From assembly GCF_032598905.1 (NCBI RefSeq), contig NZ_CP122458.1:9139001-9203000 (forward strand): a stretch of DNA of 64,000 bases, in the 5' to 3' direction. The translations under genes and the position numbers were made by a program. This document shows, in pieces, positions 1 to 64,000 of the stretch (the stretch's first letter is position 1; each line of letters opens with the position of its first letter). The DNA is from Streptomyces sp. 11x1 (GTDB lineage Bacteria > Actinomycetota > Actinomycetes > Streptomycetales > Streptomycetaceae). The notes beneath the pieces were generated by a model that worked only from the letters and a program-made list of their open reading frames with translations, had not been told where the DNA came from and ran no database searches.

Positions 1-2
1 CC

Positions 3-629
3 GGAGCCCTGCGCGCCCTGCTGGCGGGCCCCAACCGGTACGAACGCCGCCACGGCCGTACCACGGCCATTCCCTCGGGAACGACGCTCCGCTCGGTCGT
101 GGTCCGCCACCACGTGGCGACGATCGACCTGTCCGGACGGTACGACGACGGTGGCGGAAGCCTGTCGATGCAGGCCCGGCTCGCACAGGTCGTCTTCACC
201 GCGACCCGCTTCCCGTCCATCCACAAGGTTCAGTTCGAGCTGGACGGCAAGCCGGTGACGTCCTTCGGCGGTGAGGGCATCGTCCTCAACGAGCCCGTGA
301 CCCGCGCCGACTTCGAGGATCTGGCACCACTCGTCCTCGTGGAGTCGCCGCTGATCGGCGACAGCATCCGCACCCCGGTACGGGTCTGGGGCAGCGCCAA
401 CACGTTCGAGGCGACGCTCAAACTGAAGATCACCGACGTCACCGGGCGCACCGCGGCCGACGTCTACGTCACAGCCACCTCCGGTACCGGGACCCGCGGC
501 ACGTTCGACGTGACGATCCCCTACAAGGCGGCCCGCTCGGGCGTCGGCACGCTCACGGCGTACTGGGAGTCACCGGAGGACGGCCGGGCGGTGATCGAGG
601 ACACGGTGCCACTGACCGTCCGCCGGTGA
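3..629 (+). CDS. GerMN/Gmad2 domain lipoprotein, C-terminal part (gene starts outside the window)
   Basis: The reading frame is open from the first bases, so the gene begins upstream of the window. The visible part has the end of a GerMN domain (pattern RALLAGP, then PSGTTLRSVVV and a VQFELDGKPV strand), followed by a C-terminal Gmad2 immunoglobulin-like domain (about the last 100 residues, starting ..LVLVESPLIGDSI and ending ..EDTVPLTVRR). Gmad2 domains occur at the C terminus of spore-germination or cell-envelope lipoproteins, so the missing N terminus probably holds a signal peptide. The exact substrate is unknown. It ends at a TGA and is followed by 520 bases without a gene. Confidence 0.8.
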   Translation, partial: GALRALLAGPNRYERRHGRTTAIPSGTTLRSVVVRHHVATIDLSGRYDDGGGSLSMQARLAQVVFTATRFPSIHKVQFELDGKPVTSFGGEGIVLNEPVTRADFEDLAPLVLVESPLIGDSIRTPVRVWGSANTFEATLKLKITDVTGRTAADVYVTATSGTGTRGTFDVTIPYKAARSGVGTLTAYWESPEDGRAVIEDTVPLTVRR

Positions 630-1149
630 CGGCGGGCCAACGGGTGCGGTGCGCCCGGTCGGCAAGCCGGCTTTGCGCCGACGGCCGTTCAGGTATGCGC
701 CGGCCAGGGGCGAGACGAGGCGACGGCGGAGTACGAGGAAGGAGTCCCGACCACCCTGGTCCCGGTGCAGGAGGCGAAGGCGCGCACCAGGACCATCCCC
801 GTGCGGCACATCTGAGCGCCATTGCGCGCTGAAGCCGCACCACAGATGCGCGGCCGGAGGCAGAGCCGGCCGCGCACCTCACCTCTCTGCCCGGTGGATC
901 GCACTCAATGGTGAGCAGTTCAGTGGGAGTTGTGGCCCCTCGCAGGCATGTCCACCACTGGCCGGGCTGCCGACCAGAACCGCGGTGTCACGCACCGGCC
1001 TTGGTGGGCGTCGACACTGTTCCCGTTCCTGTCGAGCACGGCGGTCATGCTCCTTCTCAACGCAGCCTGTGCCCGCGCGGGCGCGGGATCACCACGGTCC
1101 GCCCAGGCCTGACAGGGCGCATCCGGCCGCACCGGTGGGCAGTGGTGCC
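630..1149. other. Intergenic region, no supported gene
   Basis: The 520 bases lie between the end of the Gmad2 gene and the end of the convergent ABC ATPase gene. Several long reading frames cross it, but they have no ribosome binding site, no recognisable domain and amino-acid usage typical of GC-rich noise (long Arg/Pro/Gly runs). Short GC-rich inverted repeats near 1071-1086 could help end transcription from either side, but no convincing terminator was found. Confidence 0.5.
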
Positions 1150-2250
1150 TCAGCTCCCGTCGGCCGGCAGCCGCAGCTCTGTCCGGGCCGAGAAGAGCTG
1201 GACGGCCTCCGGACGAACGGTGACGCGCAGCTGCTCCCCCTTGCCGTGAACCGGCCGCCCGGGGAGACGGACCACTACGGGGACGGCTTCCGGCCCGGCC
1301 TTGGCGGTCGCGTGGACGTAGGCGACGGCACCGGTGTCCTCGACCGCGTCGACCACGAGATCCAGTGCCGGAGTCTCCAGGTCCTCGGACGAAAGGATCT
1401 CGAACTGCTCGGGCCGTACACCCAGCAGGATCTCCGTGGCGTCCGGCTCGCGGGCGGTCCGCGGCACGGGCACGATCAGGCCGCCCAGCTCGGTACCGTC
1501 CGTGGTGAGGGGGAGGCGGAAGAGGTTCATCGCGGGCGAGCCGATGAAACCGCCCACGAAGGCGTTGGCGGGGCGCTGGAAGACCTCCTTCGGCGTCCCC
1601 ACCTGCTGCAGCACGCCGGCCTTCATCACCGCCACGCGGTCGCCCATGGTCAGGGCCTCCACCTGGTCGTGAGTGACGTACACCGTCGTCGTGCCGAGTC
1701 GCCGTTGCAGCGAGGCGATCTGCGTCCGGGTCTGTACGCGCAGCTTGGCGTCCAGGTTGGACAGCGGCTCGTCCATGAGGAACACCTGTGGCTCGCGGAC
1801 GATGGCCCGCCCCATCGCAACCCTCTGGCGCTGGCCGCCGGAGAGCGACTTGGGCTTGCGGTCCAGGTAGTCGCCGAGGCCGAGGACACCGGCAGCCTCC
1901 GTGACACGGCGACGGATGTCGTCCTTGTGCTTCTTGGCGATCTTCAGAGCGAAGCCCATGTTGTCAGCCGTCGTCATGTGCGGGTAGAGAGCGTAGTTCT
2001 GGAACACCATCGCGATGTCGCGGTCCTTGGGCGGCAGGTGGGTCACGTCCCGGTCGCCGATGCGGATGGCACCGGAGTCGACGTCCTCCAGCCCGGCGAG
2101 CATGCGCAACGCTGTGGACTTCCCGCAGCCGGAGGGCCCCACCAGCACCATGAACTCGCCGTCGGCGATCTCCAGATCAAACGCGTCGACGGCCGGGTGG
2201 TCCATCCCCGGGAATCTCCGTGTGGCCTTCTCGAAGACGACGGTCGCCAT
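1150..2250 (-). CDS. ABC transporter ATP-binding protein, MsiK/UgpC/MalK type
   Basis: This 366-residue protein has all ABC ATPase motifs: Walker A GPSGCGKST (residues 38-46), Q-loop VFQNYALYPHM, signature LSGGQRQRVAMGRA, Walker B VFLMDEPLSNLDAKLR and H-loop VYVTHDQ. A C-terminal TOBE/MalK-type regulatory region of about 130 residues (GSPAMNLFRLP, LGVRPEQFEI) follows. This matches the carbohydrate-import ATPase group that in Streptomyces includes the multi-substrate ATPase MsiK. No permease or binding protein lies next to it, which fits an ATPase shared by several sugar transporters, or a MsiK paralogue. The ATG at 2250 was chosen because GGGAGAG sits just upstream and the longer in-frame extension looks non-coding. 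Confidence 0.9.
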   Translation of the reverse strand: MATVVFEKATRRFPGMDHPAVDAFDLEIADGEFMVLVGPSGCGKSTALRMLAGLEDVDSGAIRIGDRDVTHLPPKDRDIAMVFQNYALYPHMTTADNMGFALKIAKKHKDDIRRRVTEAAGVLGLGDYLDRKPKSLSGGQRQRVAMGRAIVREPQVFLMDEPLSNLDAKLRVQTRTQIASLQRRLGTTTVYVTHDQVEALTMGDRVAVMKAGVLQQVGTPKEVFQRPANAFVGGFIGSPAMNLFRLPLTTDGTELGGLIVPVPRTAREPDATEILLGVRPEQFEILSSEDLETPALDLVVDAVEDTGAVAYVHATAKAGPEAVPVVVRLPGRPVHGKGEQLRVTVRPEAVQLFSARTELRLPADGS

Positions 2251-2627
2251 GATCTCTCCCCTCCCTGATCCTCTTGCATGCCCAGACTGCGCGCGGGCAC
2301 AGGGCGGGTGACAGGTCCTCCAGGCCCTTGCCGCACAGGTCGAGGGCCCCCGCGGCGCAGACCGCGCGGACCCGTAGCGGGGCCTTTTGACCCATGGCCT
2401 GGCCGGCTGCCGTGTCCCCGCCGGCTGGAGACACGGCCAGGGGAGGGAGGGAAAGCAGCCCTGAGCCGTTCCTTCACACCGTCGGCAGGTCGGACCAGGC
2501 CGTGCCAGTCCGCGCAAGGGCCGTTCCAGGCCTCTGTTTCGGACCGGACGGCTCATGCGCCCTCACCTGTATCGGAGTTGGCTGGAAGTAAGGAGAAGGA
2601 CGCCGACACGAAGGGGGAGTGAGGGCA
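2251..2627. other. Intergenic region upstream of the ABC ATPase
   Basis: Divergent spacer of about 380 bases between the ABC ATPase (minus strand) and a small plus-strand membrane protein. It should hold both promoters, but no clear -35/-10 pair or operator was seen. The last bases (2611-2619) are a purine-rich ribosome binding site for the downstream small gene. Confidence 0.4.
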
Positions 2628-2828
2628 GTGCGTACGACTCTCACGCCGGAGTTCTGGGAGCAGTTCGCGGTTCTGTTGGTCGCGGCGACAGCCGTGACGA
2701 TGGTTCTCACGGCGAGCCTTGATGCGCTCGCCGTCCGCCTGCTGCGCGGTCGTGCGCACAGGCCGCCGTCGACCTGCGCACCGCACCGACCTGAGCCGAC
2801 CGACCGACGTACGTCAGTCCACAGTTGA
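2628..2828 (+). CDS. Small predicted membrane protein
   Basis: Small gene of 66 codons. GGGGGAG at 2613-2619 lies about 8 bases before the GTG at 2628; an in-frame GTG at 2619 is too close to that site. The protein begins [20 protein letters not shown] and has one hydrophobic span of roughly 20 residues (residues 10-30) followed by a basic stretch (RLLRGRAHR), so it would be a single-span membrane protein with its C terminus probably in the cytoplasm. The C-terminal 25 residues look less coding-like. No family was recognised. It could be real or a chance frame; the codon bias and ribosome binding site favour a real gene. Confidence 0.4.
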
Positions 2829-3037
2829 GGAGTCCGGTACCGCGGGCGCAGTGGCGTACGACGTCATCGACAAGGCGAGGGCATGGCAGGGCGGGTGGGC
2901 CCCATCTGCAACTCGCGGATCACGATGGTCCGGTGCGCGCCCGGAACCGCTTTGCCGCGCCCCCTCAAGTTCTTCCCACCGCTTCTGCCACGAAGCCGCC
3001 AGGGCCGATCAACCGCATCCCGGAGGAGACCCGCGTC

Positions 3038-4459
3038 ATGACCGCTGAGGCACTGCATCCCTTGCCTTCCCGGCCCGCGCTGCTGACGTTCGTGGGCGGT
3101 GTCGGGACGGTCACCGGCAGCAAGTTCCTCGTGGAGAGCGACCACGCACGCGTCCTGATCGACTGCGGGCTCTTCCAGGGCCTCGCCGATCTGCGCAGGC
3201 GCAACTGGCGCGGCCTGCCCTGCGACGCCGAGGACATCGAGGCGGTGGTGGTCACCCACGCTCACCTGGACCACTGCGGATACCTGCCCCGACTGGTGCG
3301 GCACGGCTTCAGGGGACGGATCGTGACCACGGAGTTCACCGCCCGGCTCATGGAGATCGTGCTGCGGGACAGCGCGAAGCTGCAGATGGAGACGGCCCAG
3401 CACGCCAACGAGCACGGCTGGTCCAAACACCGGCCCGCCCGGCCGCTGTACGACGACTCGGACGTGGACCGCACCCTGAAGCTCCTCGACCCTGTGCCCA
3501 CCTGCACGCCGACCGACATCGCCGCGGGCACCCGGCTGACACTGCACCCCGCCGGGCACATCCTCGGCTCGGCCTGGGCCCGGCTCACCCTGGAGGACGG
3601 GCACACCCTGGCAGTCAGCGGCGACCTCGGCCGGCCGGGCCATCCCCTGCTTCTCCCTCCCGAGCCGTTCTCCGGGGCGGATGTACTGCTGATGGAGTCG
3701 ACGTACGGCAAGCGGCGGCACGAGGAGGACACCGCACGAGACCACTTCGCGAGTGTACTGACGCGCACCCTCGCCCGCGGTGGCACCGTCGTCATCCCGG
3801 CCTTCGCCCTCGACCGCACCGAGGTCGTCCTGCACGAACTCGCCGAGCTCCGCCGCGAGGGCCGGCTCCCGGCCGATGTGCCGGTGTACGTCGACAGCCC
3901 CATGGCCCTGGCCGCCCTGGACGTCTACCGGGACGCCGCCCTCACCCGGGCAGCGGAGCTGCGCCCCGAGGTCACGGAGGCGGGCACGGCCGCGTTCAGC
4001 CCCGAGCCGTTCCTCGCCGCACGGTCGATCCAGGACTCCGTCGACATCAGCCGGGCCGGCGGACCGGCCGTCATCGTCTCGGCGTCCGGCATGGCCACCG
4101 GCGGACGCGTTCTGCACCACCTGCGGCGCCTGCTGCCCGACCCGCGCAACGCCGTCGTCGTGGTGGGCTTCGCGGCACAGGGCACCCGCGCCCGTGACCT
4201 GGTCGACGGTGCCAAGGCGCTGAAGATGTTCGGCGAGTACGTCCCGGTGCGCGCCACCGTCGCCGACGTACCGCACTTCTCGGCCCACGCCGACGCCGCT
4301 CAGATCATCGACTGGCTGCGCGGTGCCGAGGCCCCGCAGACGACGTACCTGGTGCACGGAGAGCCCGACGCGGCCGAGGCGCTGCGCGACCGTATCGACC
4401 GGACCCTGGGCTGGACCGCCGTCGTGCCGCGTCCCGGGGAGCGGGTCCTCGTCCGGTGA
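3038..4459 (+). CDS. Metallo-beta-lactamase fold hydrolase with beta-CASP/RMMBL domains
   Basis: This 473-residue protein is a metallo-beta-lactamase family member of the exonuclease type (YSH1/CPSF73-like group, often annotated as predicted exonuclease). The metal-binding motif THAHLDH is at residues 73-79, with a second histidine in [10 protein letters not shown] and an aspartate in VSGDLGRPG. The beta-CASP insertion follows ([33 protein letters not shown]), and the final RMMBL part has [17 protein letters not shown] and TYLVHGEP. Such enzymes usually cleave RNA. The ATG at 3038 has CGGAGGAGA at 3021-3029 at good spacing. The longer upstream extension looks non-coding. It stands alone, with the remnant region downstream. 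Confidence 0.9.
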
Positions 4460-4523
4460 GGGGGTGTGCCCGTCAGCCAGACAACCCTTGCGCCGATCGG
4501 ACCAGGCACCCGGACCCGCGCAA

Positions 4524-4632
4524 GGGTCCCTCGCCGCCCTGCTGATCGGCGGATTCTTCCTCGGTATCGGCGGCACCGCGTTCGCCGTCGGAGTGCCGCT
4601 CGTCGATGCCTGGTTCCCGTCGAACGAAGGCA
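4524..4632 (+). pseudogene. Fragment of a NarK-type nitrate/nitrite MFS transporter
   Basis: A stretch of about 36 codons reads GSLAALLIGGFFLGIGGTAF followed by AVGVPLVDAWFP. This closely resembles the conserved transmembrane segment of NarK-family nitrate/nitrite transporters (GIGGTAFAVGVPF..AWFP). The frame is not continued by transporter sequence on either side, so this is a decayed remnant. It lies just upstream of the integrase remnant, suggesting an old rearrangement point. Confidence 0.55.
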
Positions 4633-4810
4633 GGCAGCACACCGGCCGCCGGCGCGGGCACCGCACCGCAGGTCGTCGCCCAGAACACGGCCGAGGTCGG
4701 CGTGTTGAGCAAGGTGACGGCGCACGTACGAGGGCGGTGCCGGCGAGCTGAGCCGGCCGGGTGGGCGATCCGGGCGTGCACGACTGCGTGGGGACCGGTC
4801 GGTTGTCGGT

Positions 4811-5275
4811 CCGGGGTGCGGACTCCGTCAGGGCGAGGTGGTCGGGCTGAGTCCGCAGGACATCGACCACGCACGGGGGCGTTCTCCACGTCCGACGCCA
4901 AATTCAGGCGATCCGTGGGCGGTTGTACCTCGCCCTGCCGAAGGGGAAGAGGACTCGAACCGTCGACATGCCTTCCACAGTGGCCATGGAGAGGTCTCGC
5001 TGGAATACCTACACCTGGAAACCCGCGTTGGCCGAGCCTGGCGTCATCCGCCAGGCACTGAGGGTGCGAAACCCTGGCAATGGGCGGCGGCCCCGAAGGA
5101 CGGCTTCCACGTGCTGCGGCACACCTACGCTTCGACGCCGTCGATCACCCTCGGTTACTATGCTCACTTCATGCCGGAGGCCGGAAGCAAAGGGCGGGCC
5201 ACCATTGACGGACTGCTGGGGAGGCAGGGGGATCTGCATGCCGGTCGAAACTCCCCAGATTCTCCCCAGGACTGA
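4811..5275 (+). pseudogene. Degenerate tyrosine recombinase (phage/ICE-type integrase) C-terminal remnant
   Basis: Pieces of the catalytic domain of a tyrosine integrase are spread over at least two frames. The first piece has GLRQGEVVGLSPQDIDHARG (about 4820-4880). In another frame, LYLALPKGKRTRTVDMPSTVA follows around 4923-4985. Back in the first frame are the box II arginine region HVLRHTYAS (about 5109-5135) and the tyrosine region ITLGYYAHFMPEAGSKGRATI (about 5145-5200). The residues that normally separate RHTYAS from the tyrosine box are missing, so there is an internal deletion as well as frameshifts. It probably marks an integrated element that has since been lost. No tRNA or att repeat was seen next to it. 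Confidence 0.7.
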
Positions 5276-5353
5276 TGGCGGGCACCTTGCGCCGTTCCGT
5301 GCCTGCAGGGCAACCATGGATTGTAAGGGAAATGGCGTGAGCGGCCTGTGGGA

Positions 5354-6109
5354 ATGCTGAGAAATGTCACTGCGACCCGCTACATCACGCCTCTGCGGGA
5401 GGGTGGGTCCCTGCCGGGGCTCGTCGAGGGCGAGGACCTCGGCACGTACGTCCTGAAGTTCACCGGCGCGGGGCAGGGCCGCAAGACGCTCGTTGCGGAG
5501 GTGGTCTGCGGGGAGCTGGCCCGGCGGCTCGGGCTGCGGGTGCCCGGCCTCGTCACCGTCGACCTCGATCCCGTCCTGGGCCTCGGTGAACCCGACGAGC
5601 GGGTGCAGGAGCTGATCAAGGGAAGCGGCGGCACCAACCTGGGCATGAACTTCCTGGCCCGGGCCATCGGCTTCGATCCGCTGGCCTTCGAGGTCAGCCC
5701 CGAGGAGGCCGGGCGGATCGTCTGGTTCGACGCACTGATCAACAACGTCGACCGATCCTGGCGCAACCCCAATTTGCTGATGTGGCACGGCGAGCTGTGG
5801 CTCATCGACCACGGCGCCACCATGATCTGGCACCACAACTGGCCCGGCGCCCGCGCCTCCGCCGCCAAGCCGTACGCCGCCGGCGACCACGCCCTGGCCC
5901 GCTTCGGCCCCGACGTCGCGGCGGCCGCCGCCGAGCTCGCACCCCTGGTCACCGAGGAACTGCTCGCCGAGGTGACCGCCGAGATCCCCGACGTCTGGCT
6001 GACGGACGAGCCCGGCTTCGAGACACCGGACGCGCTGCGGCGGGCGTACGCGGAACCCCTGCTCGTCCGCGCCGCCGACGTGCACGAACGCATCGAGGGG
6101 ATCAAGTGA
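5354..6109 (+). CDS. HipA-like kinase family protein
   Basis: This protein of about 251 residues matches the actinobacterial HipA-like kinase family that occurs next to DUF3037. The N-terminal part (YITPLREGGSLPGLVEGED, then YVLKFTGAGQGRKTLVAEVV) looks like a P-loop and nucleotide-binding lysine region. WFDALINNVDRSWRNPNLL resembles the HipA catalytic loop (N-x-D-R-x-x-x-N), and LWLIDHGA is the metal-binding D-H-G segment. These resemblances suggest a Ser/Thr or small-molecule kinase; the target is unknown. The ATG at 5354 follows GTGGGA; an in-frame GTG at 5348 is the alternative. Its stop overlaps the start of the next gene by four bases, so the two are translated together. Confidence 0.8.
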   Translation: MLRNVTATRYITPLREGGSLPGLVEGEDLGTYVLKFTGAGQGRKTLVAEVVCGELARRLGLRVPGLVTVDLDPVLGLGEPDERVQELIKGSGGTNLGMNFLARAIGFDPLAFEVSPEEAGRIVWFDALINNVDRSWRNPNLLMWHGELWLIDHGATMIWHHNWPGARASAAKPYAAGDHALARFGPDVAAAAAELAPLVTEELLAEVTAEIPDVWLTDEPGFETPDALRRAYAEPLLVRAADVHERIEGIK

Positions 6110-6516
6110 GCGACCGCTTCCTGGGGACCGGCGCGACCGGGCAGGACGTCTACGAGTACGCGCTGCTGCGGATCGTGCCCCGGATCGAGCGCGGCGAGTG
6201 CTTCAACGCGGGCGTCCTCGTGTACAGCCGTTCCCGGGCCCTGGTGGCGGCCCGTACGCACCTCGACGAGGCCAAGCTGCTCGCCCTCGACCCCGGGGCG
6301 GACGTCGCCGGCGTACGCGCCGCGCTGCGCGCCGTGGAGGGCGTGTGCGCCGGGGGAGAGGCGGCCGGGCAGGCCGCCGGCGACGACGCCGGACGGCGGT
6401 TCCGCTGGCTTGTCGCGCCCCGGTCGACGGTCGTCCAGGCGGGCCCCGTGCACACTGGGCTCACCGCGGATCCGGCGGCGGAGGCCGAGCGGCTGCTCGC
6501 CCTGCTGGTGAAGTGA
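6106..6516 (+). CDS. DUF3037 domain protein
   Basis: This 136-residue protein starts at a GTG that overlaps the HipA-like gene's TGA (GTGA, 6106-6109). The pattern YEYALLRIVPRIERGECFNA, followed by GVLVYS, is the DUF3037 signature, with a second conserved patch FRWLVAPRSTVVQAGPVHTG near the C terminus. DUF3037 proteins are usually encoded right after a HipA-like kinase, so it is probably a functional partner. No catalytic residues are established for the family. It has no signal peptide or membrane span and should be cytoplasmic. Confidence 0.85.
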   Translation: MSDRFLGTGATGQDVYEYALLRIVPRIERGECFNAGVLVYSRSRALVAARTHLDEAKLLALDPGADVAGVRAALRAVEGVCAGGEAAGQAAGDDAGRRFRWLVAPRSTVVQAGPVHTGLTADPAAEAERLLALLVK

Positions 6517-6551
6517 CCGGGCCGAGGTAAGGGATCACACCTGGTGGAACG

Positions 6552-6580
6552 TTGACACCGGGTGCCAGGACTTCTAGCGT
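6552..6580 (+). promoter_or_regulatory. Probable vegetative promoter of the tandem SDR genes
   Basis: TTGACA (6552-6557) and TAGCGT (6575-6580) are separated by exactly 17 bases, a strong match to the HrdB-type consensus. Transcription would start near 6587, giving a leader of about 77 bases before the SDR start at 6664. Confidence 0.65.
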
Positions 6581-6598
6581 CACGTGTGCTGAAGGTAC

Positions 6599-6612
6599 TA
6601 AGCGGTCGCTCA
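6599..6612 (+). promoter_or_regulatory. TetR-type operator-like palindrome in the SDR leader
   Basis: The 14-base sequence TAAGCGGTCGCTCA is an imperfect palindrome (AGCG-GT-CGCT with matching outer T/A bases). It resembles TetR-family operators found before lipid and acyl-CoA metabolism genes in actinobacteria. It lies about 12 bases after the predicted transcription start, where a bound repressor would block elongation or initiation. No TetR gene is adjacent, so the regulator would act from elsewhere. Confidence 0.4.
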
Positions 6613-6663
6613 CCAGATGGGGGCGCCGCAGGAGCCGCATCCCAAGGGCGAGGAGAACCAGCA

Positions 6664-7425
6664 ATGTCCACCACTGAGCAGCGTGTCGCCGTGGTCACGG
6701 GTGGCGCGCGCGGCATCGGCGCCGCGACCGCCGTACGACTGGCCGCCGAAGGGCGGGCCGTCGCGGTGATCGACCTCGACGAGGCCGCGTGCAAGGACAC
6801 CGTGGAGAAGATCACCGCCGCCGGCGGCAGGGCGCTCGCGGTCGGCTGCGACGTCTCCGACGAGGCCCAGGTCGAGGCCGCCGTCACCCGGATCGCCGAG
6901 GAGTTGGGCGCCCCGACGATCCTGGTGAACAACGCGGGCGTGCTCCGCGACAACCTGCTGTTCAAGATGAGCGCGTCCGACTGGGACACGGTCATGAACG
7001 TGCACCTGCGCGGCGCCTTCCTGATGGCGAAGGCAGTGCAGAAGTACATGGTCGAGGCCAAGTTCGGCCGGATCGTGAACCTGTCCTCGTCGTCCGCGCT
7101 CGGCAACCGGGGCCAGGTCAACTACTCGGCCGCCAAGGCCGGTCTGCAGGGCTTCACCAAGACCCTGGCCATCGAGCTCGGCAAGTTCGGCGTCACCGCC
7201 AACGCGGTCGCCCCCGGCTTCATCGTCACCGACATGACCGCCGCCACCGCCGCCCGCGTCGGCATGGGCTTCGAGGACTTCCAGGCCGCCGCGGCCACCC
7301 AGATCCCCGTCCAGCGCGTGGGCCGCCCGGAGGACATCGCCGGAGCCATCGCCTACTTCACGGGCGAGGACGCCGGTTTCGTCTCCGGCCAGGTGCTGTA
7401 CGTCGCCGGCGGACCGCTCAACTAA
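6664..7425 (+). CDS. SDR-family 3-oxoacyl-ACP reductase (FabG type)
   Basis: This 253-residue classical short-chain dehydrogenase has the Rossmann glycine motif TGGARGIG (about residues 13-20), the NNAG strand motif (LVNNAGVL) and the catalytic Ser/Tyr/Lys set: S in NLSSSSALG, and Y and K in YSAAK. The C-terminal pattern GQVLYVAGG is typical of FabG-like reductases. It would reduce a 3-oxoacyl or similar ketone with NAD(P)H in the cytoplasm. The ATG at 6664 is preceded by a purine-rich GGCGAGGAGA. A second SDR follows after 12 bases, so the two probably form one operon under the promoter at 6552. No fatty-acid synthase genes are adjacent, so its exact substrate is open. Confidence 0.88.
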   Translation: MSTTEQRVAVVTGGARGIGAATAVRLAAEGRAVAVIDLDEAACKDTVEKITAAGGRALAVGCDVSDEAQVEAAVTRIAEELGAPTILVNNAGVLRDNLLFKMSASDWDTVMNVHLRGAFLMAKAVQKYMVEAKFGRIVNLSSSSALGNRGQVNYSAAKAGLQGFTKTLAIELGKFGVTANAVAPGFIVTDMTAATAARVGMGFEDFQAAAATQIPVQRVGRPEDIAGAIAYFTGEDAGFVSGQVLYVAGGPLN

Positions 7426-7437
7426 GGGATCCAGAAC

Positions 7438-8205
7438 ATGACTTCGGTGGAACTCCCCGAGCTTTCGGGCAAGGTCGCGCTCATCACCGGCGCCAGCCGC
7501 GGCATCGGCTACGGCATCGCCGAGGCCCTCGTCGCACGCGGCGACCGGGTCTGCATCACCGGCCGCAACGAGGACGCGCTCAAGGAGGCCGTCGAGCAGC
7601 TCGGCGCCGACCGCGTCATCGGCGTCGCCGGCAAGGCCCACGACGAGGCCCACCAGGCCCTCGCCGTGGAACGCACGATGGAGGCCTTCGGCCGCGTCGA
7701 CTACCTGGTCAACAACGCCGGTACGAACCCGGTGTTCGGCCCGATCGCCGACCTCGACCTGAACGTGGCCCGCAAGGTGTTCGAGACCAATGTCGTCTCC
7801 GCGCTCGGCTTCGCCCAGCGGACCTGGCACGCCTGGCAGAAGGACAATGGCGGCGCGATCGTGAACATCGCCTCCGTCGCCGGTGTCTCCGCGTCGCCGT
7901 TCATCGGCGCGTACGGCATCAGCAAGGCCGCCATGATCAACCTGACCGTCCAGCTGGCGCACGAGTACGCACCCAAGGTCCGGGCCAACGCGATCGCGCC
8001 CGCCGTGGTGAAGACCAAGTTCGCCCAGGCCCTCTACGAGGGCCGGGAGGCCGAGGCGGCCGCGTCCTACCCGCTCGGACGGCTCGGCGTGCCCTCCGAC
8101 ATCGGGGGCGCCGCGGCCTTCCTCACCTCCGACCAGTCCGACTGGATCACCGGACAGACCCTCGTGGTCGACGGCGGCATCTTCCTCAACGCCGGGGTGG
8201 GCTGA
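7438..8205 (+). CDS. SDR-family oxidoreductase
   Basis: Second short-chain dehydrogenase of 255 residues, co-directional with the previous one. It shows TGASRGIGYG (cofactor binding), LVNNAGTNP, a serine in NIASVAGVSAS, YGISKAA with the catalytic tyrosine and lysine, and the C-terminal GQTLVVDGG. Only 12 bases separate it from the first SDR gene, so they are almost certainly co-transcribed and may act on consecutive or related keto or hydroxy substrates. It is not a recent duplicate of the first: they share only family motifs. About 180 bases of spacer follow before the binding-protein gene. Confidence 0.88.
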   Translation: MTSVELPELSGKVALITGASRGIGYGIAEALVARGDRVCITGRNEDALKEAVEQLGADRVIGVAGKAHDEAHQALAVERTMEAFGRVDYLVNNAGTNPVFGPIADLDLNVARKVFETNVVSALGFAQRTWHAWQKDNGGAIVNIASVAGVSASPFIGAYGISKAAMINLTVQLAHEYAPKVRANAIAPAVVKTKFAQALYEGREAEAAASYPLGRLGVPSDIGGAAAFLTSDQSDWITGQTLVVDGGIFLNAGVG

Positions 8206-8390
8206 CAGAGTGAGGCGGGCGCCGGTGCGCGATTCACCGAACCTCTCCGGCGCCCGTCCGCACCCCTCACGGGGCCTCGACAACGCCGTCACACGCGGAC
8301 TGGCCAAGGGCTTGCCGACCTAGCGGGATCGGCTCGGGGGGCCTGCGGTATCGTTCGGCCACTCTGTACGGCATTTCGAGGAGCATGCAC

Positions 8391-9971
8391 GTGTTCAACC
8401 GGAACCGATACTTGCCGCCACTCGCGGTGATCGCGTCCATATCCATGGTGACCGGGTGTGGTGTGTTCTCCTCGGACGCCTCCGACGAAGCGGACCCCAT
8501 CGTCGTGGGGACCACCAGCATGCCGAGCACGCTGGACCCGGCCGCGGCCTGGGACAGCTCCTGGGAGCTGATGCGCAACGTCTTCCAGCCCCTCCTCGGC
8601 TACTCGCCCGGCGGGTCCGAGCCCGAGCCGGACGCCGCCGAGAGCTGCGAGTTCACGGACAGCTCCAGCACGGTGTACAGCTGCACGCTGCGTGAGGGCC
8701 TGAAGTTCTCCAACGGGCACACGCTGGACGCCAAGGCCGTCAAGTACTCGTTCGACCGGATCAAGAAGATCAACGTCAACGGTGGCCCCGCCGGTCTGCT
8801 GACCACCCTCTCCCGGGTGCAGACCAAGGGTGACCGCGAGGTCGTCTTCCACCTCAGCCAGCCCGACGCGACCTTCCCGCTGGTGCTCACCACGCCCGCG
8901 ATGTCGATCGTGGACCCCGAGGAGTACCCCGCGGACAAGCTCCGCGAGGGCGGGGACATCGCGGCCTCCGGGCCCTACAACCTCGCCTCCTACGACGAGG
9001 GCAAGACGGCCGAGCTGGTCCGCAACGACAACTACAAGGGCATCGCGGACCACAAGAACTCCGCTGTCACCATCAAGTACTTCACGCAGTCGGACGAGAT
9101 GGTCAAGGCCCTCAAGAGCAAGGACATCTCGGTCATCTACCGGGGTCTCGGCGCCTCGGACATCGTGGACATCCAGGCCAACCACGACGAGGAGGGGCTC
9201 GAGATCGTGGAGAACCCCACCACCGAGATCAGCTATCTGGTGTTCAACCCCAAGGACCCCTGGGCGAAGAATCCCGCGGTCCGCAAGGCGGTCGCCCAGG
9301 TCCTCGACCGGCCGGCGCTCGCCCACAACATCTACAAGGACACCGTCGAGCCGCTCTACTCCATGATCCCCCGGGGTCTGGTCGGCCACACGACGGGCTT
9401 CTTCGACGACTACGGCAACCCCAGCGCGACCAAGGCGAAGTCCATCCTCACCGAGGCCGGCATCACCGAAACGGTTCCCCTCCAGCTCTGGTACACCACC
9501 GACCGGTACGGCTCCCAGACCAAGCCGGCCTTCGAGGAGCTGAAGCGGCAGCTGGAGGCGTCCGGACTGTTCGAGGTCACGCTGAAGAGCCGCCCGTGGA
9601 AGACCTACTCCGAGGGCTACCAGAAGGGCGAGTACCCGGTCTTCGGGCGCGGCTGGAACCCCGACTTCAACGACGCCGACAACTTCATCGCCCCCTTCGT
9701 GGGCAAGCAGAACGCGCTCGGCACGCCGTACGACGCCCCCGAGATCACGGACAAGCTGATCCCGGAGTCGCGCGCCGAGAGCGACCGCGGCGCCGTGGGC
9801 GAGGAGTTCGAGGAAGCCCAGCAGATCCTCGTGGACGACGCCCGGCTGATCCCGCTGTGGCAGGGCAAGGCGTACACGGCCGCCAACGAGGAGATCGCCG
9901 GCCTCGAGAACGTCATCGACCCCGCGACGATGATGATCATGTGGCAGCTGTCGTGGAAGACCAGCTGGTAA
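8391..9971 (+). CDS. ABC transporter substrate-binding lipoprotein, family 5 (peptide type)
   Basis: This 526-residue protein has an N-terminal lipoprotein signal: a basic start (FNRNRYLPP), a hydrophobic core and lipobox VTGC with the lipidated cysteine near residue 23. The mature part matches family-5 binding proteins for peptides, nickel or sugars: VVGTTSMPSTLDPAAAWDSS, LREGLKFSNGHTLDAKAVKYS, the SGPYNLASY segment and a late domain ending IMWQLSWKTSW. It would be anchored outside the membrane and deliver ligand to a permease that is not encoded here, so it is an orphan. The GTG at 8391 was chosen because GAGGAG (8378-8383) is 7 bases upstream. The in-frame ATG at 8385 is too close to that site. 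A strong hairpin follows. Confidence 0.9.
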   Translation: MFNRNRYLPPLAVIASISMVTGCGVFSSDASDEADPIVVGTTSMPSTLDPAAAWDSSWELMRNVFQPLLGYSPGGSEPEPDAAESCEFTDSSSTVYSCTLREGLKFSNGHTLDAKAVKYSFDRIKKINVNGGPAGLLTTLSRVQTKGDREVVFHLSQPDATFPLVLTTPAMSIVDPEEYPADKLREGGDIAASGPYNLASYDEGKTAELVRNDNYKGIADHKNSAVTIKYFTQSDEMVKALKSKDISVIYRGLGASDIVDIQANHDEEGLEIVENPTTEISYLVFNPKDPWAKNPAVRKAVAQVLDRPALAHNIYKDTVEPLYSMIPRGLVGHTTGFFDDYGNPSATKAKSILTEAGITETVPLQLWYTTDRYGSQTKPAFEELKRQLEASGLFEVTLKSRPWKTYSEGYQKGEYPVFGRGWNPDFNDADNFIAPFVGKQNALGTPYDAPEITDKLIPESRAESDRGAVGEEFEEAQQILVDDARLIPLWQGKAYTAANEEIAGLENVIDPATMMIMWQLSWKTSW

Positions 9972-10025
9972 TTCCGGGTGCCCGGTCCCGTTGTCAGTGG
10001 GCGCCTGTAGGTTCTGTGCTCTGAC

Positions 10026-10050
10026 GGCGGCCGCGCTTCGCGCGGCCGCC
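10026..10050 (+). terminator. Hairpin terminator after the binding-protein gene
   Basis: A GC-only stem of 11 pairs (GGCGGCCGCGC with GCGCGGCCGCC) closes on a 3-base loop, 54 bases after the lipoprotein stop and before ung. Streptomyces terminators often lack a T-run, as here. Confidence 0.7.
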
Positions 10051-10103
10051 CATGGCCGCGTGTTCCGTGGCCGTGAAGTGAGCGCACACCGGAGGAAGTT
10101 GAC

Positions 10104-10787
10104 GTGACCGACATCGCGATGCTGCCCGAGTCCTGGCGCGGGGTCCTGGGGGACGAGCTGCAGCAGCCCTACTTCAAGGAACTCACCGAGTTCGTCGAGG
10201 AGGAGCGTGCCAAGGGGCCCGTCTACCCTCCCCGTGAGCAGGTCTTCGCCGCGCTCGACGCCACCCCGTACGAGAGCGTGAAGGTGCTGATCCTCGGCCA
10301 GGACCCGTACCACGGCGAAGGCCAGGGCCACGGGCTGTGCTTCTCCGTGCGGCCCGGGGTGAAGACCCCGCCCTCGCTGCGGAACATCTACAAGGAGATG
10401 CAGGCCGAGCTGGGCACCCCGATCCCGGACAACGGTTATCTGATGCCGTGGGCCCAGCAGGGCGTGCTGCTGCTCAACGCTGTCCTCACGGTCCGCTCCG
10501 GCGAGGCCAACTCGCACAAGGGCAAGGGCTGGGAGAAGTTCACCGACGCCGTGATCCGCGCGGTGGCCGACCGGCCCGACCCGGCGGTCTTCGTACTGTG
10601 GGGCAACTACGCGCAGAAGAAGCTCCCGCTGATCGACGAGGAGCGCCACATCGTGGTCAAGGGCGCGCACCCCTCGCCGCTGTCGGCCAAGAAGTTCTTC
10701 GGCTCCCAGCCGTTCACGCAGATCAACGAGGCCATCGCCCGGCAGGGGCACGAGGCGATCGACTGGACGATCCCGAACCTCGGCTGA
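10104..10787 (+). CDS. ung: Uracil-DNA glycosylase, family 1
   Basis: This 227-residue enzyme removes uracil from DNA in base-excision repair. The catalytic water-activating loop GQDPYHG (aspartate at about residue 67), the LLLNAVLTVRSGEANSHKGKGW region and the HPSPLSAKKFFG DNA-intercalation motif (about residues 192-203) are all intact. Length is normal for the family. The GTG at 10104 has GGAGGAAG 5-6 bases upstream. It appears to be a single-gene unit behind its own terminator-bounded region. No inactivating changes were seen. Confidence 0.96.
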   Translation: MTDIAMLPESWRGVLGDELQQPYFKELTEFVEEERAKGPVYPPREQVFAALDATPYESVKVLILGQDPYHGEGQGHGLCFSVRPGVKTPPSLRNIYKEMQAELGTPIPDNGYLMPWAQQGVLLLNAVLTVRSGEANSHKGKGWEKFTDAVIRAVADRPDPAVFVLWGNYAQKKLPLIDEERHIVVKGAHPSPLSAKKFFGSQPFTQINEAIARQGHEAIDWTIPNLG

Positions 10788-11016
10788 CGGGCCTGCTCGG
10801 CCCCGGCCCCGGTTTCGGCCCCCAGCCCCGGTTTCGGTCGACACCGACCGGCCGCTCGTCCCTCCGCACGTGTAGGTCCGTCCGACCGGCTGCTCGCCGT
10901 ACGGCCGCCGAGGCTCCCCCGGGGCCGTACGGAGCGGCCTGACCCGGATTGCCCGTGCCTGCCGTTAGCGTCGGGAGGGACAGACGGGGCAGGGGGCGAG
11001 GAGTGCGGAGGACGCG

Positions 11017-11538
11017 GTGGTGGAGCGACAGGAGCGGGTGGCGCCGGACGCCGTGCTGACCCGGATCGGGCAGGCGGTCATGCTGCACCACGGGGGTGAC
11101 CGCGAGGAGGCCCGGGACCGTCTGCTGCGGCTGTGGGCGGAGATCGGGGAGGACGGCACACCGCTCCACCGCTGCACCCTGGCGCACTACATGGCCGACA
11201 CGCAGGACGACCCGGACACCGAACTGGCCTGGGACCTCAGGGCGTTGTCGGCGGCCGACGAGCTCGGCGACGGCCGGTCGGCGCAGGACCGGGACGAGCT
11301 CGCGGTGCGGGCCTTCTATCCCTCGCTCCACCTCAATCTCGCCGCCGATTACGCCAGACTGGGCCGGCCCGACGCGGCCCGCAGCCATCTGCGGCTGGCC
11401 CGGGGAGCGCTGGCCTCGCTGGCGGACGACGGCCACGGCGACGGTGTCCGCACCGCCCTGGCCCGGCTGGAGGCCCGGCTCGACGAGACGGGCCCTACGG
11501 GTGGGGAGACACCGGGGCCGCCACGACAGCGGCCCTAG
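11017..11538 (+). CDS. Conserved hypothetical protein with helical repeat (TPR-like) pattern
   Basis: This 173-residue protein has no recognised family. Its helices alternate in a pattern like tetratricopeptide repeats: RIGQAVMLHHGGDREEARDR, then ALSAADELGD, then LHLNLAADYARLGRPDAARS and HLRLARGALASLADDG. It may be a protein-interaction scaffold. No signal peptide or membrane span is present. Two consecutive GTG codons (11017 and 11020) follow GGAGGA (11007-11012); either may be used. The last 15 residues are Pro/Gly/Thr rich and look disordered. Confidence 0.65.
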   Translation: MVERQERVAPDAVLTRIGQAVMLHHGGDREEARDRLLRLWAEIGEDGTPLHRCTLAHYMADTQDDPDTELAWDLRALSAADELGDGRSAQDRDELAVRAFYPSLHLNLAADYARLGRPDAARSHLRLARGALASLADDGHGDGVRTALARLEARLDETGPTGGETPGPPRQRP

Positions 11539-11610
11539 GGTCCCAGCGGCGAAGGGGTCGGCCGGGGCGGCGCAGGCCGGGGCGTGCCGGTTCGTGTGCC
11601 CGCCAGGGGG

Positions 11611-12120
11611 TCAGCGGCCGTAGACGTCCTTGCAGATGACCGCCTGGGGGGTGTCCTTGCCCCAGCCGCCGTATCGGTGGCCGAGTGCGCAGACGTCGGA
11701 GTTCTTCGCCGGCGTCGTCGGGACCGTTTTGGGGAGGGGCGGGATCTCGACGTGGGTGCGGGAGCCCGGTGGCGTGCCCTGCCGCTCGCGGGGGGCCGGC
11801 CGCTCGTCGCGGGGTGGCGGGGGTGCGGCGGGGGTCGGGGCGGCGTCGGTGCCGGTGACGGGGGGCGGCCCGGACGTGGGCTTCCGCTCCGGGGGCGCGC
11901 TCGGGGTGGGTTCCCGGGGCGGGCCGACCAGCCGCAGCGCCTCGCGCGCCGGGGCTTCCACGATCTGGGTCTCGGTGGTGCCCTCCGGGCGGGGCTCGGA
12001 CGGGCGGGACGGGAGGGGCGACGGCTGCCGCGGGGGCGGGTGGTGCGGGGTCACGCAGCCGGTGAGAGCCGAGACGGCTACGGTGACCAGGAGCGTTGCG
12101 GTGGTGGTCGGTCGATGCAC
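11611..12120 (-). CDS. Proline-rich putative lipoprotein
   Basis: This 169-residue protein starts at a GTG (12118-12120) with HRPTTTATLLVTVAVSALTG followed by cysteine: a short lipoprotein signal with lipobox LTGC. About 100 residues of Pro/Ser/Thr/Arg-rich, low-complexity linker follow, then a compact C-terminal patch of about 25 residues (VCALGHRYGGWGKDTPQAVI, then CKDVYGR) with two cysteines that could pair outside the cell. It is probably a membrane-anchored exported protein with an extended wall-spanning linker. The ribosome binding site is weak. Function is unknown. Confidence 0.6.
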   Translation of the reverse strand: MHRPTTTATLLVTVAVSALTGCVTPHHPPPRQPSPLPSRPSEPRPEGTTETQIVEAPAREALRLVGPPREPTPSAPPERKPTSGPPPVTGTDAAPTPAAPPPPRDERPAPRERQGTPPGSRTHVEIPPLPKTVPTTPAKNSDVCALGHRYGGWGKDTPQAVICKDVYGR

Positions 12121-12296
12121 GCGCGCAACTCTGCTGTGTCCGGGCCGCTTTGGGGAGGGGGCGGACGGATGATGCCCCCACATGGGTGACGCCCGCGGCC
12201 CCCGGACGACGCCACGCGCCCTACTTCGGGAAGAACGCGGCCGCCGGCCCTGGCCCCCTGGCCCTCGCCGCACCGGCCGCTCGCCCTGGCTGCGGT

Positions 12297-12350
12297 CGGC
12301 CGCTCCGGCTCCGGTCGCTCGCCCCGGCTCCGGTCGGCCGCCCCCGGCCC
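12297..12350. repeat. GC-rich imperfect repeat tract
   Basis: Just after the end of the DinB gene, the unit CGGCTCCGGTCG and variants (CCCCGGCCCCGGTC) recur about every 19 bases. It has no coding appearance and may form secondary structure that ends transcription. Confidence 0.35.
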
Positions 12351-12353
12351 CGG

Positions 12354-12866
12354 TCAGTATCCGGTGGCCCCGTCGATGCGCTCCCGGAGCAGGTCCGCGT
12401 GGCCGTTGTGCCGGGCGTACTCCTCGATCATGTGGGTGTAGAGCCACCGCAGGCTCGGTGCCTCGCCCGACCGTCGGTGCACGGCCTTGGCGACGTCGTC
12501 CAGGGCGAAGCCCTCGGCGTTGCGGCGGGCGATCGCGATCTCCGCCTGCCAGGTGCCGTACGCTTCCTCCCAGGTGTCGGCCTCGGTGAGGTGGAACTCC
12601 CCGTCCGGGTCCGCGTCGCTGAAGTAGATCGGGCCCCGGTCGTCGTCCACGAGCACCTTGCGGAACCAGATGCGCTCGACCTCCGCCATGTGCCGTACGA
12701 GCCCGAGGAGGGAGAGCTGCGAGGGCGGCACCGAGGCGGTCCGCAACTGGGCGTCGTCCAGACCCTCGCACTTCAGCGCGAGGGTCTCCCGGTGGTAGTC
12801 GAGCCAGCCCTCCAGCATGGCCCGTTCGCCGGCGGTGACGGAGGGTTCGGTGCGCAGGTCGGTCAT
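12354..12866 (-). CDS. DinB-family (DUF664) protein
   Basis: This 170-residue protein belongs to the DinB/DUF664 four-helix family, which includes bacillithiol- and mycothiol-dependent transferases. The typical histidines are visible: WLDYHRETL, LVRHMAEVERIWF and YTHMIEEYARHNGHADLLRE. These usually hold a divalent metal. Streptomyces makes mycothiol, so a thiol-transfer role is plausible but not shown. The ATG at 12866 has GAGG about 8 bases upstream; an in-frame ATG at 12875 is the alternative. It diverges from the oxidoreductase gene starting at 12940. Confidence 0.85.
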   Translation of the reverse strand: MTDLRTEPSVTAGERAMLEGWLDYHRETLALKCEGLDDAQLRTASVPPSQLSLLGLVRHMAEVERIWFRKVLVDDDRGPIYFSDADPDGEFHLTEADTWEEAYGTWQAEIAIARRNAEGFALDDVAKAVHRRSGEAPSLRWLYTHMIEEYARHNGHADLLRERIDGATGY

Positions 12867-12939
12867 GCGGGCCATCCTCGCAGCCCCCGTATGCTGCCGA
12901 CGAGGCATTTCGACGGCACACCGTGGACGGGAGACCCCA

Positions 12940-13848
12940 GTGAAGGTCGGCTGCGTCGGGCTCGGCGACATCGCGCGGAAGGCGTACCTGCCGGTGCTCG
13001 GCACCCAACCGGGGCTCGAACTCCATCTGCAGACACGCACGCCCGCCACCCTCACCCGCGTCGCCGACAGCCTCCACCTCCCGCCCGGCCGACGGCACAC
13101 CGACCTCGATTCGCTGCTGGCCCAGGACCTCGACGCGGCCTTCGTGCACGCGCCCACCCAGGTCCACCCCGAGATCGTGGAACGCCTGCTGAGGGCGGGT
13201 GTGCCGACGTACGTCGACAAGCCTCTCGCGTACGAACTCGCCGACTCCGAACGGCTCGTACGGCTCGCGGAGGAGCGCGGCGTCGGGCTCGCCGTGGGGT
13301 TCAACCGGCGGTTCGCGCCCGGGTACACGCAGTGCGCCGACCATCCGCGCGAGCTGATCCTGATGCAGAAGAACCGCATCGGTCTGCCCGAGGTGCCGCG
13401 CACGATGGTCCTGGACGACTTCATCCACGTCGTGGACACCCTGCGGTTCCTGGTCCCGGGCGAGATCGAGGACGTGACCGTACGGGCCCGGACCGAGGAC
13501 GGCCTGCTGCACCACGTCGTGCTCCAGCTCTCCGGGGCCGGATTCACCGCGCTCGGTGTCATGAACCGGCTCAGCGGCTCTGCGGAGGAGATCCTGGAGG
13601 TCTCCGGACAGGACACCAAGCGGCAGGTGGTGAACCTCGCCGAGGTGATCGACCACAAGGGACAGCCGTCCCTGCGGCGGCGGGGCGACTGGGTGCCGGT
13701 GGCCCGGCAGCGCGGCATCGAGCAGGCGGTGCTCGCCTTCCTCGACGCGGTGCGCGCGGGCAGGGTGCTCAGCGCGCGGGACGCGCTGGCGACCCATGAG
13801 CTGTGCGAGCGGGTGGTGCGGGCGGTGGAGGACCGCTCCGCCGCCTGA
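12940..13848 (+). CDS. Gfo/Idh/MocA-family oxidoreductase
   Basis: This 302-residue protein has an N-terminal Rossmann domain (KVGCVGLGDIARKAYLPVLG) and the conserved EKP-like motif as VDKPLAYELADSERL, where the lysine-proline pair is kept. A C-terminal alpha/beta domain follows, with FIHVVDTLRFLVPG taking the place of the catalytic histidine region. It should be a NAD(P)-dependent oxidoreductase on a sugar or sugar-like substrate. The GTG at 12940 follows GGGAG. Its last 80 bases overlap the 3' end of the convergent lnt gene. Confidence 0.85.
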   Translation: MKVGCVGLGDIARKAYLPVLGTQPGLELHLQTRTPATLTRVADSLHLPPGRRHTDLDSLLAQDLDAAFVHAPTQVHPEIVERLLRAGVPTYVDKPLAYELADSERLVRLAEERGVGLAVGFNRRFAPGYTQCADHPRELILMQKNRIGLPEVPRTMVLDDFIHVVDTLRFLVPGEIEDVTVRARTEDGLLHHVVLQLSGAGFTALGVMNRLSGSAEEILEVSGQDTKRQVVNLAEVIDHKGQPSLRRRGDWVPVARQRGIEQAVLAFLDAVRAGRVLSARDALATHELCERVVRAVEDRSAA

Positions 13849-15337
13849 GCCGCAGGGTCCGTACGCCCTCGAAGGCGCCCCACGCGAGCAGGGTCAGCAG
13901 CGCCGCGTCCACCGGCCAGTCGCCGAAGCGGACATAGGGCGTCGTACCGCTCGCCATCGGCACGACGTACACCGCCGTCGTGCTCTCGTCCGTGCCGAGC
14001 CGGGGGCCGACCGGCCCGCCGTCCGGGCCGTACACCGCCGAGACGCCGGTCAGGGTCGCGTGGGCCATCGGGCGGCCGGTCTCGGCGGCCCGCAGCGCCG
14101 CCAGCGAGGCGTGCTGCTCGGGGGCCCAGCTCTGCTGGAACGTCGAGGTCGCCGACTGGGCGAGCAGCAACTCGGCGCCGTCCCGGGCGAGGTGACGGCT
14201 CATGTCGGGGAACGCGGACTCGAAGCAGACCATGGGGCCGATCCGCAGCCCCTTCCCGGAGTCGAACACGGCCTGCTCTGTGCCGCGCCTGCGGTCCTCG
14301 CCGGCCGCCTCGCCGACGGAGGTGGCCCAGCCGAGCAGCGAGCGCATCGGGATGTACTCGCCGAAGGGGACCAGACGCATCTTGTCGTAGCGGTCGCCGG
14401 TGGGGCCCTCGGGACCGACGAGCACGGAGCTCTTGTAGATGCCGGGACGGTCGGAGCGGCGGGCGTCCACGTTCACCAGGATGTTCGTGTCCGTCTCGCC
14501 GGCCAGCGCGGCTATCCGGTCGGAGAGATCGGGACGGTCGGCGAGGTCGTGACCGACGCTGCTCTCGCCCCACACGATCAGGTCGAGGTCCCGCCCGGCG
14601 AGGCTTCGGGTGAGTGCCTCCTCACGGTCGAACCGGTTGTCGGGCCCGTCGGTCACGCCGGGCTGCACGACGGCGATCCGCACCTCGCCCCGGACGTCGG
14701 GTCGCGGCGACCACAGCCAGACCGCCGAGGTCGCGGTGGCCGTCGCAACCAGACCGGCGAGCGCCGGCGCCCGCGACCGGCGTACGGCGACCAGTACGGT
14801 GACCGCCACGTTGACGGCCACCAGCAGGAAGCTGATCAGCCAGACTCCGCCGACCGAGGCCAGCCGCAGCGCGGGCTCCACCTGCCACTGGCTGGAGCCC
14901 AGCAGACCCCACGGCCCGCCGAGGCCCTGCCAGGAGCGGACGAGTTCGATCGCCAGCCAGCCCGACGGCACGACCAGCAGCGCGGCGGCGACCCGGCCCG
15001 GTGACGGCGTCCCGGCCAGGAACCGGCGCACCAGCCAGGCCCAGGGCGCCCACAGCGCGCCCAGCAGGCCGGCGATGACGAAGGTGAACACATGGAGGTT
15101 CGGCAGCAGCCAGTGGTGCATGGCCAGCATGAACGCGCATCCGCCCAGCCAGCCGTCGTACAGCGCCCGGCGGGCGGTCGGGGCGGTGCGGACGATGAGC
15201 ATCCACGGCACCAGCGCCCCGTACGCGAACCACCACAGGCCCGGCGCGGGGAACGCGAGCACGGGCAGGGCTCCGGCCACGACGAGGGCCGCTCGCCGCC
15301 GCCATGGGGATGCCCCCCAGTCCGCCGCCGCTCGCAT
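13769..15337 (-). CDS. lnt: Apolipoprotein N-acyltransferase
   Basis: This 522-residue enzyme transfers a third acyl chain to the N-terminal cysteine of lipoproteins in the membrane. The N-terminal half has about six to eight membrane spans (ALVVAGALPVLAFPAPGLWW, HVFTFVIAGLLGALWAPW, LISFLLVAVNVAVTVLV). The C-terminal half is a nitrilase domain with the catalytic Glu in LIVWGESSVG, Lys in YDKMRLVPFGEY and Cys in MVCFESAFPDMSRHLA. The ATG at 15337 follows GGGAGG and gives a normal length; the longer upstream extension is Pro/Arg-rich noise. The Pro/Arg/Ala-rich final 25 residues are encoded on the strand opposite the convergent oxidoreductase's end. Confidence 0.93.
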   Translation of the reverse strand: MRAAADWGASPWRRRAALVVAGALPVLAFPAPGLWWFAYGALVPWMLIVRTAPTARRALYDGWLGGCAFMLAMHHWLLPNLHVFTFVIAGLLGALWAPWAWLVRRFLAGTPSPGRVAAALLVVPSGWLAIELVRSWQGLGGPWGLLGSSQWQVEPALRLASVGGVWLISFLLVAVNVAVTVLVAVRRSRAPALAGLVATATATSAVWLWSPRPDVRGEVRIAVVQPGVTDGPDNRFDREEALTRSLAGRDLDLIVWGESSVGHDLADRPDLSDRIAALAGETDTNILVNVDARRSDRPGIYKSSVLVGPEGPTGDRYDKMRLVPFGEYIPMRSLLGWATSVGEAAGEDRRRGTEQAVFDSGKGLRIGPMVCFESAFPDMSRHLARDGAELLLAQSATSTFQQSWAPEQHASLAALRAAETGRPMAHATLTGVSAVYGPDGGPVGPRLGTDESTTAVYVVPMASGTTPYVRFGDWPVDAALLTLLAWGAFEGVRTLRLRRRSGPPPPAPPARTAHGSPARPAR

Positions 15338-15537
15338 CCAGCGCCTCCCTCCCCACGGGTGAGTCCTTCCAGTGTGCGCGCCGGAGACGATCTCCGACAG
15401 AGGGCCTGGGTGGGGTGGCACGCGGGGCGGGTTACGGGTGTGTGCCAGCCGGGGGTGTGGTGGCAGCTGGTGGCTTGGCGGAGGCCCTTGGGCGCGGAGG
15501 CGCGGGGGCGTGGCGGAGGTGCGAGGGGGTGGCCCGG

Positions 15538-16032
15538 TCAGGCGGGTGAGGGGTGCTGTGCGGGGGTGAGGCCCTCGGGGGTGCTGCGCCACTTCTCCTG
15601 GACCACGACTTCACGCAGGCGCCAGCCGTCCGGCGTGCGGACCAGGGCGAAGGCGTAGCGGCCGCCGCAGACGAAGTCGGGGGCGGTGGATCCCCCGTCG
15701 TGGCCGGCGAAGCGCATCGGGTTGATGTAGTCCGCCTGGACCCGGGCGGTGTCGCCGGTGTCCTGCTCCAGGAGTTCGAAGCGCACCTGTCTGTTGACGA
15801 TGAGGTGCTGGCGCATGGGGAAGAGCTCCATGCTCCGCGCCAGCCACCCGGCGACCTGCCCGGCGTCCCCCTCGATGCCGCCAGCCGAGCGGTAGTCCGC
15901 GCGGCCGCGCGGTACGAACAGGTCCCGGTACGCCGCCCAGTCACCGTCGTCCACCGCCACCGCGTACTCGGTGATCAGGCCGTCGACGGCGAGTCGGTCC
16001 ATCACGGTCGCGAGCTCCACACGCTGCGTCAT
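15538..16032 (-). CDS. SnoaL-like/NTF2-fold protein
   Basis: This 164-residue protein has the cone-shaped NTF2-like pattern of the SnoaL_4 group: an N-terminal helix (MDRLAVDGLITEYAVAVDDG, DWAAYRDLFV), a middle with RADYRSAGG and MRQHLIVN, and final strands YAFALVRTPDGWRLREVVVQ. Members include dehydratases and cyclases of polyketide pathways and many proteins of unknown role. The ATG at 16032 starts the conserved part; an in-frame ATG 12 codons earlier (16068) is possible, and neither has a strong ribosome binding site. No pathway context is visible. Confidence 0.8.
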   Translation of the reverse strand: MTQRVELATVMDRLAVDGLITEYAVAVDDGDWAAYRDLFVPRGRADYRSAGGIEGDAGQVAGWLARSMELFPMRQHLIVNRQVRFELLEQDTGDTARVQADYINPMRFAGHDGGSTAPDFVCGGRYAFALVRTPDGWRLREVVVQEKWRSTPEGLTPAQHPSPA

Positions 16033-16183
16033 CGGCTCAGTCTTGGGGCAGGACCCGCGCCACGCCAAGGGGCGTGCGGTCGGATGGGGGATATTTCCGG
16101 GTGTTCAGACCTGCGGCCGGCCGCAGGTCTGCCCGTGGATATTCGGTGGCTCGGCGGCACCGCCGTGGCCGAACCTGGTGCCC

Positions 16184-16402
16184 GTGACTGAAAGTGAACG
16201 CCCCTCAGCGACCGAGCCCAAGTTCCGTGTCCGTGCCCGCCACACCACCGACACGGTCACCGTCTACCAGGCGTACCGCCCGGAGATGGGCGGCCCGGCC
16301 GCGCGGCACGGTCGTTTCCCGGCCGCGTGGAAGCGGGACCGGATGACCTGGGTCATCAAGCCGCGTTCACAACCGGATCCGTGGCGCGTCGCCGAGCAGT
16401 AG
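16184..16402 (+). pseudogene. 5' half of a DUF4291 gene, cut by the island
   Basis: From the GTG at 16184, the frame encodes about 57 residues of a DUF4291 protein: RARHTTDTVTVYQAYRPEMG, then GRFPAAWKRDRMTW. At 16351 it passes into the island border and ends shortly after in unrelated sequence (..RSQPDPWRVAEQ). The missing remainder of a DUF4291 protein, starting at the same M-T-W-I-K-P motif, lies 17.2 kb downstream at 33539. A complete paralogue at 23474-24067 (minus strand) shows what the intact protein looks like. DUF4291 has no established function. The truncated protein is unlikely to work. Confidence 0.85.
16343..16371 (+). repeat. Island left border site (site 1)
   Basis: The host part ATGACCTGG is joined to GTCATCAAGCCGCGTTCACA. 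The core TGACCTGG..ATCAAGCCG is a direct repeat of the right border at 33527-33556, with a 3-base GTC insertion here. Only the right-hand inverted-repeat arm (TCAAGCCGCGTTCACA, 16356-16371) is present, because the left arm is replaced by DUF4291 coding sequence. Confidence 0.75.
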
Positions 16403-16564
16403 TCAGGCTGAACTCGCGGGTGCCGACCGAGCCGCACAGGGTGCAACGCCAGGCCCCGCCCTGTGCCGCGACCGGACACGGCTGAGCACCTCGGCGTTCC
16501 TGCCTGCGTGGGCCGGTCCTCCGCTCCGGGGATCGCCCCGACAAACCGTCCGATGCCGGGTCGG

Positions 16565-17575
16565 TCAGCGATCCGGCTCCGTCACTCGCAGCTGTCGCAA
16601 CAGGCCGCCGTAGTCCTCGTCGTCGTCACTGATGAAGATCGGAAAAGAGCCGGAGACCAACGCAACGCCTTCGACCTTGAGGCCCGAGCTCCGGGCGAGC
16701 ATCTGCGGCGGCTTGACGGGAGCCAGTCGCGCGCCGAGTGGCCCGCCCCGCTGAACCATGGCCGCGCGGTACACGGCGCTGTCGAAGGGCCCGAGGTCAC
16801 CGGGGTCGTACGCGGACGAGACGTAGAGACTGCCCTTCGCGTCGATGTCGAGGCCCGAGGCGGGGCGCGCACCCGGCGGCTCGGGCGCGGTGAACGAGAT
16901 CGACGTCCACTTCCTGCCGAACGTGATCGCACCGCTCCTGCCGACCGTCAGGCGCGTCATGTTGATGCGGGTGGTGTCGCTCCCCTGCGCTCGCTCGGCG
17001 TACACGAAGTAGTCCCGCCCCCCGACCGTCGCGACGGCGGTGGCCTCGACGTTGGTGAGCGGCTCGGGCGTCTTCGGCCACGGCACCGAGCCCACGATCT
17101 CGACATCGAGGTTCTTGTCCCACCGCGCGAGGTAGATGGTGGGGTCGGGGTCATCGCCGTCGGCGTTGCTCTCCACCAGCAGCGCCTTGTCTCGGCCTGG
17201 CAGCCGGGCAATGCTCTCCAGGTCGTTCGGCACGCTGGGGAAGTCCACGTGAAGCTCCTCGACGGCGATCCCGTCGGGGTCGACGGGCGTCCGCACGATC
17301 GCCAGGCGCGGCAGGTCGCGTTCGGCGTCGTTGTCCCTCGCGTCGTGGCAGACCAGGAAGACCTCTCGTGACTCCGCGTCGCGCCCCGGGGCGGTGAACC
17401 TGCGCTCGGTGGCGAGCCAGGCGATGCCGCTGAACTCACGTGGTGCCCTGACCCGGCTCCCGCCGGGGGACGAGACGCCGGTGGACCTCTCGACGCCGCA
17501 CGCGGCCAGCACGAGGAGGTTCAGTCCGACGACAGCCGACAACAGGCTACGTGTCAGAAACCGACGTCCCATCAT
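16565..17575 (-). CDS. Secreted lipoprotein, phytase-like/beta-propeller type
   Basis: This 336-residue protein starts MMGRRFLTRSLLSAVVGLN with lipobox LAAC (cysteine near residue 26), so it should be a membrane-anchored exported lipoprotein. The mature part (REFSGIAWLATERRFTA, DLESIARLPGRDKALLVESN, EATAVATVGGRDYFVYAERA, SGLDIDAKGSLYVSSAYDPG, GLKVEGVALVSGSFPIFISD) has repeated strand pairs and late acidic DDDEDY clusters like calcium-binding beta-propellers of the esterase-like/phytase-like group. Its substrate is unknown. It is the first gene of island unit A and reads toward the left border. Its base composition matches the chromosome. Confidence 0.7.
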   Translation of the reverse strand: MMGRRFLTRSLLSAVVGLNLLVLAACGVERSTGVSSPGGSRVRAPREFSGIAWLATERRFTAPGRDAESREVFLVCHDARDNDAERDLPRLAIVRTPVDPDGIAVEELHVDFPSVPNDLESIARLPGRDKALLVESNADGDDPDPTIYLARWDKNLDVEIVGSVPWPKTPEPLTNVEATAVATVGGRDYFVYAERAQGSDTTRINMTRLTVGRSGAITFGRKWTSISFTAPEPPGARPASGLDIDAKGSLYVSSAYDPGDLGPFDSAVYRAAMVQRGGPLGARLAPVKPPQMLARSSGLKVEGVALVSGSFPIFISDDDEDYGGLLRQLRVTEPDR

Positions 17576-17780
17576 GTGTCCTTCCGTTGCGCTGCGAGCA
17601 CTGCCACGGGTCCCGGCCCGCTCGGGACGCTAGGGCAGAGGCCGTTCGGTTCCCACCAGGCGCCGCCGGAATATCACCGGTCTGGCGGTGAACCTCCGTG
17701 AAGGGAGATGATCGCGTTCATGGCTTCCCGGAATTCGCGGGATTCGGGATCCTCGATCGCCGACCGCGCCAGTGTGTCCT

Positions 17781-18881
17781 GAGAGGGCGTTTGAAGTGGG
17801 CAGATTGCCGTTTACGCCCTAGTACGTTCCTCGCCAGGTGGGTGTCGTCTCGTCCGTTATGCGCCTGGCGAGGTTGTCGATCGAGGCGATGTGGATCATG
17901 GCCTCGGAGCTGGCGGTGAGGGTCTCGTAGTCGCGGGCGAGGCGGCGGTGCATCATGATCCAGCCGATACTCCGCTCCACCACCCAGCGCCGTTTCACGA
18001 CCTGAAAGCCGCGGCTCTCCGGATTCCGGTTGACGACTTCGACGTCGATTCCGAGGGTGGCGCCGTGCTCGACGACGGCATTCTTGAAGCCGGTGTCGAC
18101 CCAGCTCTTCGAGATGGTCGGGTACATCTCCTTCGCCTGGTCGAGCAGGCGGATTCCCAGGGCGTTCTCCGACAGGCCCGCGGCGGCGACGGTCACAGCG
18201 AGGATGAGTCCGATCGTGTCCGTGAGGATGCCGCGCTTCCGGCCGACAATTTTCTTCGCGGCGTCCGTTCCCTGGCTGGTCACGGGCACGTTGGTGGAAG
18301 TCTTCACGCTCTGGGTGTCGATCACGGATGCGGTCGGCTCGGGCTTGCGCCCCTCTTTTACTCGCGCCAGTCCGGTCAGGTCGTAGTTGAGCTGGGCGAA
18401 GATTCCTTCGTCGCGCCAGGCGGCGTAGTAGGCGTAAACGGTGCCGTGGTTCGGGAAGTCGTGCGGGAGATATTTCCAGGGGATTCCGGTGCGGTTCACG
18501 TAGAGGATCGCGTTGAAGACGTCCCGTAAATCGACCTTGGCCGGCTGTCCGGTTGGCCTGCGGTCGAGTCGGGCCTTTCTCCAGGCCGTCAACGTCGGCT
18601 CGATCAGGGCCCATCGGGCGTCGGACAGGTCGCTGGGGTACGGCTTGCGCTCGCTCACGGCGTAGCGTGATCACGGGCGAGGCGGAGGGCTTGGTTCCGC
18701 TGTTCATTGGGCGATTCCGCGGCAACTTCAAACCAGACGGACTTCCAGGTACAGAAGCGAACGAGATGGATGGCCGAGCATTCGACCTGGGGAGCACCAT
18801 TCGTCGCCTATGGGATGAAGACCCTCAAAGCAGGGCAGTGGCGAGAGCCGCATATAGGGCTTGACCTGCATAAACGCCCTC
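17781..18881 (-). mobile_element. IS5-family insertion sequence (island unit A)
   Basis: About 1.1 kb around an intact transposase gene. Short terminal inverted repeats are visible: GAGAGGGCGTTT at 17781-17792 and AAACGCCCTC at 18872-18881. The direct repeat CTGAGAGGGCG occurs at both ends and makes the exact boundary and target duplication ambiguous. Ends were judged by eye only. Confidence 0.45.
17819..18658 (-). CDS. IS5-family transposase (DDE)
   Basis: This 279-residue single-frame transposase begins MSERKPYPSDLSDARWALIE, with DUF4096-type N-terminal domain (LPHDFPNHGTVYAYYAAWRD). The DDE catalytic domain has the first Asp in SVIDTQSVKTS, GRKRGILTDTIGLILAV, the second Asp in KSWVDTGFKNA, and the Glu in RRWVVERSIGWIMMHRRLARDYE. 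All three acidic residues are present and the frame is unbroken, so the element may be active. It is the closest intact relative in the window of the broken transposase at 21250-22064, which lacks the KKIV-like residues before GRKRG. Confidence 0.9.
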   Translation of the reverse strand: MSERKPYPSDLSDARWALIEPTLTAWRKARLDRRPTGQPAKVDLRDVFNAILYVNRTGIPWKYLPHDFPNHGTVYAYYAAWRDEGIFAQLNYDLTGLARVKEGRKPEPTASVIDTQSVKTSTNVPVTSQGTDAAKKIVGRKRGILTDTIGLILAVTVAAAGLSENALGIRLLDQAKEMYPTISKSWVDTGFKNAVVEHGATLGIDVEVVNRNPESRGFQVVKRRWVVERSIGWIMMHRRLARDYETLTASSEAMIHIASIDNLARRITDETTPTWRGTY

Positions 18882-19033
18882 TGAGAGGGCGATATGAGAG
18901 TTGATGGCTGATTTTGCCGCTTCGTTGAGGGTGAGCGGCAGGTCGCTGCAGGATCCGCGACTTCAGTAGCGATCCCCATCGAGGGCTCTTTCGATCTTTG
19001 TTTGGCCCGCCCACTGATCCAAGACGGGACTGC
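18659..19033. other. Region between the IS5 element and the TetR gene
   Basis: About 375 bases. The first part is the untranslated end of the IS5 element up to about 18881. The rest has lower GC than its surroundings (for example near 18890-18920 and 18980-19010) and no supported gene. Short frames such as VLDQWAGQTKIERALDGDRY look like the tail of a degraded gene but match no family I recognise. Confidence 0.35.
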
Positions 19034-19660
19034 CTAGGGGTTGTGAGCCCTGTGGGGCTGCACCTTCAGCACGCGAAGCGTGGCGGTGCGAAGACAGGCC
19101 GCCGCCTCGGCCACTGTCATGCGGCCGGCCCCGACCTCGTTGCCGGCGGCGTGTCCCAGGGCGGTCACCGCCCCGACCAGCCAGGCGGCGGGCGGGTCGG
19201 GGTCGAACTCTCCTGCAGCTTGCCCCTTCTCGATCAACCGCGTCAGTCGGGCTGCGACGGGCTCGTGCCGCGCTCGGTCGGCTTCGGCATGTGCGGGGGC
19301 GGTGCCGAGCTGGAGCAGCACGGGATGCCGCTTGAACAGCAGCCACCCGATGTCCTGCAGTCGCAGGAGTGCGTCGAGGGCGGGCCCGTCCTCGACTTCC
19401 GCCGCGTCCATCACTGCCATGGCCTCTTCCGTGACGCGGTCGGCCACAGCTTCCAGCAGTGCGTCGCGGGTGCCGAAGTGGGCGTAGATGGTTTGGCGGG
19501 TGACGCCGGCTGCTGCGGCGATGGCGGCCATGCCCGCATCGGGCCGCTCGGCGAGCAGTCGGACCGCGGCGTCGAGTACGGCCTCCCTGCTCCGTTCGGC
19601 GTCGGCCCGACGGCGACGCCGAACGGCCGAGGTGTCATCGGGGACTTCTGAAGCAGACAA
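19034..19660 (-). CDS. TetR/AcrR-family transcriptional regulator
   Basis: This 208-residue repressor has an N-terminal helix-turn-helix (REAVLDAAVRLLAERPDAGM, then AAIAAAAGVTRQTIYAHFGT) at about residues 25-70 and a ligand-binding C-terminal domain. The start appears to be TTG at 19660: the frame is closed by a TAA two codons upstream and no ATG or GTG precedes the DNA-binding domain. It diverges from the SnoaL-like/DUF1772 gene pair, and the spacer holds a clear palindrome and promoter, so it most likely represses that pair and possibly itself. The inducer is unknown. Confidence 0.88.
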   Translation of the reverse strand: MSASEVPDDTSAVRRRRRADAERSREAVLDAAVRLLAERPDAGMAAIAAAAGVTRQTIYAHFGTRDALLEAVADRVTEEAMAVMDAAEVEDGPALDALLRLQDIGWLLFKRHPVLLQLGTAPAHAEADRARHEPVAARLTRLIEKGQAAGEFDPDPPAAWLVGAVTALGHAAGNEVGAGRMTVAEAAACLRTATLRVLKVQPHRAHNP

Positions 19661-19671
19661 TTCTTACAGCC

Positions 19672-19714
19672 TTGTCAAAGTTAATTGGCGGGCATATCTT
19701 ACAGAGATGTAAGA
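19672..19714 (+). promoter_or_regulatory. Promoter and TetR operator of the SnoaL-like/DUF1772 genes
   Basis: TTGTCA (19672-19677) and TATCTT (19695-19700) are 17 bases apart. TCTTACA-GAGA-TGTAAGA (19697-19714) is a perfect 7-base-arm palindrome overlapping the -10 box and start site. A half-site TTCTTACA occurs at 19661-19668, next to the TetR start codon. This arrangement fits repression by the divergent TetR protein. Confidence 0.7.
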
Positions 19715-19756
19715 GATAGTAGCGGGGTGCGACCCTGCCTGCCTGGCCGGAGCGAC

Positions 19757-20167
19757 ATGCAACCTCTGGAAACCAAGACCCCCGAGCAGTTCGTCGCCGA
19801 CTTCTTCACCTCCTTTACCGAGGCTGTCGTCCACGGCTCGGAGGACCCCGCCGACCTCATGGCGAGGTTCTACACCCGGGACGTCGTACAGATCGCCGAC
19901 GGCGTACGACTCGACTGGGACCGGCTCGCCGCCCACCTGCGCCCCGTGCGCAGGAACCTGACCGAGTTCCGGTTCGAGGTGCACGAGGCGCTGGCGGACG
20001 GTAACCGGATCGCGGCCCGGTTCACGATCCACGCCCGGATGCGTAAGACCGGGCCGGTCACCACGCAGGTGCACATGTTCGCGGATTTCACCACCGAGGG
20101 CCTGCTGCGACGGGCCGAGCAGCTCACGCGGAGCCTCGATCGAACCGAACCACAGCACGGGGGGTAG
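19757..20167 (+). CDS. SnoaL-like/NTF2-fold protein
   Basis: This 136-residue protein shows the SnoaL pattern: QFVADFFTSFTEAVVHGSED, FYTRDVVQIADGVRLDWDRL, EFRFEVHEALADGNRIAARF, then VTTQVHMFADFTTEGLLRRA. The fold forms a small cavity used for isomerase, cyclase or hydratase reactions or ligand binding. The ATG at 19757 follows CCGGAGCG; a longer in-frame start at 19685 would place the start before the operator and is unlikely. It lies 5 bases before the DUF1772 gene, so both form an operon controlled by the divergent TetR gene. Confidence 0.8.
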   Translation: MQPLETKTPEQFVADFFTSFTEAVVHGSEDPADLMARFYTRDVVQIADGVRLDWDRLAAHLRPVRRNLTEFRFEVHEALADGNRIAARFTIHARMRKTGPVTTQVHMFADFTTEGLLRRAEQLTRSLDRTEPQHGG

Positions 20168-20172
20168 CAAAG

Positions 20173-20688
20173 ATGCGTATCCGACTCGCCCAGGCAGTTG
20201 CCCTGTTGTCCACCGGCGCTCTCGCGGGCGCATTCGGCTACGGAGCGGCCAACCTGGTTCCCACGTTCAACGCCGTACCGCTCGAGATGAGGCTGTCCTT
20301 CCACACGGAGTTGATGCAGATGAACGGCATCACCATGCAGGCGGCCATGGGGATGTCGGCGCTTAGCTCCATGACGCTCGCCATCATGACCCGCGGCACC
20401 ACACGGCGGCTCGCCGGCGGAGCGGCACTCCTGGCGCTGACGTCCTTCCTGATCACCCGGCTCGGCAACGTCCCCATCAACGGTCAGATCAAGAAGTGGG
20501 CCGCCACCTCGGCTCCCCCCGACCATGCAGAGATTCTCGCTCGCTGGGAAGCCTTTAACTACGCCCGCACAGGTGCCGCGTTCGCCGCCTTCGTCCTGCT
20601 GATCCTTCTTGCCCTGCGTCAGCACCGCACGGGGCGCGATCCGAAAGACAGGCCCCAGACGAAGCCCCGGTGGCACCACGGAAAGTAA
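20173..20688 (+). CDS. DUF1772 (anthrone-oxygenase-like) membrane protein
   Basis: This 171-residue protein has four hydrophobic helices. The conserved DUF1772 signature RLGNVPINGQIKKW is followed by WEAFNYARTGAAFAAFVLLI, where R..N...N..I and W..FN..R are the family's invariant positions. The family includes fungal anthrone oxygenases, but most bacterial members are uncharacterised. It follows the SnoaL-like gene by 5 bases. The pair looks like a small oxidation/cyclisation or stress-response module induced through the TetR regulator. Confidence 0.8.
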   Translation: MRIRLAQAVALLSTGALAGAFGYGAANLVPTFNAVPLEMRLSFHTELMQMNGITMQAAMGMSALSSMTLAIMTRGTTRRLAGGAALLALTSFLITRLGNVPINGQIKKWAATSAPPDHAEILARWEAFNYARTGAAFAAFVLLILLALRQHRTGRDPKDRPQTKPRWHHGK

Positions 20689-20830
20689 TGGCCCTCGCCG
20701 ACCATCGGGGTCCAGATTGCTCACAACGAACCGACGCGGTCAGTGCTCCCGAAGCCCGGATTCCGGCGTTCCCGCAGGGACCAGTGCGCATGAAGCCGTG
20801 GACCCTACAGTCGCGGCGACGCAGGGCGGC

Positions 20831-21253
20831 TTACGGCCGCGGATGGGTGAACAAGCCCTGCTCGGTCTCGGCCAGGATCCCGCGTTCGACGAGCCGCTTG
20901 AGCTTCAAGCGGGTGTTGTTGATGGTGTTGGGCGCGATCTCCAGGTCCATCGCCTCGCACACCTGCCGCGCCCGCAGCGGGGCGTCGGCGGCAGCGAACA
21001 CCGCCATGATCTGCTGGTAGGCCGGATGGTCCGGCAGCTTCGGGGGCGGCGGCACGGGCGGGACCGGCTCGGGCAGCTCCAGCAGCGTCTTGCGAGTGAT
21101 CCGGATCTCTTCGGCAGTACGGTGAAACTCCTCCAGCTGCGCGGAAAGCTCCGCGATCCGCTCCTTGACCGCCTCGGCCTGCGCGGCGATCTCCCGCTCC
21201 CGCTCCTCCAGCCGTGCCAGCACCGCGCCGAGGGTGAGCTGATCGCCGGTCAT
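20831..21253 (-). CDS. IS companion protein: coiled coil plus winged helix
   Basis: This 140-residue protein has an N-terminal coiled coil of about 50 residues (LGAVLARLEEREREIAAQAE, then AVKERIAELSAQLEEFH), a proline-rich hinge (EPVPPVPPPPKLPD) and a C-terminal winged-helix-like domain (IMAVFAAADAPLRARQVCEA, then RLKLKRLVERGILAETEQG). Its ATG overlaps the transposase stop codon (ATGA, 21250-21253), so the two are translationally coupled and belong to the same insertion sequence. A protein of the same architecture at 45554-46015 accompanies another IS5-type transposase. It may bind DNA ends or regulate transposition. Confidence 0.7.
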   Translation of the reverse strand: MTGDQLTLGAVLARLEEREREIAAQAEAVKERIAELSAQLEEFHRTAEEIRITRKTLLELPEPVPPVPPPPKLPDHPAYQQIMAVFAAADAPLRARQVCEAMDLEIAPNTINNTRLKLKRLVERGILAETEQGLFTHPRP

Positions 21254-22064
21254 GTGGTACGCCAGGCCGCGGCGGTGGCCCCGGTCAGCCGGCGCAATAT
21301 CACCGCGGTCATTGCCCAGTACACCCGCGACTCGGAGGTGCGGGGCTGGTGCTCATAGTCGCGCACCAACCTGCGGTGCAGCATCAAGATCCCGTAGGCG
21401 CGCTCCACGATCCACCGCTTGGGGATCGGAACGAACCCGGTCTGCGCGGGGTTGCGCTCCACGACCTCCACCTCGATGCCCACCTTCTCCCCGTGCGTGA
21501 CGACGGCATTCTTGAAGCCCCGGTCGACCAGGGCCTTCTCGACGGTGTCGGCGTCGGCGGCGACCTTGTCCAGCAGAGTGATACCGACGGCGTTCTCGTG
21601 CGCCGACGCGGCCACCACGACCACCGCGATCACCAGCCCCAGGACGTCAACAGCCAGGCCGCGCTTGCGGCCGCATCACGCCCCGTCGACTGCACGGGCA
21701 CCCCGGCCGCGGCGTGCGCACTCTGGGTGTCGAGCACCACCAGGCTCGGGTCCGCCTTCCGGCCCGCCTTCTCCCGCACCTGCCAGCGCAGCAGGTCGTG
21801 GATGGTCTGGTCGGTGCCGTCGTCACGCCAGGTGTAGAAGTAGTACTTCACCGCGCCGGGCGGCGGGAAGTCGTGCGGGAGCAGCTCCCACTGGCAGCCG
21901 GTGCGGCCCTGGTAGAGCAGCGCGTTGACGATCTCCCGCATCGCGTACCGGCCCTGATGGCCGCTGACCGAGGGGTGACCGGCCTTCCACGTGGTGATCA
22001 CCGGCTCGACCAGCGACCACTGCTCGTCGGTCAGGTCGGTCCTGTAGGGCTTGCGCTCGCTCAC
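21250..22064 (-). pseudogene. IS5-family transposase, frameshifted
   Basis: The N-terminal part starts at the GTG at 22064 (SERKPYRTDLTDEQWSLVEP, LPHDFPPPGAVKYYFYTWRD, VVLDTQSAHAAAGVPVQSTG). It leaves the transposase frame near 21660-21680. The DDE domain resumes one frame back (GRKRGLAVDVLGLVIAVVVV, ALVDRGFKNAVV, KRWIVERAYGILMLHRRLV). Compared with the intact relative at 17819-18658, the residues between DAA and GRKRG are missing, which points to a small deletion. There is no A-run that would support programmed frameshifting. The terminal inverted repeats of this element were not identified. Confidence 0.8.
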
Positions 22065-22197
22065 GGCGACCAGCCCAGCACGCCCACGGCCCCCGACCGG
22101 CCGGGATACCGTCCTGCCACACATTCAAGTGACGACAAGTTACCTAAACACTCACATACCGCCCTCTGATACCGGAGTCGACGCCCTCTGAATGGTC

Positions 22198-22239
22198 TGT
22201 GAACACGGCTTGACATGGGTCATCAAGCCGTTTCGACAG
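22198..22239. repeat. Internal island site 2 (junction of units A and B)
   Basis: TGTGAACACGGCTTGA and TCAAGCCGTTTCGACA form an imperfect inverted repeat around CATGGGTCA. It matches site 3 and, half by half, the two island borders. Compared with site 3 it has changes in the outer part of each arm. Confidence 0.7.
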
Positions 22240-22458
22240 CCCCTTTCCTTGGTGAAGGCCGACAGGAAGCAGCGGGCAGCCGCCCCCCTGCGAAGGTCCT
22301 CCGGAGGGCTGATCGAGCGGCGTGGGAGATTGCCCGGGGGTGACATCTCCCGGAAGGATGGTTTCCCGACTTGCGGAAGTGATGAACCGGACGGGTCTCG
22401 CCGCTCCTCTTCGCAGGCGGTACGGCGAGGCGGTGCGGCTGCGCCGGAGGAGAACGAG

Positions 22459-23391
22459 ATGCACGACGTGCGCAGTGGCTTCGCCACGATGAACGACGGT
22501 GTACGGCTCCACTATCTGGAAGCCGGCAGTGGTCCGGACTTGCTTTTCGTTCCCGGTTGGTCGCAGACCGCCGCGCAATGGCGTCATCAGATCACCGACT
22601 TCGCCCGTACCCATCACGTGGTCGCGGTCGACCACCGCGGCCACGGTGGATCCGGCAAGCCGGATCACGGATACCGGGTCGCTCGTCTGTCGACGGATCT
22701 CCATCAGCTCATTCATCTCCTGGACCTCACCGAGGTTGTCTGGGTGGCCCACTCCATGGGCTGCGCGCTGGCGTGGTCCTACTGGGATCTGTTCGGCGGG
22801 GACCGGTTGGCGCGCCTGGTGCTGTTCGACGAACCCGCTGTTCTGGTCCGGCAGCCGTACTGGCCGGACGGTCTGGCCGAATATTTTGGTGCGTTGTACG
22901 GCCTCGGGCAGATCGCCGAGGTTGTCGCGGGACTTCGCGATCCGCGCTCGGACGCCGAGATCCTCAGCGCCGGATTCCTGGACGCCATGTGGACCCCGGC
23001 CGCCGACGAGGGGGACCGCCAGTGGGTTCTCGCCCAGAACCTTCTCCTGCCCAGGGAGTACGCGGGCAGACTACTGCTGGACAATGTCATGCAGGACTGG
23101 CGTGACGTCTTGCCCAGGATCACGGTTCCGACGTTGGTCATAGGAGGGAACGACAGCGTGATCCCCTCAGCCGCCGCGCGGTCGGTGGCCTCGGCTATTC
23201 CCGGGGCCTCGGTTCGGATTCTCGGTGAGCGCTCCAGCCACTTCGCGTTCTGGGAGAACCCCGTCGCCTTCAACCGGGAGATCCGGGCCTTCCTCGAAAC
23301 GCCGGTCGACGCCGACGGGCACCAGGCATCCGTCCGGCGGAGACACAGCGATGCGGCGGGGGCGGAGGAAAGGTCTGCGAACGAGGCTTGA
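22459..23391 (+). CDS. Alpha/beta-hydrolase
   Basis: This 310-residue alpha/beta-hydrolase has the nucleophile elbow AHSMGCALAW (serine near residue 100), the oxyanion region FVPGWSQTAAQWRHQ, the acid-containing strand TLVIGGNDSVIP and the catalytic histidine region ERSSHFAFWENP. It is likely an esterase, lipase or epoxide-hydrolase-like enzyme in the cytoplasm. The ATG at 22459 follows GGAGGAGA. It is the only gene of the 1.2 kb unit B, and its last codons and stop (TGA at 23389-23391) lie inside the left arm of site 3. That is a cassette-like arrangement in which the gene fills the unit from site to site. No promoter was obvious upstream. Confidence 0.9.
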   Translation: MHDVRSGFATMNDGVRLHYLEAGSGPDLLFVPGWSQTAAQWRHQITDFARTHHVVAVDHRGHGGSGKPDHGYRVARLSTDLHQLIHLLDLTEVVWVAHSMGCALAWSYWDLFGGDRLARLVLFDEPAVLVRQPYWPDGLAEYFGALYGLGQIAEVVAGLRDPRSDAEILSAGFLDAMWTPAADEGDRQWVLAQNLLLPREYAGRLLLDNVMQDWRDVLPRITVPTLVIGGNDSVIPSAAARSVASAIPGASVRILGERSSHFAFWENPVAFNREIRAFLETPVDADGHQASVRRRHSDAAGAEERSANEA

Positions 23392-23417
23392 CATGGGTCA
23401 TCAAGCCGCGTTCACAG
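23376..23417. repeat. Internal island site 3 (junction of units B and C)
   Basis: TGCGAACGAGGCTTGA (23376-23391) and TCAAGCCGCGTTCACA (23401-23416) form an inverted repeat with 14 of 16 positions paired, spaced by CATGGGTCA. It is the best-preserved copy of the island site. Its right arm is identical to the left border, and its left arm matches the right border except for one base. Confidence 0.75.
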
Positions 23418-23473
23418 CCCTCTGCCGCCATGTGACCCGTGGGTGATGTCGGCGGCTGTGCCCGGAGTGTCGG

Positions 23474-24067
23474 TCAGGGACACAGGTGGGCCAGGAGTTC
23501 TGCACTGGCGGGGTACTCCTGTTCCTGGGGGAGCAGTCGGGCAGCTGAGTCCAGTTCGCCGTCCCTGACGAGTGCGTGGATCTCGTGGGCGAGCGGGGTG
23601 ACGTCGCTGATGGACACGATCCACTCGTCGGCGTAACGCGACGACGCCTCACCCGAGAGCCCCAGTTGCAGCGAGCGGTACGGCAGGGGATGCAGGTGCA
23701 GATCGCGTTCGGGATCCCACTGGACACGGGCCGGTGCGCGCTTGAGGCCGCGCTGCCAGGTGTCGCGATCGGGATGCAGGCCGCGGACGTAATGCGACAG
23801 GCAGGCATGGCGCAGCGCCCAGTCGAAGCCGTCACGTGTGATCTCGACGGCGAGAACGGTCTCCTGACCGTCCTTCATGCCCCAGCAGGAGCGGTACATC
23901 ATCCACATGAAACTGGGCTTGATCCACGTCATACGATCAGGCTTCCACGCGACCGGAAAGCGGCCGTCTCGGACGGCAGGCAGTCCGATCTCAGGGGAGT
24001 ACGCCTGGTAGACGGTGATCGTGGAGGCCGTGTGGAGCGCGCGGATTCTGCGGAGCGGTTCTTCCAT
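23474..24067 (-). CDS. DUF4291 protein (intact paralogue carried by the island)
   Basis: This 197-residue full-length DUF4291 protein contains IRALHTASTITVYQAYSPEI, GRFPVAWKPDRMTWIKPSFM, WMMYRSCWGMKDGQETVLAV, ARVQWDPERDLHLHPLPYRS and LQLGLSGEASSRYADEWIVS. The family is widespread and of unknown function; the conserved aromatic and charged patches suggest an enzyme or nucleotide-binding fold, but this is inference. The gene is inside the island that disrupts another DUF4291 gene. It carries the equivalent of the insertion target (ATGACGTGGATCAAGCCC, near 23926-23943), unoccupied. It reads toward site 3, 57 bases away. Confidence 0.88.
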   Translation of the reverse strand: MEEPLRRIRALHTASTITVYQAYSPEIGLPAVRDGRFPVAWKPDRMTWIKPSFMWMMYRSCWGMKDGQETVLAVEITRDGFDWALRHACLSHYVRGLHPDRDTWQRGLKRAPARVQWDPERDLHLHPLPYRSLQLGLSGEASSRYADEWIVSISDVTPLAHEIHALVRDGELDSAARLLPQEQEYPASAELLAHLCP

Positions 24068-24134
24068 GGCGCACAGCGTGGACTCGGTCAGTTCATGTGA
24101 CTACCGATTTTTTCGTCTGGGTGGCAGCGCCTAG

Positions 24135-25576
24135 TAGTGCTTGGTCAGGTCGGTATCGGTTCTGGCATGTTGCGGTGACAGGTGGGGCAGGCGCCGGTCC
24201 AGACCGCGAGGAGTAGCTGCAGTTCGCGGGCGACCTGGTAGAGGCTCAGGCCGGCGCCGTCTCTTTTGGGGACCGGGTGATGCGCTGAAGGGTGCAAAAG
24301 GCGTGTGCGACGGAGACGAGGGTGACGTGGTGGTGCCAGCCTCGCCAGGTGCGGCCTTCGAAGTGGGCCAGGCCCAGGGTCTGCTTCATCTCGCGGTAGT
24401 CGTGCTCGATGCGCCAGCGTAGTTTCGCGGTGCGCACGAGGGTGGCCAGCGCCGTGTCGGCGGGAAGGTTGGACAGCCAGAACTGGACGGGTTCGGGCTG
24501 GTCGGCGGGCCATTCGGCCAGCAGCCAGCAGACGGGCAGTTCCGGGCCGTCGCAGGCTTTGCGGATCTCGCGTCCGGCGGGCCGCACGCGCAGGGCCACG
24601 AAGCGGGAGTACATGCGCTTGACGCCGCTGCGGCCGCTGCCCGGGCGGGAGCCTTCCCGCCACTGCACCGGCCGGGCTGTCTGCTTGCCGGCCTCGATGA
24701 CCAGCTTCTTCACCGTCCTGGCCGCCTCGGGATAAACCGGCTGGGGCCGAGGGCCGCGACCGCCGTAGGGCGGGGTATGCGGCCGTGCCGTTTCCGGGTG
24801 GGCGGTGGTCGTGGTGGAGATGCCGACCGCGTAGCCGAGCCCGCGTTCTTCCAGGCCCAGCCGGAAGGCTGCGGTATCGCCGTAACCGCCGTCGGCGACG
24901 ACGATCGGGACGTCGATGCCCCACGACCTGGTCTCGTCGATCATGTCCAGGGCCAGCTGCCACTTCTCGACGTGTCCGACGTCGGTGGGGATGCCGCACG
25001 TGGTGCGGCGGGCCACCTTGCCCGGATCGGCCTTGGACGAGGCGGGATCCCAGCTCTCGGGCAGGAACAGACGCCAGTCGACAGCAGCCGACGCGTCGTC
25101 GGAGGCCAGGTGCAGGGACACCCCGGCCTGACAGTTGGTGACCTTGCCCGCGGTGCCGGTGTACTGCCGGGCCACACACGCCGAGGCGTCCCCGTCCTTG
25201 AGGAAGCCTGTGTCATCCACGATCAGCGCGGTCGGCTTGACCACCTGCTGCATCCGCCAGGCCAGGCGGGCGCGGACATGCGCCGCGTCCCACGGGCTGG
25301 TGGTGATGAAGTTCGCCAGGGCCTGCCGGTTGCCGTCCTCGCCCAGGCGGGCGGCCATCGGTTCCACCGACTTGCGCCGCCCGTCCAGCAGCAGGCCCCG
25401 CAGATAGACCGTTCCCCACCGGCGTTGATCCGCCCGCGCGAACGGCTCGAACATCTCTGCCGCGAAGTCCTCCAGATCACACCGGACCGCGGCAAGCTCC
25501 CCACCCATCACAACAGGTCAACGGAACAAGCGATCAAACGGACACGCCACCGGCGAGTGAACCTGACCAAGCACTA
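24135..25576 (-). mobile_element. IS701-family insertion sequence
   Basis: This complete 1442-base element has perfect 16-base terminal inverted repeats (TAGTGCTTGGTCAGGT at 24135-24150 and its complement at 25561-25576). It is flanked by the 4-base direct repeat CTAG (24131-24134 and 25577-25580), as expected for this family. It is joined through that CTAG to the IS5 element on its right. Confidence 0.88.
24246..25511 (-). CDS. IS701-family transposase
   Basis: This 421-residue DDE transposase of the IS701/IS4 superfamily begins with [20 protein letters not shown], then [20 protein letters not shown] and [20 protein letters not shown], typical of the family's N terminus. The catalytic residues are the Asp in [12 protein letters not shown], the Asp in [14 protein letters not shown] and the Glu in [23 protein letters not shown]. 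The frame is intact and the element has perfect ends, so it could be mobile. The ATG at 25511 or the following codon is the start. Confidence 0.93.
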
Positions 25577-25580
25577 CTAG

Positions 25581-26521
25581 GGCGTGTGTCGAAAGTGGAT
25601 CTTGAGCATGAGATGATCTTGATTCGTGGCACGTGGAGATCTGACGGACGCGCAATGGGCGGTGCTGGAACCGCTGTTGCCGAAGGGCGTGAAGCCCGGA
25701 CGGCCGCCGACGTGGGCCAGGCGGCAGCTGATCGACGGCATACGGTTCCGGGTCCGCACCGGCATCCCTTGGCGGGACCTGCCCGCCGAGTACGGGCCGT
25801 GGGGCCGGGCGTACGACCTGTTCCGCCGGTGGCAGAGGGACGGTACCTGGCATCGGATCTTCACCGCGCTGCAGGCCCGGGCCGACGCGAAAGAGCTGAT
25901 CACCTGGGACATCAACGTCGACTCCACGGTGTGCCGGGCCCACCAGCACGCCGCCGGGGCGAGGAAAAAGGGGAGCTGCAGAAGGAGCCGCCCGGCGGCG
26001 TCAGCGTCGAGCCGGACGACCACGGGCTCGGGCGCTCGCGCGGCGGTCTGACCACCAAGCTGCACCTGGCCGTCGAACAGGGCCAGAAGCCCTTGTCGAT
26101 CGTGATCACGGCCGGCCAGCGGGGCGACTCCCCGCAGTTCGAGCCTGTCCTGAACAAGGTCCGCGTCCCGCGTCCTGGGCCGGGCAGGCCGCGCACCCGA
26201 CCCAATCGCGTGCGCGCCGACAAGGCGTACGCCTCCCGGAAGAACCGCGCTTACCTGCGGCGGCGCGGGATCCGCTGCACCATCCCGGACAAGGCCGACC
26301 AGGCCCGGAACCGCAAGAAACGAGGGTCGCGCGGCGGCCGTCCGCCGAAGTTCGACCCGCAGGACTACAAGGCTCGGCACGCGGTCGAGTGCGGCATCAA
26401 CCGCCTCAAAAGACACCGGGCCGTGGCCACGAGATACGACAAACTCGCGGTCCGCTACGAGGCGACCGTCCTCGTAGCGGCTATCAACGAGTGGCTGTGA
26501 CCAGCACTTTCGATACACGCC
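25581..26521 (+). mobile_element. IS5-family (IS427-type) insertion sequence
   Basis: Element of 941 bases with inverted repeats GGCGTGTGTCGAAAGTG at 25581-25597 and CACTTTCGATACACGCC at 26505-26521 (one mismatch). It is flanked by CTAG on both sides (25577-25580 and 26522-26525), matching the 4-base YTAR target of this family. It shares its left CTAG with the IS701 element and its right CTAG with the IS630 remnant. Confidence 0.85.
25626..26500 (+). CDS. IS5-family transposase, two frames (probable -1 frameshift)
   Basis: Frame A starts at 25626 ([60 protein letters not shown]) and stops at 26051. Frame B continues the protein one base back from about 25965 ([60 protein letters not shown]) to 26500. 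The switch falls on the A-run GAGGAAAAAGGGGAG, and the -1 direction is the one used for programmed frameshifting in the IS427 group. The fusion would carry the whole DDE set: D in NVDSTV, D in RADKAY, E in AVECGIN. A true mutation is the alternative. Confidence 0.8.
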
Positions 26522-26525
26522 CTAG

Positions 26526-27345
26526 TAGACTGTCGCAGCTAATTTCCGGGATAGAGGTGGCGCAGTTTGATGCGTGCGTCGTGGGTGGTGAACTGCCAGT
26601 TGACCTGACGCTGGCCGGTGTTGGTGGCGCTCTGCCAGGCGGAGAGTTCGGTATTGAGGGTGTCGAGGTCGCTGATCCTGCGGTCGAGGCATTGCCGGGT
26701 CAGCGCGGAGAGTTCGATCTCGGCGATGTTGAGCCATGACCCGTGTCTGGGCGTGTGGTGGATCTCGAGGCGCTGGGCCAGGGCGAAGGCCTCTTGCGGT
26801 TCGAATGCCTCGTACAGTGAGGTGATGTTGTGGGTGTTGAGGTTGTCCATCACCAGCACCACGGTGTCGGCGTCGGGGTAGTCCACGCTCAGCAGCTGCC
26901 TCACCTGGCCGGCCCAGTCGGTCCGGGTCCGCCGGGGCAGTGCCTGGATCCGACGCCACCCGCGCACGGGTTCGACCCATACGAAGACGGAGCACGTGCC
27001 GCAGCGGATGTACTCGTTGCCCTCGCGGGCGTCCCGGCCGGGGCGGGCCGGGAGCGGGGCGCGGGCATGGTCGAGGAGCTGGTAGGGCTTCTCGTCCATG
27101 CACACCACGGGACGTGCCGGGTCGAAGGGCCGGGCGTAGACGGCCAGTACGTCTTCCATCCGGGCCGCGAACTCCGCGTTCGCCCGTGGCGGGATGGTCC
27201 AGCACTTCTTCAGGTGAGGACGCAGTTCCGTTTTTTCGGATCCGCCCGATGGTGGAGTGGTCCAGGTCGGGGATGTCCTCGACCAGTGCGACGTGCTTCT
27301 CCAGCAGCCGCAGCGACCACCGGGCGTGGCTGTGAGCATGGAAGC
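26526..27345 (-). pseudogene. IS630-family transposase remnant
   Basis: One IS630 end (starting TAGACTGTCGCAGC near 26526) and most of the transposase are present: [40 protein letters not shown], then [20 protein letters not shown], which carries the final Asp/Glu region. The N-terminal piece ([20 protein letters not shown]) is in another frame, with the shift at the A-run near 27230-27236. The first part of the protein and the other end of the element are missing, cut at about 27345 where it joins the OLD nuclease remnant. The shift is in the +1 direction, which argues for an indel and against programmed frameshifting. Confidence 0.8.
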
Positions 27346-27964
27346 ACGCCCACAGGGCGATGCCGGCCGACTGCAGGGACTGCCGCTCGGACAACCGGAA
27401 CAGCGTGGGAATCACCCGCTGTTCGGTGTCACCCTCGACGGCCAGGAAAGAACGCTCGTGCAGGAGCACAGAGTTACGCAGGCCCACCGCCGCGGCGATC
27501 CGTCCCAGGTGACCGTCGATCTCGTCGTGCGTGTCGACCCCCAACCGCTCGACCGGCGTCCGGCCGTCCTCCAACCGCAGGTGTACGACATCGGCGATGT
27601 CTACACCATCGATCGGGTTCATGGAGTGGGTGGTGACGATGACGTTCACGTGGGGCAGCGCGCTCCGGTCACGGATGAGCTGCATGGTCTTGTGCTGGTG
27701 ACCGTAGTCGAGATGCGTGTCCGGCTCGTCGTAGATCACGATCGTCTGCACCGGCGGCGGGGCATCCGCGACAGCCTCGGGCTCGGCGGAGGGATCGACG
27801 TCGCCGAACTCCTCGCGCGTGAGCAGCCAGCTGTTCCACTCCCAGATCGCAAGGGAGATACGGCGCGCGCTTCCCAGCCCGGAACGTGCCAGGCCGACGG
27901 CTTCGCCCTTCGTACGGGCGATCCGCAGCGGTGCGCCCTCACGCTGGGTCAGATGCCGGTTCAA
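27346..27964 (-). pseudogene. OLD-family ATP-dependent nuclease, internal fragment
   Basis: About 200 codons of an ABC-type ATPase with a Toprim domain remain. They include a signature-like SGLGSARRISLAIWEWNSWL, the Walker B strand IVIYDEPDTHLDYGHQHKTM, the H-loop VNVIVTTHSMNPID and a Toprim start [20 protein letters not shown] with its conserved glutamate. The Walker A region is missing and the C-terminal Toprim part is replaced by the IS630 remnant at about 27345. OLD proteins often act in phage defence (for example with GajB in Gabija, or alone in retron-linked systems), so this may be a dead defence gene. Its other end abuts the MarR gene. Confidence 0.65.
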
Positions 27965-28370
27965 GGGCCTTCCCCAAAAGACTCACCAGGTGAAGCAGGT
28001 CGTCCGCGTCCAGTCGGGCCAAGGGGCTCAGGGGCAGGGTCGCCTCGATCACCACAGACCGCACTCGTCGGCCGTCGTCCGTAAGCGTCACGACGCGGGA
28101 ACGACGGTCGGCGGGGTCGGTGGAGCGTTCAACGAGACCGCGGCTGGTGAGCTGGTTCATGACGAAACTGAGGTTGGGCGCGTTGCAGTGCAGTCGGTCG
28201 GCCAGGTCCTTCATCGAGGGCGGCGCCTCGGCCGGATCGATCGACCAGAGTGCCTGAGCGGTGGCGTGCGTCAGACCGTGTTCGGCCAGGATGCTTGTGA
28301 TCCGGTCGCTCGTCCGCAGGAAGATCTCCTGGTTCGCCGCCACTGCCGCCTCAAGGATGCTCCGTGTCAT
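27939..28370 (-). CDS. MarR-family transcriptional regulator
   Basis: This 143-residue winged-helix regulator contains HGLTHATAQALWSIDPAEAP, the recognition region MKDLADRLHCNAPNLSFVMN, QLTSRGLVERSTDPADRRSR and the wing VVTLTDDGRRV, all typical MarR features. The ATG at 28370 follows AGGATGAAG. It is divergent from the old-yellow-enzyme gene, and the spacer holds two near-identical palindromes, so it most likely represses both genes and responds to an electrophile or aromatic ligand. The last residues overlap the start of the OLD remnant frame, marking the break point of an old rearrangement. Confidence 0.88.
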   Translation of the reverse strand: MTRSILEAAVAANQEIFLRTSDRITSILAEHGLTHATAQALWSIDPAEAPPSMKDLADRLHCNAPNLSFVMNQLTSRGLVERSTDPADRRSRVVTLTDDGRRVRSVVIEATLPLSPLARLDADDLLHLVSLLGKALEPASDPA

Positions 28371-28389
28371 GACTTCATCCTACCGTTTT

Positions 28390-28430
28390 ACTTCGAGACT
28401 CGAAGTGCTAACTTATTCGAGACTCGAAGT
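28390..28430. promoter_or_regulatory. Twin MarR operators between the divergent genes
   Basis: ACTTCGAGACTCGAAGT (28390-28406) is a perfect palindrome with a central A, and ATTCGAGACTCGAAGT (28415-28430) repeats it 24-25 bases further on. The spacing places both on about the same DNA face. They lie where promoters for the two divergent genes are expected. This is an obvious binding array for the adjacent MarR protein. Confidence 0.75.
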
Positions 28431-28510
28431 ATCGACTCGCTGCGCTCGGTATCCAAGAGCGCCGAGTCGAGGTGCCTGCATCTGTCAAGGCCGACGACAA
28501 GAGAGAAGAA

Positions 28511-29746
28511 ATGACCGCGCTGAATGAGCCGCTGCACCTGAGCCATGGCGCTCCACTGCTCAACAGGATCGCGAAGGCCGCAATGGAAGAGTTGCTCGCC
28601 GCGCCGGGGCAGTTGCCCGGTGACAAACTCTTCACACTCTATCGGCGTTGGGCCGCCGGAGGAGCGGGACTCCTGATCACCGGGCATGTGATGATCGACG
28701 GCAGAGCGGTCGCCCAGCCTGCTGATGTAGTCCTGGAACAGGACACTCCGCTGGAGCCGTTCCAGCGCTGGGCGGCGGCCGGCAAGTCGGCGGGTGGACG
28801 AATGTGGATGCAGATCAACCATCCCGGGCGCGTCGTCCCCAAGGACTTAGCCGACACCACCTGGGCCCCGTCCGCGGTGTCCATCGGCGCCGGTCGCTTC
28901 TCCAGCATGTACCCGACGCCCCAGCCGATGAGCGCCCAGGAGATCGCCGAGACGGTGGAACGCTTCGCCGTGACCGCGCGGCGAGCCCAGCAAGCCGGCT
29001 TCGACGGAGTCGAGATCCACGCCGCCCACGGCTACCTTCTCTCCCAGTTCCTCTCCCCTCTCGTGAACCGGCGCGATGACCGCTGGGGCGGCAATCTGCG
29101 CAACCGTGCCCGCCTGCTGCTCGACGTCGTGAGCGCAGTACGGGAACGGGTCGGCACGGACTTCGCCGTGGGAGTGAAACTGAACTCGGCAGACTTTCAG
29201 CGCGGTGGATTCGACACTGGTGACGCGCGAGATGTGATCAAGATGCTCGCCGACGAGGGAGCTGACCTGGTAGAGCTGTCCGGTGGCAGTATCGAAAGCC
29301 TGGCCACCGCGGGCCCAGGCTTCGCGGCGGACGGTCGTACCCTTGCCCGCGAGGCCTACTTCCTCGAACTCGCCAAGGAGCTTGTCGCCACCTCGCCGCT
29401 ACCACTGCTGCTGACCGGAGGAATCCGCCGACGCGCCGTCGCCCAACATGTGATCGACTCCGGGTTCGCCATGGCCGGTGTAGCCACTGCGCTGGCCATC
29501 AATCCCACACTGCCCGAGCAGTGGCTCGCCGGGAGTGATGCACAGACCCACCCGGCCCGCAGCCGTCTGCGCAACAAGATGCTGGCAGCCGCAGCTGTCC
29601 AAGCCGTCACATCGCGGCGACTTGCCCGCCTCGCCGCGGGCAAGTCGTCGGAGACCCCCTACTCTCCGGCCGCCGCCCTGCTCCATGAAACGCTCGTCCG
29701 TGCCCGGCGCCGACGCGGCTATCGGAAATGGCGTACGGCCGCCTGA
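28511..29746 (+). CDS. NADH:flavin oxidoreductase, old yellow enzyme family
   Basis: This 411-residue FMN-dependent reductase of the OYE family shows the substrate-binding HAAHGYLLSQFLSPLVNRRD, followed by DRWGG, and also WMQINHPGRVVPKDL, GADLVELSGG and a C-terminal FMN-phosphate region LLTGGIRRRAVAQHVIDSGF. Members reduce activated alkenes and other electrophiles with NAD(P)H. The ATG at 28511 follows GAGAGAAGA and gives a normal length. It is controlled, by position, by the divergent MarR gene. Together they look like an electrophile-sensing detoxification module carried by the island. Confidence 0.9.
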   Translation: MTALNEPLHLSHGAPLLNRIAKAAMEELLAAPGQLPGDKLFTLYRRWAAGGAGLLITGHVMIDGRAVAQPADVVLEQDTPLEPFQRWAAAGKSAGGRMWMQINHPGRVVPKDLADTTWAPSAVSIGAGRFSSMYPTPQPMSAQEIAETVERFAVTARRAQQAGFDGVEIHAAHGYLLSQFLSPLVNRRDDRWGGNLRNRARLLLDVVSAVRERVGTDFAVGVKLNSADFQRGGFDTGDARDVIKMLADEGADLVELSGGSIESLATAGPGFAADGRTLAREAYFLELAKELVATSPLPLLLTGGIRRRAVAQHVIDSGFAMAGVATALAINPTLPEQWLAGSDAQTHPARSRLRNKMLAAAAVQAVTSRRLARLAAGKSSETPYSPAAALLHETLVRARRRRGYRKWRTAA

Positions 29747-29966
29747 AGCCGGACCGGTTCGTACCGGCCCCTCGGGCACATGCCGTCCTATGAATGGCGT
29801 GCATCCTGAAGTTGCTGGTCACGGGTCTGGCGTGAGGGTCGGGAGAACTACTCGCGCAGAGATCTGCTGCCAGTGCGGGCGTCAGGAGCCTGCGGCCTTC
29901 CGGGACGAGCAAGGGCCCTGATGCCGGCTCTGCCGGTCGAAGAACCGGGCCGAGCGCTGCGTCTGT

Positions 29967-31964
29967 CCTGCGTTCCGCGTAATTCGGGGGTTCTGGAGTC
30001 CCTGCCGGGCTGGAGGTGCAGGTCAGTGGGCTGGAGGCTGGTGACGCGGGCAGATTCGCCTAGAGACGCGATTCTGCGGATTCGCCTGCGCTGACCTGGA
30101 GTTGCTCCGTAGGGTCTGGAGTCGTGTATGTGAAGACGACGAAGCGGGAGAACAAGTCCGGCACGGTCCGGTACCTGCACCTGGCCCACAACGAGTGGGA
30201 TCCGGTAAAGGGCCGGGCGGTCCCGAAGGTGCTGTTCACGTTCGGCCGTGAGGACGACCTCGACCGGGACGCGGTGAGGCGCCTGGTCGCGTCTCTATCG
30301 AGGCTGCTGGAGCCGGGTGAGGCACTGGCGTCGACGGCGGCGGGTGACCTGGAGTTCGTCTCGTCGGTCCCGTTCGGCGGCACCTATGTCCTCGATCATC
30401 TCTGGCGGCGGCTGAGGATCGACAGGATCGTCGGGCAGGTCGGGCAGCCCAAACGGGGCCGGCGCCGGGACATGTCGATGACCGAGCGGGTGCTGTTCTC
30501 CCTGGTTGCGAACCGGGCCCTGGCTCCGTCGTCCAAGCTGGCCGCCGCGGACTGGGTCACGCACGACGTGCATGTCGAGGGCCTGCCGGCCATCGACGAC
30601 GACGCCTGCTACCGGGCGATGGACTGGCTCCACGAGGTGACCGACGACCTGGAGAAGCGGGTGTTCGACGAGGTCGCGAACCTCCTCAACCTCGAGGTCG
30701 ACCTGCTGTTCTTCGACGCCACCAGCACCTACTTCGAACTGGAGGAAGCCGACGGACCCGTCGCCCGCGACGACAAGGGCCGCCTCCTGAGGGACGGCCG
30801 CCCACCCGCTGAAGAGGACGGCGAGAGCGCGGATCAGGCCGGATTCCGTGCCTTCGGCAAGTCGAAGGACTCCCGCGACGACCTGCCGCAGATCGTGATC
30901 GGGATGGCCGTCACGAGGGACGGGATCCCGGTCCGCGTCTGGTCCTGGCCCGGCAACACCGGTGACAGCAAGCTGATCCGGCAGGTCAAGGACGACATGC
31001 GGGACTGGATCCTCAGCAAGATCGTGTGGGTCACCGACCGGGGATTCTCCAGCGAACGCAACCGCCGCTACCTCCGCCAGGGCGACAACGCCTACATCGT
31101 CGGCGAGAAACTCCGCTCAGGCAGCCCGGAGGTGAAGGCCGCCCTGTCCCGCCAGGGCCGCTATGGCGAGATCGCCCAGAACATGCGGGTCAAGGAGGTG
31201 CGGATCTCCGACACCGAACGGTTCGTGATCTGCCACAACCCCGAAGCCGCCACCCGTGACCAGCACATACGCGAACAGCTCGTCTCCCAGCTCACGACCC
31301 TGATCGAAGACACCGACAAGCTCAGCGACTTCAAGCGTGGCGAACTCCGCGGCAAGATCGCCGGCAAGCCCGGCCTCAACCGTTACCTCCGCACCACCCC
31401 GTCCGGCAAGCTCCGCATCGACACCGCGAAGATCAAGACCGAGGAGAACCTCGACGGCAAGTACCTGCTGCGATGCTCCGACCCGGACCTGTCCGCCGAG
31501 GACATCGCACTCGGATACAAGCAGCTCCTCGAAGTCGAGCGGGGCTGGCGGGACATGAAGCAGATCATCGACCTGCGGCCCGTCTACCACCGGCTCGAGG
31601 AACGCATACGCGCACACGTCGTCCTCTGCTGGCTCGCTCTCCTGTTGATCCGCATCATCGAGACCACCGCCGACGCGACCTGGACGACCGTCCGCCGCGA
31701 GCTCGACCGGCTCCACCTCGGTACGTTCACCGGCCCGACCGGCCTGTTCCGCCAGGTCACCGCCCTCACCAAGCCCCAGAGGGACCTGCTGGCCAAGCTC
31801 GACATCCCCGCACCGAAGCAGATCATCGCGCTCGAACCCGCACCCCGCTGACCAGCACGAACACCAGCGCCTAGAGAAACGCCTCTCAGGCGCCCTCACC
31901 CATGTCCGCGCAGGTCAGACCCCAGATTCGTGACTCTAGGACGCTGAATTACGCGGAACGCAGG
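29967..31964 (+). mobile_element. IS1634-family insertion sequence
   Basis: A complete element of 1998 bases. Inverted repeats CCTGCGTTCCGCGTAATTC (29967-29985) and its exact complement (31946-31964) are flanked by the 5-base direct repeat TCTGT (29962-29966 and 31965-31969). The perfect ends and target duplication indicate a recent insertion. Confidence 0.9.
30124..31851 (+). CDS. IS1634-family transposase
   Basis: This 575-residue DDE transposase starts at a GTG (YVKTTKRENKSGTVRYLHLA). Its N-terminal part contains SMTERVLFSLVANRALAPSS, and the catalytic Asp lies in LLFFDATSTYFE. The second Asp is in IVWVTDRGFSSERNRRYL, and the Glu in LLEVERGWRDMKQIIDLRPV. A C-terminal helical part (VLCWLALLLIRIIETTADAT) follows. 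The family's long insertion between the second Asp and the Glu is present. The gene is intact. Confidence 0.93.
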   Translation: MYVKTTKRENKSGTVRYLHLAHNEWDPVKGRAVPKVLFTFGREDDLDRDAVRRLVASLSRLLEPGEALASTAAGDLEFVSSVPFGGTYVLDHLWRRLRIDRIVGQVGQPKRGRRRDMSMTERVLFSLVANRALAPSSKLAAADWVTHDVHVEGLPAIDDDACYRAMDWLHEVTDDLEKRVFDEVANLLNLEVDLLFFDATSTYFELEEADGPVARDDKGRLLRDGRPPAEEDGESADQAGFRAFGKSKDSRDDLPQIVIGMAVTRDGIPVRVWSWPGNTGDSKLIRQVKDDMRDWILSKIVWVTDRGFSSERNRRYLRQGDNAYIVGEKLRSGSPEVKAALSRQGRYGEIAQNMRVKEVRISDTERFVICHNPEAATRDQHIREQLVSQLTTLIEDTDKLSDFKRGELRGKIAGKPGLNRYLRTTPSGKLRIDTAKIKTEENLDGKYLLRCSDPDLSAEDIALGYKQLLEVERGWRDMKQIIDLRPVYHRLEERIRAHVVLCWLALLLIRIIETTADATWTTVRRELDRLHLGTFTGPTGLFRQVTALTKPQRDLLAKLDIPAPKQIIALEPAPR

Positions 31965-31969
31965 TCTGT

Positions 31970-33234
31970 GGGCGGTGCGGAAGAGCCGCAGCCCGTCGGG
32001 ACGGCAAGAGGTCTGGCATCTCTGCTGACAGCGCGAACACCGCGTCCCGCAGCCGTGTCACAGCGGCGGCCGCACCAAGGAGCCCCACCGTCGACCGCCG
32101 CTGGACGCCGTACTGCGCGAGTTGCCCACCCTACGTCCGGTCGCCCACGGTTGGCTTCCCGCCTGTCCTCGCCGACATCGCCGCCGAGCGTCTGCTGCAG
32201 ATGCGGGTGCCGCGGCGCCGCACTCCCAACCACCTCACGAGCGTGACCCAGGGCCTGGCCGAGGCGAGCCCTACGGTTGCGTACGCCCAAGTGGTACTAA
32301 CACCGTAACTCTCCTCTCTCGCGGCGGATGAGGGCCGGGCTCAATAGCGTGCAACTCGATGACGAGTTGCATGCCTTGTTGAAACTGCACTCGGACAGGG
32401 GCATAGCTGCCCGGGCGGCGTCGTGCGCATTGTCGTCCGTGCTCCGCCTGTGCTGGAGACGGGTCTGTCGGGGATCGAAAATGTAGGTCATGCTACGGAC
32501 AAGGAACCCGTGGCCGCTGCCAGGCACACGTGACGGTGCACGTGCCACCTGGTGTCCTGTCCGACTCGTACCTGAGGCTGCTCAGCATGGGGCATGCAGG
32601 ATCTGGCAGGCGGCGTGGAGGTCTCCATCTGCGGGTCCAGTTAGTGTCCTGAGCTCGGGTCGGTTCGTGAGATTGACCAGACAGTCAGGACTCCTGCGCT
32701 CAGAACGGTCGGGTGGGCGCCGCTGCCTCAACAGGCCGCTGTCCCGGCATCGGACTTGGATCCAGCCATATCGTTTGATCGTTTGATCGCCTGAACCGGT
32801 GACCGTGGCGGTCCGCGACGAGGGCAAGAGGGCCGGTAGCAGGGCCGGCGGCGTACCGGCAAGTGGTTGCTGCGACCGGCGCGCCACCCCCGCGGGGTTG
32901 TTATCGGGACATCAACTCCCTTGCCATCAACAGTCGTTGTGTGCTGGGACGGTAAAATCTTCTGACCGATCGGCGACTGCTGACGATTGAGGACAAGACC
33001 AGGGGGATGCACATGCAGTGCTTAGGCCACGCGGGCTCGTCCCCGTGGTTGCCAGACGCTCGCTACACGGGCGATGCGTACTGGCTACGACCTCAGCACG
33101 TAGGCATTGGTCGTCCGGCCGGCATGTGTGTTGAACCCTGCAAGATCCGGACGCCGATGTTCTGACAGAACTCGGAAGGGTCGTCGTTGTCCACTCAGGT
33201 GCCGGTGTCTAATCGCCGGGTCTAGGAAGTCGTC
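31970..33234. other. Region after IS1634 with gene scraps, no intact gene seen
   Basis: About 1.26 kb of the island with weaker coding bias. Around 32090-32309 two plus-strand frames read as one broken protein: LDAVLRELPTLRPVAHGWLP, then VLADIAAERLLQMRVPRRRT, then PNHLTSVTQGLAEASPTVAY, ending in a TAA. This looks like the end of a frameshifted gene of unknown family. Between 32310 and 33234 several short frames exist on both strands, but none has a ribosome binding site, domain or consistent codon use. The IS1634 element sits in the left part of this decayed area. Confidence 0.35.
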
Positions 33235-33402
33235 ATTGTCTTCTTGGTCTCCGTGGTCGCGGGCTTGATGGGCGGCGGCCTCCTTTGGGCTGCTCTTGGT
33301 ATGTCGGCGGTGTCGGCGGTCGGTACTGGAGCCGCAGTCTTCGTCGGCGTTTTCGGTCTCTGTTTGACGGCCGTCACTTACATCAAGAAGCAGAGCAGTT
33401 AG
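33235..33402 (+). CDS. Small two-span membrane protein (start uncertain)
   Basis: A 55-codon frame reads VFLVSVVAGLMGGGLLWAAL, then GTGAAVFVGVFGLCLTAVTY, then IKKQSS. These are two hydrophobic spans with a basic C terminus, a pattern seen in small Streptomyces membrane proteins. AGGAAG (33224-33229) lies 5 bases before an ATT codon at 33235, which would be a rare start. TTG at 33244 or GTG at 33253 are alternatives. A stop at 33223-33225 rules out a longer protein. It may be a real small gene or a decayed one whose ATG has mutated. Confidence 0.4.
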   Translation: MVFLVSVVAGLMGGGLLWAALGMSAVSAVGTGAAVFVGVFGLCLTAVTYIKKQSS

Positions 33403-33526
33403 CGCAACGTGGGGGCGGATCCGAACAAATCGCCCCCACGCGCTTGCACGTCATCATCACCCGCTCCCCGCATGTGTTCATCGTGGTCGGGATTCACTCG
33501 TCGACCGTAGCCGCGCGGGAAAGGAT

Positions 33527-33556
33527 TGTGAACGAGGCTTGACCTGGATCAAGCCG
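33527..33556 (+). repeat. Island right border site (site 4)
   Basis: The island arm TGTGAACGAGGCTTGA (33527-33542) is followed by host DUF4291 sequence CCTGGATCAAGCCGTCC. Only the left-hand arm is present. Together with site 1 it rebuilds both an empty target (ATGACCTGGATCAAGCC) and a complete element junction like site 3. Confidence 0.75.
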
Positions 33557-33997
33557 TCCTTCCTGTGGATGATGTACCGCTGCGGCTGGGGCACGAAGGA
33601 GGGCCAGGAGACCGTTCTGGCCGTGGAGATCAGCCGGGAGGGCTTCGAGTGGGCGCTGCGTCGCTCGTGCCTCTCGCACTACGTTCCCGAGCTGCACGAG
33701 AGCCGGGGCGCCTGGCAGCGGGAGGTCCGTCGGTCGCCCGCCCGCGTCCAGTGGGACCCCGAACGCGACCTGCGGCTCGCCCCGCTGCCCTATCGCTCGT
33801 TGCAGCTGGGCCTGTCGGGTGAGGCGGCTGCGAGGTACGCCGACGAGTGGATCGTCGGCATCGAGGACGTGACGCCGCTCGCCAGGCAGATCCACGGCCT
33901 CGTCCGGGCACGTGACCTGGAGGCGGCCACGGCACTGCTGCCGGATGAGCCGCCGTATCCCGTCGCCGCCGATGTCCTGGCCCATCTGCGGAGCTGA
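33539..33997 (+). pseudogene. 3' part of the DUF4291 gene, cut by the island
   Basis: From the border on, the frame encodes about 150 residues of a DUF4291 protein (TWIKPSFLWMMYRCGWGTKE, ARVQWDPERDLRLAPLPYRS, LQLGLSGEAAARYADEWIVG). It ends at a normal position, so only the first 57 or so residues are missing. Those are at 16184-16354. A TTG in the border arm (33539) could start translation of the truncated protein in frame, but no ribosome binding site is evident. It is about as similar to the island paralogue at 23474 as expected for distinct family members, so the paralogue is not a copy made during insertion. Confidence 0.85.
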
Positions 33998-34001
33998 GCG
34001 C

Positions 34002-35282
34002 TCAGCCGCGGCGAGGGCCGAGCAGTGCGCAGACCGCGTTCTCCTCGATCGTGCGGAGCCGTTCCACGAGGTCGGGGGTCAGCCGCGCGTTCACCTGGGT
34101 GGTGAGCGAGAAGGTGAGGGACCTGCGGCCGTCGGGGGTCGCGGCGATCAACTGGGTGTACCCGGGGAAGTTCCCGGTGTGGCCCAGGACCACCCCGCAG
34201 CGTGTGTCGTAGCGGAAGATGGCCAGCCCCGCCCTGTTGCGGCCCGGGCCGGCCGGTTCGGAGGCCCCCCGGATCCAACGCCGCTGTTCGTGCAGGATCT
34301 CTCTCGACGTCAGCTCCCCGGCGGCGTAGCCCCGGATGAACCGCGTCATGTCTCGTGGGGTGGAGATGATCCCGCCCGAGGCCCACACACCGGACGCGCT
34401 GAGCGCCTCGCTGACGTCCTCCGGCGGCGCGGGCGGCGCGACGGCGTACCCGTGCATGTACGGCTCCGGCATCTCGTATCCCAGGGGAAGGCTGGTGTCG
34501 GTCAGCCCGAGCGGCCGGTAGACGATCCGGCGCAGGAGGTCCTCGTACGTCTTGTGGGTCGCGGCCTCCGCCATCAGGGCGACGGCGATGTTGTCGGAGT
34601 TGGAGTACTGGTACCGGGAGCCCGCAGGGAACCGCAGTTCTTGGTCCGCCACGAAGTCCAGGAGCCGGCGGGGGTCGAAGGCGCGGCGGGGGTCGGCGAG
34701 GAGCAGGTCCAGGAACTCCTGGTCCTCGCTGTAGTCGGGCAGTCCGCTGGTGTGGTTGAGCAACTGCCGCAGGGTGACCGGCCACCAGGCTTGCGGCAGT
34801 CGGGGCAATGTGTCGCCGATGGTGCTGTCGAGGCTGAGCTCACCCTGTTGCACGAGGCGGAGCGCCACCGCGCCGCTGAACGCCTTCGCCGTGCTTCCGA
34901 TGCGCGTGTGGTCGGTGAGCTCGATCGGACGGCCGCTCTCCAGGTCGGCGACTCCGGCCCGCAGGACGCGTGGGCTGCCGTCCCGTTGCAGTACGACGAT
35001 CACGCCGGGCGGACCTCCGGGGGTGGCGACCAGCTCTTCGAGCTGCCGTTGCAGGGCGCGCTCGCCTCGGCCGTCGGCACCGCCGTCGGCGGAGGCGCCC
35101 GCGGTCGGGGCGAGGAGCAGCCCGCCCAGGCAGGAGGCGCCGAGCAGGGCGACGAGGGAGGGGCGCCGCAGACGGGGCCGGATACGGAGACGAAGACCGG
35201 GGCGAAGGCCAGGGCGAAGACGGAAGCGGCCGGCACGCGGACCGGCATCGGGGCGCGGGCGGGGAGCGGGCGTGAGTGGCAT
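34002..35282 (-). CDS. Exported serine hydrolase, class C beta-lactamase/DD-peptidase fold
   Basis: This 426-residue protein has an Arg-rich start, a hydrophobic export segment (PSLVALLGASCLGGLLLAPT) and a serine beta-lactamase-like domain. Catalytic motifs are S-x-x-K in IGSTAKAFSGAV, Y-x-N in YQYSNSDNIAV and H-T-G in VVLGHTGNFPGYTQ. Similar Streptomyces proteins are D-alanyl-D-alanine carboxypeptidases or esterases. It should act outside the membrane. The ATG at 35282 lacks a strong ribosome binding site; an in-frame alternative lies at 35327. Its stop is 5 bases from the end of the convergent DUF4291 fragment. Confidence 0.88.
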   Translation of the reverse strand: MPLTPAPRPRPDAGPRAGRFRLRPGLRPGLRLRIRPRLRRPSLVALLGASCLGGLLLAPTAGASADGGADGRGERALQRQLEELVATPGGPPGVIVVLQRDGSPRVLRAGVADLESGRPIELTDHTRIGSTAKAFSGAVALRLVQQGELSLDSTIGDTLPRLPQAWWPVTLRQLLNHTSGLPDYSEDQEFLDLLLADPRRAFDPRRLLDFVADQELRFPAGSRYQYSNSDNIAVALMAEAATHKTYEDLLRRIVYRPLGLTDTSLPLGYEMPEPYMHGYAVAPPAPPEDVSEALSASGVWASGGIISTPRDMTRFIRGYAAGELTSREILHEQRRWIRGASEPAGPGRNRAGLAIFRYDTRCGVVLGHTGNFPGYTQLIAATPDGRRSLTFSLTTQVNARLTPDLVERLRTIEENAVCALLGPRRG

Positions 35283-35494
35283 GAGGGTCCCGAGGGAAGA
35301 GCGGTGGGCAGGGGGCACCCTCAGCATCGGCCGGGACCTCGACGACGCGCGCGCGAGCTTGCGCTATCCGGCGGATCGGGCGCGCGAGCCGCCCCCAGCC
35401 GCCCCCCGTGAGCCCCCATGATCCGCGCCCTGAGACCACACCCTCTGATCCGTTCGCTGTGATCCGCGCGCTGCGGGGGCAGGGTCGGCTGCCG

Positions 35495-36463
35495 TCAGCG
35501 TGCCGTGAACTGCACGCTCGTCCGCTGTACGACGTCCGGTCGAACCGTGAGGCCCTCGACGGTCAACCGCTCACCGTAGATGTCGGTGATCCGGAGCGCG
35601 CCGCCGCACCCGCCGCCCTGCTCGGAGAGGAAGTAGTTGTACCCGGTACGCGGCAGCGGGGTCCAGGAGCCGCCGGAGCGGACCTCCAGCCGGGCCACCG
35701 GGTTGCGGTGGCCGAGCACCTGGATGCCGCACCAGTACTGGCTGGAGCCGGTCTTGTAGCGGATCGACAGCGGGTCGGAGATGGCGGGGCTCAGCAGGCT
35801 CCAGGTGATCGGGATCTCGCCGCGCGAGGGTTCGGCGAGCTTGGCGAAGGCCTCGGCGCTGAGGTCGAGTTGGCCGGGCCTGCACGGTGACGGGCACTCG
35901 TTGGTGATCCGGACCGTGACGGCGGCGCCGCCCGCGCGGACGCGCACGTACGCCCCGCAGGCCTTGGACACCTCGTAGTCGGTGGTGTTCATGGCCGCCG
36001 TCATGACGTCGCCACTCGCGCCGAACGAGCAGGCGCCGTCACCGTTCCCGGCGTCGTAGAACGTGGCGACCCCCTTGTAGTCGACGCCGGGGCGGATCCG
36101 TCCCGCCAGCTGTCCCGAGGCGGAACCGGACCGGCCGGTCACGGCGGTCGTCGGCCGGGGCGGCTCGGTGGTCGGGGTCGCCGACGGGGTGGTCTTCGAG
36201 GCCGACGGGGACGGGGACTTGGACGGCGTGGGCGACGGCTTCTTCCGTTCCGGGGTGCCGGTGGGCGGGGCGGACGTCCGGGTGGTGTCCGTGACGGGGG
36301 TGGCCCCGGACTTCCCGGCGGCCTCGGTGCCGGTGTCCCGGTCGGGGCCGAAGGCGATCACGAGCGACGCCGCGAGCCCGACGGCCGCCACGGCGGCGGC
36401 GGCGGATATGACGGTGGTGCGGCGCCGGGGTCGGCGGGCGGAGCGGTGGGAACGGGCAGCCAC
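35495..36463 (-). CDS. Expansin-like (EXLX1/RlpA double-psi barrel) exported protein
   Basis: This 322-residue protein starts at a GTG (36463) with GAAGGA 7 bases upstream. It has an N-terminal signal or anchor (RRRTTVISAAAAVAAVGLAA, SLVIAFG), a long Thr/Ser/Pro linker, and a double-psi beta-barrel (YKGVATFYDAGNGDGACSFG, MNTTDYEVSKACGAYVRVRA, VRITNECPSPCRPGQLDLSA) with the conserved aspartate. It ends in a C-terminal carbohydrate-binding domain (YWCGIQVLGHRNPVARLEVR). This is the layout of bacterial expansins, which loosen cellulose or cell-wall polymers without cleaving them. It would be secreted or anchored on the outside of the cell. Confidence 0.85.
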   Translation of the reverse strand: MAARSHRSARRPRRRTTVISAAAAVAAVGLAASLVIAFGPDRDTGTEAAGKSGATPVTDTTRTSAPPTGTPERKKPSPTPSKSPSPSASKTTPSATPTTEPPRPTTAVTGRSGSASGQLAGRIRPGVDYKGVATFYDAGNGDGACSFGASGDVMTAAMNTTDYEVSKACGAYVRVRAGGAAVTVRITNECPSPCRPGQLDLSAEAFAKLAEPSRGEIPITWSLLSPAISDPLSIRYKTGSSQYWCGIQVLGHRNPVARLEVRSGGSWTPLPRTGYNYFLSEQGGGCGGALRITDIYGERLTVEGLTVRPDVVQRTSVQFTAR

Positions 36464-36656
36464 GTTCAAGTCCTTCGGTTCCGTGCCTGGTTCGGGAGAA
36501 GAGTCCAGGAGAAAGGTGGTGCGTGTGGGGCTCGCGTGAAAGGAGCCTGCCACTGATCTGTTGCCGCCGGGGCCGGAATGGTTGCCCCCGATGCGAGGCG
36601 GGGGCGAAGCTGCGATCGTAGGATGATCGATCGTTTGGTGTGTCGGGGAGGTTGGG

Positions 36657-37397
36657 ATGTCACGTCCGGTCACGGTGGTCACGGGTGGGAGCCGGGGGAT
36701 CGGTGCCGCGACCTGCCTGCGGCTCGCCGCGGACGGGCACGACGTGGTGGTCGGCTATGTGAACGACGGTGCTGCGGCCGAGTGGATCGCGACGGGCGTG
36801 CGGGCCAACGGGGCGCGCTGTGTCACGGTGAAGGCGGACACCTCGGTGGAGGCCGATGTGGACCGGCTGTTCGAGGCGGCGGCGGACCGGCTCGGGCCGG
36901 TGACCGGGCTGGTCAACAACGCCGGGGTGACGGGGCCGTTCGGGAGGCTGGCGGACACGGACACGGAGGTGCTGCGGCGGGTGGTGGAGGTCAACCTCCT
37001 CGGTGTGCTGCTGTGTTCGCGGCGGGCGGCGAAGGTGATGGCGGCCTGGGGGAGCGGAGCCATCGTCAACGTGTCCTCTGCGGCGGCCACGCTGGGCAGT
37101 CCCGGTGAGTACGTCCACTACGCGGCGACCAAGGCGGCGGTCGACACGCTGACCATGGGGCTGGCGAAGGAGCTCGGGCCGGACGGCATCCGGGTCAACG
37201 CGGTCGCGCCCGGGGTGATCGACACGGAGATCCATGCGCGGATGGGCGACCCCGAGCGTCCCGACCGGATCGCCGCGTCCGTGCCACTGCGCCGCCCCGG
37301 TCGCGCCGACGAGATCGCCTCGGCGATCGCCTGGCTGATGTCGCCGGAGGCCTCGTACACGACGGGGGCGGTGCTGCGGGTGTCCGGGGGCCGGTGA
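36657..37397 (+). CDS. SDR-family oxidoreductase
   Basis: This 246-residue short-chain dehydrogenase contains TGGSRGIGAATCLRLAADG, LVNNAGVTGPFGRL, NVSSAAATLGSPGEYVHYAA followed by TKAA (catalytic Ser, Tyr and Lys), VNAVAPGVIDTEIH and a final TTGAVLRVSGGR. It resembles FabG-like and glucose-dehydrogenase-like SDRs that reduce keto groups with NADPH; the substrate is unknown. It stands alone, upstream-divergent from the expansin-like gene, and is followed by the intergenic repeat at 37445. Confidence 0.88.
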   Translation: MSRPVTVVTGGSRGIGAATCLRLAADGHDVVVGYVNDGAAAEWIATGVRANGARCVTVKADTSVEADVDRLFEAAADRLGPVTGLVNNAGVTGPFGRLADTDTEVLRRVVEVNLLGVLLCSRRAAKVMAAWGSGAIVNVSSAAATLGSPGEYVHYAATKAAVDTLTMGLAKELGPDGIRVNAVAPGVIDTEIHARMGDPERPDRIAASVPLRRPGRADEIASAIAWLMSPEASYTTGAVLRVSGGR

Positions 37398-37444
37398 GGT
37401 GAGTGGGGGCGTTGTCGGCGGCCGGGTGCGGGTTGTCTGTGGTT

Positions 37445-37480
37445 GCTCGCGCAGTTCCCCGCGCCTCTGGAGGGGCGCTC
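37445..37480. repeat. Streptomyces intergenic repeat (copy 1)
   Basis: The sequence CTCGCGCAGTTCCCCGCGCC, followed by a short hairpin GCGCCTC/GGGGCGC, matches three other copies in this window (57466, 59311, 61851). It lies between the ends of two convergent genes, as the others lie after genes, so a terminator role is plausible. Confidence 0.65.
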
Positions 37481-38072
37481 AGTCGGCCGGTGAGTGAGGG
37501 CCGAACCCGTTGTCGATCAGCATCTGGAACGCGGTCGGCATAGGTCGGTCGGCCAGGAACTCCCTGATGAGGGCGGCGCATTGGAGCGGGTCCGACCGGC
37601 TCGTGTCGCACTCGACGTCGTAGACGCCGTGGGTGTGCACCTGCTCCAACTGCCGCGCCGCGAGCCCCGGCGGTCGGTCACCTCGCTCCCGCTCGCGCCG
37701 TTGGAGCTCGTCCGGGGCGCAGTGCACACCGACGAAGACGACGTCGCGGGGCACGAACAGGTCGAGGCAGTCCCGCAACCGCCATTCCGCGCTCAGGACG
37801 TGGTCCATGACGACGTTGTTGCCCGCGGCGGCCATGCCGGCGACCGCGCGGTGGTAGCCCCGCCAGGTGCGGTGCAGGACGGTGGTGAGCCGGTCGGGCG
37901 GCATCTCCCGGCGGGTCCGCATGGCGTGGAACGCGTCGACCGGCATGTGGAAGTACGGCTCGTCGAGGATGCGGAGCAGCTCCCTGGCGATGGTCGACTT
38001 GCCCGAACTGGACGTGCCGTTCAGGAAGATGATCGATCCGTTGGGCGGGCCGTCCTCGGGTGTCCCGGTCAC
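37479..38072 (-). CDS. Chloramphenicol phosphotransferase-like (CPT) kinase
   Basis: This 197-residue P-loop kinase of the CPT family contains SIIFLNGTSSSGKSTIAREL (Walker A GTSSSGKST), the HMPVDAFHAMR segment with its aspartate, GNNVVMDHVLSAEWRLRDCL, DVVFVGVHCAPDELQRRERE and RGDRPPGLAARQ. Members phosphorylate chloramphenicol or related small molecules; here the substrate is unknown. The GTG at 38072 overlaps the stop of the 59-residue gene upstream (GTGA), so the two are coupled. Confidence 0.88.
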   Translation of the reverse strand: MTGTPEDGPPNGSIIFLNGTSSSGKSTIARELLRILDEPYFHMPVDAFHAMRTRREMPPDRLTTVLHRTWRGYHRAVAGMAAAGNNVVMDHVLSAEWRLRDCLDLFVPRDVVFVGVHCAPDELQRRERERGDRPPGLAARQLEQVHTHGVYDVECDTSRSDPLQCAALIREFLADRPMPTAFQMLIDNGFGPHSPAD

Positions 38073-38248
38073 GCGGCCTCGATCACGTCTCCCCGGGTCG
38101 CCGCCGCCCATTCCACGACCAGCAGTTCGTACTCCGCCCGCTCCTGCGCCGACAGTGACGCGCCCGCGTGGCGCCACAGGGCTCTGATCCGGTCGTTCAG
38201 GTCGTCGGCGGACCGCACGGAACCACGGGTGGGGGAATCGGGGGACAT
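38069..38248 (-). CDS. Small acidic/helical protein coupled to the CPT kinase
   Basis: A 59-codon gene runs from the ATG at 38248 to a TGA that overlaps the GTG of the CPT gene. The protein is predicted helical: SVRSADDLNDRIRALWRHAG, then SLSAQERAEYELLVVEWAAA. The codon usage is strongly Streptomyces-like. The translational coupling suggests a partner or regulator of the kinase. The ribosome binding site is weak, and no family was recognised. Confidence 0.6.
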   Translation of the reverse strand: MSPDSPTRGSVRSADDLNDRIRALWRHAGASLSAQERAEYELLVVEWAAATRGDVIEAA

Positions 38249-38363
38249 GCGGACAAGAGTAGGCGCCCGGACTGACAGTGCGCTACTGGGCGGCTACGGA
38301 TGCCGTATGTGCTTGGTCACTAAAGGGAGTTGGGGAGGGACGGGCTGTTCGGGGCAGCCCCGG

Positions 38364-38492
38364 TCAGTGGCCCGACTCGCCCGCGTGCGGGCTCAGCACG
38401 CCCATGGAGACCAGGACGACGATGACGATGCCGAGGGCGATGCGGTACCAGACGAACGGCATGAAGCTCTTGGTGGAGATGAACTTCATGAA
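38364..38492 (-). pseudogene. 3'-terminal fragment of an uppP gene
   Basis: About 43 codons (FMKFISTKSFMPFVWYRIAL, then GIVIVVLVSMGVLSPHAGES) match the C terminus of the complete uppP at 53244-54119, with several differences (for example VWYRIALGIVIVV against VYYRIALGILIIV). Upstream of the ATGAAC near 38487 the match ends abruptly, so only the last membrane span remains. The divergence shows this is an old truncated paralogue and not a recent copy. Confidence 0.8.
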
Positions 38493-38721
38493 CGAACCTA
38501 TGACGACTTGTCCTGAGCGGCTTTGACCTGCTGTTTTCCACCACTTTTCAAGATCGGATGGAAGAGCAGTGGGAGACGGCACGTTTCCAGTACTCTCCCC
38601 TCGCTGGCCATGAAGCGCAGCCACCTGGTTTGCAGCGAATCGGCAAAAACGACCTTGCCACCGACGACCGGACGAAAGACAGGGGAGCCGTCGACGTGGC
38701 TGGTGCTTCCCGGCCACGCCA

Positions 38722-38919
38722 TCAGAGAGCAGTGCGGTACTGACGCTCCCGCGGTGCACTCATGAGCTTCAGCGACTCCGCCGCCGCGTCTGACGGGTAC
38801 GGCTCGATGTCCTTGTTGTCGATGCCTGAGTACGTGAACAGCATCGTCATCTTGACGTGGTGCAGCCGGTTGAGTCGGTCGATGTCCTCGGGCTTCACCT
38901 GGTGCCAGTAGGTGAACAC
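38722..38919 (-). pseudogene. Unrecognised gene fragment
   Basis: A 65-codon frame begins FTYWHQVKPEDIDRLNRLHH and continues KMTMLFTYSGIDNKDIEPYP and AAAESLKLMS. It has the composition of a real protein and continues upstream in frame (SYLVV) without a start or ribosome binding site. It resembles an internal piece of a larger enzyme (a radical-SAM-like barrel is possible), but I cannot assign it. It sits between the uppP fragment and the Uma2 gene in a remnant area. Confidence 0.35.
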
Positions 38920-39125
38920 AACCAGGTAGCTGTGACCTGGTGCGTTTCCAAGAAGTGTCGGCGTGGACGCATACGGCGAGAAGCTGGTCGGGGAGATGGG
39001 CGTTTGGGGCGACGACCGATTGGCCGCGACTCCCAGCGTGTCCCGGAGCCCTATGTCAACATCCGCTTGGTTGGTGGTGCCCGGCCCGTACGATGGCGGT
39101 ATCTCGCGATGAGCAGGGAGGCGCG

Positions 39126-39692
39126 ATGACCGCGATGTATCCGGAGTATGCGCAGTGGCTGCGCCAGGTGCGCAGCTCGATGAAGCTGCCCAAGGCGGTC
39201 AAGCTGCTGTTCGACCAGGGGCGCCTGTATATGTCGCCGATGACGGAGGCGCACAGCGAGGCGGAGGATTCGATCCGGTTGCAGCTGGCGGAGCAGTTGG
39301 GAGGGGAGTCCGGTCTGCACGTCACGCGGGACAAGGGCGTACTGCCGGAGAGGGACGGTTACATGCCCGAGCCCGATGTGCTGGTGGTCGACGCAGGTGC
39401 GCTTGGTCCGGGTGATGCCTTCGTCGACCAGAAGCATGTTCACTTCGTGGCCGAGAGCGTGTCCCGCTCGACGGTCGGGCAGGACTATGGGCGCAAGCTC
39501 AACCAGTATGCGGCGCGCGGGATTCCCACGTATCTGATCGTCGATGTGTTGACCGGGGAGTGTGTGCTCTACCAGGCGCCGAAGGGCGACGAGTACACCT
39601 CGGCGGTGCCCTACCGGTTCGGTGAGGAGATCGATTTTTCCCTCGCGGGAGTTGCGGTGACAGTGCGCACCGACTTCAAGAAGATCCGCTGA
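39126..39692 (+). CDS. Uma2-family (DUF820) putative endonuclease
   Basis: This 188-residue protein has the PD-(D/E)XK-like restriction-endonuclease fold of DUF820: LFDQGRLYMSPMTEAHSEAE, PEPDVLVVDAGA, VHFVAESVSRSTVGQDYGRK, then LNQYAARGIPTYLIVDV. The PEPDV aspartate and the ESVSRST glutamate correspond to the usual metal-binding positions. Uma2 proteins are extremely numerous in Streptomyces and cyanobacteria; their target is unknown. The ATG at 39126 follows GGGAGG; an ATG three codons later (39135) is also possible. Confidence 0.87.
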   Translation: MTAMYPEYAQWLRQVRSSMKLPKAVKLLFDQGRLYMSPMTEAHSEAEDSIRLQLAEQLGGESGLHVTRDKGVLPERDGYMPEPDVLVVDAGALGPGDAFVDQKHVHFVAESVSRSTVGQDYGRKLNQYAARGIPTYLIVDVLTGECVLYQAPKGDEYTSAVPYRFGEEIDFSLAGVAVTVRTDFKKIR

Positions 39693-40496
39693 AGCCGTTT
39701 CTTCCCGGCCTTATTCCGGTGCGGTTCCCCGGCCCTGCTGGGTGGCCGGGGCCGCCGGCCCCGGCACCGCGCCGGTGTCACGTATCCCACGCTCCTCCGT
39801 TCGGCGGACCGGGCGGTTTCCGCAGCGTCCACTCGCGCTGTCCGATCGCATACCTGGGAACCCGCAGCAAGCTGCCCCCGCCCCCAGCCACTGCTCGTAT
39901 CTCGATCTCGCTGGTCGTGTGCGGTGGCGCTGAGTATGACTTCGATGATGTGGGTGCGGTCCGTTCAAGCTGCTGCTCGACTGGTTCGCCAAGGGCGAGA
40001 TGCGTGACCACCTGGAACGGCTGGAGGAGAAAGCCGGGCGGCCCGCGCAAACCGACACCCAGCGGCAGGACGCGCCTGATGATGCGGCCGAATCAGGTGC
40101 ACAACCACGGCGCAGCACTTCTACCCGTCGTACCCGCGCGGCCACGCCAGCCGTCTCGGGTCAGTTCTCTCAGGCCATGGTGCGATGGGCCAGATTGGCC
40201 CCGCCGCTGCGGGGGGCTCGACCAGTCGCCCTACCTGACGTTGGCTGCCACCTTCGCCGGCGTCACACTGATCGACGACAGCCTGCCCGAGCGGCTTCGC
40301 GACATTGCCGCCGACCTGCCAGCTGGACGGGCCTGCGGGCCCGGATCACTGCAGCCCCGGACCCTCGCCTTCCAGTGGACTCCTGGTGCGGGGACCCCGC
40401 AACTGACGGCCGGGCCGACCCCCGCCAGATGTCTTCCCGAGTCTGTACGGCTGGGCCGGGGCAGCGGGCGCTGTGCTGCCCGGCAGGACCGGGTGG
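39693..40496. other. Remnant region without an intact gene
   Basis: About 800 bases. Coding-like scraps occur on the plus strand: KLLLDWFAKGEMRDHLERLE followed by EKAGR near 39970-40040, and TFAGVTLIDDSLPERLRDIA near 40250-40320. They are in different frames, with no start sites or recognised domains. I read it as decayed genes between the Uma2 gene and the lamin-tail gene. Confidence 0.4.
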
Positions 40497-40592
40497 TCAG
40501 CCGTGGTAGTTGATGTGACCGTTGCCATCCGGGTCGTTGGCGCGCTTGGTGGAGGAGTGGACATCGGCGCGGGCCGCGGTGGGCTTGATCAG

Positions 40593-40985
40593 TTAGATGG
40601 TGTCCTTGTCGTTGTTCCAGACGAAGTTGCAGTTCTGGCGGTAGACGACGTTGCGGGCGTCGGAGTCGGTGCCGCGGCCGCCGCGCAGCTTCACGCAGTC
40701 GCCGGGCTGAAGCTTGTGGCTGGCGGGGAAGGTGAACCTGTTGCCCGCGGCGTCCTTGACGACGTAACCCTTGAGGTTGACGGACTTCGTTCGGGAGTAG
40801 TTCTTGATCGTCAGGTATTCGTCCTTCGTGTTCCCGCCGGAGTACCGGTTGGCGTCACGGCCCGGCGCGTCGAACTGGACGCCCTTGACCTTCAGCGCGG
40901 ACGAGTACTCGGTGGCCTGGGCCGGACCGGCAGCCAGCACGGTGACCGCGGCCGCTGCAGCAACCGCGGCCAGAACGTGACGCAT
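40593..40985 (-). CDS. Secreted lamin-tail-domain protein, ended by an in-frame stop
   Basis: This 130-residue exported protein has a signal peptide HVLAAVAAAAAVTVLAAGPA with an AxA site (AQA), then a lamin tail (LTD) domain: KVKGVQFDAPGRDANRYSGG, NTKDEYLTIKNYSRTKSVNL, GYVVKDAAGNRFTFPASHKL, then YRQNCNFVWNNDKDTI. A TAA at 40593-40595 stops it there. The same frame then continues for 31 well-formed codons to a TGA at 40497-40499. LTD domains normally continue beyond the stop point, so the gene is probably truncated by mutation. The start is the ATG at 40985 or 40997. No strong ribosome binding site was seen. Confidence 0.7.
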   Translation of the reverse strand: MRHVLAAVAAAAAVTVLAAGPAQATEYSSALKVKGVQFDAPGRDANRYSGGNTKDEYLTIKNYSRTKSVNLKGYVVKDAAGNRFTFPASHKLQPGDCVKLRGGRGTDSDARNVVYRQNCNFVWNNDKDTI

Positions 40986-41265
40986 GTGCGTGAGCACGAG
41001 GAAGCCCCCTCATCGGTGTGATTGGGGCGCCTGGAGCGTACCGGATGTAATCACTGGGTGTGCTTGATGCGTCTGCACCGTAAAGAGGGATGTGGTTGAG
41101 GCTGGTCGACGGGCCGTCCAACACCGCTTCACCTGCTCACGATGACGATCAACGCGGCTCCGAAGCGTCCGGTGGTGATCGTCGTCGTACCGGGAGCAGT
41201 CCGGAACGGGGCCGGGAGCGGACGCCGACCGGGCGTTGGGCAGTTCAGCTCCCGGGCCCCGGGTG

Positions 41266-43275
41266 TCAGAGGTGTTGCGGCGGTCCGAGCAGTGGGGTGC
41301 GCACCGGGGCGGCGAGCCCGATGAACATGACCATCTCGTGGCCGCCGGGGTTGGTCTGCAGCGGCACGGTCCGCCAGTTGTTGGTCAGCCAGACGTTGCC
41401 GGAGGGGTCGATCTGGACGGCGGTGTTGCGTTGCAGTCCGTCGCTGGGGTAGCCGGTGTCGGCCGGTGAGATCGGGTCGCCCGTGTGGAGTCCGGGCGGG
41501 CAGGCGGAGTGGCGGGCGCCGCACAGGTTGGCCAGACGGTGGCCGCCGAAGTTCGCCACCCAGACGGTGTCGTTGCCGTCGACGGCGATTCCCCAGGGAA
41601 GGAACAGTCCGTCGTTGACGAACGGTTTCGCGGGGGTGGTGCCGTCGGGACGGACCATGGTGACGGAGGCGTCGACGTGCCGGGTGACGATGTCCTTGAT
41701 CGCCTCGGCGACCATGGTGGGCGTGGTGCCCTCACAGGGTGCGACCACCGCGCCGCCGTTGGCGACCCAGACGTTGCCCAGGCTGTCGGAGGCGATGCCC
41801 ATGGGGCGTTTGATCCCGCCGCCGGTGACCGAGCGCAGGGGTGTGCCCTGCGGGGACAGCAGCGTGACGCTGTTGCTTCCGTTGCCGGTCACCCAGGCGC
41901 GTCCCCGGGTGTCCACGGTGACGCCGAACGGCTTGATCAGACTGTCGCCCCGGGGGGCGATGTTCCGGGCCCGGCGCGGGTTCCCCTCGGGGATCCGGGT
42001 CACGCTTCTGCCGCCGCAGTTGGCGACCCAGATGTTGCCCTGCCGGTCCGACATGATGCCCTGCGGCTGGAGGATGTCGCCCTGTCGCCAGCCCTGGGGC
42101 GGTGAGAGGGGCCGGCCGTCGGCGGTGAACTCCGAGACGCTGCGGTACAGGCGGCCGGCGTCCAGGGGGCAGCCGGTGCCCTGGAAGCCGAAGTTGGCCG
42201 CCCAGACGTGGCCCTTGGGGTCGATGGCGGTGCCGAATCCCACGCCGTAGAGTCCGCCACCGCGGTACGGGGCGCCGGGAACGTCCCGGCCGGTCGGAGT
42301 GAGCCGGGACAGGATGCGCGAACCGCAGACGGACTGCCGGGGATCGGGGTTGAACACGTAGTTGTTGACGATCCAGGCGGTGCCCTGCGCGTCGAAGGCG
42401 ACGTTGCCCGGTCCGTCCAACTCGTGGCCGTTGCCCACATAGCGCAGGGCGAGGGTCCAGGCGTCGGGGGCCGCCGTCAGCCTGGGCCGGTAGATGTCGC
42501 GGCCGTCGGCCAGCGCGAAGAGTTCGCCGGCGTGGTTGCCGGGCAGCCGGGCGATGTCCGCGACGGCCTGGAAAGTCTCCCGGGGCGCGGGCGCCCCGGG
42601 ATGTCCGGCCAGGTCGAAGAGCGTGCCGCAGGTCTGTCCCGCGGTGCAGCCGGACAGGATGTCCGCCAGGGTGTTGAAGGCGCGCAGGGTGGATGTCTGG
42701 CTGCCGTTGGGGGCGGTGGTGAGCGTCCTGGCTGCCGCGCCGTTGGTGATGTCGGCCAGGTTGTGGGAGACGGCCGCGGCGTTCTGCAGCCCGGGGCTGC
42801 GGCCCGCCACCTCCCCTTGGCGGGTGAACTGCGCCATCGCGAAGCCCGCCGCGACGGTGGTGCGCTCGTTGAGCACCACCTTGCCGGTGCGGCGGCCGGT
42901 GCCGAGCATCGCGACCAGCCGGACCGGCCGCACGCGGCGGGCGGCCCGGGAGTGCCCGTGGCCGGCCGGTCCCGCGTCCGCGGTCAGGTACAGCACGGCG
43001 TCCGGGTTGTGCCGAGCACGGTAGGAGAGGCTGAAGCGGCCGTGGGCGTCACTGCGTGTGCGGGCCAGCGGCCGGGCGCCTGCACCGGGGTGGTCCCCGG
43101 CCTGAAGCAGTGTCACCTCGGCTGCGGCGATGGGCCGGCTGCCGCTGCGCACGACACCGTGCTGAATCAGCGTGCCGTGTCCGGGCGACGATCCACCGGT
43201 GGTCTCCGGATACGAGGCCCCCACCACGAGGGAGGCCAGAAGGGCGGTGACCAGGGCGGCGCTGCGACGACGCAC
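41266..43275 (-). CDS. Exported NHL/SMP-30-type beta-propeller protein
   Basis: This 669-residue protein starts at a GTG (43275) with GGAG upstream and has a signal peptide (RRRSAALVTALLASLVVGAS). An N-terminal Ig-like/CarboxypepD-type domain comes first (VVRSGSRPIAAAEVTLLQAG, ARTRSDAHGRFSLSYRA), then a helical part. A six-bladed propeller follows, with repeats such as GPGNVAFDAQGTAWIVNNYV, QPQGIMSDRQGNIWVANCGG, KPFGVTVDTRGRAWVTGNGS, RPMGIASDSLGNVWVANGGA and LPWGIAVDGNDTVWVANFGG. The regular G-I/V-x-x-D-x-x-G-x-x-W-V pattern identifies NHL/Vgb-like repeats. It probably acts outside the cell; the ligand or activity is unknown. Confidence 0.87.
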   Translation of the reverse strand: MRRRSAALVTALLASLVVGASYPETTGGSSPGHGTLIQHGVVRSGSRPIAAAEVTLLQAGDHPGAGARPLARTRSDAHGRFSLSYRARHNPDAVLYLTADAGPAGHGHSRAARRVRPVRLVAMLGTGRRTGKVVLNERTTVAAGFAMAQFTRQGEVAGRSPGLQNAAAVSHNLADITNGAAARTLTTAPNGSQTSTLRAFNTLADILSGCTAGQTCGTLFDLAGHPGAPAPRETFQAVADIARLPGNHAGELFALADGRDIYRPRLTAAPDAWTLALRYVGNGHELDGPGNVAFDAQGTAWIVNNYVFNPDPRQSVCGSRILSRLTPTGRDVPGAPYRGGGLYGVGFGTAIDPKGHVWAANFGFQGTGCPLDAGRLYRSVSEFTADGRPLSPPQGWRQGDILQPQGIMSDRQGNIWVANCGGRSVTRIPEGNPRRARNIAPRGDSLIKPFGVTVDTRGRAWVTGNGSNSVTLLSPQGTPLRSVTGGGIKRPMGIASDSLGNVWVANGGAVVAPCEGTTPTMVAEAIKDIVTRHVDASVTMVRPDGTTPAKPFVNDGLFLPWGIAVDGNDTVWVANFGGHRLANLCGARHSACPPGLHTGDPISPADTGYPSDGLQRNTAVQIDPSGNVWLTNNWRTVPLQTNPGGHEMVMFIGLAAPVRTPLLGPPQHL

Positions 43276-43654
43276 AAGAACTCCATATCTCGGGCGGGGA
43301 ACACGGTGCCGCCGGGCGTTCCGTCGGCAGAGTCTCGGTGCCTTGGCTGGAGGGTTCACGGTTTCAGTGAATCGGCACGGAAACGGCCCATGCCACCATC
43401 ACACGGCGTCGTTGCCACCCCTTCAGGTGACCGGAGCGGGACCGGACGGCCCAGGCGGCCACACGCGGTGGCAGCCGGCAACGTTCAGGACGGCACGGCC
43501 GAGACCGGCAATCTCCCGATCACCGTTCCGGGGAGCCGTGACAGCGGGTGGGCCGACCGGCGGTGGCGGCCCCACCGCGTGAGCCGGAGCGCCGGGCGGG
43601 ACACAACCGTCGTGCCCTGGCAGACAATGTGGGACGGCCCGGCCCGGGTGGTGC
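43276..43654. other. Intergenic region, nothing recognised
   Basis: About 380 bases between the start of the NHL protein and the end of the DUF389 gene. It should contain the NHL gene promoter. No clear promoter boxes, operator or small gene were found. Confidence 0.4.
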
Positions 43655-44656
43655 TCAGCCGCCGACCACTCCTGCGTCGATGCGCCGGCCACGCGACGTG
43701 TCCACCACGACGGGGATACCGTCCGGGATCCGTCCCTCGAGCTGGTCAAGCAGAAACTCCACAGGCGGGAGGTCTCCGGGGCTGCGGACATGGACGTACA
43801 TCGTCCGGGACGTCGCATCCACACTCGTGACGGACGCGCCCGGCACGTCGGCAAGCCACTGCTGTGCCGCGTCCTTCGTCCGGCCGGTCCACGTGTTGAG
43901 CAGGAGCGTGACCACGGTGTTGGCCGCCAGCGGAACGAACACGACGACGAACAGCAAGATCATGGCCGCATATGCCCTGCGGGCGGGCCGCCCGGCCGCC
44001 TGGTCGGCCTCCACGCCGTAGCCGAGCGAGGCGAAGACCACCATGCCCCCGAAGACCAGGGCGAAGAGGTTCGACACGAACAGCACCAGCGCGCCCAGCG
44101 CCAGCCATCCCGACAGCTTCCCCAGACACACCCCCGCCACCACCAGGGGCGGGACGAGGGAGATAGCGATCGCGACTCCGGGCAGCACGGCGGCGACGTC
44201 CCGACGGGCCAGTGCCACCGCGCCGGCGAAGCCGGTCGCCAGAGCGGCGATCAGGTCCATCAGGCCCGGCGACGTCCGCGACGAGATCTGGCTGTTGGAC
44301 AGCAAGTCGTAGTCACCGGGAAGGGCCACCGACATGGCCATCCCGACCGCGGTCACCAGCAGGCACGCGAAGAGGACGACCCTGGCCGATCCGGTGCGGC
44401 GGCGCTGCACCGACCCCAGGGCGATGCCCATGATGGGCGTGGACAGCGGCGCGATGATCATCGCGCCGATCACAGTGGCCGTCGAGTCCGTGAGCACGCC
44501 GCCGGACGCGATGACCGACGACAGCGTCAGCATCGTCCAGAACGCCGAACGCTTGGACGTGGTGTCCCCGGATGACAGGTCCAGATCCTCGGTCAGTTCA
44601 TCCAGCGAGCGGCGCTGGGTGGCCGGCAGGACACGGGCACGGACTTTGCCGATCAT
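43655..44656 (-). CDS. DUF389 integral membrane protein
   Basis: This protein of about 333 residues has six or seven membrane spans. The DUF389 pattern is clear: FWTMLTLSSVIASGGVLTDS, TATVIGAMIIAPLSTPIMGI, ALGSVQRRRTGSARVVLFAC, then AVALPGVAIAISLVPPLVVA-like and LGALVLFVSNLFALVFGGMV segments. A C-terminal soluble part (SVTSVDATSRTMYVHVRSPG) follows. The family is of unknown function (a transport role has been suggested from its fold). The ATG at 44656 has GGAGAC very close; a TTG at 44668 is possible. Confidence 0.85.
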   Translation of the reverse strand: MIGKVRARVLPATQRRSLDELTEDLDLSSGDTTSKRSAFWTMLTLSSVIASGGVLTDSTATVIGAMIIAPLSTPIMGIALGSVQRRRTGSARVVLFACLLVTAVGMAMSVALPGDYDLLSNSQISSRTSPGLMDLIAALATGFAGAVALARRDVAAVLPGVAIAISLVPPLVVAGVCLGKLSGWLALGALVLFVSNLFALVFGGMVVFASLGYGVEADQAAGRPARRAYAAMILLFVVVFVPLAANTVVTLLLNTWTGRTKDAAQQWLADVPGASVTSVDATSRTMYVHVRSPGDLPPVEFLLDQLEGRIPDGIPVVVDTSRGRRIDAGVVGG

Positions 44657-44921
44657 GTCTCCAAACAACCACGATCAGCACGGTTCCGGCGGGCAGGACA
44701 CAGGAATGCGCCTGTGCAAGTCCGCCCACAGATCCGACCGGCGCTCGGTAGGCAACATTCTGCTGCGGATCCGCGTCTTCTGCCATGCCGGCCAGTTCCC
44801 TACGAGCGCTCGCAGTGCCCTTCGGGGCCGGGTGTCAATGTCCGAAGTCGTCTGCACGGGTGACCAGCGTGTTCGCAGTCGAGTGCACGGGAAGTTCGGA
44901 CGAACTCGACCGTCGCCGACC

Positions 44922-45488
44922 TCAGCCGACGCGCGTGCAGAGGAGATGGGCGGTGAGTTTGTCGTGTCGGCAGGCGGTGATCTCCGAGGTCCGCCCGGGC
45001 CGGGCCGCGGAGACCCACAGCAGTCGGCCCCGGTCGTCGGTGAGCGCGATCACGAGCAGGCCGTGGCATTTGTTCTTGCCCGAGTAGTTCTTGCGGTTCT
45101 CGGCCCGGGTGCGCCGCCGGGTACGTATCACCCAGCCGTCCAGCAGCACCAACCCGCCACCCTTTCGGGCGATCTTCTGCAGCGCGCGATCCAGGCGCGG
45201 GGCGCGGGCGGCCAGCAGACCTACGATCTCCCGCACCCACCGGGTGACGGTGGTGCGGTGTATCCCGTTGCCGCCTGCCAGGTCGCCTGGCCGCTGGTCA
45301 CAGCGCAGCACCGCCAGCACGATACCGGCGATCTTCCCCGCGGGCAGGGCCCGCCACCGGGAGCCGATCTTCTTGAAGTGGCCGCGTAACAGGTCGGCGA
45401 GCCAGTTAAGGGTGGCACTCGACAGCGGCAGGCGGGCGGTGTAGACAAGGCCGCCAGGGCCCTCGACGGGATGGTTGTTTTTCTTCAC
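44922..45488 (-). pseudogene. IS5-type transposase, C-terminally truncated
   Basis: The 188-residue product starts at 45488 with YTARLPLSSATLNWLADLLR and an HTH (DLAGGNGIHRTTVTRWVREI), followed by the first part of a DDE_4-type catalytic domain (GLVLLDGWVIRTRRRTRAEN, NYSGKNKCHGLLVIALTDDR, RLLWVSAARPGRTSEITACR). It breaks off after KLTAHLL, so the second Asp and the Glu are missing. It is preceded by a companion gene at 45554-46015 in the same direction. Confidence 0.75.
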
Positions 45489-45553
45489 ACCAAACTCAAC
45501 TGCCGTCGGGGGCTCGCCGGTTACGCTCTCCCACCACCCCCAATCCGGTGCTG

Positions 45554-46015
45554 CTACAGGCGTGCGGTGAACTTCCCGTCAGGCCGTTTGTGCAGCCAGC
45601 CGCGATCGGCGAGCTTGGTCATCTTCGCCCGCAGCGGTTCCAGCTTCCCGCGTACCCCCACCTCAAGCCCCAGTTCCTCACCTACCAACTTGACCTGCAC
45701 CGCCCCTCCGGCGGCCCGCACGATCGCCAGGATCCGGCGGTAGTCGGCGGGCAGCGCGCCGTCGTCGCCGGTCTCACCGCGGTGCGGGATCAGCAGCACC
45801 GCACGCCCCGCCACCTGTGCTTTCGCCGGAGCCACCTCAGTAACCTCGGTATCGGCCCGGTCCTGTTCGGCCAGCAGGTTCAGCACCCGCTCGGCGACCA
45901 GCAGTTCCTCCCGCTCGACCTGAACCTCCCGCAGCTGCTTGGCCAACTCCTCGGCGAGCACGTCCGGTTCGCTCCGGCGAGCGATGATCCGTTCCAGGTC
46001 TCCCATACCCCGCAC
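45554..46015 (-). CDS. IS companion protein: coiled coil plus winged helix
   Basis: This 153-residue protein has an N-terminal coiled coil (RRSEPDVLAEELAKQLREVQ, then VEREELLVAERVLNLLAEQD), a variable middle (APAKAQVAGRAVLLIPHRGE) and a C-terminal winged-helix-like domain (ALPADYRRILAIVRAAGGAV, KLEPLRAKMTKLADRGWLHK). The layout is the same as in the 140-residue protein at 20831-21253, which is coupled to another IS5-type transposase, but the sequences are distant. It lies directly upstream of the truncated transposase. It may be an accessory protein of the insertion sequence or a regulator carried by it. Confidence 0.65.
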   Translation of the reverse strand: MRGMGDLERIIARRSEPDVLAEELAKQLREVQVEREELLVAERVLNLLAEQDRADTEVTEVAPAKAQVAGRAVLLIPHRGETGDDGALPADYRRILAIVRAAGGAVQVKLVGEELGLEVGVRGKLEPLRAKMTKLADRGWLHKRPDGKFTARL

Positions 46016-46215
46016 CCTCCGGCGACCTCACCGCGTACCGCCCCGGTCACGGATCGTAGGAGCGGTCCCGCGACGAGCGCAGCGGAACCCGGGAACCGCC
46101 TCAGCCGACAGGGCAGACGATCTTCACCGTGGACACCCGCTACCGACCAGCACGAGCACGGCGACTCGCCCGCACACCAACCCACCTCACCTGCACGTTT
46201 CACGATGCATGGGTC

Positions 46216-48090
46216 TCACTCATCCACTTTTGCAGTGGCGTCGGCAGTCAGACGGATGTCTGCGAGGACGTCAAGACCGGTGCCGGTGGACAGCCAGGCA
46301 CGCGGGTCGGAACGCTTGATCTTCTTGGACGGGGTGTAGGTGAGGGCGCGTACGAAGACCAAGCGGGTCAGCTGGGCCCATGCGCCGATCCGCTCGTCGA
46401 CCAGAGCGCGCAGTTCTCGGGCCAGGTGGTGCGGGGCGAGGTCGGTGCCGTCGCGCTGGACGACGAAGGCGACCGGGACTTGGGTGTAGAAGCCGTCCGG
46501 GGCGGCGACGACCGCGCAGCGCTTGACGGACGGGTGCGCACCGATGACGTGCTCGACATCGAGGCCGGACAGGCTGTCGCCGCCGACGTTGATGATGTCG
46601 TCAGTGCGGCCCGCGATCCACAGGTAGCCGTCCTCGTCGAGGTGGCCGGCGTCGGAGGTGTCGTAATGGCCGGGGAAGTTCCTGAGGTAGGTGTCGGCGA
46701 ACCGCTCGTCGTCGTTCCACAGCGTGGTCAGGCAGCCGGGCGGCAGCGGCAGCCGGACGGTGACGTGGCCCTGCTCCCCAGCCGGGAGCGGGCATCCGTC
46801 CTCGTCGAGGATCTCGACCTGGTAACCGGGCAGCGGCCGGGCCACGGAGCCGGGCTTGACCGGCAGCAGGCCGAGGCCCAGGCAGTTGGACGCGATCGGC
46901 CAGCCGGTCTCGGTCTGCCACCAGTTGTCGACGACGGGGCAGCCGAAGAACGCGCCGATCCAGTCCATCAGCTCCGGCTCGACCCGTTCGCTGGCCAGGA
47001 ACACCGCGCGCAGCGGTGAGCCACCGGACCCGAACGGCCGGTCCTCCAGGGACGCCGTGCGGATGCGGCGGAGTGTCATGGGCGTTGAGAACAGCACGCT
47101 GACGCCGTACTCGGCGATGATCCGCGGGAACGCCGACGGGTCGGGCGTGTCGACCGGAGACCCTTCGTAGACGACGGTCGTGGCCCCGGTGACGAGCGCC
47201 CCGTACACGGTGAACGAGTGGCCCATCACCCAGCCGGGGTGGGAGTCGGTCCAGAACACGTCGCCCGCCCGGACGCCGAAGACGTTCTCGACGGCCCAGC
47301 GCAGCGCGGTCAGGTAACCGCCGGTGTCCCGCGTGACGGCCTTCGGGCGGGACGTCGATCCGGAGGTGTACAGCAGATAGAGAGGGTGCGCCGATGGCAC
47401 GGGGACGGGCCGCGGCCCGGTCGCGGTAGAGGTGGCGATCAGGTCGTGCCAGTCGAGGTCTCGGCCGGGCACCGGCGTCCACCGGCCGGCTTGAGGGCGC
47501 TGAAGCACCACGCAGTGCCGCGGCCGGTGGTCGGCCTGGGCGAGGGCGGCCTCGAGCAGCGGCTGGTAGACGATGGCGTCCGGGCCGTCGAAACCGCCGG
47601 ACGCGGTGAGGATGGCCGCCGGGCGGGCGTCGTCGATGCGGTCGCGCAGCACGGCGACGGGTACCGAGGTGACGACAACCGAGTGAGTGAGGCCGAGCCG
47701 GGCGCAGGCAAGCATGGCCACGACGGTCTGCGGCGCGGCCGGCATGAAGATCAGGACGGTATCGTCAGCGGCCAGTCCGAGGCCATCGAGGGCCCCGGCG
47801 AACGCGACCACCTCGTCGTGCAAGCGACGGTAGGAGTAGGCGTCCTTGGTGCCGGTCTGCGGGCTGTCGAATATGAGCGCGGTGGCCTCGCCCCGGCCCT
47901 CGGCGAGATGGACGTCCAGGCAGTTCTCGGCCGCGTTGATCATTCCACCGGGGAACCAGCGGTAGAACGCGGCACCAGTGGCGTCCAGGGCCTTGTCCGG
48001 GGTCTGCGCCCAGGTGAGCCGGGCCGCCTGGGATTCCCAGAAGCCCTCGGGGTCGGCCGACCATCCGCTCCGTATGTCCTCGAACTGCAT
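46216..48090 (-). CDS. Acyl-CoA synthetase, propionyl/acetyl-CoA synthetase (PrpE) type
   Basis: This 624-residue AMP-forming ligase has ACAS N-terminal domain (ALDATGAAFYRWFPGGMINA, AENCLDVHL), the ATP-binding loop YLLYTSGSTSRPKAVTRDTG, DVFWTDSHPGWVMGHSFTVY, the adenylate motif VVDNWWQTETGWPIASN, the hinge GYLWIAGRTDDIINVGGDSL and the C-terminal catalytic lysine region YTPSKKIKRSD. This is the composition of PrpE-type enzymes that activate propionate or other short acids. The lysine in the last motif is the usual target of acetyl-lysine control. The ATG at 48090 gives the normal family start. Confidence 0.9.
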   Translation of the reverse strand: MQFEDIRSGWSADPEGFWESQAARLTWAQTPDKALDATGAAFYRWFPGGMINAAENCLDVHLAEGRGEATALIFDSPQTGTKDAYSYRRLHDEVVAFAGALDGLGLAADDTVLIFMPAAPQTVVAMLACARLGLTHSVVVTSVPVAVLRDRIDDARPAAILTASGGFDGPDAIVYQPLLEAALAQADHRPRHCVVLQRPQAGRWTPVPGRDLDWHDLIATSTATGPRPVPVPSAHPLYLLYTSGSTSRPKAVTRDTGGYLTALRWAVENVFGVRAGDVFWTDSHPGWVMGHSFTVYGALVTGATTVVYEGSPVDTPDPSAFPRIIAEYGVSVLFSTPMTLRRIRTASLEDRPFGSGGSPLRAVFLASERVEPELMDWIGAFFGCPVVDNWWQTETGWPIASNCLGLGLLPVKPGSVARPLPGYQVEILDEDGCPLPAGEQGHVTVRLPLPPGCLTTLWNDDERFADTYLRNFPGHYDTSDAGHLDEDGYLWIAGRTDDIINVGGDSLSGLDVEHVIGAHPSVKRCAVVAAPDGFYTQVPVAFVVQRDGTDLAPHHLARELRALVDERIGAWAQLTRLVFVRALTYTPSKKIKRSDPRAWLSTGTGLDVLADIRLTADATAKVDE

Positions 48091-48585
48091 TTCTCGGCTC
48101 TCTCGTAGTGCGGTTGCGACATCATGCACGTGCCTGGCACAACTGGATCGGCCCTGGATGGAAACCCAGACACCGGCTCCTCGGGCAGGACCTGTTCGAT
48201 CGTCGGTCATGCCGTCGGCCCACCGCTTGGTGGAACTCTGAGGGTTTCCTCGGCAAGAGCTGAGGGGGGACCGGCCGGTGGGATCACGTCGGCGAAGGAG
48301 GCCGGCAGCGACCAGACGGTTGTCCGCGTTGGGCAAGCTGGCCGGGCACTGTCACAGCCCGTTCAGATCAACCCACGTGCGTCTCCAGACGACTCGGCCG
48401 AGTCCCGCCCGGCTGCCTCCCGCTCCGCGTGCGCAGACAGCGTGGTTTTGTCGACGGGATCCGACACCACTTGTCGCTCAGGGTCGAGAACGCCTTGTTT
48501 CGCCGGAGGGCGATGTCTGTGAGTTCTGGCAACGCTTGAGGGGCTGCGGTGGGAGCATGGACGTGCTCTGCGGGATGAGGCTGCG
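48091..48585. other. Spacer upstream of the acyl-CoA synthetase
   Basis: About 495 bases between the synthetase start and a transposase remnant. It should carry the synthetase promoter on the minus strand, but no convincing boxes were seen. Frames here show no domain or ribosome binding site. Confidence 0.4.
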
Positions 48586-48717
48586 ATGGCGCCACCGAAG
48601 TCCAAGGTCGACTTGTACGCGGCGATCCGCCGTGACGCCCGGGCAGGGATGTCGTACCGGGCCTTGATGCGTGAGTACGGGTTGCGTCCTGGGAAGTGGT
48701 GTACGGGTCGGACCTGA
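48586..48717 (+). pseudogene. N-terminal scrap of an IS21/Mu-type transposase
   Basis: The first 35 or so codons, MAPPKSKVDLYAAIRRDARA then GMSYRALMREYGL, match the N terminus of IS21-like (Mu-type HTH) transposases. The frame then runs into unrelated sequence where the IS256 element begins. Only this start remains, cut off by the neighbouring element. Confidence 0.65.
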
Positions 48718-48813
48718 TCCGGGGGTTTGCTCCGGCATCGGGCTGATGCCCGCATAGACGAACGGCCACCGGCTGATCTTCGAAGTGTCGAAGCCTCGAA
48801 GGAGATCAGCACG

Positions 48814-49262
48814 ATGACCGCACCCGACAGCCTGCCCCTGCCCGCCCTCGCGGAGGACAACCTTGCCGCGGCGAGTCCCGATCTGCTCCGCGCGATGATC
48901 AAGACGTTCGCCGACGCACTCATGTCCGCTGAGGCCGACGCCCTCTGCGGAGCCGAGTACGGGCAGGTCAGCGACGAACGCGTCAACCACCGCAACGGCT
49001 ACCGCCCGCGCGAGCGGGACACCAGGGCCGGCACCGTCGAACTCGCCGTCCCCAAGCTGCGGCAGGGCAACTACTTCCCGCACTGGCTCCTCGAACGGCG
49101 CCGCCGGGCCGAGCAGGCCCTCATCTCCGTGGTCGCCACCGCCTACCTGCTCGGGGTCTCCACCCGCCGGGTCGAGAAGCTCGCCGAGTCCCTCGGCGTC
49201 ACCCAGCTGTCGAAGTCCCAGGTCAGCGCGATGGCCAAGCACCTTGACGAACGGATAGCCCG
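48814..49262 (+). pseudogene. IS256-family transposase, N-terminal half
   Basis: Starting at the ATG at 48814 (TAPDSLPLPALAEDNLAAAS), the frame encodes the mutator-type N-terminal part: MIKTFADALMSAEADALCGA, RNGYRPRERDTRAGTVELAV, PKLRQGNYFPHWLLERRRRA, TAYLLGVSTRRVEKLAESLG and SKSQVSAMAKHLDERIA. After about 150 residues it passes into sequence antisense to the PRC-barrel gene, so the DDE catalytic region is lost. The element's left end lies just upstream, near 48700-48720. Confidence 0.85.
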
Positions 49263-49305
49263 TAGGGCTGGCGCGCACTCGGTTGCTGCCCGGGGTGCCG
49301 GCGGG

Positions 49306-49737
49306 TCAGGGGGTGGCGACGATGACGGCGTAGCTGCCGGCGCCGAGGAGGCGTTCGCCTTCGACGTCCTGACCGGCGAGGATGAGGCGTTGGATGTGGC
49401 CGGTGGTTTCGTCGAACTCGATGTCCTGCAGCGTGCCGAGGTCGTGCCCGGTTTCGGTCAGGACGCGTTTGCCGAGCGGGTCGTGCTTCTTGTCCGCAGG
49501 GGTCTTGGTGTCGTCCTCGGTCTGGATGTCGTCGGCTGAGCGGACGGTGATGGCGTCCGGCCCGAATGCCTGGACATGGTTCCAGGTGACGAGGGTGCCG
49601 GGGTTTTTGGTCTTCACGCGGAGGGCGGCGATGCGGGCGGGTGAGACGGTGATGGCGAGCCCGGTGACGGTGGCGAGGGTCTCGGCGGTGGACAGGCCGA
49701 CGATGTCGCGGCCCTTGGCCTGGCTGAAGAGCGGCAT
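49306..49737 (-). CDS. PRC-barrel domain protein (second gene of operon)
   Basis: This 143-residue protein has two PRC-barrel-like halves: LFSQAKGRDIVGLSTAETLA (with AITVSPARIAALRVKT) and ADKKHDPLGKRVLTETGHDL, then GTLQDIEFDETTGHIQRLIL. PRC barrels are small beta-barrels found in RimM, in photosynthetic reaction-centre subunit H, and in many stress or sporulation proteins. The ATG at 49737 follows GGGGAGG at 8 bases. A GTG at 49743 would overlap the upstream stop (GTGA) but is too close to that site. The partner upstream has the same fold. Confidence 0.8.
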   Translation of the reverse strand: MPLFSQAKGRDIVGLSTAETLATVTGLAITVSPARIAALRVKTKNPGTLVTWNHVQAFGPDAITVRSADDIQTEDDTKTPADKKHDPLGKRVLTETGHDLGTLQDIEFDETTGHIQRLILAGQDVEGERLLGAGSYAVIVATP

Positions 49738-49739
49738 CG

Positions 49740-50303
49740 TCACGCCTCCCCTTCGAGGCGGGTGCGCAGTCCGCGGGCTGCTTCAGGGAACCCGGCCAGG
49801 TCTCCGGCGGTGAATTCGCCGGTGGCGTCGGGGACGAGGACCATCTCACCGGAGACGGCGACGGGCTTGACCACGGGCAGCAGGACCCGCTGGTGGCCGC
49901 GGCCGGCAGCCTCGAGCTCGTAGCCGGCCACGGCGGGCGTGCGTCCGGTCTCGATGATGACGTCGACGATCTTGCCGAGGTCGGTGCCGCCGTCGGTCAT
50001 GGCCCGGGCACCGAGGACGTTGCCGCCGCCGGCAGCGGTGAGGTCCTTGGACGTCTGGTCGTCCTCGGCGAGCGCGTCCTCGTTCCGGATCATCACCGCG
50101 TCCGGGCCGAGCGCGTGCACCTTGTTCCACGGCAGGTCCCGCTTGAGGGGACCCGACAGCAGACCGCGCCCGCTGAGGGTGAAACAGCGCACGCTGCCGC
50201 GGGCGGTGTCGAAGACGATGTCCTTGACCTGGGCCACGTCCTCGCCGCCGAGGGTCACCACCGGCAGCTTGGCGATCTCACTTGCCCGCATGTATCCGGT
50301 CAT
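49740..50303 (-). CDS. PRC-barrel domain protein (first gene of pair)
   Basis: This 187-residue protein has two PRC-barrel repeats: MRASEIAKLPVVTLGGEDVA (with QVKDIVFDTARGSVRCFTLS) and NVLGARAMTDGGTDLGKIVD (with VIIETGRTPAVAGYELEA). The ATG at 50303 overlaps the TGA of the small membrane gene upstream (ATGA) and has AGGA 7 bases before it. Its own stop overlaps or abuts the next PRC gene. The three-gene set is intact within a region of broken genes, which suggests it is under selection. Confidence 0.82.
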   Translation of the reverse strand: MTGYMRASEIAKLPVVTLGGEDVAQVKDIVFDTARGSVRCFTLSGRGLLSGPLKRDLPWNKVHALGPDAVMIRNEDALAEDDQTSKDLTAAGGGNVLGARAMTDGGTDLGKIVDVIIETGRTPAVAGYELEAAGRGHQRVLLPVVKPVAVSGEMVLVPDATGEFTAGDLAGFPEAARGLRTRLEGEA

Positions 50304-50449
50304 GACCCAGTCCTGTCGCCGCCGCCCCGGGGCGGGCGCTTGCCCGCGATGACCCCGCCGCCGCGCCGCCGCGCCTGGATTCCCAGCGCCGAGACGGCGC
50401 ACACCGCCACGACCGCCAGGGCGATGACGAGCCAGATCCACCACTCCAT
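50300..50449 (-). CDS. Small single-span membrane protein, first gene of the PRC-barrel operon
   Basis: A 49-codon gene: MEWWIWLVIALAVVAVCAVS then ALGIQARRRGGGVIAGKRPP. It has one N-terminal membrane span and a basic cytoplasmic tail. GGGAGG lies at good distance upstream of the ATG at 50449, and the TGA overlaps the ATG of the first PRC-barrel gene. It may anchor or dock the PRC-barrel proteins at the membrane. Confidence 0.65.
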   Translation of the reverse strand: MEWWIWLVIALAVVAVCAVSALGIQARRRGGGVIAGKRPPRGGGDRTGS

Positions 50450-50635
50450 CTGCGCCGACCTCCCGTACCCGCGCCCCTGATCCCAGTATCCGCCGCCACG
50501 GACAGCGCTGCACCCGCCAGACACCACCGAGTACTGGGGAAGACGCGTGCGGCCCGAAGGGCGATCATGGGGTATTGACGTGCGGCGGCATCAGGGCTAC
50601 CTGCCGATCGCCGACCACGGCCTGGTCGGTGACGG

Positions 50636-50902
50636 GAAGAGCTGCGCGCCTTCCAGGTGGTGCACGCGACCGTCTTCGGTTTCCTGCTGGCCGCGCTGCG
50701 GCTGCACACCGTCTCCATCTGGCCCCTGGCGCTGCTCCACGCGCTGAGCAACTGGATCAACTCCAATAGCCCTGGTGAGCTCCCGGTGTGGTGGGAAGTC
50801 GCGCGCCTGCTGGCGCTCACTGGCTATGGCACCGTGCTCGTACGCTTGAGCACCCGGGAGCGTGCTCTGTCGCTCACGGCCTGTCGGCCGGATCCTGTGT
50901 GA
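50636..50902 (+). pseudogene. CPBP-family membrane protease, C-terminal fragment
   Basis: The frame starts within EELRAFQVVHATVFGFLLAA and continues LRLHTVSIWPLALLHALSNW and INSNSPGELPVW. This matches the second half of a CPBP/CAAX-type intramembrane protease (the H-x-x-x-N region LHALSNWIN). The N-terminal spans are missing and no start is present, so it is a remnant. Confidence 0.65.
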
Positions 50903-51017
50903 GTCGGCTGTCGGCCGTGAGGGGCGAAGCTCTCGGCCGACGCGAGCCGACCGCCGCCCGGACCTGACCGCGGACGGCGAGTCCAGAAGGAAAGTTCCGC
51001 GGTTGTCTGTGATTGTC

Positions 51018-51907
51018 ATGTCGCAAGGACTGCTTACCGCTCTGGTCGCGGCGGGCATCGGCGGGGTGCTGTATCTGGCGGACGCAGCGAGGGTGATCAG
51101 GCAGTACGAGCCGGGGGGTCGTACTGCGTTTCGGCCGCTTGATGGGCTCGGTCCGTGGGCGGGGGTTCACCATGGTCGTCCCCGGGATCGACCGGCTGCG
51201 CAAGGTGAACATGCAGATCGTCACGATGCCGGTGCCAGCACAGGACGGCATCAGCCGGGACAACGTGACCGAGCGGGTGGACGCGGTGATCTACTTCAAG
51301 GTCGTCGGCCCGGTGGACGCGATCATCCGCGTGGAGGACTACCGGTTCGCCGTCTCGCAGATGGCGCAGACCTCGCTGCGCTCGATCCTGGGCAAGTCCA
51401 ATCTCGACGAACTGCTGTCCAACCGGGAGAAGCTCAACCAGGGCCTGGAACTGATGATGGACAGTCCGGCCGTCGAGTGGGGCGTGACCATCGACCGGGT
51501 CGAGATCAAGGACGTTTCCCTGCCCGAGGGCATGAAGCGTTCCATGGCGGCAGGCGGAGGCCGACGGGGAACGGCGTTCCCGCCTGATCAACGCGGATGC
51601 CGAGCTGCAGGCGTCCAGGAAGCTCGTCCAGGCCGCTACGGCCATGTCCGAACAGCCCGTCGCCCTCCATCTGCGGCTCCTGCAGACCGTCGTGGCCGTG
51701 GCCGCCGAGAAGGACTCCACCCTGATCCAGCCCTTCCCCGTCGAACTCCTGCGCTTCCTCGAACGCGCCGGGGAACACCACCAGAACCAGATCCCACAGC
51801 CGTCCCGTCCGGCAACGACGCGGGGCACGGGCAGTCCGGCGGGCGGCGAGTCCGTGGTCTCTGCCCAGCCGTCTCTCGCGGGAGCGTCTGAGGCGGTGGC
51901 GAGCTGA
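51018..51907 (+). pseudogene. Slipin/stomatin-type SPFH protein with two frame breaks
   Basis: Three consecutive pieces in three frames make one slipin. The membrane anchor is MSQGLLTALVAAGIGGVLYL followed by RVIRQYEPG. The SPFH domain is VVLRFGRLMGSVRGRGFTMV, VPGIDRLRKVNMQIVTMPVP and NVTERVDAVIYFKVVGPVDA. The coiled-coil end is LINADAELQASRKLVQAATA and LRLLQTVVAVAAEKDSTLIQ. The first break is at the six-G run 51113-51118, where five G would keep the frame. The second is near 51545, where about two bases are missing. The product would be nonfunctional unless the breaks are sequencing errors. Confidence 0.8.
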
Positions 51908-52107
51908 CCGGCTGGCATCGCCGCGAGCGGCACCGACGCGCGGGACAAGCCCGCTCCGGTCGGCCACCGCCACCTGTGGCGATGGCCGACGTGCACTCGG
52001 CACCCACGGCACGGCCCTGGCTGGCCGGTGTTCGTGCGGACGAACCTGTCGCGAAGGGCGAAACTGGGAGCATGCCCGGCACCTCGCACACAGGGAGGTG
52101 GGTTGGA

Positions 52108-52443
52108 ATGGATGAGGGACCCGCGCTGTCACCTCACGAACGCAAGATCCTGGCGGACATCGAGCAGAGCCTGGACTCCGACGTCGAACTCCAGCGCACG
52201 CTGCGCACACGGTCCCGGCTGCACGCCATCGCGCGGCGTCCCCTCGCGGCGGGAATCCTGTGCACCCCGGCCGTGCTCTGCCTCGGTCTGCTGCTGGCCG
52301 CTGCGGCGACGTCGTCCCCCGTGCTGATCTGGTGTTTCGCCCTCGCCTGGGTGTCACTGCTCGCCGCCGCGGCGCTGTTCCTGCGGGGCTGGTACCGCAA
52401 CCGGAGAACACGTGAGGGCGGCACGCCTCCCGATCGGCGGTAG
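52108..52443 (+). CDS. DUF3040 small membrane protein
   Basis: This 111-residue protein starts MDEGPALSPHERKILADIEQ, the hallmark of DUF3040 proteins, followed by SLDSDVELQRTLRTR. Two membrane spans follow (PLAAGILCTPAVLCLGLLLA and VLIWCFALAWVSLLAAAALF) and then a basic tail. DUF3040 proteins are common in actinobacteria and of unknown function. The ATG at 52108 follows GGGAGGTGG. It appears complete, between two broken genes. Confidence 0.87.
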   Translation: MDEGPALSPHERKILADIEQSLDSDVELQRTLRTRSRLHAIARRPLAAGILCTPAVLCLGLLLAAAATSSPVLIWCFALAWVSLLAAAALFLRGWYRNRRTREGGTPPDRR

Positions 52444-52566
52444 CGGCACGCCTGCCGGTACGGCGCCGCTGTGCTCGGCGAGTCAACGGTGGCCCACGCG
52501 CAAGGAGCCCGTCAGAGCGCCCGCCGCGGCGGCGCCAGCGGGCGGGCAGTCGGAAGGCGCTGCGTC

Positions 52567-52827
52567 ATGACCAGTAAGGGGCAGGGTGCCGCGCCGCCGC
52601 CGTTTCTTGCGCTGCTGCCGGGATCCGAGCGCCGCTCCCTCGCCGAGATCCTGCGCGCGGAGACGTTCGGCGGGCTCGTCCTGCTGGCGGCGGCCCTCAT
52701 CGCGCTGGTGTGGGCGAACAGCCCGCTCGCCGACAGCTACGAATCACCCGCCTGGGCATACGCCGCAGAGAGCGCCTCGGCGGAGTCATCCACGAGTACC
52801 GACATACCGCCTGAACTGTATGGATGA
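52567..52827 (+). pseudogene. NhaA Na+/H+ antiporter, N-terminal fragment
   Basis: The ATG at 52567 opens [20 protein letters not shown] followed by [20 protein letters not shown] and PLADSYE, the N terminus of actinobacterial NhaA. After about 58 residues it leaves NhaA sequence and ends at 52827. Only the first membrane span remains, so it cannot function as an antiporter. Confidence 0.75.
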
Positions 52828-52878
52828 GGTAGTCGGCAGGCGCAACCGGGCACGGGTCCGCACGGTGAGGCAGTCGAG

Positions 52879-53193
52879 GTGACGCACACGTGGGAGCACG
52901 TGGAAGCGCGCCTCGGCCGGCTCACCCTCACGGCCGCCGCCGCGCTGGACGACCTCACCGGCGATGCCTGGGACACGGTGGATGAGCGGCTGCGATTCCT
53001 TGTGGCGAGGGTCGCGGCCTTGGCCGGACATGAACCTCAGCTGACCCGCTCCACCCTCTGTACGGAAGGGCCCGCACGGCTGGCCGTGCGGGCCCTTCCG
53101 TGTCATCCCGGCTTTGCGGACGCACACGCCCTAGGGGTAGTGCGTCCCGCCTCCCAGGTGGGAGACGAGTGGGAGATGATCATGGCGTGGTGA
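52879..53193 (+). CDS. Short hypothetical protein, possibly not expressed
   Basis: From a GTG at 52879 the first 50 codons look coding (THTWEHVEARLGRLTLTAAA, ALDDLTGDAWDTVDERLRFL, VARVAALAGHEP). The frame then runs through a strong terminator hairpin (53062-53101), which is unusual inside a gene. It may be the end of a decayed gene or a small gene whose true 3' end has been replaced. No family was recognised. Confidence 0.3.
   Translation: MTHTWEHVEARLGRLTLTAAAALDDLTGDAWDTVDERLRFLVARVAALAGHEPQLTRSTLCTEGPARLAVRALPCHPGFADAHALGVVRPASQVGDEWEMIMAW
53062..53101. terminator. Perfect 19-bp hairpin terminator
   Basis: ACGGAAGGGCCCGCACGGC and its exact complement are separated by TG. The hairpin is symmetrical and could work in both directions: for the remnant region on the left, and partly as insulation before uppP's downstream end at 53244. 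Confidence 0.8.
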
Positions 53194-53243
53194 TGCAGTC
53201 AGGCACTGGGAAATGCTAGATGGTGCTGCATGTGTGCACTGCC

Positions 53244-54119
53244 TCAGCCCCCGGACTCGCCCGCGTGAGGGCTCAGTACGCCCATGCTGACCAGCACAAT
53301 GATGAGGATGCCGAGCGCGATGCGGTAGTAGACGAACGGCATGAAGCTCTTGGTGGAGATGAACTTCATGAACCAGGCGATGACCGCGTAGCCGACGAAG
53401 AAGGCGATGACCGTGGCGAAGATCGTCGGGCCCCAGGAGACATGACCGCCCTCCATCGCGTCCTTGAGCTCGTAGCCGCCCGAGGCGATCACGGCCGGGA
53501 TGGCGAGGAGGAAGGAGTAGCGGGCCGCGGCCTCGCGCTTGTAGCCCATGAGGAGGCCACCGCTGATGGTGGCGCCGGAGCGGGAGACGCCGGGGATCAG
53601 GGCCATGGCCTGGCAGATGCCGAAGATCAGGCCGTCCTTGACGTTGAGCTGCTGGAGGGTCTTGCGCTCCTTCGCGGCCCGGTGCTTTCCGCCGGTCTCG
53701 TCGCGCGCGGCGAGCCGGTCCGCGACGCCCAGGACGATGCCCATCACGATCAGCATCGTCGCCGTGAGCCGCAGATCGCGGAACGGGCCCTCGATCTGGT
53801 CCTTGAGGGTCAACCCGAGGACACCGATCGGGATGGAGCCCACGATCACCAGCCAGCCCATCTGGGCGTCGTGGTCACTGCGCATCTCCTTGTTGAACAG
53901 GGAGCGGGACCACGCCGAGATGATGTTGACGATGTCCTTGCGGAAGTAGATGAGCACCGCCGCCTCGGTGCCGATCTGGGTGATCGCGGTGAAGGCCGCT
54001 CCCGGGTCCTCCCAGCCGGAGAAGGCTGCCGTCAGGCGCAGGTGCGCGCTGGAGGAGATGGGGAGGAATTCGGTCAGCCCCTGGACGAGTCCGAGGATGA
54101 GGGATTCAAACCAAGACAT
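53244..54119 (-). CDS. uppP: Undecaprenyl-diphosphatase
   Basis: This 291-residue membrane enzyme (BacA/UppP family) recycles the undecaprenyl carrier used in cell-wall synthesis and gives bacitracin tolerance. The conserved glutamate-rich motif is in LGLVQGLTEFLPISSSAHLR, and the second conserved region is ALIPGVSRSGATISGGLLMG; about eight spans are present. It starts at the ATG at 54119 and is intact. A truncated relative of its last 43 codons lies at 38364-38492. Confidence 0.95.
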   Translation of the reverse strand: MSWFESLILGLVQGLTEFLPISSSAHLRLTAAFSGWEDPGAAFTAITQIGTEAAVLIYFRKDIVNIISAWSRSLFNKEMRSDHDAQMGWLVIVGSIPIGVLGLTLKDQIEGPFRDLRLTATMLIVMGIVLGVADRLAARDETGGKHRAAKERKTLQQLNVKDGLIFGICQAMALIPGVSRSGATISGGLLMGYKREAAARYSFLLAIPAVIASGGYELKDAMEGGHVSWGPTIFATVIAFFVGYAVIAWFMKFISTKSFMPFVYYRIALGILIIVLVSMGVLSPHAGESGG

Positions 54120-54476
54120 GAAGTTACGTGGTCCAAGCGCTGATCGTGGAGGGCCGACGGAAGACGTGCCGCGCCGCGGGGCGGGTGATCACAGGTGCTG
54201 GGGGCAGCCTAGCGCCCCGTGGTGACGGGGCTGCCACAGGGGTTTGGCAGGGCCGGGCGGGGCCCGGGCGGAGGGTGTGCGGGGGACGGGTGGAGCGCGG
54301 GCGTTCCGAGGCGTGGAACGGCCGGATCCGCGGTGTTGACCAGTCACTATGTCCGCACATACTTTGCTGACGAGGGAAAGCGCTTGCCGTGTGAGGGTCG
54401 CCGTTCCGCCGGAACCCCCGCCACCAGGCGCCCGCCGCCGTCCGCTGTCACGTTCGATGGAGTGCTGATCACGTCC
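54120..54476. other. Divergent spacer between uppP and the oxidoreductase operon
   Basis: About 357 bases. The left half should carry the uppP promoter (minus strand), but none was recognised. The right half has the plus-strand promoter and palindrome described at 54336-54365. No small gene is supported. Confidence 0.45.
54336..54365 (+). promoter_or_regulatory. Operon promoter with a GntR-type palindrome
   Basis: TTGACC (54336-54341) and TACTTT (54360-54365) are 18 bases apart. The spacer and -10 box overlap the perfect inverted repeat TATGT-CCGC-ACATA (54348-54361), which fits the GT(N)AC pattern of GntR-family operators. The three-gene operon starting at 54477 would therefore be repressed until a sugar-like ligand appears. 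The regulator is not in the window. Confidence 0.6.
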
Positions 54477-55769
54477 ATGCCCACACCCAGCAACGACCCG
54501 AGCCCGACTCCGGACCAGCGACCCGACCGTCCCCCGGCCCCGCTGACCGGCCGCCGCGTCCGGGCCGCGATCGTCGGCATCGGCGCCATCGGCGGCGGCT
54601 CCCATCTGCCCGCGCTGGAGCGCCTCGCCGAGGAGGGCGAGACCGAGGTCGTCGCCGCCGTCGACATCGATGCCGAGGCCGTGGCCAAGTTCTGCGCCGA
54701 GCACGGCATCCCGCACGGCTACACCGATCTGGCCCGCATGCTGGCGGAGCAGCGGCCCGACCTGGTCAGCATCTGCACCCCGCCGACCCTGCACCGCGAC
54801 CAGACGATCGCCGCGCTGCGGGCCGGCGCCTGGGTGTGGTGCGAGAAGCCACCGGTACCGACGCTCGCCGACTTCGACGCGGTCGAGGCCGAGGAGGGCG
54901 CGGAGACCGGCGGACCGTACGCCTCGATCGTCTTCCAGCACCGCTTCGGTTCCGGCGCGCGGCACGTCCGCGAGCTGCTCGCCGAGGGGGGCCTCGGACG
55001 TCCGCTGGTCGCGCACTGCCAGACCACCTGGTATCGCGACACCGCCTACTACGCCGTCCCCTGGCGCGGCCGCTGGGCCACCGAGGGCGGCGGGCCCGCC
55101 ATGGGCCACGGCATCCACCAGATGGACCTGCTGCTCGACCTGCTCGGCCCGTGGAGCGAGGTCCGGGCCATGGCCGGCCGGCTGGTCCACGACGTGGAGA
55201 CCGAGGACGTCTCCACGGCCCTCGTCCGCTTCGAGAGCGGCGCCCTGGCCACCGTCGTCAACAGCGTCCTCAGCCCCGACGAGGTCAGCCGCATCCGCAT
55301 CGACTGCGAGCGCGCCACCGTCGAGCTGACCCATCTGTACGGCCACTCCAACGCCGACTGGTCCGTCACCCCCGCCCCCGGCACCTCCGAGGCGGACGCG
55401 GCGGCCTGGCGGGACTTCGGCGCGGACGTGCCCAGCTCACACCTCGCCCAGCTGCGCGAACTCGTGGCGAGCATGCGCGCGGGCGAACGGCCGCGCAGCA
55501 GCGGCGCCGACGGACGGACGAGCCTGGAGCTGATCGCCGCCCTCTACAAGTCGGCCTTCACGGACGCGACCGTACGGCGTGGCGAGATCGGCCCCGGGGA
55601 CCCGTACTACACGGCCATGCACGGAGGCGCCCCCGGCTGGGCACCCGGAACCGTCCGGGGGCCCGCCGACGCGAGCCCCGCAGCTACGAGCCCTGCCGGT
55701 ACGAGCCCTGCCGGTACGAGCACCGTCGGCACCAGCGCCGCCGGCACGAGTGAGGAGATCACCGCATGA
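54477..55769 (+). CDS. Gfo/Idh/MocA-family oxidoreductase
   Basis: This 430-residue protein is a NAD(P)-dependent sugar-type oxidoreductase. Its Rossmann domain is VRAAIVGIGAIGGGSHLPAL, with ADLVSICTPP-like RPDLVSICTPPTLHRDQTIA and the EKP motif WCEKPPVPTLADFDAVEAEE. The second domain has the GGGPAMGHGIHQMDLLLDLL motif with the catalytic-type histidine. The last 40 residues are a Ala/Thr/Ser/Gly repeat tail (ATSPAGTSPAGTSTVGTSAA). The ATG at 54477 is used here; an in-frame GTG at 54462 is possible. Its stop overlaps the next gene by 4 bases (ATGA). Confidence 0.88.
   Translation: MPTPSNDPSPTPDQRPDRPPAPLTGRRVRAAIVGIGAIGGGSHLPALERLAEEGETEVVAAVDIDAEAVAKFCAEHGIPHGYTDLARMLAEQRPDLVSICTPPTLHRDQTIAALRAGAWVWCEKPPVPTLADFDAVEAEEGAETGGPYASIVFQHRFGSGARHVRELLAEGGLGRPLVAHCQTTWYRDTAYYAVPWRGRWATEGGGPAMGHGIHQMDLLLDLLGPWSEVRAMAGRLVHDVETEDVSTALVRFESGALATVVNSVLSPDEVSRIRIDCERATVELTHLYGHSNADWSVTPAPGTSEADAAAWRDFGADVPSSHLAQLRELVASMRAGERPRSSGADGRTSLELIAALYKSAFTDATVRRGEIGPGDPYYTAMHGGAPGWAPGTVRGPADASPAATSPAGTSPAGTSTVGTSAAGTSEEITA
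55682..55750 (+). repeat. Short tandem repeats in the oxidoreductase 3' end
   Basis: Units of about 15 bases (CCCTGCCGGTACGAG and variants) recur four to five times and encode the (A/S)PAGTS tail. The copies are in frame. The number of units could vary between strains. Confidence 0.6.
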
Positions 55770-56701
55770 CCTTCCACGACGGGCTGCGCGTGGTCCACGC
55801 ACACGGCGACCGGATCACGGTCACCGAACCCGCCACGGGCGTCGAGTTGTTGAGCTACGTCTACCGGCCGGAGGCGGACTGGGAGGCCCCGAAGCCGTAT
55901 CTGCACCCGATCCGGACGCTGGCCGGGGACGTCGTCACCGACTTCCGGCCCAACGACCACCGCTGGCACAAGGGTCTGCAGCTGACGGCCTCGCACCTGT
56001 CGGGCCAGAACCTGTGGGGCGGCAACTCGTACGTCCACGGGGAGGGGTATCTGCCGATCCCGGAGCGGGTCGGCTCGATGGCGCACGTCGGCTTCGACGT
56101 CGTCGAGTCGGACGGCGAGCGGGTCGTGATCGCCGAGCGGCTGACCTGGCACCCGTACACCGGGGAGCTGTGGGCGGAAGAGGAGCGCCGGATCGAGATC
56201 CACGACGTGGACACCGAGTCCGGATCGTGGGCCCTGACCTGGACGAGCGCGATCACCAACCGACGGGACGAGCCACTGGTGTTCGGGAGCCCGACCACCG
56301 CGGGGCGCGAGATGGCCGGCTACACCGGTCTGTTCTGGCGCGGCCCGCGTGCCTTCCGCGACGGGCGGATCATCGGGCCCGACGCGGAGGGGCCCGGACT
56401 GATGGGCGAGCAGGCGCCCTGGCTGGCGTACTCGGGCGAGCACGACGGCACCGACGGCCACGCCACGCTCGTCTTCGCGCACGCCCCCGAGAACGACCAC
56501 ACGGGTGCCGAGGGCGCCCATCCGGCGCACTGGTTCGTCCGCAACGAGCCGTTCGCCGCCGTCGCCCCCTCCTGGGCGTTCTTCGAGGAGCTGGAGCTGG
56601 CTCCCGGCGAGACGCTCACCCGCCGTTACCGCGTAGTCGTGGCGGACGGTTCCTGGGAGCGGGAGGAGATCGCCAAGTACCTGGAGGCGCACCCGTGGTG
56701 A
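55766..56701 (+). CDS. DUF6807 (PmoA-like) family protein
   Basis: This 311-residue protein of the PmoA/DUF6807 family contains LLSYVYRPEADWEAPKPYLH, PNDHRWHKGLQLTASHLSGQ, NLWGGNSYVHGEGY, TNRRDEPLVFGSPTTAGREM and AHWFVRNEPFAAVAPSWAFF. The name derives from distant similarity; the family is usually found with sugar oxidoreductases and likely acts on a carbohydrate, not methane. The ATG overlaps the upstream stop and the end overlaps the downstream GTG, so all three genes are coupled. The cytoplasmic location is inferred from the lack of a signal peptide. Confidence 0.87.
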   Translation: MTFHDGLRVVHAHGDRITVTEPATGVELLSYVYRPEADWEAPKPYLHPIRTLAGDVVTDFRPNDHRWHKGLQLTASHLSGQNLWGGNSYVHGEGYLPIPERVGSMAHVGFDVVESDGERVVIAERLTWHPYTGELWAEEERRIEIHDVDTESGSWALTWTSAITNRRDEPLVFGSPTTAGREMAGYTGLFWRGPRAFRDGRIIGPDAEGPGLMGEQAPWLAYSGEHDGTDGHATLVFAHAPENDHTGAEGAHPAHWFVRNEPFAAVAPSWAFFEELELAPGETLTRRYRVVVADGSWEREEIAKYLEAHPW

Positions 56702-57408
56702 GCGGCTACGAGGGACTGCCGGGCGGGGTCGCCCTGTCGCACCTGTCCGTGTACGACTGGCCCGCGGCGGACGGGGTCTGCGGCGGCACCCCCCATATGC
56801 ATCTGACCTGCTCGGAGGCGTACGTCGTCACCGGCGGGCGCGGCGCCGTGCAGACGTTGACGACCTCGGGGTACGAGGTCACGCCGCTGGCGCCGGGGAC
56901 GGTCGCCTGGTTCACGCCGGGCACCATCCACCGGCTGGTCAACGAGGACGAGCTGCGCATCACCGTCCTCATGCAGAACAACGGGCTCCCGGAGGCGGGC
57001 GACGCGGTCCTCACGCTGCCCCCGGAGTACCTGACCGATCCGGAGACGTACGCCGCGGCCACCCGTATCCCGCCGGACGCGCCGGAGGAGGAGCGGGAGC
57101 GGGGCGCGCGGGCCCGGCGCGACCTGGCCCTGGAGGGCTACCGGGCGCTGCGCGACGCGTCCGGGCCCGAGCCGCTCGCCGCGTTCCACCGGGCCGCCGC
57201 CGCGCTCGTGCGGCCCCGGCTGGCGGATTGGCGGGCGAGGTGGGAGCGGGGGGCGCGGGCCGCTGCCGCGGCGACCGGGGATCAGCTGGGCCGGCTGGAG
57301 CGGGGGGACGTGTCGCATCTGGCCGAGGCCGGGGTGTGGGCCGAAGAGCCTGCGGTGCGTGGGAAGTTCGGGATGTGTGGGCGGTTGGACGTCTACACGG
57401 GGGACTGA
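56698..57408 (+). CDS. Cupin-domain protein
   Basis: This 236-residue protein starts at a GTG overlapping the previous TGA (56698-56701). The N-terminal half is a cupin barrel with metal ligands in TPHMHLTCSEAYVVTGGRGA and PGTVAWFTPGTIHRLVNEDE. The C-terminal half is helical (ARRDLALEGYRALRDASGPE and WERGARAAAAATGDQLGRLE). In this context it is probably a sugar isomerase, epimerase or binding partner for the pathway run by the two genes upstream. Confidence 0.87.
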   Translation: MSGYEGLPGGVALSHLSVYDWPAADGVCGGTPHMHLTCSEAYVVTGGRGAVQTLTTSGYEVTPLAPGTVAWFTPGTIHRLVNEDELRITVLMQNNGLPEAGDAVLTLPPEYLTDPETYAAATRIPPDAPEEERERGARARRDLALEGYRALRDASGPEPLAAFHRAAAALVRPRLADWRARWERGARAAAAATGDQLGRLERGDVSHLAEAGVWAEEPAVRGKFGMCGRLDVYTGD

Positions 57409-57465
57409 GGGGCGCCTCGGAGCTCGGGGGGAACTGAGGTGTGGCGGCTGCGGGTTGTTCGTGGC

Positions 57466-57500
57466 TTGTCGCGCAGTTCCCCGCGCCCCTTCAGGGCGCT
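57466..57500. repeat. Streptomyces intergenic repeat (copy 2)
   Basis: GTCGCGCAGTTCCCCGCGCC followed by CCTTCAGGGCGC, between the ends of the convergent cupin and HxlR genes. It probably acts as a two-way terminator. Confidence 0.65.
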
Positions 57501-57516
57501 TGTGTGAGCCGGGGCG

Positions 57517-57987
57517 TCACGGTGCCGTCGGGCCCTTCACCGACCAGCCCGGGGTCTGGGGGTGGGCCCTGAGGTCCTCGTGGTGGACCTCTGTGCCGCA
57601 GGCCGTGCAGGTGACCGCCGGGACCAGGGTCTTGCCGCAGGCGTGCTCGATCACCATGGGGCGGTCGTCGGCCGTGCGGAGGTGGCGGTCGCCCCACGCC
57701 ATGAGGGTCATCAGGACCGGCTCCAGTTCGAGTCCCGCCCGGGTGGGCCGGTACTCGAAGCGCTGGGGGCGCTCGTTGTAGACGTGCTTGGCCAGGACGC
57801 CCGCGTCCACCAGGCGCCTCAGCCGGGTCGCCAGCACGTCGCGTGGCGCCCCGATGTTGCGGACCAGTTGGTCGAAGCGGCCGTTGCCGAGGCAGACCTC
57901 GCGCAGGACCAGCAGGGAGTACTTCTCGCCGACGATCGCCAGGGTGTCGGCGATGGAGCAGGGGCGCGGATCTCCGGAGGCGGGCAT
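57517..57987 (-). CDS. HxlR-type winged-helix transcriptional regulator
   Basis: This 156-residue protein contains CSIADTLAIVGEKYSLLVLR, the pattern RFDQLVRNIGAPRDVLATRL, LVDAGVLAKHVYNERPQRFE and YRPTRAGLELEPVLMTLMAW. It has the short cysteine near the N terminus typical of HxlR regulators that sense oxidants or electrophiles. A C-terminal extension has CTACGTEVHHEDL, with two cysteines and two histidines that could bind metal. It diverges from the thiolase gene and probably controls it through the site at 58009-58046. Confidence 0.88.
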   Translation of the reverse strand: MPASGDPRPCSIADTLAIVGEKYSLLVLREVCLGNGRFDQLVRNIGAPRDVLATRLRRLVDAGVLAKHVYNERPQRFEYRPTRAGLELEPVLMTLMAWGDRHLRTADDRPMVIEHACGKTLVPAVTCTACGTEVHHEDLRAHPQTPGWSVKGPTAP

Positions 57988-58008
57988 GCGCCCAGTCTAG
58001 GGGAGGGT

Positions 58009-58046
58009 TTGATTTTCCAACTTCCAGGACTATGGTGAGTTTGGAA
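58009..58046 (+). promoter_or_regulatory. Thiolase promoter with an HxlR operator-like repeat
   Basis: TTGATT (58009-58014) and TATGGT (58031-58036) are 16 bases apart. TTCCAA (58015-58020) and TTGGAA (58041-58046) form an inverted repeat around the -10 region. The spacing and the divergent HxlR gene suggest a regulated promoter. Confidence 0.5.
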
Positions 58047-58093
58047 TTCCTACTCACCGGTGGTTCTCCCTGATGGCCGTGGAGGTTCGACCC

Positions 58094-59263
58094 ATGCGTG
58101 ACGCCGTGATCGTCGAAGCCGTACGCACGCCCCTGGGCAGAGGGAAGCCGAACGGCGCCCTCGCCCATGTCCACCCCGTCCAACTCCTCGCCCACACCCT
58201 GCGCGCCCTCGTCGACCGCTCCGGCGTCGATCCGGCGCTGATCGACGACGTCATCGGCGGCACCGTCGGCCAAGTGGGCGAGCAGGCCATGAACACCACC
58301 CGCTACGCCGTCCTCGCGGCCGGCTTCCCGGAGACGGTCCCCGCGACCACGGTCGACCGGCAGTGCGGCTCCTCCCAGCAGGCCGTGCACTTCGCGGCCC
58401 AGGGTGTCATGTCGGGGGCGTACGACCTGGTGGTCGCCTGCGGGGTCGAGTCGATGAGCCGGGTGCCGATGTGGACCAACGTGCCGCCCGGCACGGACCC
58501 CTTCGGGCCGGGGGTCGCCGCGCGCTACCCCGAGGGGCTCGTGCCCCAGGGCATCAGCGCCGAGCTGATCGCCGCGAAGTGGTCGATCGGGCGGGAGCGG
58601 ATGGACGAGTTCGCGGTGTCGTCCCATCTCCGGGCCGCGGCAGCCTGGGAGGGCGGCCTCTTCGACGCCGAGGTCGCGCCGCTGGACGGGGTGACCCGCG
58701 ACGAGTGCGTCCGGCCCGGCAGCACGACCGAGATCCTGGCCGGACTCAGGCCCGCCTACCACGACCCCGCCTTCGCCGAGCGGTTCCCGCAGATCGAGTG
58801 GAACATCACCGCGGGGAACGCCAGCCCCGTCAACGACGGGGCGTCGGCCGTCCTCGTCACCTCCGGTGAGACGGCGGCGCGGCTGGGGCTGCGCCCCCTC
58901 GCCCGGCTGCACTCCTTCGCCGTCACCGGCTCCGATCCGCTGCTGATGCTCACGGGGGTCGTCCCCGCCACCGAGAAGGTGCTGCGCCGCGCGGGGCTGG
59001 GCCTCGACGACATCGATCTCTTCGAGGTCAACGAGGCGTTCGCCAGTGTGGTGCTCGCCTGGCAGCAGGAGACGGGGGCCGACCTGGACAAGGTCAACGT
59101 CCACGGCGGTGCCGTCGCGCTGGGGCATCCGCTGGGGGCCAGCGGCACCCGGCTGACGACGACGCTGGTGCACGCGATGCGGGAGCGCGGCGCTCGCCAT
59201 GCGTTGCAGACCATGTGCGAGGCGGGTGGGCTGGCCAACGCGATGGTGCTGGAGGCGGTTTGA
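58094..59263 (+). CDS. Thiolase-family acetyl-CoA acyltransferase
   Basis: This 389-residue thiolase has the acyl-accepting cysteine in VDRQCGSSQQAVHFAA, GNASPVNDGASAVLVTS, EVNEAFASVVLAWQ with NEAF, and the C-terminal catalytic patch GGAVALGHPLGASGTRL. The second catalytic cysteine is in TMCEAGGLANAMVLE. Such enzymes do the last step of fatty-acid beta-oxidation or form acetoacetyl-CoA. The ATG at 58094 follows GGAGGT by 7 bases; an earlier in-frame start at 58073 is unlikely. It diverges from the HxlR regulator. Confidence 0.92.
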   Translation: MRDAVIVEAVRTPLGRGKPNGALAHVHPVQLLAHTLRALVDRSGVDPALIDDVIGGTVGQVGEQAMNTTRYAVLAAGFPETVPATTVDRQCGSSQQAVHFAAQGVMSGAYDLVVACGVESMSRVPMWTNVPPGTDPFGPGVAARYPEGLVPQGISAELIAAKWSIGRERMDEFAVSSHLRAAAAWEGGLFDAEVAPLDGVTRDECVRPGSTTEILAGLRPAYHDPAFAERFPQIEWNITAGNASPVNDGASAVLVTSGETAARLGLRPLARLHSFAVTGSDPLLMLTGVVPATEKVLRRAGLGLDDIDLFEVNEAFASVVLAWQQETGADLDKVNVHGGAVALGHPLGASGTRLTTTLVHAMRERGARHALQTMCEAGGLANAMVLEAV

Positions 59264-59310
59264 GGTGGGGGTCGATCGGGTCGGGGGGCGAGTGCGGGTG
59301 GGTGGGGGCT

Positions 59311-59345
59311 GGTCGCGCAGTTCCCCGCGCCCCTGAAGGGGCCCT
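59311..59345. repeat. Streptomyces intergenic repeat (copy 3)
   Basis: GGTCGCGCAGTTCCCCGCGC followed by CCCTGAAGGGGCCCT, directly between the thiolase and the convergent membrane protein. The CCCCTGAAGGGG part is a hairpin. Confidence 0.7.
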
Positions 59346-60127
59346 CAGCGGGCCCGTAGGTGGTGGCGCTTGCGCCAGGCCACCGTCGCGCCGATCAGGG
59401 CCGGGATCGCGATGCAGGCCATGGCGATCAGGAACGCCGGGGAGGTCGGGGACGAGGCACGGGCGCCGGCCACCGCGTAGGCGGCGGTGTTCGGGATCGA
59501 GCCGAGCGCGGTGGCCAGGAGGAAGGGCAGATAGCCCATGCGGGAGACCGAGGCGCAGTAGTTGGCCGCCCAGAAGGGCACTCCGGGGAAGAGGCGGGCC
59601 GCCAGCATCGAGCGGAAGCCGTGCCGGCTGAGCTGGCCGTCCGCCGACTTCAGCCAGCGGTGGCGCAGCAGCGGCCGCAGGGCGTCCTGACCGAGGACCC
59701 GCCCCAGGCCGAAGGCGAGGCCCGCCCCCAGGACCGTGCCCGCGAGCGCCGACGCCAGACCGAGCTGGGAGCCGAAGAGGGCGCCCGCCGCGATGTTGAG
59801 GATCGGCCGGGGCACGAAGGCGACCGTGCACAGCCCGTACGCCACCGCGAACACCACGGCCGCGGCGGCACCGCTCAACTGGGGCGGCCAGCCGTCGGCC
59901 AGCAGTCGCTGCGGCTCGAACAGCAGCACCGTGGACACGGCGGACAGGAGCAGCGCGACGAGCAGCGAGAACCGCGCCCACGGCGAGAACAGCACTCTGC
60001 CCCAACGGGCGGCACGGCCCGGGGGCACGGCCGGGACCGTGACAGGTGCGGCGACGGCGAACTCCGTGGCGGCGGTCCGGGGAAGGACCGTGGCGGTGCC
60101 CCCAGAGCGGGTGGTGGCATCGAGCAT
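59345..60127 (-). CDS. TVP38/TMEM64 (VTT-domain) membrane protein
   Basis: This 260-residue protein has about five membrane spans. The VTT (SNARE-associated, DedA-like) domain is marked by VPRPILNIAAGALFGSQLGL, GLGRVLGQDALRPLLRHRWL, MLAARLFPGVPFWAANYCAS and the end AFLIAMACIAIPALIGATVA. The family includes DedA-like transporters of lipids or cations; the substrate here is unknown. The ATG at 60127 starts before a proline-rich cytoplasmic stretch; the much longer upstream extension is not coding-like. The start-proximal region has a weak ribosome binding site. Confidence 0.85.
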   Translation of the reverse strand: MLDATTRSGGTATVLPRTAATEFAVAAPVTVPAVPPGRAARWGRVLFSPWARFSLLVALLLSAVSTVLLFEPQRLLADGWPPQLSGAAAAVVFAVAYGLCTVAFVPRPILNIAAGALFGSQLGLASALAGTVLGAGLAFGLGRVLGQDALRPLLRHRWLKSADGQLSRHGFRSMLAARLFPGVPFWAANYCASVSRMGYLPFLLATALGSIPNTAAYAVAGARASSPTSPAFLIAMACIAIPALIGATVAWRKRHHLRAR

Positions 60128-60639
60128 TCGACGACGGTAACCGACCCGTGTCCGTGTATGCCGTACGGAACGTCTCACGGGCGTCACAGCAAGCGGAACA
60201 ACAGGCTCGTCAGGCACGGTGCGGCCGGGCCTGCGCGAGGCACCGCACACCATGCCGCCTGCGCCTTCCGGAGCACGGACCCCGGCCGCACACCGTTCAT
60301 CCCGTGCGTCGTCCTGTGAAGCATCTCTCTTCCGCTCCCTCCCGGAACTCCCGCGGACCGAAAACCATTCGACGCGCCCCGACTTGTCGACGATGATCGA
60401 CGTCATGTTCCGGCACGCCTTCGCTCTCGACGCATCCGCGACAGTCGCGGATGCCCCGAAGGCTGCCCTTCTGATCGTCGTGGCCGCCGCGGACGGCGCC
60501 CGAAGCTGACCCTTCCCGGACATTCCGGCGGACCCCGCAGGGGGAGGGTCGGCAAGACCTCGGGGTCCCCGTCCCGGCCGCCACTGCGTGCCGCCGGGGC
60601 CATCACTCAGTACCGCTGAAGAGGCTTCGAGGTACCGCC
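60128..60639. other. tuf3 upstream region with a possible 38-codon reading frame
   Basis: About 510 bases before the EF-Tu gene. A small frame at 60393-60509 (IDVMFRHAFALDASATVADA, then [17 protein letters not shown]) ends about 130 bases before tuf3. It could be a leader peptide or small gene, but it has no clear ribosome binding site. Several GC-rich inverted repeats follow it. The promoter for tuf3 should lie here but was not identified. Confidence 0.35.
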
Positions 60640-61809
60640 ATGTCCAAGACTGCTTACGTCCGCACGAAACCGCATCTCAACATCGGCACGATGGGTCACG
60701 TCGACCACGGCAAGACCACCCTGACCGCCGCCATCACCAAGGTCCTCGCCGAGCGCGGGGCCGGTACGTTCGTCCCGTTCGACCGTATCGACCGCGCCCC
60801 CGAGGAGGCGGCGCGCGGCATCACCATCAACATCGCGCACGTCGAGTACGAGACCGACACCCGGCACTACGCGCACGTCGACATGCCCGGCCACGCCGAC
60901 TACGTCAAGAACATGGTCACCGGCGCCGCGCAGCTCGACGGGGCGATCCTCGTCGTCTCCGCGCTCGACGGGATCATGCCGCAGACCGCCGAGCACGTGC
61001 TGCTCGCCCGGCAGGTGGGCGTCGACCACGTCGTCGTCGCCCTCAACAAGGCCGACGCCGGGGACGAGGAGCTCACCGACCTCGTGGAGCTGGAGGTCCG
61101 CGAGCTGCTCACCGCGCACGGGTACGGCGGTGACTCCGTACCCGTCGTCCGGGTCTCCGGGCTTCGGGCCCTCGAAGGGGACCCACGGTGGACGGCGTCG
61201 ATCGACGCGCTGCTGGACGCCGTGGACACCTATGTCCCGATGCCGGAGCGGTACCTGGACGCGCCGTTCCTGTTGTCCGTGGAGAACGTGCTGACGATCA
61301 CCGGGCGGGGGACCGTCGTCACCGGGGCCGTCGAGCGGGGCACGATCCGGGTGGGCGACCGCGTCGAGGTGCTCGGCGCGGGGATCGAGACCGTCGTCAC
61401 CGGCGTCGAGACCTTCGGCAAGCCCATGGAGGAGGCGCAGGCCGGGGACAACGTGGCGCTGCTGCTGCGCGGGGTGGGACGCGACGCCGTCCGACGTGGG
61501 CACGTCGTCGCCGCGCCCGGCAGCGTCGAGCCCCGGCGGCACTTCACCGCGCAGGTGTACGTGCTCTCGGCGCGGGAGGGGGGTCGCACGACCCCGGTGT
61601 CCAGCGGGTACCGGCCCCAGTTCTACATCCGCACGGCCGACGTGGTGGGCGACATCGACCTCGGCGAGGTCGCCGTCGCCAGGCCGGGGGAGCGGGTCAC
61701 GATGAGTGTGGAGCTGGGCCGGGAGGTTCCGTTGGAGCCGGGGCTCGGGTTCGCCATCCGCGAGGGCGGCCGGACCGTGGGGGCGGGGACCGTGACGGCG
61801 GTGCGGTAG
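60640..61809 (+). CDS. tuf3: Elongation factor Tu, divergent third copy
   Basis: This 389-residue EF-Tu-type GTPase contains G1 GHVDHGKTT (residues 19-27), G2 [14 protein letters not shown]3 [13 protein letters not shown]4 NKADAGDEE and G5 region [11 protein letters not shown]. Beta-barrel domains 2 and 3 follow ([36 protein letters not shown]). It differs from housekeeping EF-Tu at many positions and matches the Tuf3 type found in some Streptomyces species (S. coelicolor), where it is linked to stringent response or aminoacyl-tRNA delivery under stress. That link is known for the family and was not shown here. The ATG at 60640 is clear, with GAGG upstream. Confidence 0.95.
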
Positions 61810-61850
61810 ACGGCTCGCCACGGGCGGGGGACCGCGGGCCGGCGCACGGC

Positions 61851-61884
61851 CGGTCGCGCGGTTCCCCGCGCGTCCCGCGGGCCG
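61851..61884. repeat. Streptomyces intergenic repeat (copy 4, diverged)
   Basis: GGTCGCGCGGTTCCCCGCGC followed by GTCCCGCGGGCC, between tuf3 and the next gene. It differs from copies 1-3 at a few positions but keeps the core. Confidence 0.6.
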
Positions 61885-61907
61885 CTCCCTGCACCAGAAT
61901 GGGGAGC

Positions 61908-62753
61908 GTGAACGAAGCCATACCCGTCTCCCGTGCCATCGACCGGGGCACCGCCAAGCTCATGCCCGACGTCGACCGGGAACGGGCCTGGCTGTTGACC
62001 GTGGACGGGGCGCCGCAGTCGTACGTCGATCTGGACGAGCCCACCCATCTGGAGTTCGAGTACGCGCGGCGGCTCGGGCACGTGCTGGACACGGTCGCGG
62101 AGCCGGGGTTGCCACTCGACGTGGTGCACGTCGGCGGGGGCGCGCTCACCCTGCCCCGCTACGTGGCTGCCACCCGGCCCGGGTCCCGGCAGCGGGTCGT
62201 CGAGTACGACCGGGGCCTGCTGGACCTGGTCGTCGAGCAGCTGCCGCCGCCCGCCGACGCGGACATCGCGCTGCACGGGGCGGACGCGAGGCAATGGCTC
62301 GAAGCGGCCCCCGCCGACTCCGCCGACGTCCTCGTGGGCGATGTGTTCGGCGGTTCACGGGTCCCGGCGCATCTGTCGACCGTGGGGTACGCGCGGGCCG
62401 TCGAACGGGTGCTGCGCGCGGACGGTGTGTACCTGGCGAACCTGGCCGATGCCGCGCCGTTCACCTTCCTGCGCTCCCAACTGGCCACGCTGGCAACGGT
62501 GTTCGAGGAGCTGTCGCTGATCGCCGAACCGGCGGTGCTGCGCGGCCGGAGGTTCGGCAACGCCGTGCTGGTCGCCGCCCATCGACCGCTCGACATAGCC
62601 GTCCTGGCCCGGCGGGCCGCCGCCGACGCCTTCCCCGCGCGGGTCGAGCACGGCACGGCGCTGCGCGCGTTCATCGGCGGCGCCGCGCCCGTGCGCGAGG
62701 AGAACGCCGTACCGTCACCCGAGCCGCCCGACGGGGCCTTCGGCATCGGCTGA
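61908..62753 (+). CDS. Spermidine-synthase-like methyltransferase-fold protein
   Basis: This 281-residue protein has the spermidine/spermine synthase-like fold: DRERAWLLTVDGAPQSYVDL, FEYARRLGHVLDTVAEPGLP, the SAM-like binding loop VVHVGGGALTLPRYVAATRP, RQRVVEYDRGLLDLVVEQLP, LHGADARQWL and DVLVGDVFGGSRVPAHLS. The key aspartate pair of true spermidine synthases is partly replaced, so the reaction is uncertain. The GTG at 61908 matches the usual start of close Streptomyces relatives. An ATG at 61899 is in frame. The end overlaps the convergent MFS gene by 39 bases. Confidence 0.85.
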   Translation: MNEAIPVSRAIDRGTAKLMPDVDRERAWLLTVDGAPQSYVDLDEPTHLEFEYARRLGHVLDTVAEPGLPLDVVHVGGGALTLPRYVAATRPGSRQRVVEYDRGLLDLVVEQLPPPADADIALHGADARQWLEAAPADSADVLVGDVFGGSRVPAHLSTVGYARAVERVLRADGVYLANLADAAPFTFLRSQLATLATVFEELSLIAEPAVLRGRRFGNAVLVAAHRPLDIAVLARRAAADAFPARVEHGTALRAFIGGAAPVREENAVPSPEPPDGAFGIG

Positions 62754-64000
62754 ACCGGGCTCGCCGTCGGTCGTACGACCCGGCTCGGGCCGCGGGGCGG
62801 CGGCGGACCCGGTCCCGTCCCCGGCAGCGGGTTCGGGGCCGGCGCCGGGTTTGGCCAGGGCAACCGGCGTGCTGTGCCGGGTCAGGTTGCGCACGTCCCG
62901 TACGCACAGCACGGCGGCCGTCGCGGCCACGCACAGCCCGGCACAGCCCCACAGGGCGGTCGTCCGTCCGAAGGCGCTCTCCGCCGGGCCCGCCAGCGCG
63001 GCGGCGAGCGGCACCATCGCCACCGAGCCGAACCAGTCGTACGCGGAGACCCGGGACAGCTTGTCCTCGGGGATCTCCTGGTGCAGCGCGGTCATCCAGG
63101 AGACCCCGAACACCTCGATCGACAGACCGCTGACGAACATGGTCAGGCACAGCACGGCGATCGGCACCGGCACGGCCAGCGCGGCGGACGGCAGGGCGAA
63201 GGGGAAGACGCACAGGACGCCTACGAGGAGGAGACGGCGTGGTTTCCAGCGGGCCATGAGCAGCGCTCCGGCGGCGTTGCCGGCCCCGAAGAAACCCAGG
63301 GCCAGGCCCCAGGGGCCCGGCCCGCCCAGGCTGTCCCGGGCGACCTGCGGGCCGTAGACCGCGTCGGCGGCGACGATCACCGCGTTCACCAGGGAGAACT
63401 GGACGACGATCGCCCACAGCCAGGTACGGCCGGTGAACTCCCGCCAGCCGTCCCGGAGATCCGCGAGCAGTCCGCCGCCCGCCCCGCGCTCCGGTATGTG
63501 GCTCACGTCCAGGAAGGCGCGCAGGGCGCCGGCCAGGGCGAACGCCGCCGCGTCCACCGCGAGCACCCAGCCGGGGCCGATCACCGCGATCAGGGCGCCG
63601 CCGAGGGCCGCGCCGCTCATGGTCGCGCCCTGCGAGGCGAAGCGGAACAGTGCGAAGGCCCGGCCCGCCTGCTCGGCGGTGACGGAGGACAGCAGCATGC
63701 CCTCGGCGGCCGGGCCGAAGAACGCGTGGCCGACGCCGCCGAGCGCGGAGAGCAGCATCATCTGCCACAGCCGTGCCTCGCCGGTGAGGACCAGGGCGGC
63801 GAAGGCGGCCTGGGAGAGACAGTTGAGGACGTTCGCCGCGACCATCACCCGGTGCCGGGGCAACCGGTCGGCGATCGCACCGCCGACCAGCAGGAACAGC
63901 ACCAGGGGCAGGGTGCGCGCGGCCGCGACCAGCCCGACGTCCCCGCCGTCGCCGCCCGCCTCCAGGACCGCGAACGCGGCCGCGATCAGGGCGCCGTTGC
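62715..64000 (-). CDS. MFS transporter (start lies beyond the window)
   Basis: About 428 residues of a major facilitator transporter of the DHA3/MFS_3 (enterobactin-exporter) group. From the N-terminal side they read LPLVLFLLVGGAIADRLPRH, MLLSALGGVGHAFFGPAAEG, FRFASQGATMSGAALGGALI and, in the second half, LALGFFGAGNAAGALLMARW and LTMFVSGLSIEVFGVSWMTA, then EIPEDKLSRVSAYDWFGSVA. The first span or two are cut off by the window edge. The C-terminal tail of about 50 residues is Pro/Gly/Glu-rich and overlaps the spermidine-synthase-like gene. It likely exports small molecules such as siderophores or drugs. Confidence 0.9.
   Translation of the reverse strand, partial: NGALIAAAFAVLEAGGDGGDVGLVAAARTLPLVLFLLVGGAIADRLPRHRVMVAANVLNCLSQAAFAALVLTGEARLWQMMLLSALGGVGHAFFGPAAEGMLLSSVTAEQAGRAFALFRFASQGATMSGAALGGALIAVIGPGWVLAVDAAAFALAGALRAFLDVSHIPERGAGGGLLADLRDGWREFTGRTWLWAIVVQFSLVNAVIVAADAVYGPQVARDSLGGPGPWGLALGFFGAGNAAGALLMARWKPRRLLLVGVLCVFPFALPSAALAVPVPIAVLCLTMFVSGLSIEVFGVSWMTALHQEIPEDKLSRVSAYDWFGSVAMVPLAAALAGPAESAFGRTTALWGCAGLCVAATAAVLCVRDVRNLTRHSTPVALAKPGAGPEPAAGDGTGSAAAPRPEPGRTTDGEPGSADAEGPVGRLG

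Follow-up and report, generated by a model that had tools for sequence, protein, structure and literature searches.

Probable integron-like arrays of small gene cassettes at one point of the DUF4291 gene in Streptomyces

A split DUF4291 gene and the units between its halves

The window, by which we mean the whole 64,000-nucleotide stretch of Streptomyces sp. 11x1 DNA that was analysed, holds a DUF4291 gene in two pieces. The N-terminal part (16184..16350, forward strand) ends in ...DRMTW and matches PF14124 positions 2-46 of 180 (E 3.3e-13), and the C-terminal part (33545..33997, forward) begins with WIKPSF... and matches positions 43-180 of 180 (E 4.2e-56); the cut falls at the MTW|IKP codons (Met-Thr-Trp|Ile-Lys-Pro). 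At the left border (16344..16372, forward), a TGAC-CTGG core is followed by a cassette left-end arm, GTCATCAAGCCGCGTTCACAA. At the right border (about 33516..33560, forward), a right-end arm, TTGTGAACGAGGCTTGAC (to about 33544), is followed by the core CCTGG and then by DUF4291 sequence, ATCAAGCCGTCC. The original prediction had recognized two border half-sites (left, 16344-16372; right, about 33516-33544), which are indeed the ends of a 17-kb island; what it overlooked is that both of them cut one DUF4291 gene in two. Because the border half-sites cut that gene, we read the three units of the island (A, B, and C) as a cassette array inserted in DUF4291. Joining the border flanks by eye gives GGATGACCTGGATCAAGCC, whose core is as in intact genes of other genomes, among the matches listed. 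When an empty orthologous locus was sought, the window's DUF4291 part and its downstream part matched different places in the listed genomes.

Two internal sites divide the island. Site 2 (22187..22242, forward) joins the right-end arm of unit A to the left-end arm of unit B through the core CATGG, and site 3 (23365..23425, forward) joins units B and C in the same way; both are near-perfect dyads of ~55 bp, with core position N at 22215 and 23393, a spacing of 1178 bp. N is C at both borders and A at both internal sites. With up to three mismatches, GGCTTGANNTGGGTCATCAAGCC matched the window at 16340, 22207, and 23385 (n = 3) against a mean of 0.00 in 100 shuffles, confirming that sites 2 and 3 are full inverted-repeat sites where they had been predicted. 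Genome-wide, GGCTTGACNTGGRTCA gave three matches in 10.7 Mb (G000), each within the window, with the left border not matched by this pattern. REP/BIME elements occur as many dispersed intergenic copies; here the core pattern was found three times in the genome, all in the window array. An Rfam search returned no match.

Unit A (16352..22214, forward), between the left border and site 2, carries a gene without known function (16565-17575, reverse), a TetR gene (19034-19660, reverse), a SnoaL-like gene (19685-20167, forward), an anthrone-oxygenase-like gene (20173-20688, forward), and two IS4/5-type transposase genes (17819-18658 and 21630-22124, both reverse). Unit B (22216..23392, forward) is a 1178-bp single-gene cassette. 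As predicted, exactly one gene lies between sites 2 and 3, an alpha/beta hydrolase (22459..23391, forward, likely ATG at 22459; PF00561, E 1.4e-21), and its stop codon (TGA, 23389-23391) falls inside the left arm of site 3. Unit C (23394..33543, forward) is a DUF4291 cassette: it contains a full-length DUF4291 cargo gene (23474-24067; PF14124, E 2.2e-73) on the reverse strand, opposite to the target, and an FMN oxidoreductase gene (28472-29746, forward), and it is enlarged by DDE-type IS genes (24246-25511, reverse; 25586-26500, forward; 26539-27339, reverse; 30124-31851, forward). IS insertions have further enlarged both A and C, and because several DDE-type IS genes of different families lie in unit C (24145-31851), we take the window array to be partly decayed.

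DNA relatives of the unit B gene (E <= 1e-20) were detected in seven other genomes of 392, one of them over only 218 bp at 71%, and no site was found at any of the seven fetched loci. In one relative (L249) the similarity also covers ~160 bp 5' of the start codon, and in another (L251) an identical 20-bp stretch lies 5' of the gene; these comparisons suggest that the unit B cassette may have captured a gene together with its own promoter. At L251 (700-2421, genome G025) the relative lies downstream of an intact DUF4291 gene, at a distance of ~210 bp, and no site could be detected there, an arrangement that is either chance or a trace of cassette formation.

Distribution, borders, and shuffling of the cassettes

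The left-end pattern was found in 34 of 392 Streptomyces genomes (reversed control, 0), with arms seen in 31 of the 34 (the exceptions being G365, G109, and G012). A pattern matching the intact core or a right border was present in 287 of the 392 (reversed control, one match), and DUF4291 is widespread also in genomes where the array pattern was not found. The wider search for the site that had been proposed was run on an 84,980-species collection, which may leave out close kin of the window, and returned 37 stretches with the full internal site. Of these, 33 belong to 27 Streptomyces genomes; the other four, from unrelated phyla, have no arms and were dropped as chance matches. A search of plasmids gave one site, a single internal-type copy between genes for hypothetical proteins on the 970-kb S. 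cadmiisoli megaplasmid (L077, 10001-10046).

Sites in 72 fetched loci, some from one genome, were scored with a matrix built from 81 seed sites, using a cut-off of 18 for the final counts (13 in an earlier reading) and leaving out duplicate sites and loci fetched for other reasons. Once repeats had been removed, the internal sites numbered 81, the left borders 28, and the right borders 30. The left borders all follow DUF4291 codons and the right borders all run into DUF4291 (unique sites), DUF4291 flanks being what defined a border; ends whose partner was degenerate or foreign (13 right, 11 left) were counted separately. The rarity of the left-end pattern and the position of these left and right borders at one DUF4291 point set the site apart from a REP/MITE palindrome. 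Site direction is uniform within arrays, with the exception of one weak site each in L086 and L094.

Some ends depart from this arrangement. Right ends are joined to non-DUF4291 DNA at L022 (15851, an IS5-type gene), L019 (5649), and L081 (10464), as a result of either secondary targets or rearrangements at the core. At two loci (L045, 4968; L095, 9283) a right end is fused to DUF4291 at the GQETVLA codons, away from the usual core. At L069 (7570) and L081 (11966), a cassette of family F12 has, in place of the usual arm, a left end similar to the DUF4291 target in its right half (ccgtcgttcc).

The units are small (n = 91; median 1323 bp, quartiles 1003 and 1948) and can be numerous, with eight sites in a row after the left border in L022. 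Among 59 complete units shorter than 3 kb, 40 have one predicted gene, eight have two, one has three, and 10 have none; of the 59 genes that they contain, 23 are forward and 36 reverse, and for 32 the stop codon falls no more than 100 bp from a site core. Among the cargo are arginase, APH phosphotransferases, M48 peptidase, Mrr-TerD, DUF3885, glyoxalase, RibD_C, and HAD proteins, and 13 of 30 cassette proteins had no Pfam match at E <= 0.01. Besides the Mrr-TerD cassette, some array proteins match defence-type models (PADLOC: type IV restriction, PD-T4-6, SAVED). Tandem, mostly single-gene cassettes with stops often near the site, a fixed insertion point, and diverse cargo often without known function would also be expected of a remote integron branch, that is, attC arrays lacking an integrase (CALIN) on which IntI acts in trans through folded single strands. 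The presence of genes in both directions speaks against this origin, as do the properties of the sites described below, and we give it hardly any credence.

Nearly half of the units (44/91) fall into 15 families common to different arrays; the remaining 47 are singletons. Family F5 occurs by itself in L020, follows F11 in L047, and follows F14 in L080. F3 opens the array in L023 and L027, takes second place in L078, and immediately precedes F8 and F9 in L022; F8 and F9 themselves are ordered F9|F8 in L083 and F8|F9 in L022, and F14 and F15 have opposite orders in two genomes. F6 is exactly 1222 bp in three loci, and similarity ends at the core in all six families displayed. Since the same families recur between arrays in different orders, cassettes have been shuffled between genomes. 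Variation in unit order and content, as the original prediction envisaged, is borne out by these other arrays, units A and B of the window having no family.

The DUF4291 cassette of unit C is a recurrent one. A full-length DUF4291 gene lies between two ends in 12 arrays and is reversed relative to the target in 12/12; four further full-length copies not enclosed by two ends are reversed in L071 and L081 and forward in L046 and L087. In a tree of 43 rows, 12 copies labelled as cassettes, including that of unit C, form one clade with the G142 copy (support 100/98), which a script had labelled 'other' yet lies inside a one-cassette array (L024), and 14 interrupted targets are scattered. Among 28 array-bearing genomes, full-length DUF4291 is present in 15 (mostly at the array), only fragments in 11, and none in two. 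The 13/28 without a full-length gene include the single-contig assemblies G118, G268, and G279; loss of the gene is thus possible, and an array can persist without its protein. The cassette may have a role in repair of function: the reversed copy can replace the gene broken by the array, and its recurrence may reflect selection for this.

The same observations bear on the idea that the DUF4291 protein is itself the enzyme and its cassette the autonomous element by which the others are moved. The target belongs to one family with the recurrent cargo, the cassette copies form one mobile clade, and the enclosed copies are consistently reversed, as intI is in integrons. However, nearly half of the array-bearing genomes lack a full-length gene, the gene is widespread where the array pattern was not found, and no relative of solved structure was found by sequence. 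We consider this reading very improbable. A search of open-access literature returned no paper naming DUF4291.

The exchange point and the search for a recombinase

Diagnostic bases of the core (TGAC-N-T-G-G/A-R-TCA) show which partner gave which part of a site; sites were counted as independent though arrays and species are related, and the p values are rough. R, the base after TGG, is A in 29/30 right borders, as in DUF4291, compared with 35/81 internal sites (p 6.6e-8), and at left borders it resembles the internal sites (p 0.12). Base 4 reads A in 12/81 internal sites and 4/28 left borders and in 0/30 right borders (right versus internal, p 0.034). This make-up of the borders places the exchange left of base 4. 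N is mostly A at internal sites (46/81) and mostly G at left borders (22/28), where it differs from internal sites (p 4e-4) and fits intact DUF4291 (p 0.78), which would put the exchange right of N. Nevertheless, N = C is rarer at left borders (1/28) than in intact DUF4291 (40/135; p 0.003), the comparison set being 135 intact genes among the matches listed, counted by hand, and N at right borders (A in 10/30) differs from both internal sites (p 0.034) and intact genes (p 0.037). TGAC is identical in both partners, so the left limit is not fixed. From these bases, we place the exchange within TGACNTG, probably at or just left of the dyad centre. With exchange in this middle region, each site is half of one cassette and half of the next, and split sites argue against attC sites and against target duplications.

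One junction with foreign DNA offers a separate view of the core. At L022 a right end is joined to an IS5-type gene, and four IS relatives (83-84%) have TTCGGCTGG there, so the junction bases left of TGG came from the cassette. After TGG the junction has A and the IS relatives have C. We rejected this junction as a means of fixing the exchange at TG, given the difference at this base in the closest IS copies found (83-84%); had the lost partner also carried C, that exchange could have lain right of base 5, contrary to the borders.

Duplications at the target are central to another explanation, under which the units are non-autonomous MITE-like transposons whose terminal inverted repeats measure ~23 bp and which a DDE transposase acting in trans inserts side by side with a 4-8 bp duplication (NTGG or TGACNTGG). 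The units do end in inverted repeats, carry diverse cargo, and lack a transposase of their own kind, and N is the same at both borders in 10/14 arrays with both borders in one stretch, including the window. In the other four, N differs between borders (L067 G/A, L068 A/G, L070 G/T, L092 G/A), against the identical duplication that a DDE transposon or MITE leaves on both sides. Repeated duplication also predicts one N per array, at odds with the different preferences of internal sites and left borders. Moreover, left and right borders are unlike at base 4 and R, and three extra bases are present at the left end, so that the two ends do not mirror each other at a cut; all borders read lie in one gene, and the right-end core pattern occurs nowhere else in the window genome. 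Transposons of this kind are therefore an improbable source of the arrays.

The arms, whose consensus is AAAGGTCTGTGAACGCGGCTTGA, are conserved as sequence. Across 80 internal sites, the two arms of a site showed no covariation (16.86/23 matches versus 16.71 for random pairs; 11.6% of shuffles were as high), and no covariation of arms was found within cassettes either. Sequence conservation without covariation sets these sites apart from folded attC sites and agrees with the earlier view that they are not typical attC. Along with exchange in the middle of a site whose two arms belong to different cassettes, and with a tyrosine-recombinase profile that found nothing inside arrays, it further weakens the case for a CALIN served by IntI.

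A recombinase was sought in the cassettes and around them. Pfam searches revealed none in 30 cassette proteins and, among the matches listed (25 of 144 families), none in 96 of 123 representatives of 197 further proteins, which came from arrays and unclosed array ends and in part represent chromosomal flank. Local profiles built from 30 serine and 30 tyrosine recombinases, run in six frames over 70 and 19 fetched stretches, located no recombinase inside a cassette. With these profiles, there is likewise none near the sites of the window, as had been noted from its letters, nor inside the cassettes of the other arrays read. Several profile matches were set aside: an integrase fragment 3.5 kb away from an array (L025 and L060, one place), an integrase 5 kb outside an array (L230), a match with no Pfam counterpart that overlaps a NicO gene (L080), a resolvase at a locus with no array (L089), and a weak tyrosine-profile match in the window itself (4718-5272) with no Pfam match. 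At L235, a match lies under a longer opposite open reading frame, 6 kb from a left border whose right border was not found, so that it may lie inside or outside the array.

An intact large serine recombinase is encoded in S. cadmiisoli (L078, 4114-5584, reverse) 0.18 kb downstream of the interrupted DUF4291 gene, outside the array. It was rejected as the enzyme: a close relative (79%, partial) occurs in only one other of 40 genomes. Some distant match to it was present in 30/40. When the serine recombinases of ten array-bearing genomes were compared by length, G268 and G238 had only two each, of different lengths. In array-bearing genomes there are sets of two tyrosine recombinases plus a small gene (L195, 6060-10325; L201, 7541-11723; L200, 7017-11370; L199, 6813-10497), which we take to be Tn554-like from their gene sizes; the stretches fetched around them show no cassette arms. 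A phage or plasmid founder was discarded, two viral matches having no arms and 47% G+C and being taken as chance; three further viral patterns gave 0 matches, phages gave none, and plasmids gave the single S. cadmiisoli megaplasmid site. The searches made of phages and plasmids found no recombinase there.

Members of the tyrosine-recombinase family gave 14 to 24 matches in each of eight array-bearing genomes tested, which leaves room for a resident Xer-like enzyme acting in trans on dyad sites, as a Streptomyces counterpart of dif/pdif modules. Such modules also have dyad sites around them in islands and an enzyme that they do not encode, and an overlap spanning N, with exchange up to the length of TGACNTG, would agree with the mixed N of right borders. 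However, core bases 4 and 5 lie outside the exchange region, and the sites nearly all point one way, compared with the alternating C/D and D/C directions described in PMC12907356. By eye, the arms are also unlike the dif motifs printed there. We judge this alternative rather unlikely.

Taken together, these data make it probable that the window contains one of a series of integron-like arrays of small gene cassettes that are inserted in Streptomyces at one attB-like point of DUF4291 and are served by a recombinase in trans. The proposal of an undescribed cassette system is thereby supported: neither a common palindrome at random intergenic positions nor a constant pairing of units B and C at fixed positions turned up. 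On this reading, a cassette is bounded by the left end RTCATCAAGCCGCGTTCACAG... and the right end ...CTGTGAACGCGGCTTGAC, and a junction of right end, core, and left end constitutes the dyad. Strand exchange would occur within TGACNTG of the core TGACNTGGRTCA, catalysed by a site-specific recombinase supplied in trans, which is the best explanation of the sites as we read them. A cassette, presumably circular, could then insert into DUF4291 or into any existing junction and be removed by the same route. Two enzyme classes are possible, a serine type, crossing over at 2 bp in the dyad centre, and a tyrosine type, for which the overlap would be 6-7 bp. Against this model stand the failure of the searches described to find a recombinase in any cassette or on phages or plasmids, the presence of only two serine recombinases, unlike in length, in each of G268 and G238, the rarity of N = C at left borders, and the N of right borders, which fits neither partner cleanly. 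In a more specific form that we advance tentatively, the system would be Streptomyces' own and not descended from integrons: one genus-wide trans recombinase, of serine type or a new class and in either case of a kind not known to build cassette arrays, would act on a dyad site and a conserved landing gene, with a mobile reversed spare copy making the landing harmless.

Comparison with known systems

Integrons are the textbook route by which bacteria collect single genes, and to our knowledge few are known from actinobacteria. If true, a Streptomyces cassette system separate from them would mean that cassette collecting arose more than once. Streptomyces is a main source of antibiotics, and the system would explain mobile accessory genes in the genus (phosphotransferases, hydrolases, restriction- and TerD-type genes, and many without known function). 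The defined dyad and target provide a means to find the enzyme; if that enzyme were Xer-like, the system would instead belong to the dif-module kind. In addition, what reads as broken DUF4291 genes in a Streptomyces genome can mark the left and right ends of a single array.

Integrons and CALINs (IntI, attI, attC) have arrays of variable order, a single insertion point, and cargo often without known function. The arrays described here resemble them in being mostly single-gene, in their variable order and content, in their one insertion point, and in many cargo genes without known function. They differ in having conserved dyads exchanged in mid-site instead of folded attC sites, an insertion point inside a conserved protein gene, and genes in both directions. 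In integrons, strands are exchanged at the R' box on the attC edge, and the whole attC travels with its cassette; here it falls in the middle region, and the arms are split between neighbours. The tyrosine profile found no IntI beside an array in the 70 and 19 stretches, and because a CALIN lacks IntI by definition, this absence speaks only against a complete integron.

Tandem SCC elements of staphylococci, moved by Ccr serine recombinases, are stacked at one attB inside a protein gene, rlmH; some lack a recombinase of their own, they measure tens of kilobases, and the target gene is kept working. Stacking at one attB in a protein gene and elements without their own recombinase are common to both systems, whereas the units here have a median of 1.3 kb and the gene is cut in two. 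A 2-bp central crossover of serine type fits the right limit left of base 4, with the right-border N mixed and the left limit not fixed; serine elements carry the recombinase gene within the element, and none was found in the cassettes. PAISt, an island of Streptomyces turgidiscabies, likewise leaves the chromosome in modules through site-specific recombination, but it uses the 8-bp sequence TTCATGAA, located at the 3' end of bacA, a different site and target.

The dif/pdif modules of Acinetobacter, on which XerCD acts, share with the arrays the placement of modules in islands, flanking sites, and a recombinase supplied by the host, as described in PMC12907356. Their dif sites consist of two 11-bp motifs around a 6-bp centre, in alternating direction (PMC12907356), in contrast to the arms of about 23 bp of other sequence and the nearly uniform direction seen here; a comparison by eye with the motifs given there found no 11-bp Xer motif of the dif consensus in AAAGGTCTGTGAACGCGGCTTGA. 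Set beside the 6-bp exchange region of dif, the exchange here lies within TGACNTG, with only its right limit fixed. Among the matches listed from the open-access literature, none presents such a cassette system. The system follows a known logic, with sites and a target unrelated to those of known systems.
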